A DNA stretch of 64,000 bases from Mastigias papua. Its lineage: Eukaryota > Cnidaria > Scyphozoa > Rhizostomeae > Mastigiidae. Position numbers and translations under genes: made by a program. The notes beneath the pieces are model-generated. The model had not been told where the DNA came from and did not search any database. It saw nothing but the letters and a program-made list of their open reading frames with translations. The DNA lies in assembly GCA_964019165.1 (NCBI GenBank), contig OZ025271.1:320001-384000 (forward strand), in the 5' to 3' direction. This document shows, piece by piece, positions 1 through 64,000 of this stretch (its first letter is position 1; each line of letters starts with the position of its first letter).

Positions 1-2311
1 CCTATGAAGATCATTATTTCAAAGAAATTTTGTGTATAATGAAGAGAAAGTAATTGATCTCAGGGGGACTCGAACTGATTACATCTGAATGTGCAGGTTG
101 AGCTGTTGAGCTGTTGAGTCAAACTTTGAAGCTCATATTCGATAAAATAGCTTGTGCTTCCATTGTCTTTCTTCTGGCACTGTAACATAAAGCTTTCCGA
201 ACTCTTTTGCTATAACCTTTAGATTTCCGTGGCTCATTTACTTGTATCTGATGTAGATAACGGCCATAGTGGTATATGCTATCTTTATTTGTTTACAACA
301 GAATCGTACCGAAGGTTGATTGCCACTACATCAAAATTATGTGAGTTGACTTTCATTCATTACTACAATAAATTTCACTTATGTGGTCATATGAATCAGC
401 TTTGGCAATATCATTCATGTGCGTTTGTCCTTTAGTACATCTTCAAACCAGGAAATATGTCAATTTAACAGGCTATTTATAGAGTACACATCATCATGTT
501 TATTTTCTGTATTCTATTTTCCAGACTATCCACTGACAGTTCGCTGTTTGGAGACTGAGGTGAACACAGTCCCAGTCATAATCACTTCTCAATTTCTGCA
601 TGATGCTTTTTGCAAAGGTACGTTTCTAATAATTTAGTCAAACACTCCTTTAATCTATGCTTAATAGATCATATATGTAATTCCACCTCTTAGTTGTTGC
701 ATTTTGCCATGGTGCTCGCATCTATTGCCAGGCATCCACAGTAAGCTTTGTATATTCAAGCACCCTCTCTTTCATATAGACACTACAATAGTGTTTTGGC
801 ATAAGTTTGGCATCAGCGAAAAGCTATTTTTCATCATATCAGTAGGCTTCGTACATCATTCGCTTGAAAACTTGTCATACCATTATATGAATTATTAAGT
901 CATCTTTGAAGGTAAGATATGAGCTTCTATTACTACGACTATGGGTGTGTCTGGCAAAAAATTTCATTGATATTTTGATGCCTTTCTGGACATGCTCTCT
1001 GATCAAGGTATCCTCAACAACCACATTATGATGATGTTTTCAAATTTTCAAACTTACCAACTTGTAGCTATAATCATATTTCCATCATTATCTTTAAACG
1101 TGAATCAAAGTTAGGTTACTATAGTTCGAGACAGGAATTCTATAATCACTGGTTTAATTTTTTAAACCAATATTTGTTTGTCTCTCCGATCTTCAAGGCG
1201 TTTCCAAGCATTTTTCGTATGTAGTTGATTTGTTTACAACAAGCTCATACGCATTTGCGAGTGAAACAGCCACATCTTCAAAGTAACTTTATCTGAAATT
1301 ATTGAATCACATCTCAAGTTGACCTTAAAAACATCTTATCGTTGAGAGACAATTTTATTAAAAACTATCATAACATTGCTTGCAGCCAGATGAGAATATT
1401 CCAGTTGCGTCTTGCAGACAGCAAATAACTTGGCAGGCTGCATTTCAAAAGTATTTTTGATGAATGAATTGTGCCTTATGTACACATATCATAGTAAAAA
1501 GGTTCAGCTTGGGTTTGTTGAAGAACAACGTTAATATTCTAATCTAAAATGCAACCTGTATAATTTATTTGTGCTAAAAGCTAGATACTGGAGAGGCTAT
1601 TAGTAAAGTCTTGGAATACAGAATGTAGTTGAGACATTTTTATACATCTTGCTAAGAATCCCAATCCCACATTTCAATTCAGTACACTTATGGCTCTGAT
1701 AGATTCAGTCGCTATTGCAGTCTAGTTATCAAACGATGCTAGAGCTATGTTTCCTGTACTTGAAATAAGTTCAATACTATTCTTGCGGAAGCTTAGGTTA
1801 TACTTCTGTTTCGCATGGCTTTGATGATATATACTGATCAAGTACCATCATTGTGATAGAGTAATTTAATTGATTCCTTTTGGATCTCCAGTTAAAGAAA
1901 TTTGCAGCACCTACAACCCTCATAAGGTATTTCATTTGAATTTCGTTGCTGAGCTATACATTAGGTTCATGGAAATTGCAATTGCTTGTATCTTTTTACA
2001 ATCTTGTTACATAGTTCATAGCAACAGGCTGTATTCTGACTATTTTAAGTTTGCATTTGGCAAGAGCCCAAGTTATCATAACAGAGACTTTTAGACCATC
2101 TCCAATCTCCTTATTACATATTTTCTCCCAGAAATATAAGGCATGCATTAATAACAAAAGCAAAGCCTCAACATAGACCTACCTTTAGAAGTAATTCAGT
2201 TACTTCACATTCAGAATATAGCTTAATTTAAGTTAAGTAATGGTGACAAAGAAGATGATGACGGTATTATTTCGGAATGAGATTTTGAGTAGATCATTGA
2301 TCTTTTAATAG
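1..2311. other. Non-coding stretch, mostly featureless
   Basis: AT-rich sequence with frequent stops in all frames and no recognisable protein. The only structured element seen is the tRNA-like trace near the left edge, listed separately. Its right end reads TCTTTTAATAG directly before the repeat-built reading frame at 2312, so at least the last part may be an intron or 5' flank of that frame. Confidence 0.5.
58..125 (-). repeat. tRNA-derived SINE-like fragment
   Basis: Read on the minus strand, this piece has a polymerase III B-box-like segment AGTTCGAGTCC (complement of 66-76, 10 of 11 consensus positions). An A-box-like segment TGACTCAACAGC (complement of 110-121) lies about 35 bases upstream, close to tRNA spacing. 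The would-be acceptor stem does not pair convincingly, so this is read as a SINE head or decayed tRNA-like sequence rather than a functional tRNA gene. Chance similarity is possible. Confidence 0.35.
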
Positions 2312-3340
2312 AGTACTCCTTCACTTAATGAAGAAGAAGAGATATCACAACCTAATGAGGAGGAAATGACAGTGCCAATTAATGATGACGAGACGACACC
2401 ATCACTTAATGGCAAAGAGAAGATACCATCAGTTAATTATGAAGAAACGACACCATTGCTTAAAGATAAAGAAGAGAGATTTCCTCCTAATGATAACGAG
2501 CCGACATCATCCCTTATTGATAATGCCAATGAACCACCAATTAATCAGACAGAAGAGAATGTACCATCTAATGATAAAAAAGAGACACCACCACTTAGTG
2601 ATGACGATAAGGCACAACAAAGTAACGAGAAAGAAGAGGAGTTAACATATAATTCTAGAGAAATAACACCACAATTTAACCGTAAAAAGATGAAAGCAGC
2701 ACTTATTGATATAGATAAGGTACCAGAAATTAATCACATAGACGGAACACCATCTCCTAATGAGAAACGGAAGACACTGCCTTCTAATGATGATAAGAAT
2801 AAACAGCAATTTAACGACAAAGCCAATGAACACCCAATTAATGATAATGACAAGTGGCCACCACCTAATGAGAAAGAAAAAACACTGCCACTTGAAAAAG
2901 GCAAGACATCATTCCTTGATCACAAAAACAAGGTACCAAGAAGTTTTGAGAAAGAAAAGATACCACTATCTAATGAAAAAGAGAAGACAGTATCACCTAA
3001 TTATAGAGCCAAGATACCGCCACCAGTTAAGTACAAAGGGAAGACACTACCACATACTGATAACGAGAAGATACTACATCGTAATGGTAAAGGAAAGACG
3101 CTACTAGCTAATGATAACGGGAAGAGACAACAACTAAATGGCAGAGCAAACACACTACCAATTAATGACAAAGGCAATATACCACCATTCAATGATACAG
3201 AAAAGAAACTTTCACCTAATGATCAAGAGCAGACATCAGTTGATGTCAAAGTCAATGAGCCACCAATTACTCAGAAAGAGGAGACAACACCACTTAATGA
3301 TAAACAGAAGACACCACCACACAATGGCAAAGAAAGGGTA
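2312..3340 (+). repeat. 27-bp degenerate minisatellite, about 38 copies
   Basis: Tandem units of 27 bp with core AATGATAAAGAGAAGACACC then ACCACTT, diverged by several substitutions each. Unit length is preserved as a multiple of three almost throughout, which keeps one reading frame open along the whole array. Confidence 0.8.
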
Positions 3341-3367
3341 CTTCATGTTCTCCTTGTCAAGTCATAA
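2312..3367 (+). CDS. Low-complexity protein exon made of 9-residue repeats (27-bp units)
   Basis: A single open frame of about 351 codons runs from just after a possible splice acceptor (TTTTAATAG at 2303-2311) to a TAA at 3365-3367. An in-frame ATG lies at 2366. The product is a chain of about 38 degenerate 9-residue units with consensus near NDKEKTPPL. It is rich in Asn, Asp, Glu, Lys, Thr and Pro, and has no membrane segment or signal peptide. Units vary a lot, yet only two length exceptions to the 9-residue period are seen. Because the unit is a multiple of three, a second frame is also largely open (His/Arg/Met-rich), so openness alone does not prove coding. It may be a disordered or extracellular repeat protein exon, or an untranslated minisatellite. 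I do not recognise a family. A (TA)n run begins directly after the stop. Confidence 0.4.
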   Translation, partial: STPSLNEEEEISQPNEEEMTVPINDDETTPSLNGKEKIPSVNYEETTPLLKDKEERFPPNDNEPTSSLIDNANEPPINQTEENVPSNDKKETPPLSDDDKAQQSNEKEEELTYNSREITPQFNRKKMKAALIDIDKVPEINHIDGTPSPNEKRKTLPSNDDKNKQQFNDKANEHPINDNDKWPPPNEKEKTLPLEKGKTSFLDHKNKVPRSFEKEKIPLSNEKEKTVSPNYRAKIPPPVKYKGKTLPHTDNEKILHRNGKGKTLLANDNGKRQQLNGRANTLPINDKGNIPPFNDTEKKLSPNDQEQTSVDVKVNEPPITQKEETTPLNDKQKTPPHNGKERVLHVLLVKS

Positions 3368-3383
3368 ATTCATATATATCACT

Positions 3384-3483
<100 letters not shown>

Positions 3484-3555
3484 TAGATACTGATAGATAT
3501 AATATATATATTACGTCATGAGTGTCATGACTTCCACAATCAGAAAATCTATTTT

Positions 3556-3625
3556 GACCCCAGTGCAAATTCGAGCTCACAATGTTTAGATCGGAAGAAT
3601 CCTGCGCTAATCAATTGCACCATCC
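3556..3625 (-). repeat. tRNA-derived SINE head
   Basis: On the minus strand the sequence starts GGATGGTGCAATTGATTAGC, with an A-box-like TGGTGCAATTGA (11 of 12 consensus positions). A B-box-like AGCTCGAATTT follows about 35 bases later, giving the size and layout of a tRNA body. Clover-leaf pairing is incomplete, so it is a SINE head rather than a tRNA gene. The downstream SINE body would run into the (TA)n run at 3388-3481, a plausible 3' tail. Confidence 0.5.
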
Positions 3626-3662
3626 AGGCACAACAGAATAGCTATGAAGTTTCAAGGTCATT

Positions 3663-3951
<289 letters not shown>

Positions 3952-3959
3952 ATATGTAT

Positions 3960-4385
<426 letters not shown>

Positions 4386-4387
4386 CT

Positions 4388-4502
4388 ACCGGTTTTGTCC
4401 GTCTGATACGGATTCTTCAACGAATTAAAGAAGTTCACTGTAACCGTCCAATGTATAGAGAAATTGAAGCGTAACATTGAAAATCAGACGGATGAAACTG
4501 GT
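4388..4502. repeat. Short inverted repeat (about 20-bp arms, 115 bp overall)
   Basis: ACCGGTTTTGTCCGTCTGAT at 4388-4407 is complementary, with three mismatches, to ATCAGACGGATGAAACTGGT at 4483-4502. It lies immediately right of the large palindrome. It could be a small MITE or an unrelated hairpin; no target duplication is clear. Confidence 0.45.
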
Positions 4503-7500
4503 ACGAGCGAAGAAGTTGTGTTATTTTCTGCTATATTTCTGTATGGAAATGTTTTGATATTTTGTAGAGAGTTGGTGATTGGGTCAAAATTGATGTTAAT
4601 CCAGATGATCGTCGGTAAAGTTTCGTTTTAACTTACTTGAAGTGTTATCTAGTGATAGACATCTTCTTTTCATTGGCACACAATTTGTCGTAACTCTTCA
4701 TCTTGTCTTTAAGGCACTCTTACATCAAGTGTACAAGACTTTACTCTTTGATTTAAAATGCGAGGTCGAAATATATTTGGCATTGTTTTCTACAAGAACA
4801 ACACCTAAGTTTAAAGAAATACCATTTACATGTGCCATTCATGACGTGGAAAGACATAAGGCCATCTGGTTCCCATCATGGATTATACTTACAATTCAAC
4901 TATTAATATCAAAATAATAAGAAAATAAGACAAGTGCAGATGAAGACAATATAAGGGGAAAAAGAAAAACAGAAAATATATCAGTTTTTATTAGGTGTCA
5001 TTTCAAATCTTAGCTAAATAGCCAAAAGCTTGAAATCCGGCAGACTGCTATTAACTTGGATTTTGGTCGGATAAGGCATCCGGACCTGAGATTTTCAGTT
5101 ATTTATTTGATTCTAGATGCGATTGTAACAAATTCCACGTACTTCATTATGTTTGATTTGCATAAAAGCATATAGCTATCATTCCTATTGTTGTATTACT
5201 TTATTTTGCTTCCTTAGAAACAATCTAAGTATACACGTGGAGAATACGCCAATGAATATTACAGTTTACATTTAGCTCAGTTTGATGAGTGATGCAACGC
5301 CTTGAAAATAGTCTTTCTGTGTTGATTAAATAAATAATCTGTCAAAAGTCTTGGAATACTTGCTATGCTTTATGTCATTGACTAGCTATATTGCTTCCAA
5401 CGCCACTTGTATGCAATGTAATCTTACGCAACTATGAAAAACCTGACAAGTGGAAATGGTGCATTTGGGCAATGCTATAGGTCATCTCTATTGAGCAAAC
5501 CTTCTGCAAGAGGAAGAAAGGGTGGATTTTACTTGCTCTCATGAAATATCAATAGGAGTTGGAGATTATAGAGGAGTTGGAGATTATAGAGAAATGTGCC
5601 GATGTTCCAATTACAATTGGCTGGCAATGTAGCCCTTTCATATCTAAGGTCAAGGCAAGCCACTAGCCAGGCTGATGTTTTAGTAGTGGCTCGTGTTTCT
5701 TGAGGGAAACATTTAGCAAAAAACTTACAAGATTCCATTTCAGGAACATGATTTCAAACTTTGATGGGTCACGAGTCTTAGTGAGATGATATCCTTCATA
5801 TCACAAAAATTTCCTTGTAAATTTGGAAACCTTCCTAAAGCCAAATTGTTAAAAATTTGAACTCAAGAAAATATAGACAATACAGAAACAATAAAATCAT
5901 AATGTACGCAATACTGTTCACTTTCAATCACCTTCAGTGTTTATTGTGACCCAAGGAACAATTTGGTGATGACTTATAAAGGATTTGACAGTCTCAACGG
6001 ATTATTTTAAATTAATTGCCTTGTGTGTTTTAGCCTTAATGGTGTCACAATTACGTAGATAACTCAGTGTACGGGGAGGAGTAAACTGAGAGCAATAGTA
6101 ATGAAGTGCAGTGACGTTTTCACAGGTGGCAAAAGCTGGTATCCTCTTGTCCGGGGGTGATAATTGCCACCCATCCTAGTCCATGGCTGAGGGTCTTGGG
6201 CAAAGTTTGGTAGCTTCGATATTTAATGATATAATTTTGATTTGAGTTAGTTAATGTATAGTTTAACACGTTGTATTACATTCATGATATAGAACAGAAT
6301 TATTTCTTAACAGACAATGTATTGTCACAGAATACCAATCTGATGGAACACCTAAAAAGATGGTTAGTTACAGTATTATTTTTTTGAATGCAAAAAAATC
6401 CTTTAATTGAGTAGTTACATAACCATTGGGGAAGGTGTTACCATGCTTCTGGATAATTTATGCTGCATATTTAAACTAATGCACAAATGTTATCCGTTAT
6501 GTAGTAGATTGCCATATTGTCTTTGAAACAAAATGCTGCTCATCTGTCACATCAATAAAATATGAAAATCCTCTACAGCGTTATAGTATACCGAAATGAT
6601 AGCTCACCTGATATGTTTAGTTATGTCATAATGATTATTGCTCTGTCTCAATGTAATTTCTAATACAGCAATACAGCTTTGAATATACATTGTTTGATGT
6701 ATGCTGCTAATCAAGATATTCCAATATTAAATATATAGCCAGATGCGGGTACACGTCATATGATGAATAATGCATCTATTTGGCCCTATGATTTGTCAAC
6801 TAGCACCTATTCACCATTGTTTACTTGAAGAGTCCAAGTGAAAAAATGAACTCTTTTTGTTTACACAAGACTGGATTTTGAGTCTTATTGTAAACTGATT
6901 TCAAAACACTTAAATGAAAGAACGATCTTGCTTTCAGTCGTTACCCGACGTTTTATACTTTGAGGAGAGTGTCGGACGAAAGAGCTGTCAGTATGTGTAA
7001 AAAAGGTTGCCGCTTTTTCGTGTTGTTAAGAAAATGCTTTAACTAGTACCAGTTCTCTAATTGCTGCACCCGAAGAGATTGTCTTTAATAGCACTCTATT
7101 TTCTCAACTAGAGCAAATCGCTATGACTCGAAAGTTATTTGATGCATCTTTGCATTCATTACTATTGCTGTGCCGCAGTGTAACTTCAAACCAACAAGAG
7201 AAACTACATTTCATTTCATTTCATTTTAAATTATTCATACAAGCTAAAGTTTACTACGCAAAGTTGATTTACAAACTACCCCGTCAAAACCTATTTACAT
7301 TGCTTTCTCAGTATAAAAGCAAATAAATAAATTGAGTCAACATTTAATATATATCAGTCAAAGGGAAAATTATAATTGTAACGCAAACATATAAAAGTTG
7401 CCATAGTGTCATCATGATAAGAACCCATTTTCATACATTGGACTTGAAAGGCAAAATTGTGCCAACTGTTTTGTCTCACTGCTAAGGTTGTTCCAGGTAT

Positions 7501-9584
7501 GTGCTGCTCTAAATCTAAAGCTTTCCTATCCATAAGAAGTTTTTAACATAGGAATAACTCACATAAGTAACCGAGCTGGCTACCAATTTCTCGATGTTAA
7601 CAACAACTGGTAGGCGATCCCTCCGTAATAAACTTCAAAACATGTAAATCATTTCTGCATTTGATGAACTTTCCTGTTTAACTTTTATCTCCCTGAACTG
7701 TTACTATTAGATAGTACTGTGTCTTTTGTGATCTCTTAACATATCTTCGACCTCCCGTAGATGATTCATGTTGTATCAGAATCTACTCCAGTTGGCAAAA
7801 TCAAATCAAAAATTCGTCCACAGGTATTTTGCTTTCAGCATTTATTTGCAGACGCAGTTTTATGGCAAATATCAATTGAAGCATGTAGTTTGATCTAAAA
7901 TAATCTGAAATAATCAACTCACCAGACTTGTCATTATGGCAGATATGAAGAGCAAATACGTTACATCTTAAAACTTGACTGTCATATAATCACAGTAAAA
8001 CCTGGTGAAGAGATTCCATTTAAATTTTCCGTATATCCTACTTTCAGCGGAAATATTGAGATAGGCAGTCACTTCATTTTTCTGTAATATTAATGCTAAG
8101 TGTTACCTGTTCATTGTTCCATTCCTGCAGTTCTGATGTGTAAATAGTGATTTCCCCAATACAAAAATTTTTGCACTCGTCTAAGCCAGAGTCTTACAAT
8201 TTTCCAATACAATGTAGCTGTATATTGTTACAGGATGGTTTGTTAATTCGTATATTAAGTGCTGTAAATAAAATATGGTTGGACTTTTATGGTGTCCCAG
8301 ATTGGATTAAAGTATCCAAATTGTATTTGTTCCATTTGTATAATGAATTTCTGTTTTAATTACGTCTCAATTCCATTACATTAGCTAAAAATAAAAAATG
8401 AAAGCAATTCCTTCCAGGAAAAGTACTTTGTGGAGGAGATTTCGAGATGGTGGATTGCGTTTCATTTATCTCTCTTTCCTTTTAGCGCCTTTTTCAAACA
8501 CCTGAATCCAATGCAGATAAGAAAGCAGCTCCTCTGCACAAGGTATTTTGATTTTATCGCTCCTCCGCTCATCCTATAAAATAAAAAGTCCTTTGCTGCT
8601 ATCAGTTAAAGTGATAAAGCGATACTACTTCAATCACGCAATTTTACGACCGTATATATTACTTGGCATGCCATATGACGTTTATAGAAAATTAAAGTTT
8701 TGTCACGGAAGGAATTTCAGGGAAGTTTTTAAGTTGCTCTTTGCAAAATGAATCTCATCTAGGTTTTTTTGTTTTTTAATTCTTTCATTTAATCAGGAAC
8801 TTCCAACATCACACAAACGATTCATCCTCACTTTTAGGGTTAATGATAATCTTAGATTTAAGTTATTGTCACAGATAGAACGGACAACAGCTCATTTTCA
8901 TTTTACTTCCTCCACGTAAATGAAGTTTTGAAAGTCTCTCTTTGTGACATGTATATTAAGGATTGACTTTTTATGTGAAAGGGAGTACATTCATCGATAC
9001 AAACATCTACAAAGTGGACAAAAGCTTTTGCTCAGTTTTAGGTCTATGTTTTAAATATTATTTATCAGTCAATTTTTTCCATAATGCAACAATTTATTGT
9101 CATTTTAGTCAGAAATATGCAACAGGACATCTCCATTGCAGCATAATGCTTAATTAAGCTTGCTAACTGCTAACCGTAAAGATTTATATTAAATTATCGT
9201 TAGACACAACAGTCTAATATTTATTTCACACTTTTGTGAATGCTATATATGCCATTGAATGCATCTCATCGATGTACTTTTATAAAGATTTACGTTGTAT
9301 TTATCTAATTACTTTTTATACCGAATATTCATACTATCTTAATTGAACAATGAACATCTCCTTTTGTACTTTCAAATGTCCCGTAATTTGCAACCTTCTT
9401 CTTTCATCTTTTGCTTTTCTAAATTGGACGATATTATCAGCTTCCTAGCTCAAGGCATTTTTAAAGTAATATCACGCTCATTCATATTAGTCAACTGTCT
9501 TTCTGTCGTAGAGAACGTTCAAGAAAACTGTCAGTGAGCAACATTGACAATTTGAATATTCAACATTGTACCTGTGTGCTGTTT
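4503..9584. other. Non-coding stretch without supported genes
   Basis: AT-rich sequence with only short, unconvincing reading frames. The segment 6730-7020 resembles 31217-31375 on the same strand (shared ATATATAGCCA, CGACGTTT, GAGTGTCGGACGAA versus GAGTGTCAGACGAA, and CCGCTTTTTCG), pointing to an old duplication or dispersed repeat. Nothing else structured was recognised. Confidence 0.5.
6730..7020 (+). repeat. Dispersed or duplicated segment, partner at 31217-31375
   Basis: Several blocks match the later segment in the same order: ATATATAGCCAGATGCGGGT, then ACGTTTTATACTTTGAGGAG-type sequence ahead of GAGTGTCGGACGAA, then CCGCTTTTTCG. The partner is shorter. Identity is moderate, so this is an old duplicate. 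No coding content is evident. Confidence 0.5.
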
Positions 9585-9795
9585 AGGACTTAATCACATG
9601 ACTGTGATAATCGTAGTTTGCTTTTGATGCTGAAAGAGAGGCCATGATAGGGACGCCATATCGAAGCACATTCAATAGTGCTAGCTTGCTGTTACTTTGC
9701 TTCAAATCGCTGGTATTTTTAAAGAAATGCGCAACTTATGCTTTACTATTCCAGTGTAGTGCATCCTCTTAACTTGCATTTTTAACTAGATGCTC
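9585..9795 (+). repeat. Dispersed repeat, single-copy relative of the 135-bp satellite
   Basis: It contains GATAATCGTAGTTTGCTTTT, followed by GATGCTGAAA and a GAGGCCAT...CCATATCGAAGCAC stretch matching the satellite and its degenerate edge at 29206-29320. Downstream, AATCGCTGGTAT and the following 90 bases match 30085-30150. It appears to be an unexpanded copy of the repeat from which the array at 27004-29320 grew. Confidence 0.6.
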
Positions 9796-11334
9796 GTTAT
9801 GTGCTTTATGCAGGGTAAGACTTATCAAATCTTAGTTGCTCAAGACAGTTTGAAAGATGTAGTTTACTCGTTGTCCAAAGTCAGACTTAGAGGGTCAAAG
9901 CTTGACTTTCTTCTTCCCTTTTGCATAGAATCATGCCGTAGAGTTGGGGAATCTCGTTGATCTTGGGAAATGAATTACCATTAAATAATTAGCTACTGTC
10001 AGCTCTTAAAATATCAGCAGATAGGTGGCTTAAACTGGAATAACGGCATTCTTCTCGCTTTAATAGATGTGTCAAGACAGCAAACCATATGATTTCTTAT
10101 CACAATCAAAGCCCACTATCATTATCAATTGGGTTTGAAACGGTTTTACGCATAGGCAAGGATTCATGCTTCTTGCAATAAAATCATTTCCAGCTGCATA
10201 CAGCAATGAAAATTCCTTATGGTAACCCAAGGAGTTAAGCTGGAAACCAGATTACATTTGAAGCTTAAACTTCTTTTGCTGTTATGACAATTAGTAAGTA
10301 TATTGAGTCATATCGTTCTGGAAATGAAGACTTGTTTTCCAGAATTTACTGAACGGGTCCTTACCTTAAGTTTCCTATTTCATAATGTTCCATTTACACT
10401 TTGAATTTAGAGAAGTCCTGTGGTATCTGCTTTCTGGGAAGGTGCATATTTCGTAATAATATTTTGCTGTTGTTGTCCAATATATAACTTTTTGCTATGG
10501 TATAAACGATATTGGGTACAACACTCTTCGTTCTATACCCTTTATGTATGTTGCCTACCTCATATTGTAACGAAAGACACGGATTGAGAAATTTTTGTGG
10601 GGTAGGGGTGTACAAGGAAATGGAAATGTATTTTGGACCACGTCCTTTCTCAATGAATAGTCCACATCCACATACTGTCTTTTCACAGTTAGGAATATTT
10701 GAATCGTTTCATTAGTAATTTCTACAACATGAGTCTCATCCAGTGGCAACAGAGCAGAATTATGAAACGGAGGATAGAGAGGATGGGGGGGGGGGATGGG
10801 GAGGCAAAGCCACAGGAGTGCTTTTGGGTTCACACATTTAAGAGTTTAAGAAAACGTCCTTTTTGAATATAGAGCTATGCCAATTCTGGAAAGAAACCGT
10901 CAAATAAAGCTATTGACAAAATCATTGATATTCGTGCAGAAAACGTTAATATTTTTTTTTATCATTTTCGGACATATCCAGTTTATCTCAGTTCAGTATA
11001 GATTCTTCCCACACACCCGTTGTTCCAATACAGATCTTCTCTATGCATTTCAGACCTTCCAACCTTGAAAGACCTGAAAACTTTAGATTTTATGTTTTGT
11101 TCTCAAATAGGCTGATGATCTGAAAAAAACTGAAAATCATAGATGCGGTGAAAGGCGGAACTGTACAGGGAAATAACATCAGTTCGATTAACGACGGTAA
11201 CTGAGTCTGGGACGATGTTTCTGAACAGTTCACTGCTGATTGAATATAATCATAAAGCTGAAAGGCACAACATGGCAAAATAAGTACAACTCTGCTAAGC
11301 TTGTTTTCACTAGAACTGTTTTCTTAGGACACTG
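9796..11334. other. Non-coding stretch without supported genes
   Basis: No reading frame with recognisable protein character. A G-run near 10785-10800 is the only compositional feature. Confidence 0.5.
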
Positions 11335-12432
11335 CATGCCCGTAGACAGCTGAACCGAATTGGGGGGGGGGGTGGCACAGATGTAGAAGTCAAATTAGAA
11401 TCTTTCGGGGGGGAGCATTATATGTTATACATAAGTATATGCCAAAATAGTGGTTTGCTCACAGGCTCTCTGGTAAAAAATTGGGGTCTGGGGGCCTGCC
11501 GCCAGACAAATTTTTCAAAGTAATGCCCTCCAGAACGTCGGAAAAGGCCCTTTGGCAGAATAGAATATAGCAGTTTCCATCATTGATTTTCATGCTAAGA
11601 TAGAGAAACTAGCTCCTTTGCATTCCTGTTTTATAAGAACCAGTAAAATTGAGGTTCAGGCTGACAGTTCTTAATTTTTTCTAAATTTTTGAAGCTGAAT
11701 TGTTCTTAATTTGTTCTTAAATTTATGGGGTGCAGACAATTTAGACATTGGACAATATGCAAGACAAAATTAGATGCCTATGAAACAGGTATTATTTTTA
11801 CGAAGGAATGTCATTCCATGTTAATATATTATAGGACAGTGCATGCATCTTTGTACAAAATACATTTAACGATAGTACTTCTGCCTCAATTTGTTCTTAA
11901 TTTGTTCTTAATTTCCCAACAGTTTTGAGGCTGTTGGTTTTATAAAATTGTTCTTATAAAAGGAGTGAACCTAGTTTCATCGAAATTTGAAGATTTAAAC
12001 GACAAAGGAAAAAGCTAAACCGTCTTTTCTCTTTGGTACTACGTGCATGTGCACCAATGACAGAGGTAAAACTATATCTTACCAACACATTGAAGAAAAG
12101 ACATTTCTCACCCTCAGTTATCTAGCAATGGCTACATGGGTTGCGCTCAAAAGGGACAATGCCCTATTTCCTAAAAGGGCTGCCATCTACACAAGCAGAA
12201 ACTCTTAGACAACACTCGTGTCATCACTGAAAAAAGGTTAATAGTTTGTCGTACAACAAAATTAAGATATCTGCATACCATATATCTGTGTTATGGTGCT
12301 TCTAGGTTCAAGATTGAGTGGAACTGAACTGAAAAATGATTAAAAAGCACTGTGTAGTATACTTCTATATACAACCTCGGTGAATTATTTGGGGGGGCAA
12401 TACCCACCCTGCCCCCAGTGTCTACGGGCCTG
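11335..12432. mobile_element. Non-autonomous DNA transposon, 5-bp target duplication
   Basis: The left end CATGCCCGTAGACA and the complement of the right end CAGGCCCGTAGACA form a 14-bp terminal inverted repeat with one mismatch, followed inside by G-runs. The pair is flanked by CACTG at 11330-11334 and 12433-12437, a perfect 5-bp target duplication. Length is 1098 bp with no transposase frame. The ends resemble those of the element at 35602-36258 (shared CAGGCCCGT and 5-bp duplication). By end sequence this could be a hAT-type group with 5-bp duplications; family assignment is tentative. Confidence 0.7.
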
Positions 12433-12730
12433 CACTGCTAACAAGCTTGAGTGTCAGTGATGTATCTACTGGTTGTGGAATATTGTATGGCAATTATGAA
12501 CACAACAATTAAATTATCGTATGAAATGTACTCTAAGTTGTGAGAGCTTAAGATATACTTTGATTGAGGTTATGTGTCACACAATGAAACTGTGTGATTT
12601 GGCAGGTATGCATTTGCATACGTAAAAATCTGGCAGTACAAAGAAATCTTATTTACATGCCTTTACATTAGGCCAGCACTCAAAGCATGATTTCAATGAT
12701 TCAAAGCGACCTCAAAGCTACCATTTTGAA

Positions 12731-12770
12731 TTTTTTGGCGCGAAACTTAAGACTGTGACGCCATTTTCGC
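12731..12770 (+). promoter_or_regulatory. Promoter-like E2F/YY1-type motif block
   Basis: TTTTTTGGCGCGAAAC fits the E2F consensus TTTSGCGCGAAA, and GACGCCATTTTCGCC fits a YY1-type GCCATTTT core. Both motifs are kept, with the same spacing, in the duplicate at 32285-32320 (there GGCGGGAAAC, also an E2F-compatible form), although the surrounding sequence has drifted. A possible first exon with a strong donor follows about 200 bases downstream. The motif calls are by eye; promoter function is inference. Confidence 0.45.
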
Positions 12771-12927
12771 CGTCGAAGCTGTTAGTTTGAAAAGGGGTCG
12801 TAGCTTGTGTTATGCACACAAACTATTTATCCTATCAAGAAAGATGCATGAAGACTGGCTGCAGAATTTCTACTGGCTTCTTTGAGAAGTCTTAGTGTTA
12901 TTTTCAGTAGATATGTAGAAGTGTTAG

Positions 12928-13015
12928 ATGCTCAGTGAATTTCATGAAGACATGATAGCCAGGCTGAAGATGGTTTGTGACGAATGCCTGCTTATTGAAC
13001 AACTTGTAGTATGTG
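12928..13015 (+). CDS. Possible first coding exon (29 codons, phase 1 donor)
   Basis: ATG at 12928 opens 29 codons, reading MLSEFHEDMIARLKMVC and onward to VVC, ending at a good splice donor G|GTAAGTTTA at 13016. The duplicate at about 32540-32616 keeps GTAAGTTTA and part of the preceding sequence but not a clean frame, so that copy looks decayed. The phase 1 donor is compatible with the phase 1 acceptor of the exon at 23319, but nothing else links the two. I do not recognise the peptide. Without transcript data this is a candidate only. Confidence 0.3.
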
Positions 13016-14750
13016 GTAAGTTTATGCAGAGTTTACGTTAAAGCCTAAACTTTCACTTGGTTTGTTTGAGCTTTTTTATCTGCACACACGATTAAAAGTG
13101 CACTTATGCTTTAATGCTATCAGTGTACTTTCGGTATGGAAATAAGGTATAACCATAAGGTGTAGAATTACCTTTCTGCTAGTATACATCACCTTCGATG
13201 TCAGTCATGAATGACATGGTAGTTTCAGTGACCTGTGCCAATCAAATAATCAGATTTATGAGAGTGGAACGTGCAAATATGAAAGAAGGACAATATATTG
13301 AATTAAGACACCAAACACATAAAAACTATGAAAGACAGAAGTATTTAGAGAAGAAGTAGGAGTTAAAACAGCAAAGGAGATTATATAGACTAAAGAAATG
13401 TGGGATAAAGATAATAATTTGGGAAGGAAAGGGGCTGCTGGTGTGGTGTGCAGGAATCAAGTGAGCATATTTTAGAGTCTAGAAAAGTCATGGAAGAAAT
13501 TGAGAAGAAAGGTGAGAAAGAATGTCTGGTAAGTGAAAGAGGCAAAGACCTAATGAAAACTACAAAGTATATCGGTGCATAAAGAGTAAAAAGAGAAGAA
13601 TAAGAAGCAAGAGGGCATTTTGTTAAATAGCCTTGCACATCAGAAAAGAATACTGCTTACTGGTAGAGGTAAAGAGGGTGCTGACAAAGATCCAATGGTT
13701 ACATTTCAACCAGGCTATTGAGTACTATGGCCTTTGTCAATAAGACCTAAATTGTGCATTAGCAAAAGGTAAGGTGTCACTTGATCTCAGTTGCACACTT
13801 TTAGTTTGCAGCTAACTTTTTGGCTTGCAATGTAAATTCAATTTGGTTATTTCTTGAATTGCATAGAGAAGTACAAATATTATAGAATTGCACTATAATT
13901 TACCCAGCTGTGAAGAAAAAAATGCCACAGGGAAAATTAGCAGCATGTTTGAAACATGATTGTTTTCCCCATTTCTCTGTGAGATAGGCACTGGAGGTGG
14001 GAGACTTGGTGATTGTAGTCCCCCAGTAGGGCAGAAATCCATTTCCTTCATGCAATGTCTTATTAAAAACCAATGGCTTCTCCTGAAAATAGCTGAGCTC
14101 AATTTTGTGGTTATAGACAGCAACTCATTCTGGCAATGGGTCAGTGATTCTGGTAAGCAGTTTGCAACCCCTCTACATTTAATGCCCGCCCCCCCCCTCT
14201 ATGCCCTGCTATGTGAGCACATATATGATATGTTCTCATTTAAAAGATTGTGCAGTTTAAAAAACCTGCACACTCCTCAGAGCAATGTTGTCTTCATTAT
14301 TATCATCATGATAGTTGGAAAATATTTGCCAGTAAGTTTGAAGTAAATAATTATGCCAAGCCTATCACACCTTTGAAAAGATTTATCACACCCATTTCTG
14401 AGTGTGCAGTATCATTTCATAAATGTTTCAAGCCTGCATTTGTAAAGCACTTAAGCATTTCAAACTCTATGTAATTATCTTCAGAGAAATTTAGCTATCA
14501 GTCATTGTCTGCATTTTGATACTATTGAAAATTTACTATAAAATCTTTCTAAATAGCACCATTTAGAAATGAGTTTTACTAATTAAGTCAAAGACTGACA
14601 TTGTAGCTGAATTATAAGTAGATATCCTAAAGGAAAACCATCTTACAGCCACTGCTGGGCTTTAGAGTTCAAGCTTCAACTGCAGAATAATATGAAAACA
14701 CATCCTTAGAAAATTGTGTAGGTAAAGTACTTCTCAATACAAGATACTGA
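13016..14750. other. Intron-like non-coding stretch
   Basis: Follows the possible donor at 13016. Short open frames occur on both strands near 13390-14346 but none has recognisable domains or splice context. A C-run lies at 14190-14197. Confidence 0.4.
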
Positions 14751-14980
14751 GATGAGCTCATGGCAAGTGAGATGAGCTCATGGCAAGTGAGATGAGCTCA
14801 TGGCAAGTGAGATGAGCTCATGGCAAGTGAGATGAGCTCATGGCAAGTGAGATGAGCTCATGGCAAATGAGATGAGCTCATGGCAAGTGAGATGAGCTCA
14901 TGGCAAGTGAGATGAGCTCATGGCAAGTGAGATGAGCTCATGGCAAGTGAGATGAGCTCATGGCAAGTGAGATGAGCTCA
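14751..14980. repeat. 20-bp minisatellite, 11.5 copies
   Basis: Unit GATGAGCTCATGGCAAGTGA repeated 11 times plus a half unit. Only one substitution is visible (GCAAATGA at 14864-14871), so expansion is recent. Each unit carries the 8-bp palindrome TGAGCTCA. Confidence 0.97.
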
Positions 14981-17669
14981 CCTTGTTTGAGTTTCCATTT
15001 TTTGTAAGAAACTCAACAACTTTATGACAACAATGCAAATGAGCAAAAGCAGTCTGATGCACTATGTCACAGTTCCTCCAACAACAGTAGATCAATTATG
15101 CAATTAGATGGCATACAGGAAGCATAAAAATCTGCATCGCAATGTCAACCATGTACCACATTTGTAGTCAAGTTGGCATAGTTTGAAAGTTTTGATAGCT
15201 TTGGAAGTAAATAGGCAAGTCTTTCAGGTAGTTTCTTAGTTTCCCCCTGGCAACAGTAAAGTTGAACTTAATTTTGAAATACTCAATATCAATTAGTCTC
15301 TAAATATTACCTTCTCATTTGAAGATTCTTGCAATTCTTGATGTGGTTGTAAAGAACTGGCTTGCTGCCAAAAACCTTATGTCACATAAGCGGAGATATT
15401 TTCACCTTGTTTGGTCTATCTTTGGGAGAAAGGGGCGCATCATCCAGTAAACCGTATTGACAAGAAGACATTTTGTTATGAAGAAGATGCTTGGAGAGAA
15501 AATCTTAACAATTGAATGGCATAATTCTTAATAAGTTGCAAGTCTACCATCCAGTAGGGAACTACAGTTTATACTCGATAACTCGACTGCCGGATATCTC
15601 AAACATTTGCTACCTCAAACGACATTGCTATTCCCACAGTTTAAGTGTCTTAGATAGAAATACTGTCCGATGACTGGGATATTAGATAATTCGATTCCGC
15701 ATTAAGCATGGGAGAGACCGCACTGGAGTGAAATGAGCTTGGGTATGAAATTCATAGTAAATTGCATTCTTGAAGTAGAATTTCTAGAAAAACTAGACGT
15801 GGTTGGGCTGCATGTAACTGAAGAATATCCAACTATTATTGAGGTTTGTAATAATTTTAGGTTTTGTATTTAGCCCTATATGAAGACCCTTGGTATCAAA
15901 ATATTTTGGGTCCTCAGCGTTGGATTCCATTCCATATTTAGCGTTTTATAACCATACGGGTAACTTGAGTTTAAGCACAATAGGCTTAAGATTTTCCCAA
16001 TTTGAGTCTGCAACTATGATGAAAGTATGATTAATTTAAAAACTCATTTAATGGTCTGATATTGCATTTGATTTTTCTACCCCAATTTCTCACATTTATT
16101 AGCTGAGGATGGTATAATCTATCCCGAAACGTTCTGTATAGGTCTGTAACCGATTTGTCGATAAGTAACTGGTATGTCAATGTAACTGATTTCAATATAA
16201 TGGATGTGTCGATGGCAATCTACAAATGAAAACTGGCCATTCTTCTCTGATTTATCTACAATGTTTCTCGTCATGGCTATCATTCTCAAAATATTATTTC
16301 ATGCAAAAGTGCTGTTTCATATCGCGTAACCTCGTCCTTTGTGTTTTTTATTTATTTATTATTTGATTTTTTTCATCCACTATTTTTTATAATTGATTTG
16401 GAAGAAATAGAGATGAGGGAAAAATTCAAAGGCTGGGAAATATGCTTAGTGTAGGCTTATTTTCTTAGGCATGTGAGCTTAAGTATGCTAATAAGACTTA
16501 TACTCATTAAAATGAGTTTAACGTTTGCTTGTATCACTGAGGTACTACAAGTTTGGAGTTAATTTTTCACTTGCCTCCACCCTACCCCCCCCCGTTTCTG
16601 ATACTAAATTGCTGCTCCCATTAGAGTTCAAGATATTGAATTTGAACTGGAAGCTGTAAAGTAAGGTAGTTGTGCTCATTGGTCTCATCCAACACCATGA
16701 ATGCTGTATTTTAGACTAGAAATTGATCGTTTACTGCTCTAAGTGCTTTCTTGTCATTGTGCTATAGTTTGATATTGAAATATGATGTTGTTGAAAAGCT
16801 CTGTAGTCAATACTATTTAGGTATAGAGAAGCAATCCAATACCCTCAGTCCAATACAAATCCTATTTGTGTAAGAGAATGCCGTTATAGTACATTAATGC
16901 CCAATAGATGTATTTAATGATCTTTTGTCTGGATGATAATCGGACAAATACTTTTGATGAATACCTGTAGTTTTGATTATGATCCACACCCTGTTTTGTC
17001 TCTTTTAGAACGCTCTAGATTAAAACATGCCATTACCATAGGAGTCGGCATTCGAGCAAGTCATATACGGTATGTTCTAACAATTTTGCTTTCGACAATT
17101 ATCAAAGCCTTAACACTTAATACTTATGTGTTACGTTATTAAATATGTGTATATTGTTCTTGCTATCTTCAAGTAAACAAGTGTTGATTACTTCCTACAT
17201 CGAACAGCTGACTACCGTGCGTTACTAACAGTTCACGAGTTCGAATGCGTTTGTTTCCATACAATAAGAAGTGGAAGTATAGTATAGTTTTACATGTTGT
17301 AGTTACCATTCTACGAATCTATTAGTAGTTCATTGGGATATGGATAATATGTACAATGCAAACTGACTTCATCCATACGATGAATGTGTTGGTATATTGA
17401 TGCTAATTGTTTGAGTGGCAAGCTGTAATTATAGACCGAGAACAGTTTTTAAGAGTGCTTTCCAGCTTTAACTAAACAATTCCATTATAACTATCAGACA
17501 GTAAGGTGTTTACCTTGTATTAGAACATAAGTGCCTCGCAGGCCTACTTGTATAATTTGTAACTTGTGGATATTTGTGAATTTAGCTCTACTTCCAGCAT
17601 TGTATCTTAAGAGGAAATTCCAAAGTATTGAAACAGGAGTATTTCCTAATGTAGTAGAAGCACAGCTTT
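14981..17669. other. Non-coding stretch with a possible pogo-like terminal fragment
   Basis: No supported gene. At 15567, after TA, CAGTTTATACTCGATAACTC resembles the ends of pogo/Tigger-type transposons. A matching right end was not found, so it can only be a fragment. The segment up to about 15600 belongs to the segmental duplicate listed separately. Confidence 0.35.
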
Positions 17670-17674
17670 TAAAA

Positions 17675-17975
17675 AGAGAGAAGAAAGTTAAGTAGATGGG
17701 GAGATGAGATCCAGTTTGTTGATGTTAGATTTGAAGCAAGATAAGCTGTAGGATTTAGGAAAGGAAGTGGAAAGTAAGGTGTTCCAAAGTTGACGGGTTC
17801 TTGGAATGAAAGATGATTTGTGGGAAAGAGTTCGTGGATTAGATAGTATGACTTGGAAAGGGTGTGATTGAGTAGAGCTTCGCCAGAACGTATCGAAGAA
17901 TGGGGGAATGCTTGATGCACATGTACTACGAACCGAATTTTTGCATGTTTTAGTGACTTTCCAAATCATGGTCAT
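17675..17975 (-). mobile_element. LINE (non-LTR retrotransposon) 3' fragment
   Basis: The minus-strand translation contains NPRTLSHKSSFIPRTRQLWN, followed by the pattern SLSCFKSNINKLD. This is the familiar C-terminal tail of many animal non-LTR reverse transcriptases (FIPRT..LWN.LP......Y.L..FK..IN). The catalytic RT domain is absent, so it is a 5'-truncated dead copy. The clade cannot be set from the tail alone. Confidence 0.65.
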
Positions 17976-18435
17976 CACCATCCGCATGCCTGCCGTTCAA
18001 GCGTGACAATAACTTTGCGGATGATTATCTCAAAGATTAAACATGCGTCTACTTATTGAAAGATTGCTTTTGTATAAGGTTATGATAATGATAACATGAA
18101 TCTGTAGGAATACATATTAGCAAGTAAATATGTGGGAGTGGTCCTGGATGTAGCAACTATCAAAGAAAGGAGAAATTTAGTCTTTTTACGCAAAGCAACT
18201 ATCATTTCAAAAGGAACAGCTTGCAAAAAATATTTTCGCATTTTGCAATTCCAATACTATTGATGATAGTTTGAAATGCATCTTGATTACTAGCTTCTTT
18301 TCAGCAATTGGCTAGCAGGGGCCACAGAACAGTGGCTCGCGGCAGAATGGTTTCTCTCCATTTCTTCATACATATATGTTTTCAGTCATGTTGTATGAAT
18401 TGAGGAGTTCCGGTTCTTATTATATGTGAATTTTA

Positions 18436-18940
18436 CATGGTGTGTCTGAAAAGATCCAGAACTGGTATCTCAAAATATCAATTTATAGGACAGACTACAA
18501 ACTACAAGTCTGTCCCTTCAGAGTAATCCCTTATGGGTCTAAAGCACTTTTCCATTATTGTCTGTCAAGATTGTATTATCTTTTGGAAGGATTCTTCAGG
18601 GATCATCCCCATGTCTGTCGTCACGTCCGCTCTTCTTATATCATCCAAGTTATCAAAACGATCTCCCTTGATGACTCCCCTTGAGCTCAGGGAAGATGAA
18701 AAATTACATGGAGCAAGGTGCTAGTGAGTGAGTAGAGAGTGACGACTTTGACTTTTGACTTAGACTGTCTTGCCTTCTTCGGCCTTGATGACATCTGGAT
18801 CGTTCACTGAAGCTGTAGCATTTGGCTTCCTGGTCGTACTCAAAGATCCATGATTCATCTTGACACCCTTGCATGCTTCGTACCAGAAACTTCAAGTTCC
18901 TTCGTTGCCCTATGCTCGTTCTCGACAATGTGAAACGGAC
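18436..18940 (-). mobile_element. Mariner-like transposon relic
   Basis: On the minus strand one frame reads QDESWIFEYDQEAKCYS, matching the mariner transposase catalytic block (GDESW..EYD). The next frame continues MSSRPKKARQSKSKVKVV, also typical, implying a frameshift. Further downstream KGDRFDNLDDIRRADVTTDM and ESFQKIIQ resemble the transposase C-terminus. The low-coordinate end CATGGTGTGTCTGAAAAGAT looks like the 3' terminal repeat; no matching 5' end was found. The copy has in-frame stops and is 5'-truncated. Confidence 0.6.
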
Positions 18941-21624
18941 GATATGTAAATAAAATTATTCAGAATAATTTTGATGGTCCAAAAAAGATGATATCACAGT
19001 TGTATTCCCCAGGAGGATTTCTTTGAAGAGGAAAACAATTTGAAGTTTGGGCTGGAAATGACCCTTTTGTGCAACCAATCCTGGAACTTTTCTGACTCAC
19101 CTTGTATGCCATTCTTTAGATACTTATTGATGGCAGAATTGCAAAATCTACATTTAGTATCACTGAAATAAATGCGCATATAGCCAAGTGTAGTTGTTGG
19201 ATCTAAAAGTATATCCATCATGCCAGATGTTATCCACTATTTCATAGATGTTTCGAAACAAGACTTTTCCTAGTTCATTTATTACGTAGGAGTTTTTTTA
19301 GAACTCCATGAGGAGTCTCGTAATAATTCGATTATATGACAATGGGCAAATTGATCATAAGTCAGATATTGTGTTGTCCTTTTGAACGTAAAAGAATCCT
19401 GGCGTTGAATACAAGCAGTCTCTTTCAAAGTTGCTTGAATATGCTATATGATGAATAGCGATACTAGGCCTATGCTCCTTGGCATTCAACCAATTTGAGT
19501 CATTTTATTTACGGACTATTTGTTATCAACAATCCTATTTGTTATTGCATATTCATCAAAGGTTTAATCTGGACTGATATGAGTTATTTTTATTTAATTT
19601 GATCTATTGAAAGTTCCATGGGAATTAAGCTGTTCGCGAATTATGATCACTGAAAGTTTAAGCCCTGTTTTGATAGGAGAGAAATAATTTTAGTTTGATC
19701 ATGAAAGCATGCGATGTAAACCTTGTCTAAATTCATCCAATGAAGATAATGCCAGTCAAAGTTTATCTAATAATCCTTCATTTCAGCTGAATATCTGCCA
19801 TCAAAACCAATAAACAATTCAATATCTCTAAGAAATCGTCTATCTATAGCCAAAATTCAAGCTAAGTATCGCACAGGCTTATTGATAAAGATAATATAAT
19901 ATTATATAATATAAGACAAATATTACTTATGATATGGAGTCTGGAAAAACTGGAAAAGTCAGGAAATTGATTTTGATCATGGAAATTTTTACACTCTCGT
20001 TGTTTTCACTCTTTCATTGTCCATACACTTGCAAAGTATTTCCTTGGTTTGTTGAAAACTACTAGGAAAAATGTTAAAAAGTCAGGGAATTTTTAAAAAT
20101 TTGCTCTCGATAGCCCTGGAAAAGTCAGGGAAATTTTTCGAAAACAGTCCTGAGACTCCTGATTATCTTTCATGTTTAATCAACTGGTAATTGAAGCAAG
20201 TATCATATCGATTCCTTCTCTTCGATGGTCTACTTTTAAGCTCCATTTGCACTGAATTGCTGTTTTACGTTTAGGTGCAAAAAGCGCTACAGGTATGTAT
20301 CATACATACAATTCAATTGAATCAAATTCAATTGAATACAATTCAATTCATTCCTCTGGGAAACCATTGGTATTGATTGAAATAGAAATAGTACTATGTA
20401 GTCGAGGCCGGTTTCAAATGTCCAAAATAGAATAAAGTGATAGACCAATCTATGCTTGTATTGGATGGATCCTTCGTATGCCCAGCGTCACATGATAGTT
20501 AGGTCGTAATTATTCATAACATATACTCGTACTCAATCTCAATTTCGTAACAGAATTGTCTTTGCGAAAGTGTACGATTGTCGAATCGCCGTGTGTTAAC
20601 TCTTTGGTAGTATCTCCAGTAGATATTTGCCAATGAAATGGCCGTTTTCAACAGGACAGACTTCAATTCTAAACTCCTACAATAGTACGCCGTGCCTGGA
20701 ATTATAATGACTGACATGGTTAATGGGAATACCTAACAAACTGAGGGATACATTCCTGTGACAAGGAATATTTCGCTTAATTCACTACATGGTTTGACCA
20801 ATATGCTCCCACTTATTCCATGACTTATTGAATTTATCTCTTTCAATTTACATGAAATTAGCTTTTGATTTTTTATAACGGTAAAAGTCTATTACAACTA
20901 AATGAAGGACGACCTTGCTTGCCTAACAATCTGAATTTTGTCTTCTCAATGTTGCGTCACATAATGCATTTTCAATGAGAAGTTGCCCATTGGTCGATTT
21001 ACTTTGTGATTTGCCATTGCAGTCATCTTGTATGAGAAGGCTGTTTTGTTACATAGGTATGGTAACGTTATCTGACCTCCTGTAAGGTGAATTAACCCTC
21101 ACTTTGCTATAGGTGCTGAAGGTGACATTTCTGGTCTTGTAAAAGTAAAAATGGAAAAGCCGAGTGCAGACGTTTCCAAAAATAATACTGCCCAAAAGGC
21201 GGGTAAGTACCAAGTTAATTGAACGTATTCCAAATTTAAGCAACGAATCCAGTAGTTAATTCTATCTTGTTATTGAATGATTTGCCCCCAGGCGGAATGT
21301 GTAGTTGAGGGAGAGTCCTCTCGACAACCTTATTTTGAAACCTACTCATCTATTTATTGATGTGCCTGTCTTGCGACTTTAGCGACCATGAGTCCCCCCC
21401 TCTCATTCTATCCTCTGCAATTTTAACTAAAGCTACTAGTTGGTACTGTCTATCCATCCTAACGGTTATACTGTAAATGAATTTCACGTTAGGTAAGGTG
21501 GAGGTTTTGGGCTCTATTATCTAGAGGCTTTTGCACCCGCGGCCTTTATTCCGATATTTACTATACGACAAGAAATGAGCGATACCATGGGAGCAATAGA
21601 CAATACCTTCCCCATGGCCTTAGC
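18941..21624. other. Non-coding stretch without supported genes
   Basis: A 75-codon minus-strand frame at 18994-19221 begins with ATG and has a CRFC pair but no recognised domain. Around 19940-20150 the phrase TGGAAAAGTCAGGGAA occurs several times, a repeat-like signature. At 20305-20355 there is a self-complementary ATTCAATT-rich patch. Confidence 0.4.
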
Positions 21625-21748
21625 CAGTAGCGGATCCAGAGTAAGGCTGGGGGCAATGGCCCTAAACAATGTGAAGTCAAAATTGTTGTCAGGCCCTTTT
21701 GAGCCAATCATATTTAAGAATCGATGGCCCATGCTAGATCCGTCACTG
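21625..21748. mobile_element. Short hAT-like MITE
   Basis: The left end CAGTAGCGGATCCAG and the complement of the right end CAGTGACGGATCTAG pair as a hAT-style terminal repeat (CAG..GCGGATC). The flanks GCCTTAGC and ACCTTGAC could be a decayed 8-bp target duplication (5 of 8 identical). At 124 bp there is no room for a transposase. Confidence 0.45.
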
Positions 21749-21884
21749 ACCTTGACACATGTGCACGACATTAACATATAGAGTACTGGAGGAAAAGTAA
21801 CTAACTTATCTACAAATGCTAACTAAAGGTGGCAATAAACTAAACTGACAGAAATGTATGTGCTATTGTATGGGATTTTGCATT

Positions 21885-22759
21885 GATAGAACATTTAGAA
21901 GCGTTCAGTAGCATGAATGAATTAGAGGGTTGCATCAAGTAGCTTCTCATTGACGGACGTCAATGGTTGAGCTTTGGTCGCAGTACAAAAATAAATTTTA
22001 GTAGTTCTTCATGTGAAAGAGAGAACAACCCATTGGATAGCTATATTGCATTTACACTGTTGAGAAGATCAGATCTGGGTCCGTCATAAGAGTGAGAAAG
22101 CAGCAGGAAGTGTTTTGTGCCCTCTAACCCATCATTTGCGGAACAAATAGGGCTGACTGTATCTTGGAAGTTATGCCTAAATTTGTGAAAGTTCAACTTG
22201 CAAAGTCCTACTCTTAACTGAGTGAGAATAGCTAGGCCTTTAGGACCATGAATACCGCACACTAGTTTAGTGGCTAGTCAGATGCATTTCAACAATTTGA
22301 AATTGAAAATGCTCAGTGTTAGTGATGATCTAATTTCATGGTCAAAGATATTCCATTCAGATAGGGAGTCAGGATAAAAGCTCGTCTTGAATCTCCCCGT
22401 TCTTGCCTTTATCGGCCCAATTATGTAAATTCTAAGAAAATTGTACGTTGCTTGTTGTAATTGCGGGATTGAGTCTCTTGTGTAGTGGGGGCTAGTATTA
22501 TTTACAAACTTGTAACAAAAGGATAGGGCATCTGCCCCAACGAAGTGAGCTTAGGGCTTCCCAACCAAGTTCCTCATAGAGGTTTTCAAGCGATGTTCCT
22601 GCCCATGCACCAGTTAGTGCAAGTGCGGCAGAACATCGGACGGATTCATGTTTTTTGCTGTGACTCGTAAAAGAGATATGTTGACTTAATTTGCATATTT
22701 TTGAGTGGGGCATTCAAAATAATGGTATATGACATCACCATAATCTAACTGTAACCGCA
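21885..22759 (-). mobile_element. LINE 3' coding fragment, degenerate
   Basis: Minus-strand translation gives LDYGDVIYHYF, then SAALALTGAWAGTSLENLYE-type sequence with ELGWEALSSLRW, then GLAILTQLRVGLCKLNFHKF and HNFQDTVSPIC, and finally a tail near ATL.FIHATERF. This order (YGDVIY, ALALTGAW.GTS, LYEELGWE, LTQLR.GL, HKF.HNF.D) is the region C-terminal to RT in a common animal LINE group. Stops and frame changes break it. It abuts the Penelope-like fragment at 22760 with no visible spacer. Confidence 0.7.
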
Positions 22760-23250
22760 CGTACATTCCATGAGTGAAATGCAACACAATAGACGAGTCA
22801 CTGTACCAAAAGTATTAGTACCACACCTCACATCACATACTTGACATCTGGACTTACCACATGGGGTAAATCCCCTTTCATAGCACTCCCCTTTTCCAAT
22901 CTTATATAGGTTGGCTCTAACTAAAACATCCTTAAAATTCTTACAACCTCTGAATGACACAAGTGGAGACTCATAAAACACCCGTCTATGTTCCTCCAAT
23001 AGAGAAGGCGTACTGTGGAGTTCCCTAGCCACGTTGCCAATACTGTTAAGTGCAAGGTGATAGGTGATGACCAGTGGGTCTCTAGACTCCACCCTCCCCT
23101 TTGGCCTTTAATTAGAGTTACAGAGAAGAGTATCCCTATCCTTCCTCTGTGCCTTGTCCATTTGCTCCCTTATAAAAGACTCGCGATGTTCGGAGCATAT
23201 GCGTCTGAGCCCAAGTGCCTGACTATAGTGTATATGTATATATTTGGATA
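22760..23250 (-). mobile_element. Penelope-like element fragment
   Basis: Minus-strand translation contains SQALGLRRICSEHRESF, then DKAQRKDRDTLL, an in-frame TAA at 23108-23110, DPLVITYHLALNSIGNVARE, PLVSFRGCKNFKDVLVRANL, and CGKSRCQVCDVRCGT. The LRRICS, PLV.TYH, P.V.FR..KN..D.LVRA and Cys-pair blocks are the linker between RT and the GIY-YIG endonuclease in Penelope-like elements. Neither the RT nor the GIY-YIG core is present here. Dead fragment. Confidence 0.7.
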
Positions 23251-23318
23251 ATGTAATTTAACGCCTGATGCAGCATTGGCTGCTTTAACTTTCTTGCATG
23301 TTTTTATTTCAAATTTAG

Positions 23319-23813
23319 AATCATCGGACGAATCTTCAAATTTTGCGATTTTATCATACGTTATTTCGGACATTGTTACAAAATATCTACGGAAGCATTT
23401 CACCACAAAATGGGATGAGACACACCACGACCAACCATGGACAAGTGATACAGAATCTGGGAGTCGTTTGATCAGTGAAATAGAAGGCGGGATCAAGAGA
23501 AAGAACAAACTTAAAGGCTACAGAAAACGGTTAGAGAATGGGAATGAAAGTGAATGGGATATTATGCTACTGTTGTTCATAATGCTCGATTGTGGTCTAC
23601 AGATGTTTACCGGGTCAGAAAAGGATGTAGAGAAGTTTGGATTTATCACAAAGTCTCAGTTTTCCAAAGCATGTAGGAAGTCATGCAGCTCTTCAAGATT
23701 CGACAATTCGATGGGAGAAATCAAACGTGCAGCTAAAAACACATTTGGATCAGCAGCAGCAGACGAAATCGAAGAATATAAACTGAAAAAGCAAAATGTG
23801 ACTGGTTCAAATG
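23319..23813 (+). CDS. Candidate host exon, DZIP3-like HEPN-type domain
   Basis: An open segment is bounded by a good acceptor (TTTTTATTTCAAATTTAG) and donor (AATG|GTAAGC). It is 495 bp, phase 1 at both ends, and encodes 165 codon-equivalents. The protein has the layout VISDIVTKYLRKHFTTKWDE, a tryptophan-containing linker, then RLENGNESEWDIMLLLFIML and a helical tail. The LRK.F...WD, NG..SEWD and LLFIML blocks recall the DZIP3-like HEPN exons that are expanded in marine invertebrates, which also tend to be phase-symmetric. The Arg-x(4-6)-His signature expected of an active HEPN RNase is not visible, so an inactive version or an unrelated helical domain are alternatives. LINE/Penelope relics flank it on both sides. 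Confidence 0.45.
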
Positions 23814-24430
23814 GTAAGCAAAAATAGTATACTTCAAATAAGTTCTGAATGTGCTATGTAACTCAAAATTTTTTTTGAAAGTACGTAATTTCCATTGCTT
23901 TTCATCGATATACATATTTTGCTGCATATGTAGGAGACAGGAAGACGATGCTTCGTTCAAGTTGCCTTTTGTGCTTCTGATTCTTTTCGAATGCGATTAT
24001 TCATTATACGTATACGATTATTTTGCTACAAATGTATCAAGCTGTAACAACTGGCTGCTTGTGGGGCATTTTTCCTTTTTCTTTTTGATCCATACTTCTT
24101 CCTCCAATTCTTCTCCCTCTCTCTATCACACATATTTGCTTTTGATTTCTTCCTTACACACTTCGTTAGCATTCTTTCGCTCGCTTTGTCTCTCTATAGC
24201 CTAGCATCTTCTCTTGCGTCTCTCTTCTTCAACATATCTTAACCCAAAATGCAAAGAAACTAAAAGAAATTGAAGAAGCAAGTGGATTATTTCAAAACTG
24301 AATTTAATCCTGCCAGTGCTACCTTACTGCACTGACTGTCCTTCCTGACATGATACTGTGCAGTAAGAGTAGCTACTCCGAAATGGAGAATTTGGCGTGT
24401 TATTATTATTATTATTAATATTATTTTTAA

Positions 24431-25243
24431 TATCGCAATACCAAAGAGGTACTGAAAGCAGTTAAATTGGACAACAAAGAGCGCTTGATACACAATTTGC
24501 CATCTCAAGGTGCCCTACTTTCATTCTTGTTGGATCATTCATTCAAAAAACTGCATAGAATCTGGTCTCTAGCACAGAGTAATCTACCAACAAACATCTT
24601 CAACTTTACCATAAAATATCTCAATAACACTCTACCTACTCGCAAAAATCTTAATCTATGGAAGCTGAGCCAATCGTCTGACTGCCAATTTTGTCTTCTT
24701 CCTGAAACTTTACTTCATGTTGTAGCAGGCTGCAAAGTTTACCTTGAACAAGGTCGGTACACTTGGCGTCACAACTCTGTACTCAATTTTCTAGCCACAT
24801 CCTTAAAAGTAGTTGAAGGATCTTCAATGTATGCGGACATTCCAGGTTTCCCTTCACCTTCAATCATAACCGGACATGATTTACGTCCTGACTTACTTCT
24901 ACATACCAAGGACAACTGTCTTTACATTTTAGAACTCACGATTGGTTTTGAGACAAATCTAAACAACAATGCAGAAAGGAAGCACTTGAAATACTCACAA
25001 CTAGTCTCAGATCTTAGAAGTCAGTAGAAATCTGTCACTTTTGTAAACCTCACCATGAGCTCTCTTGGGATTTACGCAAACTTTTTTTTTTATTTTCTTG
25101 AAATGTGTGACTCCCTCTCTATTGATAACCACCACAAACGCTTTCTCATTTCTAAGTTATCTACAATTTCAATCCGTACAACCTACTACATCTTCTGCTG
25201 CAGAAATAAACCATGGAACAACCCTGATCTATTCTACCTTTAA
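24431..25243 (+). pseudogene. LINE C-terminal protein: CCHC finger plus PD-(D/E)xK endonuclease
   Basis: The frame carries a CCHC motif (CQFCLLPETLLHVVAGC), then GRYTWRHNSVLNFL, then RPDLLLHTKDNCLYILELTI. The last fits the restriction-like endonuclease of R2/NeSL-type elements (RPD ... ELT). A TAG at 25025-25027 interrupts the frame; the same frame continues as SVTFVNLTMSSLGIY to a TAA at 25241. RT is missing because of 5' truncation. The element class is fairly secure, the clade is not. Confidence 0.6.
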
Positions 25244-25458
25244 TGTTCACTTTTTTTATTTTTTTTTAATTTTGTTTGTTGTTTTTATTTTTTTTTTTAT
25301 TTTGTTTGTTTTTTTTTATACAACACTTGTTATTTACGATTTTTCTCATGTATTGTAACCCAGGCTAGCCAATTACAAATTACCTTGTAATAGTGAGATT
25401 TGTAATTGTAGTTTAATTGAATGAAATATGACTGTTTCCATTATTATTATTATTATTA
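24431..25458 (+). mobile_element. 5'-truncated LINE with restriction-like endonuclease
   Basis: Contains the C-terminal part of a non-LTR retrotransposon protein and a 3' (ATT)n tail at about 25441-25458. The 5' end is cut near 24430, next to another (TTA)n run at 24400-24420. The tail repeat and truncation are typical of target-primed insertion. The 3' UTR includes T-rich sequence at 25245-25320. Confidence 0.65.
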
Positions 25459-27003
25459 ACGTATTATTAACGTAACTATTTTATTGATCATTCCCCTCAA
25501 TTTCCAGTATTTTTCTCTCCTTTCCTCTATACCTCTCTTAATCCTTTATCTACTTTTCAACTCTTACTCATTATATCCATCTCTATCTTATAGTTGTCTC
25601 TCTGATTACACTTTCTCCTTCCACTTTCACACGAAACCATCATAGGGGACATATCTCGATTGGCTGCATGTGCAATCACCAATTGGGGAATCTTCTTCTT
25701 TATTGTCCAACCAGGCCAGGATCCCCGATTTGACCACCCCTCGGTCAATACCCAGGTGTACAGTGTGTTAAGACGTAGCCAGATTGTGTGTTAAATGAAG
25801 GTTATCATAAGATAATTCTCTAAAACTCTACAGAAAGATCGCGCCCCGTTTTAGAAATATCATTCTTTGATCATGAAGCAGTGTTTAGTTTCCTTCAAGT
25901 TGACATTTTTTGACATATTTACCCATATCATTCGTCTTTCTGATTAACATGTATGCTATATTGTCTTGATCTAACGTTTATTAGCTCTCCTAACTCTAAT
26001 GGGAGTTGGTAAATGCCAATAGCTGTTGAATTTGGATCGAAAAGTCATGAGGATTGGACCAAGAATTTTACAATCAAATAAATCTTTGAGATAAATCTAG
26101 TGTGTAACATCCTGCTAAGAATTGCAAAGGATGTCCTCAACATTTCCATCAGACTTTGAAGGGTGCTATTTGAGGTCTTGGTTTGACATCAATGACAATT
26201 GACATAAAGGACACCATACTTGGCAATTGCTCATGCTTATGAAAAACAATGCAAAATGGCTGTTGCAATACTAATTTGGTTATAAGGGGGCTCAAACCTT
26301 TGAAGTAAATTCAAGGATATCGAGGGGACTCTCCATTTCAAGTTCCTTAGAAATCATGATTTGGCTAGGAAGACAGTTTTTTTGTCATTTAACTGCACAT
26401 CGAACGAATGGAAAAGGTTGACTAATGCTCAATAAATAAATTTTCAGAATATCTGAAAGGTTGGAAAATATCTGCGCTCTATACTAATGTGTTGGCAACT
26501 TTTCTAGCTGAAAACATAAAAAGGACTAGGAAAGTTTGTGACGACCATGCTTATTTACAAAAATGATGGGGTTGCACGAAAATTTGAAATTCTGTAATGC
26601 ACACTAGATGGTAAATTAATCTCACAGAAATGATTTAACATCATTTAAGCACTTTCATTTCTATGATATTATTGTTTTATTGTGTATATATTCATGTTTC
26701 AATGTATTTACTTAATATTCATAATGTAGAATCGTACCATATATTAATAAGGAAATAGTCCTGAATCCTGTTCAGTGGATGTACACTTTCGTCCCGATCA
26801 GGAAACTGTAAACAAAGCAACTTAACTTTTCTGAGTCTTGTATTTGAAAAATCAAATATTAAATAATCAGGGATTCCAATAAGAATATGGGAAGGCAGGA
26901 AATTTCCACAAAAAATGAACTTATTCGGGACTTTCGAGTACTTAATTAGTCAAAATAAAACCGCTTGCTCTGTCTTTAGCTTGTCAAAACGGAAACCCTT
27001 ATT
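25459..27003. other. Non-coding stretch without supported genes
   Basis: Pyrimidine-rich near 25500-25620, then AT-rich sequence with no recognisable frame or repeat up to the satellite array. Confidence 0.5.
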
Positions 27004-29320
27004 GAGAGGCCGTATAGAAGTGCATGTAATGGTAATAGCTTGAATGTTGATTGGTGTGAACTGCTCTTATCTTAACCACATGCGCACTTTAGTATGATCA
27101 TCGTATTTGCTTGTAATGTTAACAATGAGGCCATTATAGAGAGGCCGTATAGAAGTGCATGTAATGGTAATAGCTTGTATGTTGATTGGTGTGAATTGCT
27201 CTTATCTTAACCACATGCGCACTTTAGTATGATCATCGTATTTGCTTGTAATGTTGACAATGAGGCCATTATAGAGAGGCCGTATAGAAGTGCATGTAAT
27301 GGTAATAGCTTGTATGTTGATTGGTGTGAATTGCTCTTATCTTAACCACATGCGCACTTTAGTATGATCATCGTATTTGCTTGTAATGTTGACAATGAGG
27401 CCATTATAGAGAGGCCGTATAGAAGTGCATGTAATGGTAATAGATTGTATGTTGATTGGTGTGAATTGCTCTTATCTTAACCACATGCGCACTTTAGTAT
27501 GATCATCGTATTTGCTTGTAATGTTGAAAATGAGGCCATTATAGAGAGGCCGTATAGAAGTGCATGTAATGGTAATAGCTTGTATGTTGATTGGTGTGAA
27601 TTGCTCTTATCTTAACCACATGCGCACTTGAGTATGATCATCGTATTTGCTTGTAATGTTGACAATGAGGCCAATATAGAGAGGCCGTATAGAAGTGCAT
27701 GTAATGGTACTAGCTTGTATGTTGATTGGTGTGAATTGCTCTTATCTTAACCACATGCGCACTTGAGTATGATCATCGTATTTGCTTGTAATGTTGAAAA
27801 TGAGGCCATTATAGAAAGGCCGTATAGAAGTGCATGTAATGGTAATAGCTTGTATGTTGATTGGTGTGAATTGCTCTTATCTTAACCACATGCGCACTTT
27901 AGTATGATCATCGTATTTGCTTGTAATGTTGACAATGAGGCCATTATAGAGAGGCCGTATAGAAGTGCATGTAATGGTAATAGATTGTATGTTGATTGGT
28001 GTGAATTGCTCTTATCTTAACCACATGCGCACTTTAGTATGATCATCGTATTTGCTTGTAATGTTGAAAATGAGGCCATTATAGAGAGGCCGTATAGAAG
28101 TGCATGTAATGGTAATAGCTTGTATGTTGATTGGTGTGAATTGCTCTTATCTTAACCACATGCGCACTTTAGTATGATCATCGTATTTGCTTGTAATGTT
28201 GACAATGAGGCCATTATAGAGAGGCCGTATAGAAGTGCATGTAATGGTAATAGCTTGTATGTTGATTGGTGTGAATTGCTCTTATCTTAACCACATGCGC
28301 ACTTTAGTATGATCATCGTATTTGCTTGTAATGTTGACAATGAGGCCATTATAGAGAGGCCGTATAGAAGTGCATGTAATGGTAATAGATTGTATGTTGA
28401 TTGGTGTGAATTGCTCTTATCTTAACCACATGCGCACTTTAGTATGATCATCGTATTTGCTTGTAATGTTGAAAATGAGGCCATTATAGAGAGGCCGTAT
28501 AGAAGTGCATGTAATGGTAATAGCTTGTATGTTGATTGGTGTGAATTGCTCTTATCTTAACCACATGCGCACTTGAGTATGATCATCGTATTTGCTTGTA
28601 ATGTTGACAATGAGGCCAATATAGAGAGGCCGTATAGAAGTGCATGTAATGGTACTAGCTTGTATGTTGATTGGTGTGAATTGCTCTTATCTTAACCACA
28701 TGCGCACTTGAGTATGATCATCGTATTTGCTTGTAATGTTGAAAATGAGGCCATTATAGAAAGGCCGTATAGAAGTGCATGTAATGGTAATAGCTTGTAT
28801 GTTGATTGGTGTGAATTGCTCTTATCTTAACCACATGCGCACTTTAGTATGATCATCGTATTTGCTTGTAATGTTGACAATGAGGCCATTATAGAGAGGC
28901 CGTATAGAAGTGCATGTAATGGTAATAGATTGTATGTTGATTGGTGTGAATTGCTCTTATCTTAACCACATGCGCACTTTAGTATGATCATCGTATTTGC
29001 TTGTAATGTTGAAAATGAGGCCATTATAGAGAGGCCGTATAGAAGTGCATGTAATGGTAATAGCTTGTATGTTGATTGGTGTGAATTGCTCTTATCTTAA
29101 CCACATGCGCACTTTAGTATGATCATCGTATTTGCTTGTAATGTTGACAATGAGGCCATTATAGAGAGGCCGTATAGAAGTGCATGTAATGGTAATAGCT
29201 TGTATGTGGCTTCGCTTGAATTTGAGTGTATTTTAACATCATACGCATTGGATTATGATCATCGTAGTTTGCTTTTGATGCTGAAAATGAGGCCATTATA
29301 GAGAGGCCATATAGAACTAC
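27004..29320. repeat. 135-bp satellite array with 7-mer higher-order structure
   Basis: Sixteen full units start at 27004 and every 135 bp after (27139, 27274 and so on to 29029), each beginning GAGAGGCCGTATAGAAGTGC or a one-base variant. A 17th unit from 29164 turns into a diverged edge copy. Diagnostic variants (GATTG for GCTTG, GTACTAG, GAAAGG, CCAATATA, ACTTGAG) recur every seventh unit, so units 2-8 (27139-28083) are repeated as units 9-15 (28084-29028), a 945-bp higher-order repeat. No coding frame survives across it. Confidence 0.95.
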
Positions 29321-29330
29321 ATGTAATTAT

Positions 29331-30052
29331 GGTCCTGTTCACACGATACGGTATTCATTTTCACAATGGGCTCAAGACCCAATTAGAAGCTAAAGTGTCA
29401 CCTGTTCACTATATATTGGATTGAATTGAATTCAATGTTCACTTTTGGTCATACGAATGCTGTCCGCTTTGGGTTGTTTCACAGCTACCATTGTTAGGAA
29501 TCTTCTACGATGCAATTTTGAGTGATTTGGTGCCAAACCGAAATTCATTTGTAAAGGAGTAGGCTATTAGTGACTGAGCACCCTGCTAAATTGGAAAGAG
29601 AATTCATCAATTAGACAGAACATGAAGTTGACTTGCTTCTCGCTCTAATTAGTGTTGCTCACTGCGATTTTCACCGAAAAAAATAACATGGCAACAAATG
29701 AAAATAGCTTATCTAATCTGCCACCTGAATAATCAACAAAAACCTCGTCATCAACGATCATCTTTTGAAACTACTTCTTTTACGCGCTAGGAAATCTTGA
29801 AACGAACGTAACTTGTGAAAAATAGGTTTTGCATCTGTGATGAATCGGGATCATCTTTTCAAACGAGCATCAGCCAAATCAATCTGATGCACTTAGCGCT
29901 CTAATGTAACTTACTTTCAGAGTGGATTGATTTGACTCCGAAAAAGACTATGTAGCGAGCATCAAATTCACCTGGAACAGTGTGTACAGAATGGCTGCTG
30001 GGCTAGAATGTAATGCGATGTGAAACAAATATCGTATCATTTGAACAGGGCC
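29331..30052. mobile_element. Non-autonomous DNA transposon, 722 bp
   Basis: The left end GGTCCTGTTCACACGATACG and the complement of the right end GGCCCTGTTCAAATGATACG form an imperfect terminal inverted repeat that extends to about 34 bp (shared ATATT..TTTCAC). There is no transposase frame. It splits the dispersed repeat whose intact relative is at 9585-9795, so the insertion boundaries are supported by that empty-site copy. The target duplication is not clear in AT-rich flanks. Confidence 0.65.
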
Positions 30053-30160
30053 AATATTGACTTGCTATTGATGTGTAATCGCTTAATATCGCTGGTATCT
30101 TAAGCGCATGCGTATTCATGCTGTACTATTGTATTGCAATGCACCCTCACATTTTGCAGT
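30053..30160 (+). repeat. Right half of dispersed repeat split by a transposon
   Basis: AATATTGACTTGCT, ATCGCTGGTATCTTAA and TACTATT...GCACCCTC match 9672-9775 in order. The left half of the same repeat is at 29206-29330. Confidence 0.55.
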
Positions 30161-30334
30161 GCTTAGCTTAGCGTACACAGCAGAGTTTTGTCGCTGCCAA
30201 CGAAAGCCTTTTGTGTGCAGGAAACACAGATCGCAGACTTTTGTCGCTTACGACAAAACATCAGTATGATGTTATTGCTATGGTAATCACGAATTTGTTA
30301 CTACTGCATAAGGGATCGCTCATTGCTTCTTCCA

Positions 30335-30540
30335 GGGGAGGGGGTGGAAGACATCTGGGAGGGGGTACCAAACTTCTGCACACTCAGAGGGCGGGGGGAT
30401 GAAAAATAAAGAGCATTTCAAGAGAAAGACTATGGAGTTTCTTCTGAAGTCCTGGAATGGGGATCAAAATATATACATAAATCTGAGAGGAGGAACGAAA
30501 ATTCCATTAAATATATATGAATGTCTTCCACCCCCTCCCC
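30335..30540. repeat. Inverted repeat with perfect 20-bp arms
   Basis: GGGGAGGGGGTGGAAGACAT at 30335-30354 is the exact complement of 30521-30540. The 206-bp unit may be a small MITE, but no convincing target duplication is seen. Confidence 0.6.
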
Positions 30541-32239
30541 ACAAGAAATTAATGACCCGTTCTTAATGTGTTTACCATTTAGAACTCTTATTTCATGACA
30601 TCCCGTTAGCACTTTTTATTTGGAGACTTTTTGTTTCATCTGCATGTGGAGGGGGTGCACAGTTTATGTTAATGTTAGTAAAAACTCTTCATTATCTCTA
30701 TAAAAGATATTGGAGTGCCACACTCTTCTTTTTTTGTTTCTTTTTCTACTGCTCACCTCATATTTCATTTAGAGAGATGCTATGAGAGGTAAAGGAAATG
30801 CATTGTCATTACACATTGAAGATAGTAACATCCCTGTTGGTTTCTGAAGTCACAACCCTCCGGCAATTGATATTCTGCTGTTTTACACCATGACTGCATG
30901 GAAAGTAACTTAATGGTATCCATCAAATGTTAACTTGGATACATCTCTCTTCAATTACATAATTTGAAAATAAGGAGATAAATAGCTAGATAATCAAGGA
31001 GAATTCACAATAGTAAATAATTTCACCAGTTTTCATATTTAATTGTTATGTGTTCAATTGAAGGGCGAATGGGGTGAATATATAACAATTCTTTGGTATT
31101 ACAACTTCACAATAGCTCGAAAAAGCAAGAAGCATACTGGAAAGCTTTTTCTATGACACTCGTCAATGTATGAAACGTCAGATAACTGCTGAAAGGTGGT
31201 GAACTGAATTTCAGTTCCTGAAATATATAGCCAAATGCGGATATCACGTTAATCTATCAGCACCTGCCAATGTATTTCACTTCACTTTTCGATATCCGAC
31301 GTTTCAAACTCGAACGAGTGTCAGACGAACACAAGATTTTAGAATGCTAACTGAATGCAACCGCTTTTTCGAGCCGTAGTGAATACATCAATCAAGCAAA
31401 GTAATGCAATGTCTGCTACGCCTTAGGGCCTAGGCTGTATTCATGGGCTCCTAGAAGCCAAACAAAGACCAATTTTCCTAGAGGAATTGAAAACTTGGCG
31501 ATTGCGGTAATAATTTTTTACTCGGATGGTTAACATACTCCGTACACCAATATAGACATGAAACTGGCTGCATTGATTGTGTGTGAATGTTCAGTAAATA
31601 TATTAATGTTATGCCATGCGTACAGGCCTTGTTGATATCTGTTTGCTATCCAGATATCAACTAGTTTATAAGGCTTTTGGTGATATTTTGCATGGACTGT
31701 AATTTACTTCAAAATCATTGAGCACATGGAAGACTCAACTCACAATTATTTATTGCATGGTAGTAATAGCAGTGGTCCATCCATTGCTTCATTTGTTTCA
31801 AAGTTAGTTGTCATTTTCCTATCTTGCCCAATACCTTTCATCATACCGTACATTGAAATGGGCTATTCAATAGTAATTTCAAACATTTACTTATGTCTAC
31901 ATGTGCTGTTGGCCTGCTAAACCTGAGATTCTTGAGTTCTTTAGAGAAAGAGGCGACAGAAAACTTCTAAACCTGTCATCGGATTTATGTACTTAAATGC
32001 AGTAACATATACTGTATATGATCAGGAGTATATAAAATGTTTTTTCATTTTTATCATATGTCTTTGCAATACAATTATATTTGAACAGATTTACCATGGA
32101 AAGCACCACTTCTCACAGCTTATCGCTAGCAGATAAAGAAATAGTTTCAAAAGTTTTCAACATACCGAACCCCGTGAAATGTTAACTTAATATACAGGAA
32201 ATCTTGTTTGGATGACATTCCACTCCTTAAACATTAACA
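30541..32239. other. Non-coding stretch
   Basis: No supported gene. It includes 31217-31375, the partner of 6730-7020. Confidence 0.5.
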
Positions 32240-32284
32240 TTGAAATCATTGAAATTGATCTCAAAGCTGCCATTTTTGATCTTT

Positions 32285-32320
32285 CTTGGCGGGAAACTTA
32301 AGATTCTGACGCCATTTCGC
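32285..32320 (+). promoter_or_regulatory. Promoter-like E2F/YY1-type motif block, duplicate
   Basis: CTTGGCGGGAAACTTAAG followed by GACGCCATTTCGCG keeps both motifs and their spacing relative to the block at 12731-12770. The E2F-like core changes from GGCGCG to GGCGGG, both accepted forms of that consensus. Function is inferred from conservation between two otherwise diverged copies. Confidence 0.4.
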
Positions 32321-33480
32321 GAAGAAATGAGAAGCTATTTACTGTCGAATCTCGCGAAGAAAGGGTTGTAGTTTGTAGTATACAGTACAACAAAAATTGG
32401 TTACATTGTTAAGAAAGATGCACGAATGCTGGCTCCCGTCTTTCTACTGCATTATTTTCAGCTGCAGATAAAATTATAACCTACAACCTTGCAACATGCA
32501 CGAACTAAGTTGAGACTTTGTGCTTCGTTGAGGGCTGTTCAGATAAATATTAGGAAGACAACGATGCTTCGACAAATGCCTATTGACCGATCAGCTTGCA
32601 GTTTGAGGTAAGTTTAACTTTAGTTGACACTAATTCCTACAATTTGACTTTGTCTGTTTGAAGTCATTCATCATCACACGCGGCTAAATGTGTACTTACT
32701 TTCAATGCTATCAGTGCACCTTCGAGATACGAAGTTAAGATATGGCATTGCTTTTCTGTCAGAACAAAATACATCCCAATCTAGGAGTGAACCAGGACTA
32801 TTAACTAATTGTGTGTTGCTCTCTTGTGCCAGCAGACCATTGGGTTTATGTGAAAATTGCATTTAATCTGGAATCCTGATTATGACCTTTTGTCGTTGAG
32901 GAGATTTCGAGTAATGTGCGAGCAAAACCTAGTGTGTGCAAGTGTTATGGAAAGTGTGCCCTTGGCCTCAAGTGCATACGTTAAGTGTGAACTTGACTGT
33001 TTGGTGTAGAAAGTGAGCTCAGGTTCAAAAGCTTTCATCATGTATTTTATGTTCGCTGTTGTTTTGCATAGTAAGGTAGTCATTTCCTGGCATTGAACTG
33101 GTTGTGGCAATCAGACGGTGTGGCAATTAAAAGGTGAGGCTCCAGATGCCCCCCAGTCTGTAATGGCTGGTGCCATCCCTGGCCCCCTAGCTCCTGTAGG
33201 CTAGAAATGCCCCTGAAAGCTGGCAAGTTTTCCAATTATACCAAATACTTGATTTTCACATCATCACAAGTTATCCAACTGGTCTCATTAACTTGTTGTC
33301 ATGAGGAAGGGATACTTTTGATATCAGCACCCAGCCAATTCTTCATTGCAACTCATACATTTCAACCTGATATTCTTCGGGCAAGAAATCACTTAAAGGA
33401 AATTGCTGTATATGAAAACTAACATATGATACCATGTGTTTTTTATATGCTCATAATCAAATTACAATGCAACATAATGC

Positions 33481-33528
33481 AAATGTGCCACAGGGAGTAC
33501 GAGACTACATAAGAACCCTGTGGCATTT
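33481..33528. repeat. Short hairpin
   Basis: AAATGTGCCACAGGG and CCCTGTGGCATTT pair as a 13-bp stem with one bulged base around a loop of about 20 bases. Too short for a typical microRNA precursor. Confidence 0.4.
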
Positions 33529-35601
33529 AACAATTAACTTAACTTGAAGTAAGTTTCAAAATGTGTGTCAGGCAAAACAAATTAATGAATAATATAAGTT
33601 CGGTTATGCATGAGAAATGTATAGCCTTAGGTTGGTTGGCTGCATGCATTATCATCTTCGCATTGTTGCTGAGACTTCTTTGTATACTTCTGGTTACACT
33701 ATATACAGGAACCATTACATTTTCTCAATTATGTACTCATTTGATTATTTAGATCTATAAGGTATTTAGGTGGCTGGACAGCTCATTTCAATTTTCACAA
33801 TAGAGGTCAGTGTAATCTCAAGATGAAGATTATGTCACAGAATAAGGATTATCAGGCACACAACCAGGAATTTTTTAGTGCAGGGGTCTAATCAACAAAA
33901 CATGGGCAAACTTAACACTATATAAAGAGAATGTATTTTGAAACCACATTTTTCAGATTTGGAAACAAAAATATCTCCCTGGAAGTTTCCGGATTTTGTG
34001 ACTTCTTGTTTACCAAAAATTACAAGCAGGCCTCCTTAACAGAAATAAACATTTTCAAACTCCTTGAAGACAGAGGACACCTTTACCTTTTTGAGGAAAA
34101 GGGCAGGAGTCTGGAACCCAAGGACCCATTCCATAGTTGTGCACCTGATTATCCCTAAGTCTGTGATAATATGTTAACCATCAAATATCAAATTACTTAA
34201 TCAAATGGAAAGTATCTGTAGTTGACTGTGTTTATCAGTATGAAATAAGTATAATAATAAATAATAATTATTATACTCATTATGAAATTTAACTATAGTC
34301 AATCTCAGTTGAAACAAGGTAGTACTTTAGGAATAAATCAGGAAGCCATGATGTGACAATGGGAGGCAGGGAACCTGGGTCGGAGGTTCCAAGCCAAAAT
34401 GGGAGAGTTGAAATCTCTGCATTTGTTTGTGTGTGTAGTGCTCTATAAAACTCTGAAGTTTCTTAAAATGAAACCCTTCAGGCTAGCATTTTGAGCTTGA
34501 TGTTAAGATCTGTATACCAATTTAAGCAAGAAATGTTGTACTCATTTGCAAAAATTTACTTATATAACCTTTCTAGATAGCACCATATAGAAATCAGTTT
34601 TACTAAGTACATCAATGGCTGGCATTGTAGCTGAATTATAGGTAGATATCATAAACAGGAAATATCCAGGGATTACACCATTTGCATATCTCACAACAAT
34701 TACTGAGCTTTTGAGTTCACAGCAAATAGGCAGCTCTTTCAAACGGTTTGTCAGCTTCCCTTTAGCATCAGTAAGGTAAAATTTGAGAATAGCGAGATAC
34801 TACCAAAAAGTAAAACAGCTGAATAGCCACGGTTTCCACAAGACACAGTGTAGAACTTTATTTTGATAGATGTGTCATAAAATTTTCAATATAATCTAAT
34901 TTCTGAATACTCTCTTCTCATTTTAAGAGGAATCATAATCTCTGGGCCTATACTATAAACTTAGATTTGAAACATGCAATAAAGCCTTTTTGATCAAACT
35001 CCTAAAAGACCTTCTTATGTATAGTTTTTCTACAGAGGCAACCTAGATATTCTTGTCCCATTTTTCTTCTCAAAAATGTCCAAACCCCTTTCAAACATGA
35101 CAACCACAGATTTTAACATAAGTAAAGTTGCTACAAGAATGATATATTCAAGAACAGAGGTTCAGGATCTATATCAATAAGCAGGAGCTGCTATGCAAAC
35201 ATAGGCTAGTAAAATAACTGCATTGTATTTCTTTTCACAAAACTCTATTTCTGAGCAGGGACAATGCCCTCCCATCTGGGAAATGACTGTGGACTGACCA
35301 TATTCAAATAGCATTAATACCGTAATTCCACCTAGCATTCTTCTATGGTATACATAACTGTAGGTAGTGTTGTCAATCACTCAAAAGAAAGCTACATATA
35401 GTTATGCTCATTACGTGACTGTGACCTTTCTTTTGGCTCACCTATCAGTCTAATCATGATCTCCCAATTTTTTCCTAACTTGATATCTTTTCAAATCATA
35501 CTGCACTTTCTTGTAGTGTTGTTTCATATGACAAGAACAGTTTACACCTGGCATGTTTATTTCATTCATTGATTCATTCATTGATTCATTCACTGATTGA
35601 T

Positions 35602-36258
35602 CAGGCCCGTCGGAACCGGGGGGGCTGGGGGGGCTGGGGGGGCTTCAGCTCCCCCAATATTTTGCAACTATTTGCTCTTTAAATTTTCGAGGAAACACTG
35701 CAAAACCATACTATAAATTCGCAAAAATATTAACCAGTTCAGTTGCCAGTTATCCCTTTCAATCATTTATTGCGTGTTCAAAGAACCAATGTATACTTGA
35801 TCAAGAACGTTAGACAGCATGAGCGAAGAAAGTGAAGTCTTGAAAATTGAATATGTTATGCGAAGATGCTGGGAGGGTGTGTTTTAAGAGGATCGTTAAA
35901 TTTTGTTTGGCAGTGTTTATGATTTCTTAAGTTGATTGCTGGCGTGCATTGCTCGGAGACAGCACGAAAGTTTTGTTGTCAATGACTGCAAAGTATTCCG
36001 TTAGCTTTTTCAGCCACACGTAATGTTAGTAGATGACTGCAAATACATAGATTCCAGCCAGTTTACAACTTCCATTTCAAAAATTGCCTTAATTCTATAA
36101 ATAGTAATTCGTCCATTAAAAGTGGCAATTTGTATAGCCAGGTTGCTTTCCAGCAATCTAAAGGGCGTGGTCGAACAAAAATTCTCCCGGAGCCCAGTGC
36201 AGTTTGCATTATTCACAGCCCCCCCCCCCCCAATATCAATTTCGTTCCGACGGGCCTG
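35602..36258. mobile_element. Non-autonomous DNA transposon, 5-bp target duplication
   Basis: A perfect 15-bp terminal inverted repeat CAGGCCCGTCGGAAC is followed inside by G-runs at both ends. Flanks are TTGAT on each side (35597-35601 and 36259-36263), though the flank is itself a TTGA/ATTC repeat. Length is 657 bp with no transposase. The ends resemble the element at 11335-12432. Confidence 0.7.
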
Positions 36259-36830
36259 TTGATTGATTGGTTGATTCATTCATTCATTCATTCATTCATT
36301 CATTCATCTTGTTCTCAAATATACTGCATACGGACGAGATTCCACTGATCTGGTACCAGCAACAACAGCAACACAATAACAACAATGTGGTTGTACTTCC
36401 GCATTTTAACTCAGCCTTTCGGCCATGACACAAGGAGGACAACCCTTTGGCCCTGCTTTCTTATCTTGTGCCAGTTATATCCGACATCTAGTGGAGACTA
36501 CGGGGACCAGGACATTTTCTTGCCCCCTTTATTGGCCCCCTTACTTTTCAAAGAAGAGATTATGATTATTTTGGTGGGGTGGGATGAGGGACCTCTATCA
36601 AGATGCAATTCTTCTCTATACTTCCCTTCTTCGAACGCTTTTTTGTGGCAATAAATAGGGCATGGCCCTAAAATCACATCTATTCTGCGATGACTAGCGC
36701 CACCCTTGTCCCCTCCCCCAGTTCTTGTATGCTAGAATCGCGTTAACTATAGTTATGCTTATTGTTTAACCTCCTGTTTGGCTCACCAACCAGTCTAATC
36801 ATGACCTCCTGTTTTGTCCTAAATTGATAA

Positions 36831-37810
36831 GGGAGTGGTCATAAAGTATCTGCTATATGGGGGTGGATGATTTTTCTAAAATTTACCAAATAAATTTGTG
36901 GTCCTAGATTTATGTTTAATTTTTTGTGGCCCAATAGCAAACTCAGGATATTTTTCATGACCCCATAAATCCTGTAGCCTGTGTTTCAGGAGCTGCAGAG
37001 CTGTCGTGGTAAATCATGTCACAAAATCTGACAGCATATTCCAGATTTTATGTCTTCACAACTGTCAATATTAAATGGATAAACATGGGGAAAAGGAAAG
37101 AATGAACTGCATCGTAAATGCCGAAACTGAGATCAACCAAACTTTAGGAAATACATCCTTACTATAAAGCAATAATGAAAACTGCAGAAAAATTTCCAGG
37201 GGTAGCAAACAGCTTTGAGTCTGTTGTCGAAGGGTGGCATTTGTCACCCCATGCAACCCCATAGTTATGGCCTGAACCCATAAAACATTGTTAAATAAAG
37301 TTTCTACCAAATTAAAAACAGGTACCAAAAGATGACTGCTCAAGACATATCAATTGTAGATGTAGAAAGTTTGAAAATAAAAGTCTCATTGTAATGCTAT
37401 TGTTTCTATGATGGAAAAAGGATTTTTTGACAGTTCTCGAGATGAAGATGAACATCAGTTTTTGAAGTTCGTGTTCACAAAAAATTGTTCTTGTATAAAA
37501 AAGTTTATTATAGCCATGAATTAGTTGTAGTGAGCAGTGTTGGGCGGATGTTTTGAAAAGATTGCAACTCTGGACAGTACAGTGGTACTGTAGTCTGTCT
37601 AATCTGCTGGAGTGCCAATTGCTAGTACCAATTGCAAATTAGCCACCTATTTATTTGATTTAAAAAAATGACATTCTTTATTAAATTCTCTATGGCCCCA
37701 TAGAATGGGCCTGACTATTGTTTATAGCCCCATAAAGGAAAGGTAGAGTTTTTCATGGCTCAGCCAAATATCATCCACCCCCATATAGCAGATACTTTAT
37801 GACCACTCCC
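36831..37810. mobile_element. PIF/Harbinger-like non-autonomous transposon, 980 bp
   Basis: A perfect 40-bp terminal inverted repeat begins GGGAGTGGTCATAAAGTATC (36831-36870 versus 37771-37810). It is flanked by TAA at 36828-36830 and 37811-37813. The paralogous copy near 35495 reads TTGATATCTTTTC across the site, consistent with one TAA-like target. A TWA duplication and GGG-starting ends are PIF/Harbinger traits. No transposase frame. Perfect ends suggest recent activity. Confidence 0.8.
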
Positions 37811-37940
37811 TAACTTTTCAAATCAGACTACACTTTCCTTTAGTGTTGTGTCATATGATCAAAACAGTTTACACCTGGCATGTTCTTCTCATTCATTTAT
37901 TCATCCATCTTGTTCTCAAATCTGCTGCCTGCTGACAGAA

Positions 37941-38084
37941 AGGGATGCCTACACTGGGGGGGGGGGCAGCTACCCCTCATGCCCTTTTTTGAGGACTTAA
38001 TTATTTTAGTGCAAAGATGTTTATGATGCGCCCTCAATAGGAACCTTTCCCCCACCCCTTCCCTCGGTGCGGGCAGACGTCCCT
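37941..38084. mobile_element. Short MITE, 144 bp
   Basis: The left end AGGGATGCCTACACTGGGGG and the complement of the right end AGGGACGTCTGCCCGCACCG form a loose terminal repeat. Flanks GCTGACAGAA and GCTGACGGAG are a near-perfect 8-10-bp target duplication. A related sequence lies on the minus strand at about 45110-45196. Confidence 0.5.
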
Positions 38085-38352
38085 GCTGACGGAGTGATGA
38101 ATTGATGATGCATCCCACTGATCTGGTACAAGCAACAACAACAACAAAATAACAACTATTTGATCTTGGCAGCAGGGTCGTGAAGAGAACATTCTTGTAC
38201 TTTTGGAAGACCCCGTTCTGTAAATGAGAAGAGTTGGGATCTCTGTTTCCTTCAAAACTACAGAGACGAACCTTTCTGTTGATATCACTCTCAGGGAGAA
38301 AACCTTCCATGACTCCGAAGGCCAAGATTAGGAACAGGCCAATTATGTTCAT
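38085..38352 (-). CDS. Possible secreted-peptide exon
   Basis: A minus-strand ATG at 38350-38352 opens a frame starting MNIIGLFLILAFGVMEG, which looks like a cleavable signal peptide. It is followed by about 50 polar residues (FLPESDINRKVRLCSFEGNR and on). The frame then runs into a GTT-rich stretch and the MITE at 37941-38084, so its 3' end is not trustworthy. No family recognised and no clear splice donor. Chance is a real alternative. Confidence 0.22.
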
Positions 38353-38714
38353 AAGTTTATAAGTTCTACCCGTCAATGCGTCTCAAAAAGAAAGATCGCA
38401 ATACTTATGTCTTGATGACTCATTGTTCGCCCTATGAGAAACGTTTAGAGCAGAATAGCCTTTACAACCTAAGTAAGATCCGTCAGGATAAACTGGCAAC
38501 TGGGACAAAGCGGGCAAGCGACCATCTTGCACAAACAGTGATCCGTGATCTCTCCTGAAGGTCTAATCTATGAGCTGCTTTCTGGAAAGGGCCACCAAAC
38601 CAAAGCAGAGATGGCACCTGATGGTTCATGACCAAGTGTCACTAATGGCTATGTATACGGTCACCCAGGGATGCCTGCCTCACCGAGGCCAGGGGGCAAG
38701 GTTGCTATTGGGGC

Positions 38715-38865
38715 GCATAATAATAATAATAATAAATAGTATTTATACAGGTTTACTTGTTCAGGATTAGTATCCTGTTATCATTCAAGGACTTGTTAAA
38801 CAAAAAATGCCAAATGCATATATGAATATTAAAAAGATAGTTAAGATTGTTTTAAGAAATGTTCC
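38715..38865 (-). mobile_element. LINE 3' UTR and (ATT)n tail, split by LTR element
   Basis: Read on the minus strand, this is the continuation of the LINE copy at 44633-45090 beyond the inserted LTR element. It ends CTGTATAAATACTATTTATT with an (ATT)n run at about 38717-38736, the usual simple-repeat 3' end of many animal LINEs. Confidence 0.55.
38861..38865. repeat. Target site duplication GTTCC (left copy)
   Basis: GTTCC abuts the left LTR and is repeated exactly at 44628-44632 next to the right LTR. Confidence 0.9.
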
Positions 38866-39365
38866 TGTGAGAGGATAGCCGAGAGCCAAGACAAGTAAAA
38901 ACAAACCAGTCTTAAAAATACTGATATTAATATCGAAATCCTTTAATACTCTTGAATGATCGACGGCCTACTCTTACCATTACACTCTGGCTCGTCTGAA
39001 CCCAACTGAATTACTCGCATAAGCTTGCTTCTTATATAATAGAACGGTGCACAAAATTAGTCTTATTACTTCATTACTCAAAATATACAACAAAAGGAAA
39101 ATCTACCCCCGACTTATGTTACCATGACGTTAATAAATCGACCTACGTGTACATACAATAGCGATACTAAAGTGATGACAGCCTAGCTCAGAACCGACGC
39201 TATACGTCATAGTGACCTAGGAAACCAAACAAAAGCAACTTAGAATAACCGGTACATAAATTCTAAAACTGAACTAAATTACCTAATGACCTAAGAATAC
39301 TTACTAAAGCTAACACATTTCAATATGGCGTACGATAAAGTCTAATCACCATAAGGTTCATCACA
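38866..39365 (-). repeat. 3' LTR (left copy)
   Basis: 500 bp, starting TGTGAGAGGATAGCCGAGAG on the plus strand and ending GGTTCATCACA. It differs from the right copy at four positions seen by eye (near 38895, 39160, 39167 and 39352). By element orientation this is the 3' LTR. Confidence 0.95.
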
Positions 39366-39381
39366 TATCCCCCCTTTTCTA
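39366..39381 (-). other. Polypurine tract
   Basis: On the minus strand TAGAAAAGGGGGGATA directly precedes the 3' LTR, the expected plus-strand primer for reverse transcription. Confidence 0.85.
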
Positions 39382-39474
39382 AATAGACAAAAATTATCAA
39401 AAAAAATATTTTGTCTGTAAAGCTAACAGTATTTGTTTTAAAGTACTTCCTCTCCCATATTTTGTGAGGCTACT

Positions 39475-40026
39475 TCAACCACGTGACAATGCATCGGCAT
39501 TAGAATTGTCCTTGCCTGGTCGGTGGTTAATGTCAAATTCGTATGGTTGCAGCGAAAGACTCCAACGAGTTAACCTCCCATTTTGGTTTTTCATCTTTGC
39601 CAACCATTTCAAAGGATTATGATCTGTCTGCAAAATGAAGTGCTTCCCTAGCAAATAAACTTTAAGTGTATCAATGGCCCATTTAATCGCTAGACACTCC
39701 TTTTCAATTATCGCATAATTGCATTCTCTTGGCAACAATTTTCGACTTATATATAGGATTGGATGATCAGTACCTTCTTCATCTTTTTGACTGAGCATGG
39801 CTCCCAGTCCATAATCACACGCATCAGTTTGCAAAATGTATTTCTTTGAAAAATTGGGTGCTTTCAACGATGGTTCTGTACATAAACATACTTTCAGCTG
39901 CTTGAAGGCTTCATTACATTCATCTGTCCACTTGACTTTCGATGGCGCTGTCTTCTTTGTAAGACTTGTTAATGGTGCTGCAATGTCGGCAAAGTTCTTT
40001 ATGAACTTTCTGTAATATCCAGCCAA
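39475..40026 (-). CDS. pol: RT thumb/connection and RNase H part of pol
   Basis: About 183 residues, open to a TGA at 39475-39477. It begins in the RT thumb (AGYYRKFIKNFADIAAPLTS), then RNase H with the acidic residues in TDACDYGLGAML, IEKECLAIKWAI, LQTDHNPLKWLA and GKDNSNADALSRG. All four RNase H acidic positions appear present. The frame is offset by one from the upstream RT frame because of the extra base at 40056-40061, so this part would not be translated as a fusion. The polyprotein ends here with no chromodomain. Confidence 0.88.
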   Translation of the reverse strand: MAGYYRKFIKNFADIAAPLTSLTKKTAPSKVKWTDECNEAFKQLKVCLCTEPSLKAPNFSKKYILQTDACDYGLGAMLSQKDEEGTDHPILYISRKLLPRECNYAIIEKECLAIKWAIDTLKVYLLGKHFILQTDHNPLKWLAKMKNQNGRLTRWSLSLQPYEFDINHRPGKDNSNADALSRG

Positions 40027-40330
40027 CCCAAGGAACGATCTGACTTCCTTCTTTGTTTTTTGGAATGGGGGATTCGTTCACCGCCTTCACTTTATCAATG
40101 CATGGCTTGACAACTCCGTTTCCAACAATGTGCCCAAGGTATTCAGTTTCGTTCATGCCAAATCTGCATTTACGCAATTTGACTGTCAGTCCAGCTTGTC
40201 TCAATCGCGTGAACATATCTCTCAACTGATCCAAATGATCTTTCCAGCTCATACTATATACCGCAATATCATCCACATACCCTGTTGCATGGCCTTCTGC
40301 TCCTTTTATCAATCTATTGTCGACTAGTCT
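40027..40330 (-). CDS. pol: Central RT part of pol, between a stop and a frameshift
   Basis: The segment is in the same frame as the large upstream frame but separated from it by a TAG at 40331-40333. It carries the RT catalytic core GYVDDIAVYS and then LRKCRFGMNETEYLGHIVG. Near 40056-40061 a run of six T (plus strand) holds one base more than the frame needs, after which RT similarity moves to the next frame. Residues beyond that run in this frame are spurious. Confidence 0.85.
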
Positions 40331-43300
40331 CTAACATGTTGCCTGAGCATCTGCTAAACCAAAAGGCATTGTGACAAATTGCCATAATCCGAACGGGGTA
40401 ATAAACGCTGTCTTCTCCTTTGAATCTTTGGATAATGGGATTTGCCAATAACCTCTTGAAAGATCCATCGTTGTAATGTACTTTGCTCCAGCCATCTTAT
40501 CTATTAAATCTTCAACTCTGGGTAAAGGATATGGAACTACTTTTGCCAACTTATTTACTTCTCTAAAGTCTACACATATACGAACTTCCTGGGAATCCTT
40601 CTTGGGAACAATGACAACTGGTTGTGCCCACTCGCTTACAGATTCTTCAATGATACCATGGTGCTCCATCATTTCCAACTCTCGCTTAACTGCATCTCTC
40701 TGTGCCCATGGAATCCTGTAGGGTCTCTGTCTGATTGGTTTTGCATCGCCAACATCTATTTTGTGCTCCACCAGGCTTGTTCTTCCAGGTATATCATTGA
40801 ACACATCTTTGAATTCTTGCATAAGATTTTTCAACTGACACCTTTGCGCATCATTCAGCATGGGGTTGACTTTAGGCTCTTCTGAGTCCATCTCGAAGGG
40901 GTACTGAATTTCATCATTTTTGAAACACTCGTTGCCACCTTCTAATTCTTTTCCTGACAAGATTGACATGTATGTGACGTTTTCAGGTGTGTTCCATGGC
41001 TTTAACATATCGATGTGAAAAATTCGTTGTCTCTTTTTCTTGTCATGCATTTCGACCTCATAGTTCACGTCTCCAATTTTCCTTTTGATGACGTATGGCC
41101 CTTGCCATGCTGCATGTAGCTTCTTATTGCTTGAGGGTAACAATACCAAAGCCCTTTGTCCAACCTCTAATGATCTGCTTCTTGCCTTTTGATCGTACCA
41201 CCGCTTTTGTCGATCCTGGGACTTTGCAAGGTTTTCTTGAACTAGCTCTGTCATGGAAGCCAGTTTCTCTCTCATTTCAGTCACATATGTCAGTTCATCA
41301 TCTCCAACTTTATGCTTGGTCTCCCAGCTTTCTTTTAATACATCCAATGGTCCCCTTACGTGTCGGCCAAACAAAAGCTCAAATGGTGAAAACCCTGTTG
41401 ACTCTTGAGGCACTTCTCTGTATGCAAGCAAGAGGTATGGTATCAATTTATCCCATTCTTTTGGATGTTCTTGTGCAAACTTGTTCAACATCTTCTTCAA
41501 AGTGCCATTGAACCGTTCCACCAGACCATCTGTCTGAGGGTGATAAGGGCTTGTTTTAATATGTGACACCTGTAGCAGCTCGAGTACCCTTTGCATTAGT
41601 TCTGCCATGAAATTGCTACCTTGGTCAGTGAGCACCTCAGGTGGAATACCATAACGAGTGAAAACTTCTACCATTGCTTCGCTTGTTGTTTCTGCGTCAA
41701 TGTTTCTCAAAGGGATCGCTTCTGGATATCTTGTAGCGTAGTTGCAAACCACCAAGATGTACTTATTTCCACTGTATGTTCTGTCTAATGGTCCAATCAT
41801 ATCCATTGCAATACGACTGAAGGCTTCATCAATGATTGGCATTGACTGCATCTTTGCTCTGGGAGCCTTTTTAGATGTCTTCTGGCAAGCTGCACATGAT
41901 CTGCAATACTCTTTCACATCATGTGAAACACCAGGCCAAAAGAATCGTTGCAATATTCTGCTTTGTGTTTTCTTTGTACCCAAATGTCCTGCCAACGGGA
42001 TGTCATGTGCCAATTCCAAAACTTTCTTTCTGTATTCTCTTGGCAACACTAACTGACGAATCACCTGTGGGTTTTCTGGTTCTCCAGGGTTGAAAGTCCT
42101 ATAAATGAGGCCATCGTCCTCTTCATATGGTGCCGAACCCTCTGTTACCATCTCTCTGATCTTGACCAATGAACTGTCTGTCTTCTGTAGCTTTTGCAAC
42201 TTTTCTTTTCCTCCTGAATCTATACTATTCATGTCACCGTCTACGCTGCTGTTTGGTTCCTTGTTCTTCCATTGTTTCTTTAGCAGTTTCTTCTGACCTC
42301 TTGTTTTCCTAACCTTCCCTTCACCTGTAAAAATTTCATCTTCGAAATTGAATATGTCTACCAGCTGCTTTGGTTTTGCTTCAGATACCATTTCCTTCAC
42401 TAAATTTATCGCCTCTTCTTTTTCTTTCTCTGATCTTTGTTTTCTGGTCATAACAGCCAATGCCGAACCTTTCCTCTTTTGGTCTTCTTTCAGTACCAAT
42501 GCCACTAGATCTTTCACATCTCTGCCCAGCAAGACGGGTCTTGGTAAACCATCTACAACTGCTGCACCCACCGAATACGTCTTGCCATTGACTTCGATTT
42601 CTACAACTGCGATTGGGTACTGCTTCATGTCACCGTGTGCACACTGCATTGATATCCTTTTTTCTTCATTGAACTTTTCAACTGGCACCAAACTGGCATC
42701 AATCATGGTTTTGGAGCACCCTGTGTCTAATAATAACTCTGTCACCTTGCCTTCAACCTTGCCAAGTGTACGATATTCTACTAGTTCTTCTCTGATCACT
42801 AGCTCATCCTCCGATGTGCCTATGTAATTCGCTTTTCCCTGTCCCGTCTGTTGACTGGTCCTGTTCTCTGGACATTTCATGGCAATGTGTCCCAATCTGT
42901 TACAATTAAAGCATCTTGGCTGTTGCTGCAATGGAGAAGTTATATTTGGTTTCCATTGGACTCCTCCCTTTGTGACTGTTGACTGGACTGTCTGCTGTTG
43001 TATTCCCTGCACATTATTCCAGCACTTTGCTGCAATATGACCGATTTGATGGCATTTATGGCATCTTTTCTGCTCTTCCTTTGCACACTTTCTTGCTGTA
43101 ACATAATCATCTGCCAATTCTCCAACTTCTAATGTTGTTTTCGATTTCCTCTCCTTTAACCATATCTTTAGATCTGTAGGCATGCTCTCCATCAGTTGTT
43201 CCATGACCATCATTTCGCAAATTTCCTCTTTGGTTCTTTCTTCCTTTTCTGCCCCTGTCCATTTGTTAAACATATCATTGAGTCGTACACCAAACCCTGA

Positions 43301-43600
43301 ATATGTTTCTTCTGCCTTCTTCTTTGCACCCCTGAAACGTTGCCTGTAGATCTCCTCATTAATATCATACCGCTTTAATATTGCTTCTTTTACTAGATGG
43401 TACTCTTTTGCCCTTTCCATGTTCAGACTTGCGTATGCTGATTGTGCCTTACCAGTGGGTAAGGGTGCTAAATTCAGAACCCACATGTCTTGCGGCCAGT
43501 TGTATGCATGTGCAACCCTCTCAAATGTCGTCAGGTAATACTCAATGTCGTCTGACTCTGTCAATCTCTGCAACTTTGGCTGTCCCATGTTGAAAAGCAT
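40331..43600 (-). CDS. gag-pol: Gag-Pol: capsid, protease, integrase, N-terminal RT
   Basis: 1089 codons ending at a premature TAG (40331-40333). Domains by residue: SCAN-like Gag capsid about 8-170; CCHC knuckles at 180-193 and 230-243; aspartic protease LLDTGCSKTM with Asp292; integrase zinc finger (His532, His539, Cys569, Cys572); catalytic Asp600, Asp659 and Glu695, with exactly 35 residues between the last two; GPY module near 835; then RT from about 940, with VRICVDFREVNK and the Asp in TTMDLSRGYWQI. The frame stops within TMPFGLADAQATC, just before the catalytic YVDD block. Integrase lying between protease and RT is unusual for Ty3/gypsy and diagnostic of the Gmr1 group. The ATG at 43600 starts 7 bases past the stop of the upstream coiled-coil frame. 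Confidence 0.93.
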   Translation of the reverse strand: MLFNMGQPKLQRLTESDDIEYYLTTFERVAHAYNWPQDMWVLNLAPLPTGKAQSAYASLNMERAKEYHLVKEAILKRYDINEEIYRQRFRGAKKKAEETYSGFGVRLNDMFNKWTGAEKEERTKEEICEMMVMEQLMESMPTDLKIWLKERKSKTTLEVGELADDYVTARKCAKEEQKRCHKCHQIGHIAAKCWNNVQGIQQQTVQSTVTKGGVQWKPNITSPLQQQPRCFNCNRLGHIAMKCPENRTSQQTGQGKANYIGTSEDELVIREELVEYRTLGKVEGKVTELLLDTGCSKTMIDASLVPVEKFNEEKRISMQCAHGDMKQYPIAVVEIEVNGKTYSVGAAVVDGLPRPVLLGRDVKDLVALVLKEDQKRKGSALAVMTRKQRSEKEKEEAINLVKEMVSEAKPKQLVDIFNFEDEIFTGEGKVRKTRGQKKLLKKQWKNKEPNSSVDGDMNSIDSGGKEKLQKLQKTDSSLVKIREMVTEGSAPYEEDDGLIYRTFNPGEPENPQVIRQLVLPREYRKKVLELAHDIPLAGHLGTKKTQSRILQRFFWPGVSHDVKEYCRSCAACQKTSKKAPRAKMQSMPIIDEAFSRIAMDMIGPLDRTYSGNKYILVVCNYATRYPEAIPLRNIDAETTSEAMVEVFTRYGIPPEVLTDQGSNFMAELMQRVLELLQVSHIKTSPYHPQTDGLVERFNGTLKKMLNKFAQEHPKEWDKLIPYLLLAYREVPQESTGFSPFELLFGRHVRGPLDVLKESWETKHKVGDDELTYVTEMREKLASMTELVQENLAKSQDRQKRWYDQKARSRSLEVGQRALVLLPSSNKKLHAAWQGPYVIKRKIGDVNYEVEMHDKKKRQRIFHIDMLKPWNTPENVTYMSILSGKELEGGNECFKNDEIQYPFEMDSEEPKVNPMLNDAQRCQLKNLMQEFKDVFNDIPGRTSLVEHKIDVGDAKPIRQRPYRIPWAQRDAVKRELEMMEHHGIIEESVSEWAQPVVIVPKKDSQEVRICVDFREVNKLAKVVPYPLPRVEDLIDKMAGAKYITTMDLSRGYWQIPLSKDSKEKTAFITPFGLWQFVTMPFGLADAQATC

Positions 43601-43607
43601 GTTCTTC

Positions 43608-44039
43608 TCAAAGCCCTCTTTTGCGACTATGCCTTTCTTCTTCCCTGTTTGCTTCCATTTGTTTCATCCATGTCTCCCTCTCTTCTCGTTCTATCGCCAA
43701 CCGCTGTTCTAACATTGCCTGATCTGCTTTGAACCTTTCCATCCTTTCGTATTCCTCCCTGCGTCTTGTTTCTTCGCGGGCCTCTCGTTCTCGCTCCGTA
43801 CTCCTCAAATCTTCTGTCACTGCCGTTTGCTGCCTGCTGATCGATTCCACCAACCGCAGCATGAGGTTCTCTCTTTCTTTATCTTCCTCTTTCCGTTTTT
43901 CTTCTCTTTCAGCCAACCACTTCATTAACTGCACCATTTCACTGTTCTGGCCCCCTTGTGCACCCATGCCAACATCTTGTTCATCTGTATTTCCACATTC
44001 TGATTGTTGCGCCGCTTTCTTGTTTCGACCGCCACCCAT
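43608..44039 (-). CDS. gag: N-terminal Gag region, charged coiled coil
   Basis: 143 codons from an ATG soon after the primer binding site. After a short N-terminus (MGGGRNKKAAQQSECGN) it is almost entirely Glu/Arg/Lys-rich heptad-like sequence (residues about 40-138), predicted to form a coiled coil. It ends with TGA seven bases before the ATG of the large frame, which lies in the +1 frame. Either two proteins are made, ribosomes shift frame at the junction, or one base was lost or gained in this copy. Confidence 0.75.
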   Translation of the reverse strand: MGGGRNKKAAQQSECGNTDEQDVGMGAQGGQNSEMVQLMKWLAEREEKRKEEDKERENLMLRLVESISRQQTAVTEDLRSTEREREAREETRRREEYERMERFKADQAMLEQRLAIEREERETWMKQMEANREEERHSRKRGL

Positions 44040-44107
44040 AACTATCTTTGATTTGCTTTCCTATCTTTTCACTTACTAGTTTATCAACCTTCAGTGAATA
44101 CTCGGAA

Positions 44108-44125
44108 ATCCCACTTCTGACACCA
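44108..44125 (-). other. Primer binding site, tRNA-Leu
   Basis: The plus strand reads ATCCCACTTCTGACACCA, the same as the 3' end of animal tRNA-Leu including CCA, so the minus strand is complementary over 18 bases. It is separated from the 5' LTR by two bases, as expected. Confidence 0.9.
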
Positions 44126-44127
44126 CT

Positions 44128-44627
44128 TGTGAGAGGATAGCCGAGAGCCAAGACAAGCAAAAACAAACCAGTCTTAAAAATACTGATATTAATATCGAAA
44201 TCCTTTAATACTCTTGAATGATCGACGGCCTACTCTTACCATTACACTCTGGCTCGTCTGAACCCAACTGAATTACTCGCATAAGCTTGCTTCTTATATA
44301 ATAGAACGGTGCACAAAATTAGTCTTATTACTTCATTACTCAAAATATACAACAAAAGGAAAATCTACCCCCGACTTATGTTACCATGACGTTAATAAAT
44401 CGACCTACGTGTACATACAGTAGCGACACTAAAGTGATGACAGCCTAGCTCAGAACCGACGCTATACGTCATAGTGACCTAGGAAACCAAACAAAAGCAA
44501 CTTAGAATAACCGGTACATAAATTCTAAAACTGAACTAAATTACCTAATGACCTAAGAATACTTACTAAAGCTAACACATTTCAATATGGCGTACGATAA
44601 AGTCTAATCACCAAAAGGTTCATCACA
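44128..44627 (-). repeat. 5' LTR (right copy)
   Basis: 500 bp with the same ends as the left copy. Transcription of the element would start in this LTR and run toward lower coordinates. It is followed by the GTTCC target duplication at 44628-44632. Confidence 0.95.
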
Positions 44628-44632
44628 GTTCC

Positions 44633-45090
44633 ACTAAATCCATTAGAGTCCATTAACATCAATTGAGTGAGTATAGTTTTTGTTTGAAACGGACTAGTGA
44701 TTTTTCGTCTCTGATACCCTTAGGGAGACTATTGAAAAGCCGGGCTCCCTGGAAAGCGAACATTCGTTTGCCAGTTTCTGTCCTTACTGAAGGTAATACA
44801 AGACTTGAGTTATTTCCCCTTGTTTCTTTTTCATGTTTATGGCGTCTGAAATATTCTTTAAACTGTTCTGATGAAAGGCCATTCAAACATTTGAAGACGT
44901 CTATTGCAACGCGTCTGTTGCGCACTTCCTCTATCGTATCCCAACACTCAATTGTCTCACGGGGGCTTAAGATGTTTGCCGCTCTATTTTTGATAGTCTG
45001 AAGCTTATCGATTATTCCTTTAGGAAGTCAAAGTTGTTGATGATAGCAGTACATTATTATCGGTCAGATCATCGTTTTGTATATCGATTC
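44633..45090 (-). mobile_element. LINE C-terminal fragment, host of the LTR insertion
   Basis: Minus-strand translation reads PIIMYCYHQQL, a stop, then KGIIDKLQTIKNRAANILSP and RNRRVAIDVFKCLNGLSSEQ, TRGNNSSLVLPSVRTETGKR and FNSLPKGIRDEKSLVRFKQK, ending SLN. The KLQTI.NRAA and FKCLNGL motifs are typical of the region after RT in jockey/CR1-like LINEs. At least two in-frame stops lie in the upper part. The 3' UTR resumes on the far side of the LTR element at 38715-38865. Confidence 0.7.
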
Positions 45091-45109
45091 TGATCGGACT
45101 GATCTGTTC

Positions 45110-45196
45110 TACACAATTTGCACTAAAACAATTTAGTCCTGGGAAAAGGGCAGGAGGGGCAGCTGCCCCGTGCCCCCAAGCGTAGGTGTCCCTGCG
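45110..45196 (-). mobile_element. MITE fragment, relative of 37941-38084
   Basis: Read on the minus strand, AGGGACACCTACGCTTGGGG and the following 60 bases (GGGGCAGCTGCCCCTCCTGC, AGGACTAAATTGTTTTAGTG) align with the left part of the MITE at 37941. The other end is missing next to the LINE fragment. Confidence 0.5.
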
Positions 45197-46004
45197 GTCA
45201 TCCACCCTCTGGCCTCTGATTGGCCAGACACTGATTGTATACCTAGACAGGACAAAAGTACACTTTGCCCCTAATGTCCCACCCAAGTTGTAAATAATGT
45301 AGGAAAGCTCGAACATTGCAGATTCCGAACAAAAAGGTAAAACACATCTAAGCGTAATATCTGTTCATCAAGACAAAAAGCAGAGCTGGATTTTTAAAAT
45401 ATTTGCTGTAATTAACACGAATCAAGAGAATCTACCTATTTCCACAGTATAAGAGCAAAGCAAACTTCAGCTACAAAATACTTCTACTACAGATTAAATG
45501 ATACTGCTTTGTTCGTAATTCGCACTTCTCGAAAATACCTTGTAATCATGGGGCTGGCTTATATCTCAATATTTGAAGACCTGTGCTGCATAAACCATGA
45601 TGTTTAAATTGTATCAATCATTGGAGACGAAGAAAACCTCATCTGTCGTTGCTAGGCGCTTCGTGACTTGTTTATCATAATTTTATTTTATCCACCTACT
45701 GTGATTCTATGTTCATCATCACAATCTCTCAAATAGTAAGGGTGGATTACTGTGCACATTTATCACTCGATGGACAACAGCCCATCAGATCAAAGCTGAA
45801 ACATCCTCTTTCCATTATGACCTAGCTTGCCTCTTAGAATAAAGGTGCATAAATTCCTTCTAAACCAATTTTTGAGTAATGTTACTTACGAGTCTGGATT
45901 GGATGCCCCAGGTTTAATACGCTTTTTATATAAACTTCAGCAGCACAGAACGGCACTACATTTACAATCCTGGAATATGAATAAAATTTAGAAATAGAAA
46001 GGAA
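45197..46004. other. Non-coding stretch without supported genes
   Basis: AT-rich with no recognisable coding or repeat content. Confidence 0.5.
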
Positions 46005-46006
46005 TA

Positions 46007-47439
46007 GGGTAATTCGGGGCAAAATGAGACACGGGGCAAAATGAGACAATTCTTCTTTCATAATGAATTTTCGGTTTGTCCGGCGGAGAAAAAAATCAGC
46101 TCAATCTATGATATAAAAATTGAACTCCCTCTTTCAGCTTTTCAACCGTTGTTTCTGTGGTAACGAAAAGCTGAGATGAGAAAACGAATTTTTTGCGGAT
46201 TCATCGATGATTAAAACAGCAATTTTGCCAAGGCTAAGGAAAATATCTTGAAAACTTTTTCAAATGTTTGCGCCAATGATTCAAAGTGAGTGAGATACAA
46301 TCCTCTATATTATTTAGTTAAGCACAACTTTATATTACTCGCAATACCATAGCATGATGGAATGCACAATTTTATGCTTAGTTTCCTTCTTTCTTCTGCT
46401 ATCAAACTGGGGCAAAATGCGACGATGGCCTAACTCCATCCTGGTCTACCACTAGGAATCATAGTATATACTAGTATTTCTTAAAATGGATTAAAACATA
46501 TGTTGAATTGACTTTGCTTTCAGATGGTCCGCACTTATCAAAGAATATAAAAAAGCAAAAACTTTTATTTCAGCAAAAAACTGCCGGATCCTTCTTCAGT
46601 AGGATTGTCGTTTTGGCCTTAGAAACGACTCAATAGCATGAAGATTGACTTGAACATGTTATATTCCCTTGCTTCAAGAAATCCGTTCTTAAAGTATCCG
46701 CGACATCTATGGCAATCAAGAGAAACTTTCGTTTGTCAAAAGGATAGTGCATCTGCTCACAGAGCAGCGTTAACTCGAAACTTCTTCAGATAGCAGAACA
46801 TTAGATCTGACATTCGAAACTGTCACAAAAATGCGTGGCTACCCATCAAAATATCGATTAAAGATCTATTTTAACAAAAGTTTTTTCGCAACAATGTTTA
46901 ACTTTTCGAATCTTCAAATTATATTTTTGTCATTGCCCATATTTTGACTTCCTGTTCTTTATGATTTGCTGTTTTAATTTGCATCCAATTTGCACAACCA
47001 AGCACCTCGTTCATCTTTCGCCATTACATAATTTTTAGAAGAATTTCATAAATTTCATTAAATTAATTCGAATGTAAGAGTACTTATTTCAGTCATTTCA
47101 ATTAGTATTTTTGCTAAAAACTGTTGAGAGAAATGTCTCTTGCTTCCGTCTCTTATCATTTAAAAACGTAGCTAGTAGATGTATGTCTTTAAGAGTTACA
47201 AACATAGAAGATTAAGTGTCTCATTTTACCCCACATGTGTGGCAAAATGAGACGATATACCTGTTGTAGAATAAGCTTGAAATTGTCAAATTATGAAAAG
47301 CTCGGGAAAATTGCTCTTGCTGTTGAATAGTTCATATATTTAAGTAAGTATACGAATGATGTCCTCTTTTATTCACGTATTCCTGGCTGAGCAAGAGTAG
47401 ACTAGTTGCTTAAGCGTCTCATTTTGCTCCGAATTACCC
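46007..47439. mobile_element. TA-flanked non-autonomous transposon, 1433 bp
   Basis: The left end GGGTAATTCGGGGCAAAATG and the complement of the right end GGGTAATTCGGAGCAAAATG extend to a 24-bp terminal inverted repeat with one mismatch. TA lies immediately outside both ends (46005-46006, 47440-47441), as in Tc1/mariner-superfamily insertions. The GGCAAAATGAGAC phrase recurs inside near 46034, 46412 (as GGCAAAATGCGAC) and 47242, giving subterminal repeats. No transposase frame is present. Confidence 0.75.
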
Positions 47440-47441
47440 TA

Positions 47442-49290
47442 CTTTACTAGACTGTAATAGCTCACATAAAAGTACCTCAAGTGTTCAATATAGCCAAATA
47501 GGTTCTCATGCAAATGGTATCTACGGCAAATTTAGGCCATCGTAGTTCGTAACACAGCTTCTTCAGATTCCCAGTTTGATCACAGCTGCCATTTTATGTC
47601 ACATCAGCTATATTTGAATATATATATATCAGCTATAGTTTTACTGTTAAACTAATACCAGCGAAGGAGCATGTATGCATTTTATTATTGTTTTGTGTAT
47701 AATTGATTTGTTCAGGAGCATGTATGCATGTCCAGTGTCTCAATAAGAACTTCATCGGAATCAAGACGAATTAAGCTATTACCTGGGTATGAAAAACATA
47801 CGAAAATTAGCATAATTATTTATAATTTGCAGCTTTGCAAGGAGCAAAATGTGTTCCAATGATGTCTTATTTAGTTGATTTTCATTTAGCTCGACTTTCT
47901 TACGTAATTCTAACGCACTGGATTGTTGATACTTTAGGTTACTTAGCAACGTGCTTGTTACAGTAACAGGTTTCAGTAAAGTGGAATAAAATCCTGCAAC
48001 AAATTATTCTTCCAGGAGACCCAAAGCTGGATTCTGGGAGGGAAGGTTCTTAATGTGACAATATGGATGATGGTACATTATGCATCCTAAAGTGTACGCG
48101 AATACGTGTGATACATACAATAGATACGTGTGAATATGTATGTCCAAATGCATGTCAATCAACATTACCTTTGGTGACGATGCTTATCTTGAGGATTGTA
48201 CATATAGGAAAGTAAGTAGCGATGTTCTACATATTTAACTATTCTGTCGAGAATTATATATCAATGAACTATTATCAAGCATAAAGAGAGCTCTTACTAA
48301 TAGTTGAAACAAGTGTTCCAACAATTACTCCCGTAGATTTTTTTAAACTGACGGGTTTTCGGGGTCTTTTGAAGAATCTTCCTGATAAAGCAGTCTAATC
48401 CATTGCATTGTTATCTTTTGAAAAAGCTGCTAAAGTGCCATCTGCTCTTCTGTTGTAATTTGTTGAGAGAATATATACAATTCCTTTTAGATCCTACATG
48501 TTTATTTTCAAGCCCTAGAAATTGACCCATATTGCCCTGGTCTACCCTACGCCCCCTAGTTTCGTAAGTTTTTAGAAGCACGCAAAGGATAACTAGCACT
48601 TATTTCAACAAGATGCCTTTTGCACTTCTTCAACGGCCTGCCGGGCCAAACAAATTCAAACTTAGTAATTCCAAAATTAATATACCTGGATATAAGTTGA
48701 ATACAAAGTTCTACAACTTAAGATCTGTATCGGAAAATGTCCGTCAAATCCTTCACGCAACAGCCTTCCAAACCGGGTCATTAATTCTTGTCGTTCTGAC
48801 GTATGTCAAGGAGTCAATAGTTGGAGTGGATATAACTTTGTTCTGTGAAATAGGAGACCCCAGCAAACTTGGGTGCGGCACAGTAGAAAATGTTTTAATT
48901 GCTGCCCTCTAAAACGGCTGAAAATACATACCCCAAAAGCAAACTGTGAAGACATGGTATAGTGCCCTAGTGTGGATCTTTGACGATCGACAATGAAAAT
49001 CAAACCAGAGGTAAAATTTAACTTTCTGGATTTGCCCACAGTTGATATTCTGCAAATTTTTATACAGTCTATGACGCCAAAAGGGTACTTAATTTTTCTC
49101 AACAAATATGGAAGATCATTATTTGGTCTATATATTTAACGATAAATTGAACATAAAAGACATAAATCCTAATATGATGATGAAAACTGAATTTCTGCAG
49201 CATAAAAATGCTACATTTCCCAACCAATGCAAGTCTGCCTGATTTTCCCTTACCTAACTGAAAACAGCTTTTGTCCGCACCTGATCGTAT
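47442..49290. other. Non-coding stretch without supported genes
   Basis: Overlapping frames of about 99 codons on both strands near 48613-49105 lack recognisable domains. A 15-bp direct repeat AGGAGCATGTATGCA occurs at about 47666 and 47715. Confidence 0.4.
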
Positions 49291-49296
49291 TATCGT

Positions 49297-49389
<93 letters not shown>
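49291..49389. repeat. (TA)n microsatellite
   Basis: About 98 bp of uninterrupted TA. Confidence 0.95.
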
Positions 49390-49391
<2 letters not shown>

Positions 49392-49952
49392 CGAATTTAC
49401 ACTGTTCTTATATCTCACATAATTTTCATATTACTAGACTATAGATGCTTTCTATATAATTGCATGATACATAAAAGAATGTCATCCAAGCTAAGAGGGC
49501 AACAGATATGTTAGTTATTAATGGAAGTTGATGATCTTAATTCTAAGTCATACCTTGGAGATGGCCGCTACAATTGGAGACATAACTCAGCTCTAAATTT
49601 CTTGACCTTATTCAGAACAACTGCATCTGATCCTGTATGTTGACTTTAAGTATTATTAGTGGATTGCTGATATTACTTGGTATACCTCTAACGGCATCTC
49701 CATTAATAAGAATCTAACTCCACACGTTAACCTAAATAGATTCTTATATGCATGAATCTGTAAAATGAAAATTGGTGCCTAGTAGTGTCTTAAAACCCTG
49801 GTTCCTATTTGAGGGTTATTACTGTGTATCTCTGTTAAAAATTTATGTTTCAACTCCTTCAGTTGTTCACAAATTGTGTGTATCCCTGGTCGCCCTTCTC
49901 TTCAAAGACAAGGAAAACTTACCATCACTCGTATTTATCCCAAACCTCTGGT
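49390..49952. other. 3' flank or 3' UTR of the minus-strand terminal exon
   Basis: Lies just past the stop of the exon at 49953 in transcription direction. No canonical AATAAA was seen on the minus strand; GATAAA and CATAAA variants occur near 49932 and 49845. Otherwise featureless. Confidence 0.4.
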
Positions 49953-50776
49953 TTACTCCAAACTAGCTTCCTGCCCAATAGCTTCAATAGCTTCGAACTC
50001 TACACTCTTAACAAATTGCTCGAAAACTTCTTTTTTTGCTGGCAACTTGCGCTCCTCTACACCTTTAGCAGCGAATTTGTGATGAACTTCATTGTCGCAT
50101 CTGTCATAAACTCCAGCAAAAGTATTTCCATACCTTTGCACGATCCCTTTTCTTTTAAGAAGCAGCTGCAATGTTGGCCATTTATATGAATTCAGCAATG
50201 TTTCATCAAGACCTTCATAAAACTTTTTATAAAACTTGGTGAAGAATTTGGCTAAAGAATTAAGATCTTCAGTCTTCTCTCCTTGAGACCTATATCTGTA
50301 ACCTTTACTGACAAGTTGTCCTCTCATCTTCCGATAGCCATTCTTGGCCTCCAACGCACTCGTCAGCGGCGCATCTCTCGGAGGATGACTCCATATCACT
50401 ATGCTGTCTAATTCAAAGCGGACAGTTTTATTACTAACTATATTGTTGGTAATTTGTACTTGTTTCCAGCCATCATTTGACAACTCATACACAATATGTG
50501 GTGCAATTTTTTTTACTTCGTCTCGATCTTCTTCCGGACTGATTTCCATCTGGCCCCAAGATTGGTCAATTTTCTCAACAAGGCATTGGCGGAAACTTGC
50601 ACCTTGGTGTATCAGCCAAGGGTTAAATACATCTTTAGAAAAGGTATTTCTTGTAAAATTACTTTCAACCCCTTTTCCGATTAGCAATACTGTACTATCC
50701 AATGAAGTTGATACAGCTCTGGTTATCGGTGGGTCCTCACCATTCCTATTCGTAACACCACTCCCGTCCGCCAAAT
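49953..50776 (-). CDS. Terminal exon of the microexon-array gene, unknown domain
   Basis: An 824-bp open segment ending at TAA (49953-49955) and starting after a strong minus-strand acceptor, GCTCTCTTACTTAG. Entry is phase 1: the first two bases AT join a G from the preceding exon to make Asp, exactly what each 51-bp exon of the array supplies. It encodes about 273 residues starting LADGSGVTNRNGEDPP, with a central part PWLIHQGASFRQCLVEKIDQ, VYELSNDGWKQVQITNN and WSHPPRDAPL. A basic helical tail follows (FFTKFYKKFYEGLDETLLNS, then KLPAKKEVFEQFVKSVEF). No membrane segment and no family that I recognise. The acceptor sequence resembles that of the array exons, suggesting common origin. Frame openness over 270 codons in AT-rich DNA supports real coding. 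Confidence 0.6.
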
Positions 50777-50844
50777 CTAAGTAAGAGAGCAAACAACCCA
50801 AACTTAATTTTAAAGCATAGAAAGGACAAAAATTCAATATTCTT

Positions 50845-50905
50845 AGTTCAAGGGTCGAGTTCAAGGTTCGAGTTCAAGGATGGAGTTCAAGGGTCGAGTT
50901 GAAGT
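50845..50905. repeat. Short minisatellite, unit about 13 bp
   Basis: GAGTTCAAGG recurs four times with TCGAGTTCAAG-type units, within the intron between the terminal exon and the first array exon. Confidence 0.7.
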
Positions 50906-50960
50906 GAAACTTACCTCATCTAAGCTGTTCAACTAGCAGCGTTTCAGAATATGACAACTG
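50898..50960 (-). pseudogene. Possible decayed array exon
   Basis: On the minus strand GTCAGTATTTCAG could be an acceptor and GATGAG|GTAAGT an excellent donor, enclosing 43 bases that include ACGCTGCTA as in the type B exons of the array. All three frames contain a stop and the length is not a multiple of three, so it would break the protein. It looks like a degenerated extra unit at the array edge. Confidence 0.3.
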
Positions 50961-51125
50961 AAATACTGACTTCGAAAACGTAAACGTCTTTTATTTTAAT
51001 CTACGTTCTTTCCAAAAGTCACCTCAAACACAAATAACTATCTATATATGCATACCGATATGTTAGAAAACAGCAGTCAGTAATAACCGTTAACCAATGA
51101 AAATCGAGATACAATATATATTCAC

Positions 51126-51176
51126 CTTCACTGAACTGGTTAGCAGTCTGATTATGAGCGAAGTTGCCCTGGAAAT
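51126..51176 (-). CDS. Array microexon 1 (type A, variant)
   Basis: 51 bp, phase 1-1, acceptor CTGTCTTACTTAG, donor GAAG|GTGAA. With the junction Asp it encodes DFQGNFAHNQTANQFSE; Asn replaces the usual Ile at position 9. It is the last array exon before the terminal exon at 49953-50776 in transcript order. Confidence 0.58.
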
Positions 51177-51981
51177 CTAAGTAAGACAGAGATATAAAAT
51201 ATCAAATTGTATTGAATGTTTATGGTTCGTGTTATCAAATTTCAATAGCTAACTGACAATTCAAATTAAATGCCTGATTGGAAATCAAGTCCAACTGCCC
51301 GCTGCTGTACTACTGACAAGTAGGTATCAGCCGAGGTCAAAGTTGTAATGACCCTAAGCACCACAAATGAAACCATCAATTCAGGCCTTCGTTTATTCAT
51401 CATTTATTCACTACCATTCTTTCCATAATTGTCATCTAATCCATTCACTCCATATGTGGACATGACATTTCATCATCCCTGCCATCATTTCACACAGTTC
51501 ACCCGTATGATTTTCTGATCTTATCTATCAAGTTCACTTACTCAGTGAACAACCATGTTTAGAGCACTCTAATAATTAGTATGAAATACTTCATCACCAG
51601 GTTTGTGTATACTTGTGGGTAAAGTGATCTGCAATACTCATTCAGTAGATCAGTTCGTTAAATCAACACCATGTATTTCAGGTTCCGTGTTTCCGTCCAT
51701 AATCAGTGCTACAGAGTTTTGTATTAATCAATATATTTAATAATAGTTAGGTTACCCTAGCCTTACAAATATTACCCTGTTTACTCATACATCCCTAACA
51801 ATTATCCTTACACCATTTGTCTTTCCATCCAAAACGTAAACGTCTTTTATTTTAATCTACGTTCTTTCCAAAAGTCACCTCAAACACAAATGACTATCTA
51901 TATATGCATACCGATATGTTAGAAAACAGCAGTCAGTAATAACCGTTAACCAATGAAAATCGAGATACAATATATATTCAC

Positions 51982-52032
51982 CTTCACTGAACTGGTTAGC
52001 AGTCTGAATATGAGCGAAGTTGCCCTGGAAAT
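51982..52032 (-). CDS. Array microexon 2 (type A1)
   Basis: 51 bp, phase 1-1, both splice signals intact; encodes DFQGNFAHIQTANQFSE. Its downstream intron is partly type B-like (GTAATCTTCTCC), a sign of exchange between subfamilies. Confidence 0.58.
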
Positions 52033-52837
52033 CTAAGTAAGACAGAGATATAAAATATCAAATTGTATTGAATGTTTATAGTTCGTGTTATCAAATTTCA
52101 ATAGCTAACTGAACATTCAAATTAAATGCCTGATTGGAAATCAAGTCCAACTGCCCGCTGCTGTACTACTGACAAGTAGGTATCAGCCGAGGTCAAAGTT
52201 GTAATGACCCTAAGCACCACAAATGAAACCATCAATTCAGGCCTTCGTTTATTCATCATTTATTCACTACCATTCTTTCCATAATTGTAATCTTCTCCAT
52301 TCACTCCATATGTGGACATGACATTTCATCATCCCTGCCATCATTTCACACAGTTCACCCGTATGATTTTCTGATCTTATCTATCAAGTTCACTTACTCA
52401 GTGAACAACCATGTTTAGAGCACTCTAATAATTGGTATGAAATACTTCATCACCAGGTTTGTGTATACTTGTGGGTAAAGTGATCTGCAATACTCATTCA
52501 GTAGATCAGTTCGTTAAATCAACACCATGTATTTCAGGTTCCGTGTTTCCGTCCATAATCAGTGCTACAGAGTTTTGTATTAATCAATATATTTAATAAT
52601 AGTTAGGTTACCCTAGCCTTACAAATATTACCCTGTTTACTCATACATCCCTAACAATTATCCTTACACCATTTGTCTTTCCATCCAAACCGTAAACGTC
52701 TTTTATTTTAATCTACGTTCTTTCCAAAAGTCACCTCAAACACAAATGACTATCTATATATGCATACCGATATGTTAGAAAACAGCAGTCAGTAATAACC
52801 GTTAACCAATGAAAATCGAGATACAATATATATTCAC

Positions 52838-52888
52838 CTTCACTGAACTGGTTAGCAGTCTGAATATGAGCGAAGTTGCCCTGGAAAT
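52838..52888 (-). CDS. Array microexon 3 (type A1)
   Basis: 51 bp, phase 1-1, splice signals intact; encodes DFQGNFAHIQTANQFSE. Confidence 0.58.
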
Positions 52889-53693
52889 CTAAGTAAGACA
52901 GAGATATAAAATATCAAATTGTATTGAATGTTTATAGTTCGTGTTATCAAATTTCAATAGCTAACTGAACATTCAAATTAAATGCCTGATTGGAAATCAA
53001 GTCCAACTGCCCGCTGCTGTACTACTGACAAGTAGGTATCAGCCGAGGTCAAAGTTGTAATGACCCTAAGCACCACAAATGAAACCATCAATTCAGGCCT
53101 TCGTTTATTCATTATTTATTCACAACAATTCTTTCCATAATTGTCATCTAATCCATTCACTCCATATGTGGACATGACATTTCATCATCCCTGCCATCAT
53201 TTCACACAGTTCACCCGTATGAATTTCTGATCTTATCTATCAAGTTCACTTACTCAGTGAACAACCATGTTTAGAGCACTCTAATAATTAGTATGAAATA
53301 TTTCATCACCAGGTTTGTGTATACTTGTGGGTAAAGTGATCTGCAATACTCATTCAGTAGATCAGTTCGTTAAATCAACACCATGTATTTCAGGTTCCGT
53401 GTTTCCGTCCATAATCAGTGCTACAGAGTTTTGTATTAATCAATATATTTAATAATAGTTAGGTTACCCTAGCCTTACAAATATTACCCTGTTTACTCAT
53501 ACATCCCTAACAATTATCCTTACACCATTTGTCTTTCCATCCAAAACGTAAACGTCTTTTATTTTAATCTACGTTCTTTCCAAAAGTCACCTCAAAAACA
53601 AATGACTATCTATATATGCATACCGATATGTTAGACAACAGCAGTCAGTAATAACCGTTAACCAATGAAAATCGAGATACAATATATATTCAC

Positions 53694-53744
53694 CTTCACT
53701 GAACTGGTTAGCAGGCTGAATATGAGCGAAGTTGCACTGGAAAT
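53694..53744 (-). CDS. Array microexon 4 (type A2)
   Basis: 51 bp, phase 1-1, splice signals intact; encodes DFQCNFAHIQPANQFSE. It differs from type A1 by Gly to Cys and Thr to Pro, two non-silent changes that always occur together in this array. Confidence 0.58.
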
Positions 53745-54549
53745 CTAAGTAAGACAGAGATATAAAATATCAAATTGTATTGAATGTTTATAGTTCGTGT
53801 TGTCAAATTTCAATAGCTAACTGAACATTCAAATTAAATGCCTGATTGGAAATCAAGTCCAACTGCCCGCTGCTGTACTACTGACAAGTAGGTATCAGCC
53901 GAGGTCAAAGTTGTAATGACCCTAAGCACCACAAATGAAACCATCAATTCAGGCCTTCGTTTATTCATTATTTATTCACAACAATTCTTTCCATAATTGT
54001 CATCTAATCCATTCACTCCATATGTGGACATGACATTTCATCATCCCTGCCATCATTTCACACAGTTCACCCGTATGATTTTCTGATCTTATCTATCAAG
54101 TTCACTTACTCAGTGAACAACCATGTTTAGAGCACTCTAATAATTGGTATGAAATACTTCATCACCAGGTTTGTGTATACTTGTGGGTAAAGTGATCTGC
54201 AATACTCATTCAGTAGATCAGTTCGTTAAATCAACATCATGTATTTCAGGTTCCGTGTTTCCGTCCATAATCAGTGCTACAGAGTTTTGTATTAATCAAT
54301 ATATTTAATAATAGTTAGGTTACCCTAGCCTTACAAATATTACCCTGTTTACTCATACATCCCTAACAATTATCCTTACACCATTTGTCTTTCCATCCAA
54401 ACCGTAAACGTCTTTTATTTTAATCTACGTTCTTTCCAAAAGTCACCTCAAACACAAATGACTATCTATATATGCATACCGATATGTTAGAAAACAGCAG
54501 TCAGTAATAACCGTTAACCAATGAAAATCGAGATACAATATATATTCAC

Positions 54550-54600
54550 CTTCACTGAACTGGTTAGCAGTCTGAATATGAGCGAAGTTGCCCTGGAAAT
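54550..54600 (-). CDS. Array microexon 5 (type A1)
   Basis: 51 bp, phase 1-1, splice signals intact; encodes DFQGNFAHIQTANQFSE. Confidence 0.58.
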
Positions 54601-55405
54601 CTAAGTAAGACAGAGATATAAAATATCAAATTGTATTGAATGTTTATAGTTCGTGTTATCAAATTTCAATAGCTAACTGAACATTCAAATTAAATGCCTG
54701 ATTGGAAATCAAGTCCAACTGCCCGCTGCTGTACTACTGACAAGTAGGTATCAGCCGAGGTCAAAGTTGTAATGACCCTAAGCACCACAAATGAAACCAT
54801 CAATTCAGGCCTTCGTTTATTCATTATTTATTCACAACAATTCTTTCCATAATTGTCATCTAATCCATTCACTCCATATGTGGACATGACATTTCATCAT
54901 CCCTGCCATCATTTCACACAGTTCACCCGTATGAATTTCTGATCTTATCTATCAAGTTCACTTACTCAGTGAACAACCATGTTTAGAGCACTCTAATAAT
55001 TAGTATGAAATATTTCATCACCAGGTTTGTGTATACTTGTGGGTAAAGTGATCTGCAATACTCATTCAGTAGATCAGTTCGTTAAATCAACACCATGTAT
55101 TTCAGGTTCCGTGTTTCCGTCCATAATCAGTGCTACAGAGTTTTGTATTAATCAATATATTTAATAATAGTTAGGTTACCCTAGCCTTACAAATATTACC
55201 CTGTTTACTCATACATCCCTAACAATTATCCTTACACCATTTGTCTTTCCATCCAAAACGTAAACGTCTTTTATTTTAATCTACGTTCTTTCCAAAAGTC
55301 ACCTCAAAAACAAATGACTATCTATATATGCATACCGATATGTTAGACAACAGCAGTCAGTAATAACCGTTAACCAATGAAAATCGAGATACAATATATA
55401 TTCAC

Positions 55406-55456
55406 CTTCACTGAACTGGTTAGCAGTCTGAATATGAGCGAAGTTGCCCTGGAAAT
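55406..55456 (-). CDS. Array microexon 6 (type A1)
   Basis: 51 bp, phase 1-1, splice signals intact; encodes DFQGNFAHIQTANQFSE. Its flank carries the CAAAAACAAATG and GACAACAGC variants otherwise seen with type A2 exons, so exon and flank types are uncoupled here. Confidence 0.58.
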
Positions 55457-56261
55457 CTAAGTAAGACAGAGATATAAAATATCAAATTGTATTGAATGTT
55501 TATAGTTCGTGTTATCAAATTTCAATAGCTAACTGAACATTCAAATTAAATGCCTGATTGGAAATCAAGTCCAACTGCCCGCTGCTGTACTACTGACAAG
55601 TAGGTATCAGCCGAGGTCAAAGTTGTAATGACCCTAAGCACCACAAATGAAACCATCAATTCAGGCCTTCGTTTATTCATTATTTATTCACAACAATTCT
55701 TTCCATAATTGTCATCTAATCCATTCACTCCATATGTGGACATGACATTTCATCATCCCTGCCATCATTTCACACAGTTCACCCGTATGAATTTCTGATC
55801 TTATCTATCAAGTTCACTTACTCAGTGAACAACCATGTTTAGAGCACTCTAATAATTAGTATGAAATATTTCATCACCAGGTTTGTGTATACTTGTGGGT
55901 AAAGTGATCTGCAATACTCATTCAGTAGATCAGTTCGTTAAATCAACACCATGTATTTCAGGTTCCGTGTTTCCGTCCATAATCAGTGCTACAGAGTTTT
56001 GTATTAATCAATATATTTAATAATAGTTAGGTTACCCTAGCCTTACAAATATTACCCTGTTTACTCATACATCCCTAACAATTATCCTTACACCATTTGT
56101 CTTTCCATCCAAAACGTAAACGTCTTTTATTTTAATCTACGTTCTTTCCAAAAGTCACCTCAAAAACAAATGACTATCTATATATGCATACCGATATGTT
56201 AGACAACAGCAGTCAGTAATAACCGTTAACCAATGAAAATCGAGATACAATATATATTCAC

Positions 56262-56312
56262 CTTCACTGAACTGGTTAGCAGGCTGAATATGAGCGAAGT
56301 TGCACTGGAAAT
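56262..56312 (-). CDS. Array microexon 7 (type A2)
   Basis: 51 bp, phase 1-1, splice signals intact; encodes DFQCNFAHIQPANQFSE. The whole unit appears identical to the next one. Confidence 0.58.
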
Positions 56313-57117
56313 CTAAGTAAGACAGAGATATAAAATATCAAATTGTATTGAATGTTTATAGTTCGTGTTGTCAAATTTCAATAGCTAACTGAACATTCAA
56401 ATTAAATGCCTGATTGGAAATCAAGTCCAACTGCCCGCTGCTGTACTACTGACAAGTAGGTATCAGCCGAGGTCAAAGTTGTAATGACCCTAAGCACCAC
56501 AAATGAAACCATCAATTCAGGCCTTCGTTTATTCATTATTTATTCACAACAATTCTTTCCATAATTGTCATCTAATCCATTCACTCCATATGTGGACATG
56601 ACATTTCATCATCCCTGCCATCATTTCACACAGTTCACCCGTATGATTTTCTGATCTTATCTATCAAGTTCACTTACTCAGTGAACAACCATGTTTAGAG
56701 CACTCTAATAATTAGTATGAAATACTTCATCACCAGGTTTGTGTATACTTATGGGTAAAGTGATCTGCAATACTCATTCAGTAGATCAGTTCGTTAACTC
56801 AACACCATGTATTTCAGGTTCCGTGTTTCCGTCCATAATCAGTGCTACAGAGTTTTGTATTAATCAATATATTTAATAATAGTTAGGTTACCCTAGCCTT
56901 ACAAATATTACCCTGTTTACTCATACATCCCTAACAATTATCCTTACACCATTTGTCTTTCCATCCAAAACGTAAACGTCTTTTATTTTAATCTACGTTC
57001 TTTCCAAAAGTCACCTCAAAAACAAATGACTATCTATATATGCATACCGATATGTTAGACAACAGCAGTCAGTAATAACCGTTAACCAATGAAAATCGAG
57101 ATACAATATATATTCAC

Positions 57118-57168
57118 CTTCACTGAACTGGTTAGCAGGCTGAATATGAGCGAAGTTGCACTGGAAAT
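57118..57168 (-). CDS. Array microexon 8 (type A2)
   Basis: 51 bp, phase 1-1, splice signals intact; encodes DFQCNFAHIQPANQFSE. It shares private flank variants (ACTTATGGG, GTTAACTCAAC) with unit 7, marking a very recent duplication. Confidence 0.58.
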
Positions 57169-57973
57169 CTAAGTAAGACAGAGATATAAAATATCAAATT
57201 GTATTGAATGTTTATAGTTCGTGTTGTCAAATTTCAATAGCTAACTGAACATTCAAATTAAATGCCTGATTGGAAATCAAGTCCAACTGCCCGCTGCTGT
57301 ACTACTGACAAGTAGGTATCAGCCGAGGTCAAAGTTGTAATGACCCTAAGCACCACAAATGAAACCATCAATTCAGGCCTTCGTTTATTCATTATTTATT
57401 CACAACAATTCTTTCCATAATTGTCATCTAATCCATTCACTCCATATGTGGACATGACATTTCATCATCCCTGCCATCATTTCACACAGTTCACCCGTAT
57501 GATTTTCTGATCTTATCTATCAAGTTCACTTACTCAGTGAACAACCATGTTTAGAGCACTCTAATAATTAGTATGAAATACTTCATCACCAGGTTTGTGT
57601 ATACTTATGGGTAAAGTGATCTGCAATACTCATTCAGTAGATCAGTTCGTTAACTCAACACCATGTATTTCAGGTTCCGTGTTTCCGTCCATAATCAGTG
57701 CTACAGAGTTTTGTATTAATCAATATATTTAATAATAGTTAGGTTACCCTAGCCTTACAAATATTACCCTGTTTACTCATACATCCCTAACAATTATCCT
57801 TACACCATTTGTCTTTCCATCCAAAACGTAAACGTCTTTTATTTTAATCTACGTTCTTTCCAAAAGTCACCTCAAACACAAATGACTATCTATATATGCA
57901 TACCGATATGTTAGAAAACAGCAGTCAGTAATAACCGTTAACCAATGAAAATCGAGATACAATATATATTCAC

Positions 57974-58024
57974 CTTCACTGAACTGGTTAGCAGTCTGAA
58001 TATGAGCGAAGTTGCCCTGGAAAT
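57974..58024 (-). CDS. Array microexon 9 (type A1)
   Basis: 51 bp, phase 1-1, splice signals intact; encodes DFQGNFAHIQTANQFSE. Confidence 0.58.
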
Positions 58025-58829
58025 CTAAGTAAGACAGAGATATAAAATATCAAATTGTATTGAATGTTTATAGTTCGTGTTATCAAATTTCAATAGCTAA
58101 CTGAACATTCAAATTAAATGCCTGATTGGAAATCAAGTCCAACTGCCCGCTGCTGTACTACTGACAAGTAGGTATCAGCCGAGGTCAAAGTTGTAATGAC
58201 CCTAAGCACCACAAATGAAACCATCAATTCAGGCCTTCGTTTATTCATTATTTATTCACAACAATTCTTTCCATAATTGTCATCTAATCCATTCACTCCA
58301 TATGTGGACATGACATTTCATCATCCCTGCCATCATTTCACACAGTTCACCCGTATGAATTTCTGATCTTATCTATCAAGTTCACTTACTCAGTGAACAA
58401 CCATGTTTAGAGCACTCTAATAATTAGTATGAAATATTTCATCACCAGGTTTGTGTATACTTGTGGGTAAAGTGATCTGCAATACTCATTCAGTAGATCA
58501 GTTCGTTAAATCAACACCATGTATTTCAGGTTCCGTGTTTCCGTCCATAATCAGTGCTACAGAGTTTTGTATTAATCAATATATTTAATAATAGTTAGGT
58601 TACCCTAGCCTTACAAATATTACCCTGTTTACTCATACATCCCTAACAATTATCCTTACACCATTTGTCTTTCCATCCAAAACGTAAACGTCTTTTATTT
58701 TAATCTACGTTCTTTCCAAAAGTCACCTCAAAAACAAATGACTATCTATATATGCATACCGATATGTTAGACAACAGCAGTCAGTAATAACCGTTAACCA
58801 ATGAAAATCGAGATACAATATATATTCAC

Positions 58830-58880
58830 CTTCACTGAACTGGTTAGCAGGCTGAATATGAGCGAAGTTGCACTGGAAAT
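58830..58880 (-). CDS. Array microexon 10 (type A2)
   Basis: 51 bp, phase 1-1, splice signals intact; encodes DFQCNFAHIQPANQFSE. It is the last type A unit going right. Confidence 0.58.
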
Positions 58881-59685
58881 CTAAGTAAGACAGAGATATA
58901 AAATATCAAATTGTATTGAATGTTTATAGTTCGTGTTGTCAAATTTCAATAGCTAACTGAACATTCAAATTAAATGCCTGATTGGAAATCAAGTCCAACT
59001 GCCCGCTGCTGTACTACTGACAAGTAGGTATCAGCCGAGGTCAAAGTTGTAATGACCCTAAGCACCACAAATGAAACCATCAATTCAGGCCTTCGTTTAT
59101 TCATTATTTATTCACAACAATTCTTTCCATAATTGTCATCTAATCCATTCACTCCATATGTGGACATGACATTTCATCATCCCTGCCATCATTTCACACA
59201 GTTCACCCGTATGATTTTCTGATCTTATCTATCAAGTTCACTTACTCAGTGAACAACCATGTTTAGAGCACTCTAATAATTAGTATGAAATATTTCATCA
59301 CCAGGTTTGTGTATACTTGTGGGTAAAGTGATCTGCAATACTCATTCAGTAGATCAGTTCGTTAAATCAACACCATGTATTTCAGGTTCCGTGTTTCCGT
59401 CCATAGTCAGTGCTACAGAGTTTTGTATTAATCAATATATTTAATAATAGTTAGGTTACCATAGCCTTACAAATATTACCCTGTTTACTCATACATCCCT
59501 AACAATTATCCTTACACCATTTGTCTTTCCATCCAAACCGTAAACGTCTTTTATTTTAATCTACGTTCTTTCCAAAAGTCACCTCAACCACAAATAACTA
59601 TCTATATATGCATACCGATATGTTAGAACACAGCATTCAGTAATAACAATTAACCAATGAAAATCGAGATACTATATATAGTCAC

Positions 59686-59736
59686 CTTCAATGACCTGGT
59701 TAGCAGCGTCAATATCAATGAATTTGAGCTTCCAAT
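59686..59736 (-). CDS. Array microexon 11 (type B1, variant)
   Basis: 51 bp, phase 1-1, acceptor CTGTCTTTCTTAG, donor GAAG|GTGAC; encodes DWKLKFIDIDAANQVIE. First type B exon. Val replaces Phe in the otherwise conserved AANQF motif. Confidence 0.58.
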
Positions 59737-60542
59737 CTAAGAAAGACAGAGATATAAAATATCAAATGTCATTGAATGTTTATGGTTCGTGTTATCAAAT
59801 TTCAATAGCTAACTGACAATTCAAATTAAATGCCTGATTAGAAATCAAGTCCAACTGCCCGCTGCTGTACTACTGACAAGTGGGTCTCAGCCGAGGTCAA
59901 AGTTGTAATGACCCTAAACACCACAAATTAAACCATCAATTCAGGCCTTCGTTTATTCATCATTACTTCACTACCATTCTTTCCATAATTGTAATCTTCT
60001 CCATTCACTCCAGATCTGGACATGACCTATCATCATCCCTGCCATCATTTCACACAGGTCACCCGCTTGACTTTTTTATCTTATCTGTCAAGTTCACTTA
60101 CTCAGTAAACCACCATGTTTAGAGCAATTTAATAATTAGTATGAAATATTTCATCACCAGGTTTTGTGTATACTTGTGGGTAAAGTGATCTGCAATAACC
60201 ATTCAGTAGATCAGTTCGTTAAATCAACATCATGTATTTCAGGTTCCGTGTTTCCGTCCATATTCAGTGCTACAGAGTTTTGTATTAATCAATATATTTA
60301 ATAATAGTTAGGTTACCCTAGCACTACAAATACTACCCTGTTTAATCATACATCCCTAACAATTATCCTTACACCATTTGTCTTTCCATCCAAACCGTAA
60401 ACGTCTTTTATTTTAATCTACGTTCTTTCCAAAAGTCACCTCAAACACAAATGACTATCTATATATGCATACCGATATGTGAGAAAACAGCATTCAGTAA
60501 TAACCATTAACCAATGAAAATCGAGATACTATATATAGTCAC

Positions 60543-60593
60543 CTTCAATGAACTGGTTAGCAGCGTCAATATCAATGAATTTGAGCTTCCAAT
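60543..60593 (-). CDS. Array microexon 12 (type B1)
   Basis: 51 bp, phase 1-1, acceptor CTGTTTGTCTTAG, donor intact; encodes DWKLKFIDIDAANQFIE. Confidence 0.58.
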
Positions 60594-61399
60594 CTAAGAC
60601 AAACAGAGATATAAAATATCAAATGTCATTGAATGTTTATGGTTCGTGTTATCAAATTTCAATAGCTAACTGACAATTCAAATTAAATGCCTGATTAGAA
60701 ATCAAGTCCAACTGCCCGCTGCTGTACTACTGACAAGTGGGTCTCAGCCGAGGTCAAAGTTGTAATGACCCTAAACACCACAAATTAAACCATCAATTCA
60801 GGCCTTCGTTTATTCATCATTAATTCACTACCATTCTGTCCATAATTGTAATCTTCTCCATTCACTCCAGATCTGGACATGACCTATCATCATCCCTGCC
60901 ATCATTTCACACAGGTCACCCGTTTGACTTTGTTATCTTATCTGTCAAGTTCACTTACTCAGTAAACCACCATGTTTAGAGCAATTTAATAATTAGTATG
61001 AAATATTTCATCACCAGGTTTTGTGTATACTTGTGGGTAAAGTGATCTGCAATAACCATTCAGTAGATCAGTTCGTTAAATCAACATCATGTATTTCAGG
61101 TTCCGTGTTTCCGTCCATATTCAGTGCTACAGAGTTTTGTATTAATCAATATATTTAATAATAGTTAGGTTACCCTAGCCTTACAAATATTACCCTGTTT
61201 ACTCATACATCCCTAACAATTATCCTTACACCATTTGTCTTTCCATCCAAACCGTAAACGTCTTTTATTTTAATCTACGTTCTTTCCAAAAGTCACCTCA
61301 AACACAAATGACTATCTATATATGCATACCGATATGTGAGAAAACAGCAGTCAGTAACAACAATTAACCAATGAAAATCGAGATACTATATATAGTCAC

Positions 61400-61450
61400 C
61401 TTCAAAGAATTTATTAGCAGCGTCAATATCAACGAATTTGTGCTTCCAAT
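61400..61450 (-). CDS. Array microexon 13 (type B2, variant)
   Basis: 51 bp, phase 1-1, splice signals intact; encodes DWKHKFVDIDAANKFFE. Lys replaces Gln in the AANQF motif. Confidence 0.58.
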
Positions 61451-62257
61451 CTAAGAAAGACAGAGATATAAAATATCAAATGTCATTGAATGTTTATGGT
61501 TCGTGTTATCAAATTTCAATAGCTAACTGACAATTCAAATTAAATGCCTGATTAGAAATCAAGTCCAACTGCCCGCTGCTGTACTACTGACAAGTGGGTC
61601 TCAGCCGAGGTCAAAGTTGTAATGACCCTAAACACCACAAATGAAACCATCAATTCAGGCCTTCGTTTATTCATCATTAATTCACTACCATTCTTTCCAT
61701 AATTGTAATCTTCTCCATTCACTCCAGATCTGGACATGACCTTTCATCATCCCTGCCATCATTTCACACAGGTCACCCGTTTGACTTTTTTATCTTATCT
61801 GTCAAGTTCACTTACTCAGTAAACCACCATGTTTAGAGCAATTTAATAATTAGTATGAAATATTTCATCACCAGGTTTTGTGTATACTTGTGGGTAAAGT
61901 GATCTGCAATAACCATTCAATAGATCAGTTCGTTAAATCAACATCATGTATTTCAGGTTCCGTGTTCTCCGTCCATAGTCAGTGCTACAGAGTTTTGTAT
62001 TAATCAATATATTTAATAATAGTTAGGTTACCCTAGCCTTATAAATATTACCCTGTTTAATCATACATCCCTAACAATTATCCCTACACCATTTTTCTTT
62101 CCATCCAAAACGTAAACGTCTTTTATTTTAATCTACGTTCTTTCCAAAAGTCACCTCAAACACAAATGACTATCTATATATGCATACCGATATGTGAGAA
62201 AACAGCAGTCAGTAACAACAATTAACCAATGAAAATCGAGATACTATATATAGTCAC

Positions 62258-62308
62258 CTTCAAAGAATTGGTTAGCAGCGTCAATACCAACGAATTTGTG
62301 CTTCCAAT
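62258..62308 (-). CDS. Array microexon 14 (type B2, variant)
   Basis: 51 bp, phase 1-1, splice signals intact; encodes DWKHKFVGIDAANQFFE, with Gly for Asp at position 8. Confidence 0.58.
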
Positions 62309-63114
62309 CTAAGAAAGACAGAGATATAAAATATCAAATGTCATTGAATGTTTATGGTTCGTGTTATCAAATTTCAATAGCTAACTGACAATTCAAATTA
62401 AATGCCTGATTAGAAATCAAGTCCAACTGCCCGCTGCTGTACTACTGACAAGTGGGTCTCAGCCGAGGTCAAAGTTGTAATGACCCTAAACACCACAAAT
62501 GAAACCATCAATTCAGGCCTTCGTTTATTCATCATTAATTCACTACCATTCTTTCCATAATTGTAATCTTCTCCATTCACTCCAGATCTGGACATGACCT
62601 TTCATCATCCCTGCCATCATTTCACACAGGTCACCCGTTTGACTTTTTTATCTTATCTGTCAAGTTCACTTACTCAGTAAACCACCATGTTTAGAGCAAT
62701 TTAATAATTAGTATGAAATATTTCATCACCAGGTTTTGTGTATACTTGTGGGTAAAGTGATCTGCAATAACCATTCAGTAGATCAGTTCGTTAAATCAAC
62801 ATCATGTATTTCAGGTTCCGTGTTTCCGTCCATATTCAGTGCTACAGAGTTTTGTATTAATCAATATATTTAATAATAGTTAGGTTACCCTAGCACTACA
62901 AATACTACCCTGTTTAATCATACATCCCTAACAATTATCCTTACACCATTTGTCTTTCCATCCAAACCATAAACGTCTTTTATTTTAATCTACGTTCTTT
63001 CCAAAAGTCACCTCAAACACAAATGACTATCTATATATGCATACCGATATGTGAGACAACAGCAGTCAGTAACAACAATTAACCAATGAAAATCGAGATA
63101 CTATATATAGTCAC

Positions 63115-63165
63115 CTTCAAAGAATTGGTTAGCAGCGTCAATATCAACGAATTTGTGCTTCCAAT
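63115..63165 (-). CDS. Array microexon 15 (type B2)
   Basis: 51 bp, phase 1-1, splice signals intact; encodes DWKHKFVDIDAANQFFE. Confidence 0.58.
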
Positions 63166-63971
63166 CTAAGAAAGACAGAGATATAAAATATCAAATGTCA
63201 TTGAATGTTTATGGTTCGTGTTATCAAATTTCAATAGCTAACTGACAATTCAAATTAAATGCCTGATTAGAAATCAAGTCCAACTGCCCGCTGCTGTACT
63301 ACTGACAAGTGGGTCTCAGCCGAGGTCAAAGTTGTAATGACCCTAAACACCACAAATGAAACCATCAATTCAGGCCTTCGTTTATTCATCATTAATTCAC
63401 TACCATTCTTTCCATAATTGTAATCTTCTCCATTCACTCCAGATCTGGACATGACCTTTCATCATCCCTGCCATCATTTCACACAGGTCACCCGTTTGAC
63501 TTTTTTATCTTATCTGTCAAGTTCACTTACTCAGTAAACCACCATGTTTAGAGCAATTTAATAATTAGTATGAAATATTTCATCACCAGGTTTTGTGTAT
63601 ACTTGTGGGTAAAGTGATCTGCAATAACCATTCAGTAGATCAGTTCGTTAAATCAACATCATGTATTTCAGGTTCCGTGTTTCCGTCCATAATCAGTGCT
63701 ACAGAGTTTTGTATTAATCAATATATTTAATAATAGTTAGGTTACCCTAGCACTACAAATACTACCCTGTTTAATCATACATCCCTAACAATTATCCTTA
63801 CACCATTTGTCTTTCCATCCAAACCGTAAACGTCTTTTATTTTAATCTACGTTCTTTCCAAAAGTCACCTCAAACACAAATGACTATCTATATATGCATA
63901 CCGATATGTGAGAAAACAGCAGTCAGTAACAACAATTAACCAATGAAAATCGAGATACTATATATAGTCAC

Positions 63972-64000
63972 CTTCAATGAACTGGTTAGCAGCGTCAATA
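63972..64000 (-). CDS. Array microexon 16 (type B, cut by window edge)
   Basis: The 3' 29 bases of a further exon with an intact donor GAAG|GTGAC; the visible part encodes IDAANQFIE. The rest lies beyond the window. Confidence 0.5.

Follow-up and report, generated by a model that had tools for sequence, protein, structure and literature searches.

Organization of the array and its terminal exon

We analysed a window of 64,000 nucleotides (positions 320001–384000 of its contig) in a 347-Mb, 172-contig assembly and extended it by 72 kb past its right edge, to 136 kb in total; all coordinates follow the numbering of this extended window. The minus strand carries a predicted terminal exon preceded by a tandem array of units, each with a 51-bp exon-like segment (E1–E20, counted from the terminal exon outwards):

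49953..50776 (-): terminal exon (predicted), 274 residues including the split first codon, TAA end; conserved uncharacterised domain; single match in the genome
50777..51125 (-): last intron (predicted), 349 bp, of which 50777–50971 lies outside the repeat unit
51126..51176 (-): E1, 51-bp predicted exon, type A, DFQGNFAHNQTANQFSE
51344..51691 (-): intron segment of about 350 bp, an example of the likeness to a dispersed repeat (about 70% identity), exon excluded
51982..52032 (-): E2, type A
52838..52888 (-): E3, type A
53694..53744 (-): E4, type A
54550..54600 (-): E5, type A
55406..55456 (-): E6, type A
56262..56312 (-): E7, type A
57118..57168 (-): E8, type A
57974..58024 (-): E9, type A
58830..58880 (-): E10, type A
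59686..59736 (-): E11, type B, DWKLKFIDIDAANQVIE
60543..60593 (-): E12, type B
61400..61450 (-): E13, type B
62258..62308 (-): E14, type B
63115..63165 (-): E15, type B, DWKHKFVDIDAANQFFE
63972..64000 (-): E16, type B, truncated at the right end of the window (full extent 63972–64022)
64829–64879 (-): E17, type B, past the window
65686–65736 (-): E18, type B, past the window
72278–72328 (-): E19, past the window
91230–91280 (-): E20, outermost, past the window, DWKHNFVDIKAADQFIK

A sequence-only reading of the window had described one 51-bp minus-strand segment in phase 1-1 per 856–858-bp unit and a terminal exon entered in the same phase through a similar acceptor. Both descriptions hold: the segment, ending in GAAG|GTGA, is present in 15/15 complete window units at a spacing of 856–858 bp, and the terminal exon has the acceptor core TCTTACTTAG|ATTT in the phase of the segments. 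That reading counted a chain of at least 15 exons; its segments are confirmed, and their number rises to 20 once the flanking 72 kb is included, with first exon bases at 51176, 52032 and on to 65736, then 72328 and 91280, spread over about 40 kb. All 20 segments are bordered by AG/GT, measure 51 bp and are open throughout in phase 1-1. Their donors are AAGGTGACTAT (n=10) and AAGGTGAATAT (n=10), and their acceptors end in TTAG (n=19) or GTAG (n=1), the form in the window being ..CTTAG. Searching both strands of the 136 kb for additional AG-51-GT segments open in this phase gave no further copy: the known segments score 89–100 (a self-match by construction), against a best score of 15 (minus strand) and 16 (plus strand) among all others.

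Of the open frames, phase 1 is the one continuous with the conserved terminal exon. Stops are likewise missing from frame 0 and from one antisense frame in 20/20 copies, so that an open frame by itself is weak evidence for coding.

Insertions and a dispersed repeat within the units

Two transposons split array units, both inside introns, and account for the two wide gaps. One is an LTR element (ends of 216 bp, 99% identity); one of its open frames has matches to DUF1759, reverse transcriptase and Pao peptidase. The other, which interrupts the next unit, is about 18 kb long, has inverted ends (242 bp, 84% identity) and contains a long TACAG-like satellite. The unit positions suggest that, minus these two insertions, E20 to E1 would form one continuous chain.

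A genome DNA search with two type-A units gave 43 listed matches (39 of 157 candidates scored), two of them on the same contig and both within this array. The other matches, at least 41, are about 250–355 bp long at 67–73% identity and cover the intron segment only; among the matches listed, whose counts are lower bounds, no exon copy lies outside the array. Judged by these likenesses, the repeat unit contains an old dispersed repeat.

Divergence of exons and introns

The 15 window units fall into two classes, A (E1–E10) and B (E11–E15), and E16–E18 also belong to B. Among the window units, A and B differ by 28.4% in the exon, 8.1% in the upstream intron and 4.6% in the downstream intron; the corresponding values are 2.5, 1.0 and 2.1% within class A, where the exon is barely more diverse than its downstream intron, and 7.8, 0.8 and 2.8% within class B. 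Exon divergence between the main classes is nearly five times intron divergence. In the A–B consensus of these 15 units, 14/51 exon and 47/805 intron positions differ (Fisher p 3.3e-6). The top divergent segment, found blindly, spans columns 433–476, inside the exon at 430–481; 0/5000 permutations reach its score, and the best off-exon 51-bp window holds 7 A–B differences. Single-pair comparisons with longer flanks, which are not mutually independent, also give an exon excess for E19–A (p 0.033), E19–B (4e-5) and E20–A (3e-4), that of E20–B being only suggestive (p 0.08).

These values bear on the possibility that the array is a satellite or a degenerate VNTR, with use of only the exon nearest to the terminal exon, or of none, and passenger DNA for the remainder. 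Such a reading would agree with units homogenised per class (B 97.0–99.1% identical, A 98.4–99.9% except the E1 unit at 94–95%), with the empty protein search for the repeat part given below and with the low weight of stop absence alone, as only about 30% of trials with 14 random substitutions produced a stop. However, several-fold faster divergence exactly in the 51-bp segment is not expected of unused copies, and the splice dinucleotides are kept in 20/20; we consider passenger DNA quite improbable.

The exon changes between A and B are mostly nonsynonymous (Nei–Gojobori dN 0.41, dS 0.08). A codon model on the 11 distinct exons gives an omega of 4.0 (lnL -221.18 versus -223.45 with omega 1; p about 0.03), a value that rests on few events, with only about 8 synonymous sites. 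Selection favouring diversity among the repeats of the predicted protein is the probable cause of the excess exon divergence. Alternatively, types A and B could simply be old, with introns homogenised later by gene conversion and no positive selection, which is compatible with splicing. The E19 exon is nearer to type A and the E20 exon nearer to type B, while the intron flanks are about equally divergent in the comparisons made, as this alternative would have it. Against it, dS (0.08, from only about 8 sites) is near intron divergence and far from the nonsynonymous 0.41, and gene conversion would have to halt at exon borders. It stays as a rival because synonymous sites are so few, and we regard it as somewhat unlikely.

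Terminal domain, its relatives and their N-terminal motif

The terminal exon, as predicted, encodes a conserved uncharacterised domain. Its protein has three matches besides itself by single-sequence search and 23 by profile search, and these relatives show 33–39% identity to it across the multiple alignment. They are predicted proteins of 187–411 residues, 20/23 of them with no listed contig longer than about 26 kb. Neither Pfam (best E 0.039 among 23 members) nor the PDB gave a match of note for the domain, and two genome protein searches with it returned one match each, which is this locus.

The terminal stop-to-stop frame has 306 residues, its first Met stands at residue 109, well within the conserved domain, and 8 open residues without Met precede each of the 20 segments; both terminal exon and segments would therefore need splicing to an upstream start.

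At their N-termini the relatives mostly carry some 40 or more extra residues, including a motif of approximately H..D....A..FI...W, which lies within a helix (residues 4–29) in an AF2 model of relative P0018. We scored the repeats against a profile of this motif built from 21/23 relatives (P0023 and P0024, too short there, were omitted). E20 (DWKHNFVDIKAADQFIK) scores 5.2 bits, matched by 5/1000 shuffles of its own sequence, as the best of four exon-type tests; it is followed by type B (1.7 bits, 41/1000), E19 (-1.4 bits, 60/1000) and, worst, type A, which adjoins the terminal exon (-1.4 bits, 218/1000). The last two repeats plus the start of the terminal exon score -3.8 bits, a full-length family profile run on the spliced protein did not extend into the repeats, and the helical hydrophobic moment of the repeats is not above that of shuffles. 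Counted by eye, the motif F and the conserved AVST are 22 residues apart here, against 23 in P0017. With moderate confidence, resting on E20, the 51-bp exons may be multiplied versions of the relatives' N-terminal helix.

Candidate upstream exons

The rightward extension proposed with the sequence-only reading completed E16 and added E17–E20 together with three duplicated open frames on the array strand. The three frames are:

100372–101490 (-): open frame, preceded by CTGTCTAG
103368–104465 (-): open frame, preceded by CTGTCTAG
110200–111297 (-): open frame, preceded by CTGTCTAG

The shared CTGTCTAG arises partly by construction, its TAG being the stop that bounds each frame. Each frame has two phase-1 GTATGT sites, near codons 215–220 and 289–299, which stand among 7–11 donor-like sites of all phases per frame. 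One of the frames, cut near its second GTATGT, matches HEPN_DZIP3 (E 0.008, 16.3/27 bits), below the curated cut-off. Their phase would allow joining to E20, and we regard the three frames as no more than candidate upstream exons.

A proposed gene model with serial micro-exons

We propose, with a probability of roughly two in three, that the locus is one minus-strand gene in which 20 symmetric phase 1-1 micro-exons, serial and skippable and under diversifying selection, precede the terminal exon. The tandem 51-bp segments would be spliced in series, in any number, onto this single exon, each included exon adding 17 residues. The repeat region could then vary in size and composition, with the frame intact, both through exon skipping and through unequal crossing-over between 856-bp units. 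The repeat region would be a multiplied and diversified form of the relatives' N-terminal helix and is predicted to be a probable binding surface. Length, phase, AG and GT are kept in 20/20 segments despite the span of about 40 kb and two transposon-split units. The earlier proposal of phase-matched exons feeding one terminal exon finds partial support in (i) the exon-centred divergence, (ii) an omega of about 4, (iii) the lack of an early Met and (iv) the moderate motif match of E20; the splicing and serial use of the segments are predictions of the model.

A different mode of use is mutually exclusive choice, in which each transcript takes one of the 20 segments and the protein keeps the relatives' one-helix architecture while the helix itself varies, in the manner of insect Dscam1. 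The aligned N-termini of the relatives show, by eye, a single such motif, and the segments are equal in length and phase and diversified, both of which fit exclusive choice. We nevertheless prefer serial use with skipping because (i) 51 bp in phase 1-1 is frame-neutral, 51 being divisible by three, so that the frame does not punish multiple inclusion; (ii) docking-type pairing was not detected in the two flanks tested, where pairing of the unique part of the last intron with the unit intron was no better than in shuffles (150/200 as strong or stronger), and likewise for the upstream flank (78/100 as strong); and (iii) near-identical exons, such as the ten type A copies, give a choice mechanism little to choose from. 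Exclusive choice thus appears unlikely.

Queried with the predicted spliced repeat, a collection of about 5.8 billion proteins supplied 510 candidates, none of which matched at E up to 10. This would speak against a broad presence of such transcripts in that collection, not against the gene of serial micro-exons itself.

More speculatively, and in our view with only a slim chance, the locus could be a recognition gene of a new kind, in which a HEPN-like exon at the N-terminus precedes a stalk made of 20 rapidly diversifying 17-residue modules and a new effector-type C-terminal domain. If so, module number and order would change by recombination and splicing, and a single gene would hold a receptor repertoire.

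If the segments are exons, the locus is a natural case of 51-bp exons whose divergence is nearly five times that of their introns, all within a homogenised array, and one could measure in a single locus how unequal crossing-over, frame-neutral exon length and diversifying selection are linked. The locus also points to a protein domain family without a notable Pfam match in the members scanned.

Comparison with known systems

Tandemly repeated exons encoding 81-base repeats were reportedly described from schistosomes in 1988. The claim of the sequence-only reading that no described family has such a layout was too strong, because schistosome micro-exon genes (MEGs) have tandem symmetric small exons. 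As far as the available parts of the sources go, MEGs combine tandem short symmetric exons, long introns and variation by exon skipping, and the mature parts of three of them have dN/dS just above 1 (PMC10526429, PMC3961193, PMC4350168); their exon sizes are given as 6–36 bp (PMC3961193) and up to 81 bp (PMC10526429). The present gene shares the short symmetric tandem exons, here predicted, with long introns between them. Small symmetric exons make up most of its coding sequence: 55% of a total of about 1844 predicted coding nt comes from the 20 x 51 nt, a share that uses predicted exons and that any upstream exon would lower. Compared with MEGs as those source parts describe them, it has a single exon length of 51 bp at 856–858 bp intervals where transposon-free, in one homogenised array; the array adjoins a large conserved C-terminal domain, unlike in MEGs; and the exon–intron contrast between classes sets it apart. 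An N-terminal signal peptide, a secreted product and occurrence in schistosomes are further MEG traits; the exons predicted here include no signal peptide exon. The gene would resemble the MEG layout, but we do not class it as a MEG. Schistosome VAL-6 has very small symmetric exons, MEG-like, in one portion of a VAL gene, carries another domain and, in the part of its description available, comes without a homogenised unit (PMC4350168). Literature titles and the openings of abstracts, a scope with subscription papers mostly outside it, yielded no case that we recognised as a description of the present gene.

Insect Dscam1 has tandem homologous exons of equal phase that are diversified and mutually exclusive. 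The predicted exons here are similarly homologous and equal in length and phase, as far as the available parts of the Dscam1 sources allow comparison (PMC8042237, PMC6071210). In contrast to Dscam1, docking/selector complementarity was not seen here in the two flanks tested. The kringle IV-2 unit of LPA holds introns, and the tandem unit here likewise has an exon-like segment, putatively used as an exon, together with intron sequence. According to the source part available, KIV-2 is a coding VNTR, a tandem unit within one gene with 1–40 units per allele (PMC11462820). Its unit measures 5.6 kb. The unit here is 0.86 kb long and its exon 51 bp, and divergence between classes centres on that exon.

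Genomic surroundings of the predicted exon array

The features around the array of predicted 51-bp exons are as follows (extended coordinates carry the window numbering past its right edge):
Extended 66455-72186, LTR element of the BEL/Pao type that interrupts one of the array's introns
Extended 72471-90568, ~18-kb element with inverted ends
Extended 100372-111297 (-), three tandem ORFs with phase-1 GTATGT sites
Extended 107776-108579, DDE_Tnp_4 transposase ORF, between copies 2 and 3 of the tandem ORFs
Extended 125013-125678 (+), ORF that weakly resembles HEPN_DZIP3 (E = 0.0097, short of the cut-off)
Window 39475-44060 (-), Ty3/gypsy-type LTR element, with one open frame that has domain matches

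Weak HEPN_DZIP3 similarity is also present in one of the three tandem ORFs, the sole copy scanned. These similarities suggest that the array may be surrounded by HEPN-like genes.

The BEL/Pao-type element is probably a young insertion because its ends are 99% identical to each other. The inverted ends of the ~18-kb element (242 bp) share 84% identity, and a TACAG-like satellite of ~15 kb lies inside it.

Other repeats in the window include a 135-bp tandem unit (26999-29327; 17.2 copies, 96% matches) and abundant degenerate short repeats in a 351-residue open frame (2312-3367, +). The open frame of the Ty3/gypsy-type element (40334-43663) matches a SCAN domain and encodes integrase domains followed by reverse transcriptase, a Gmr1-like order.
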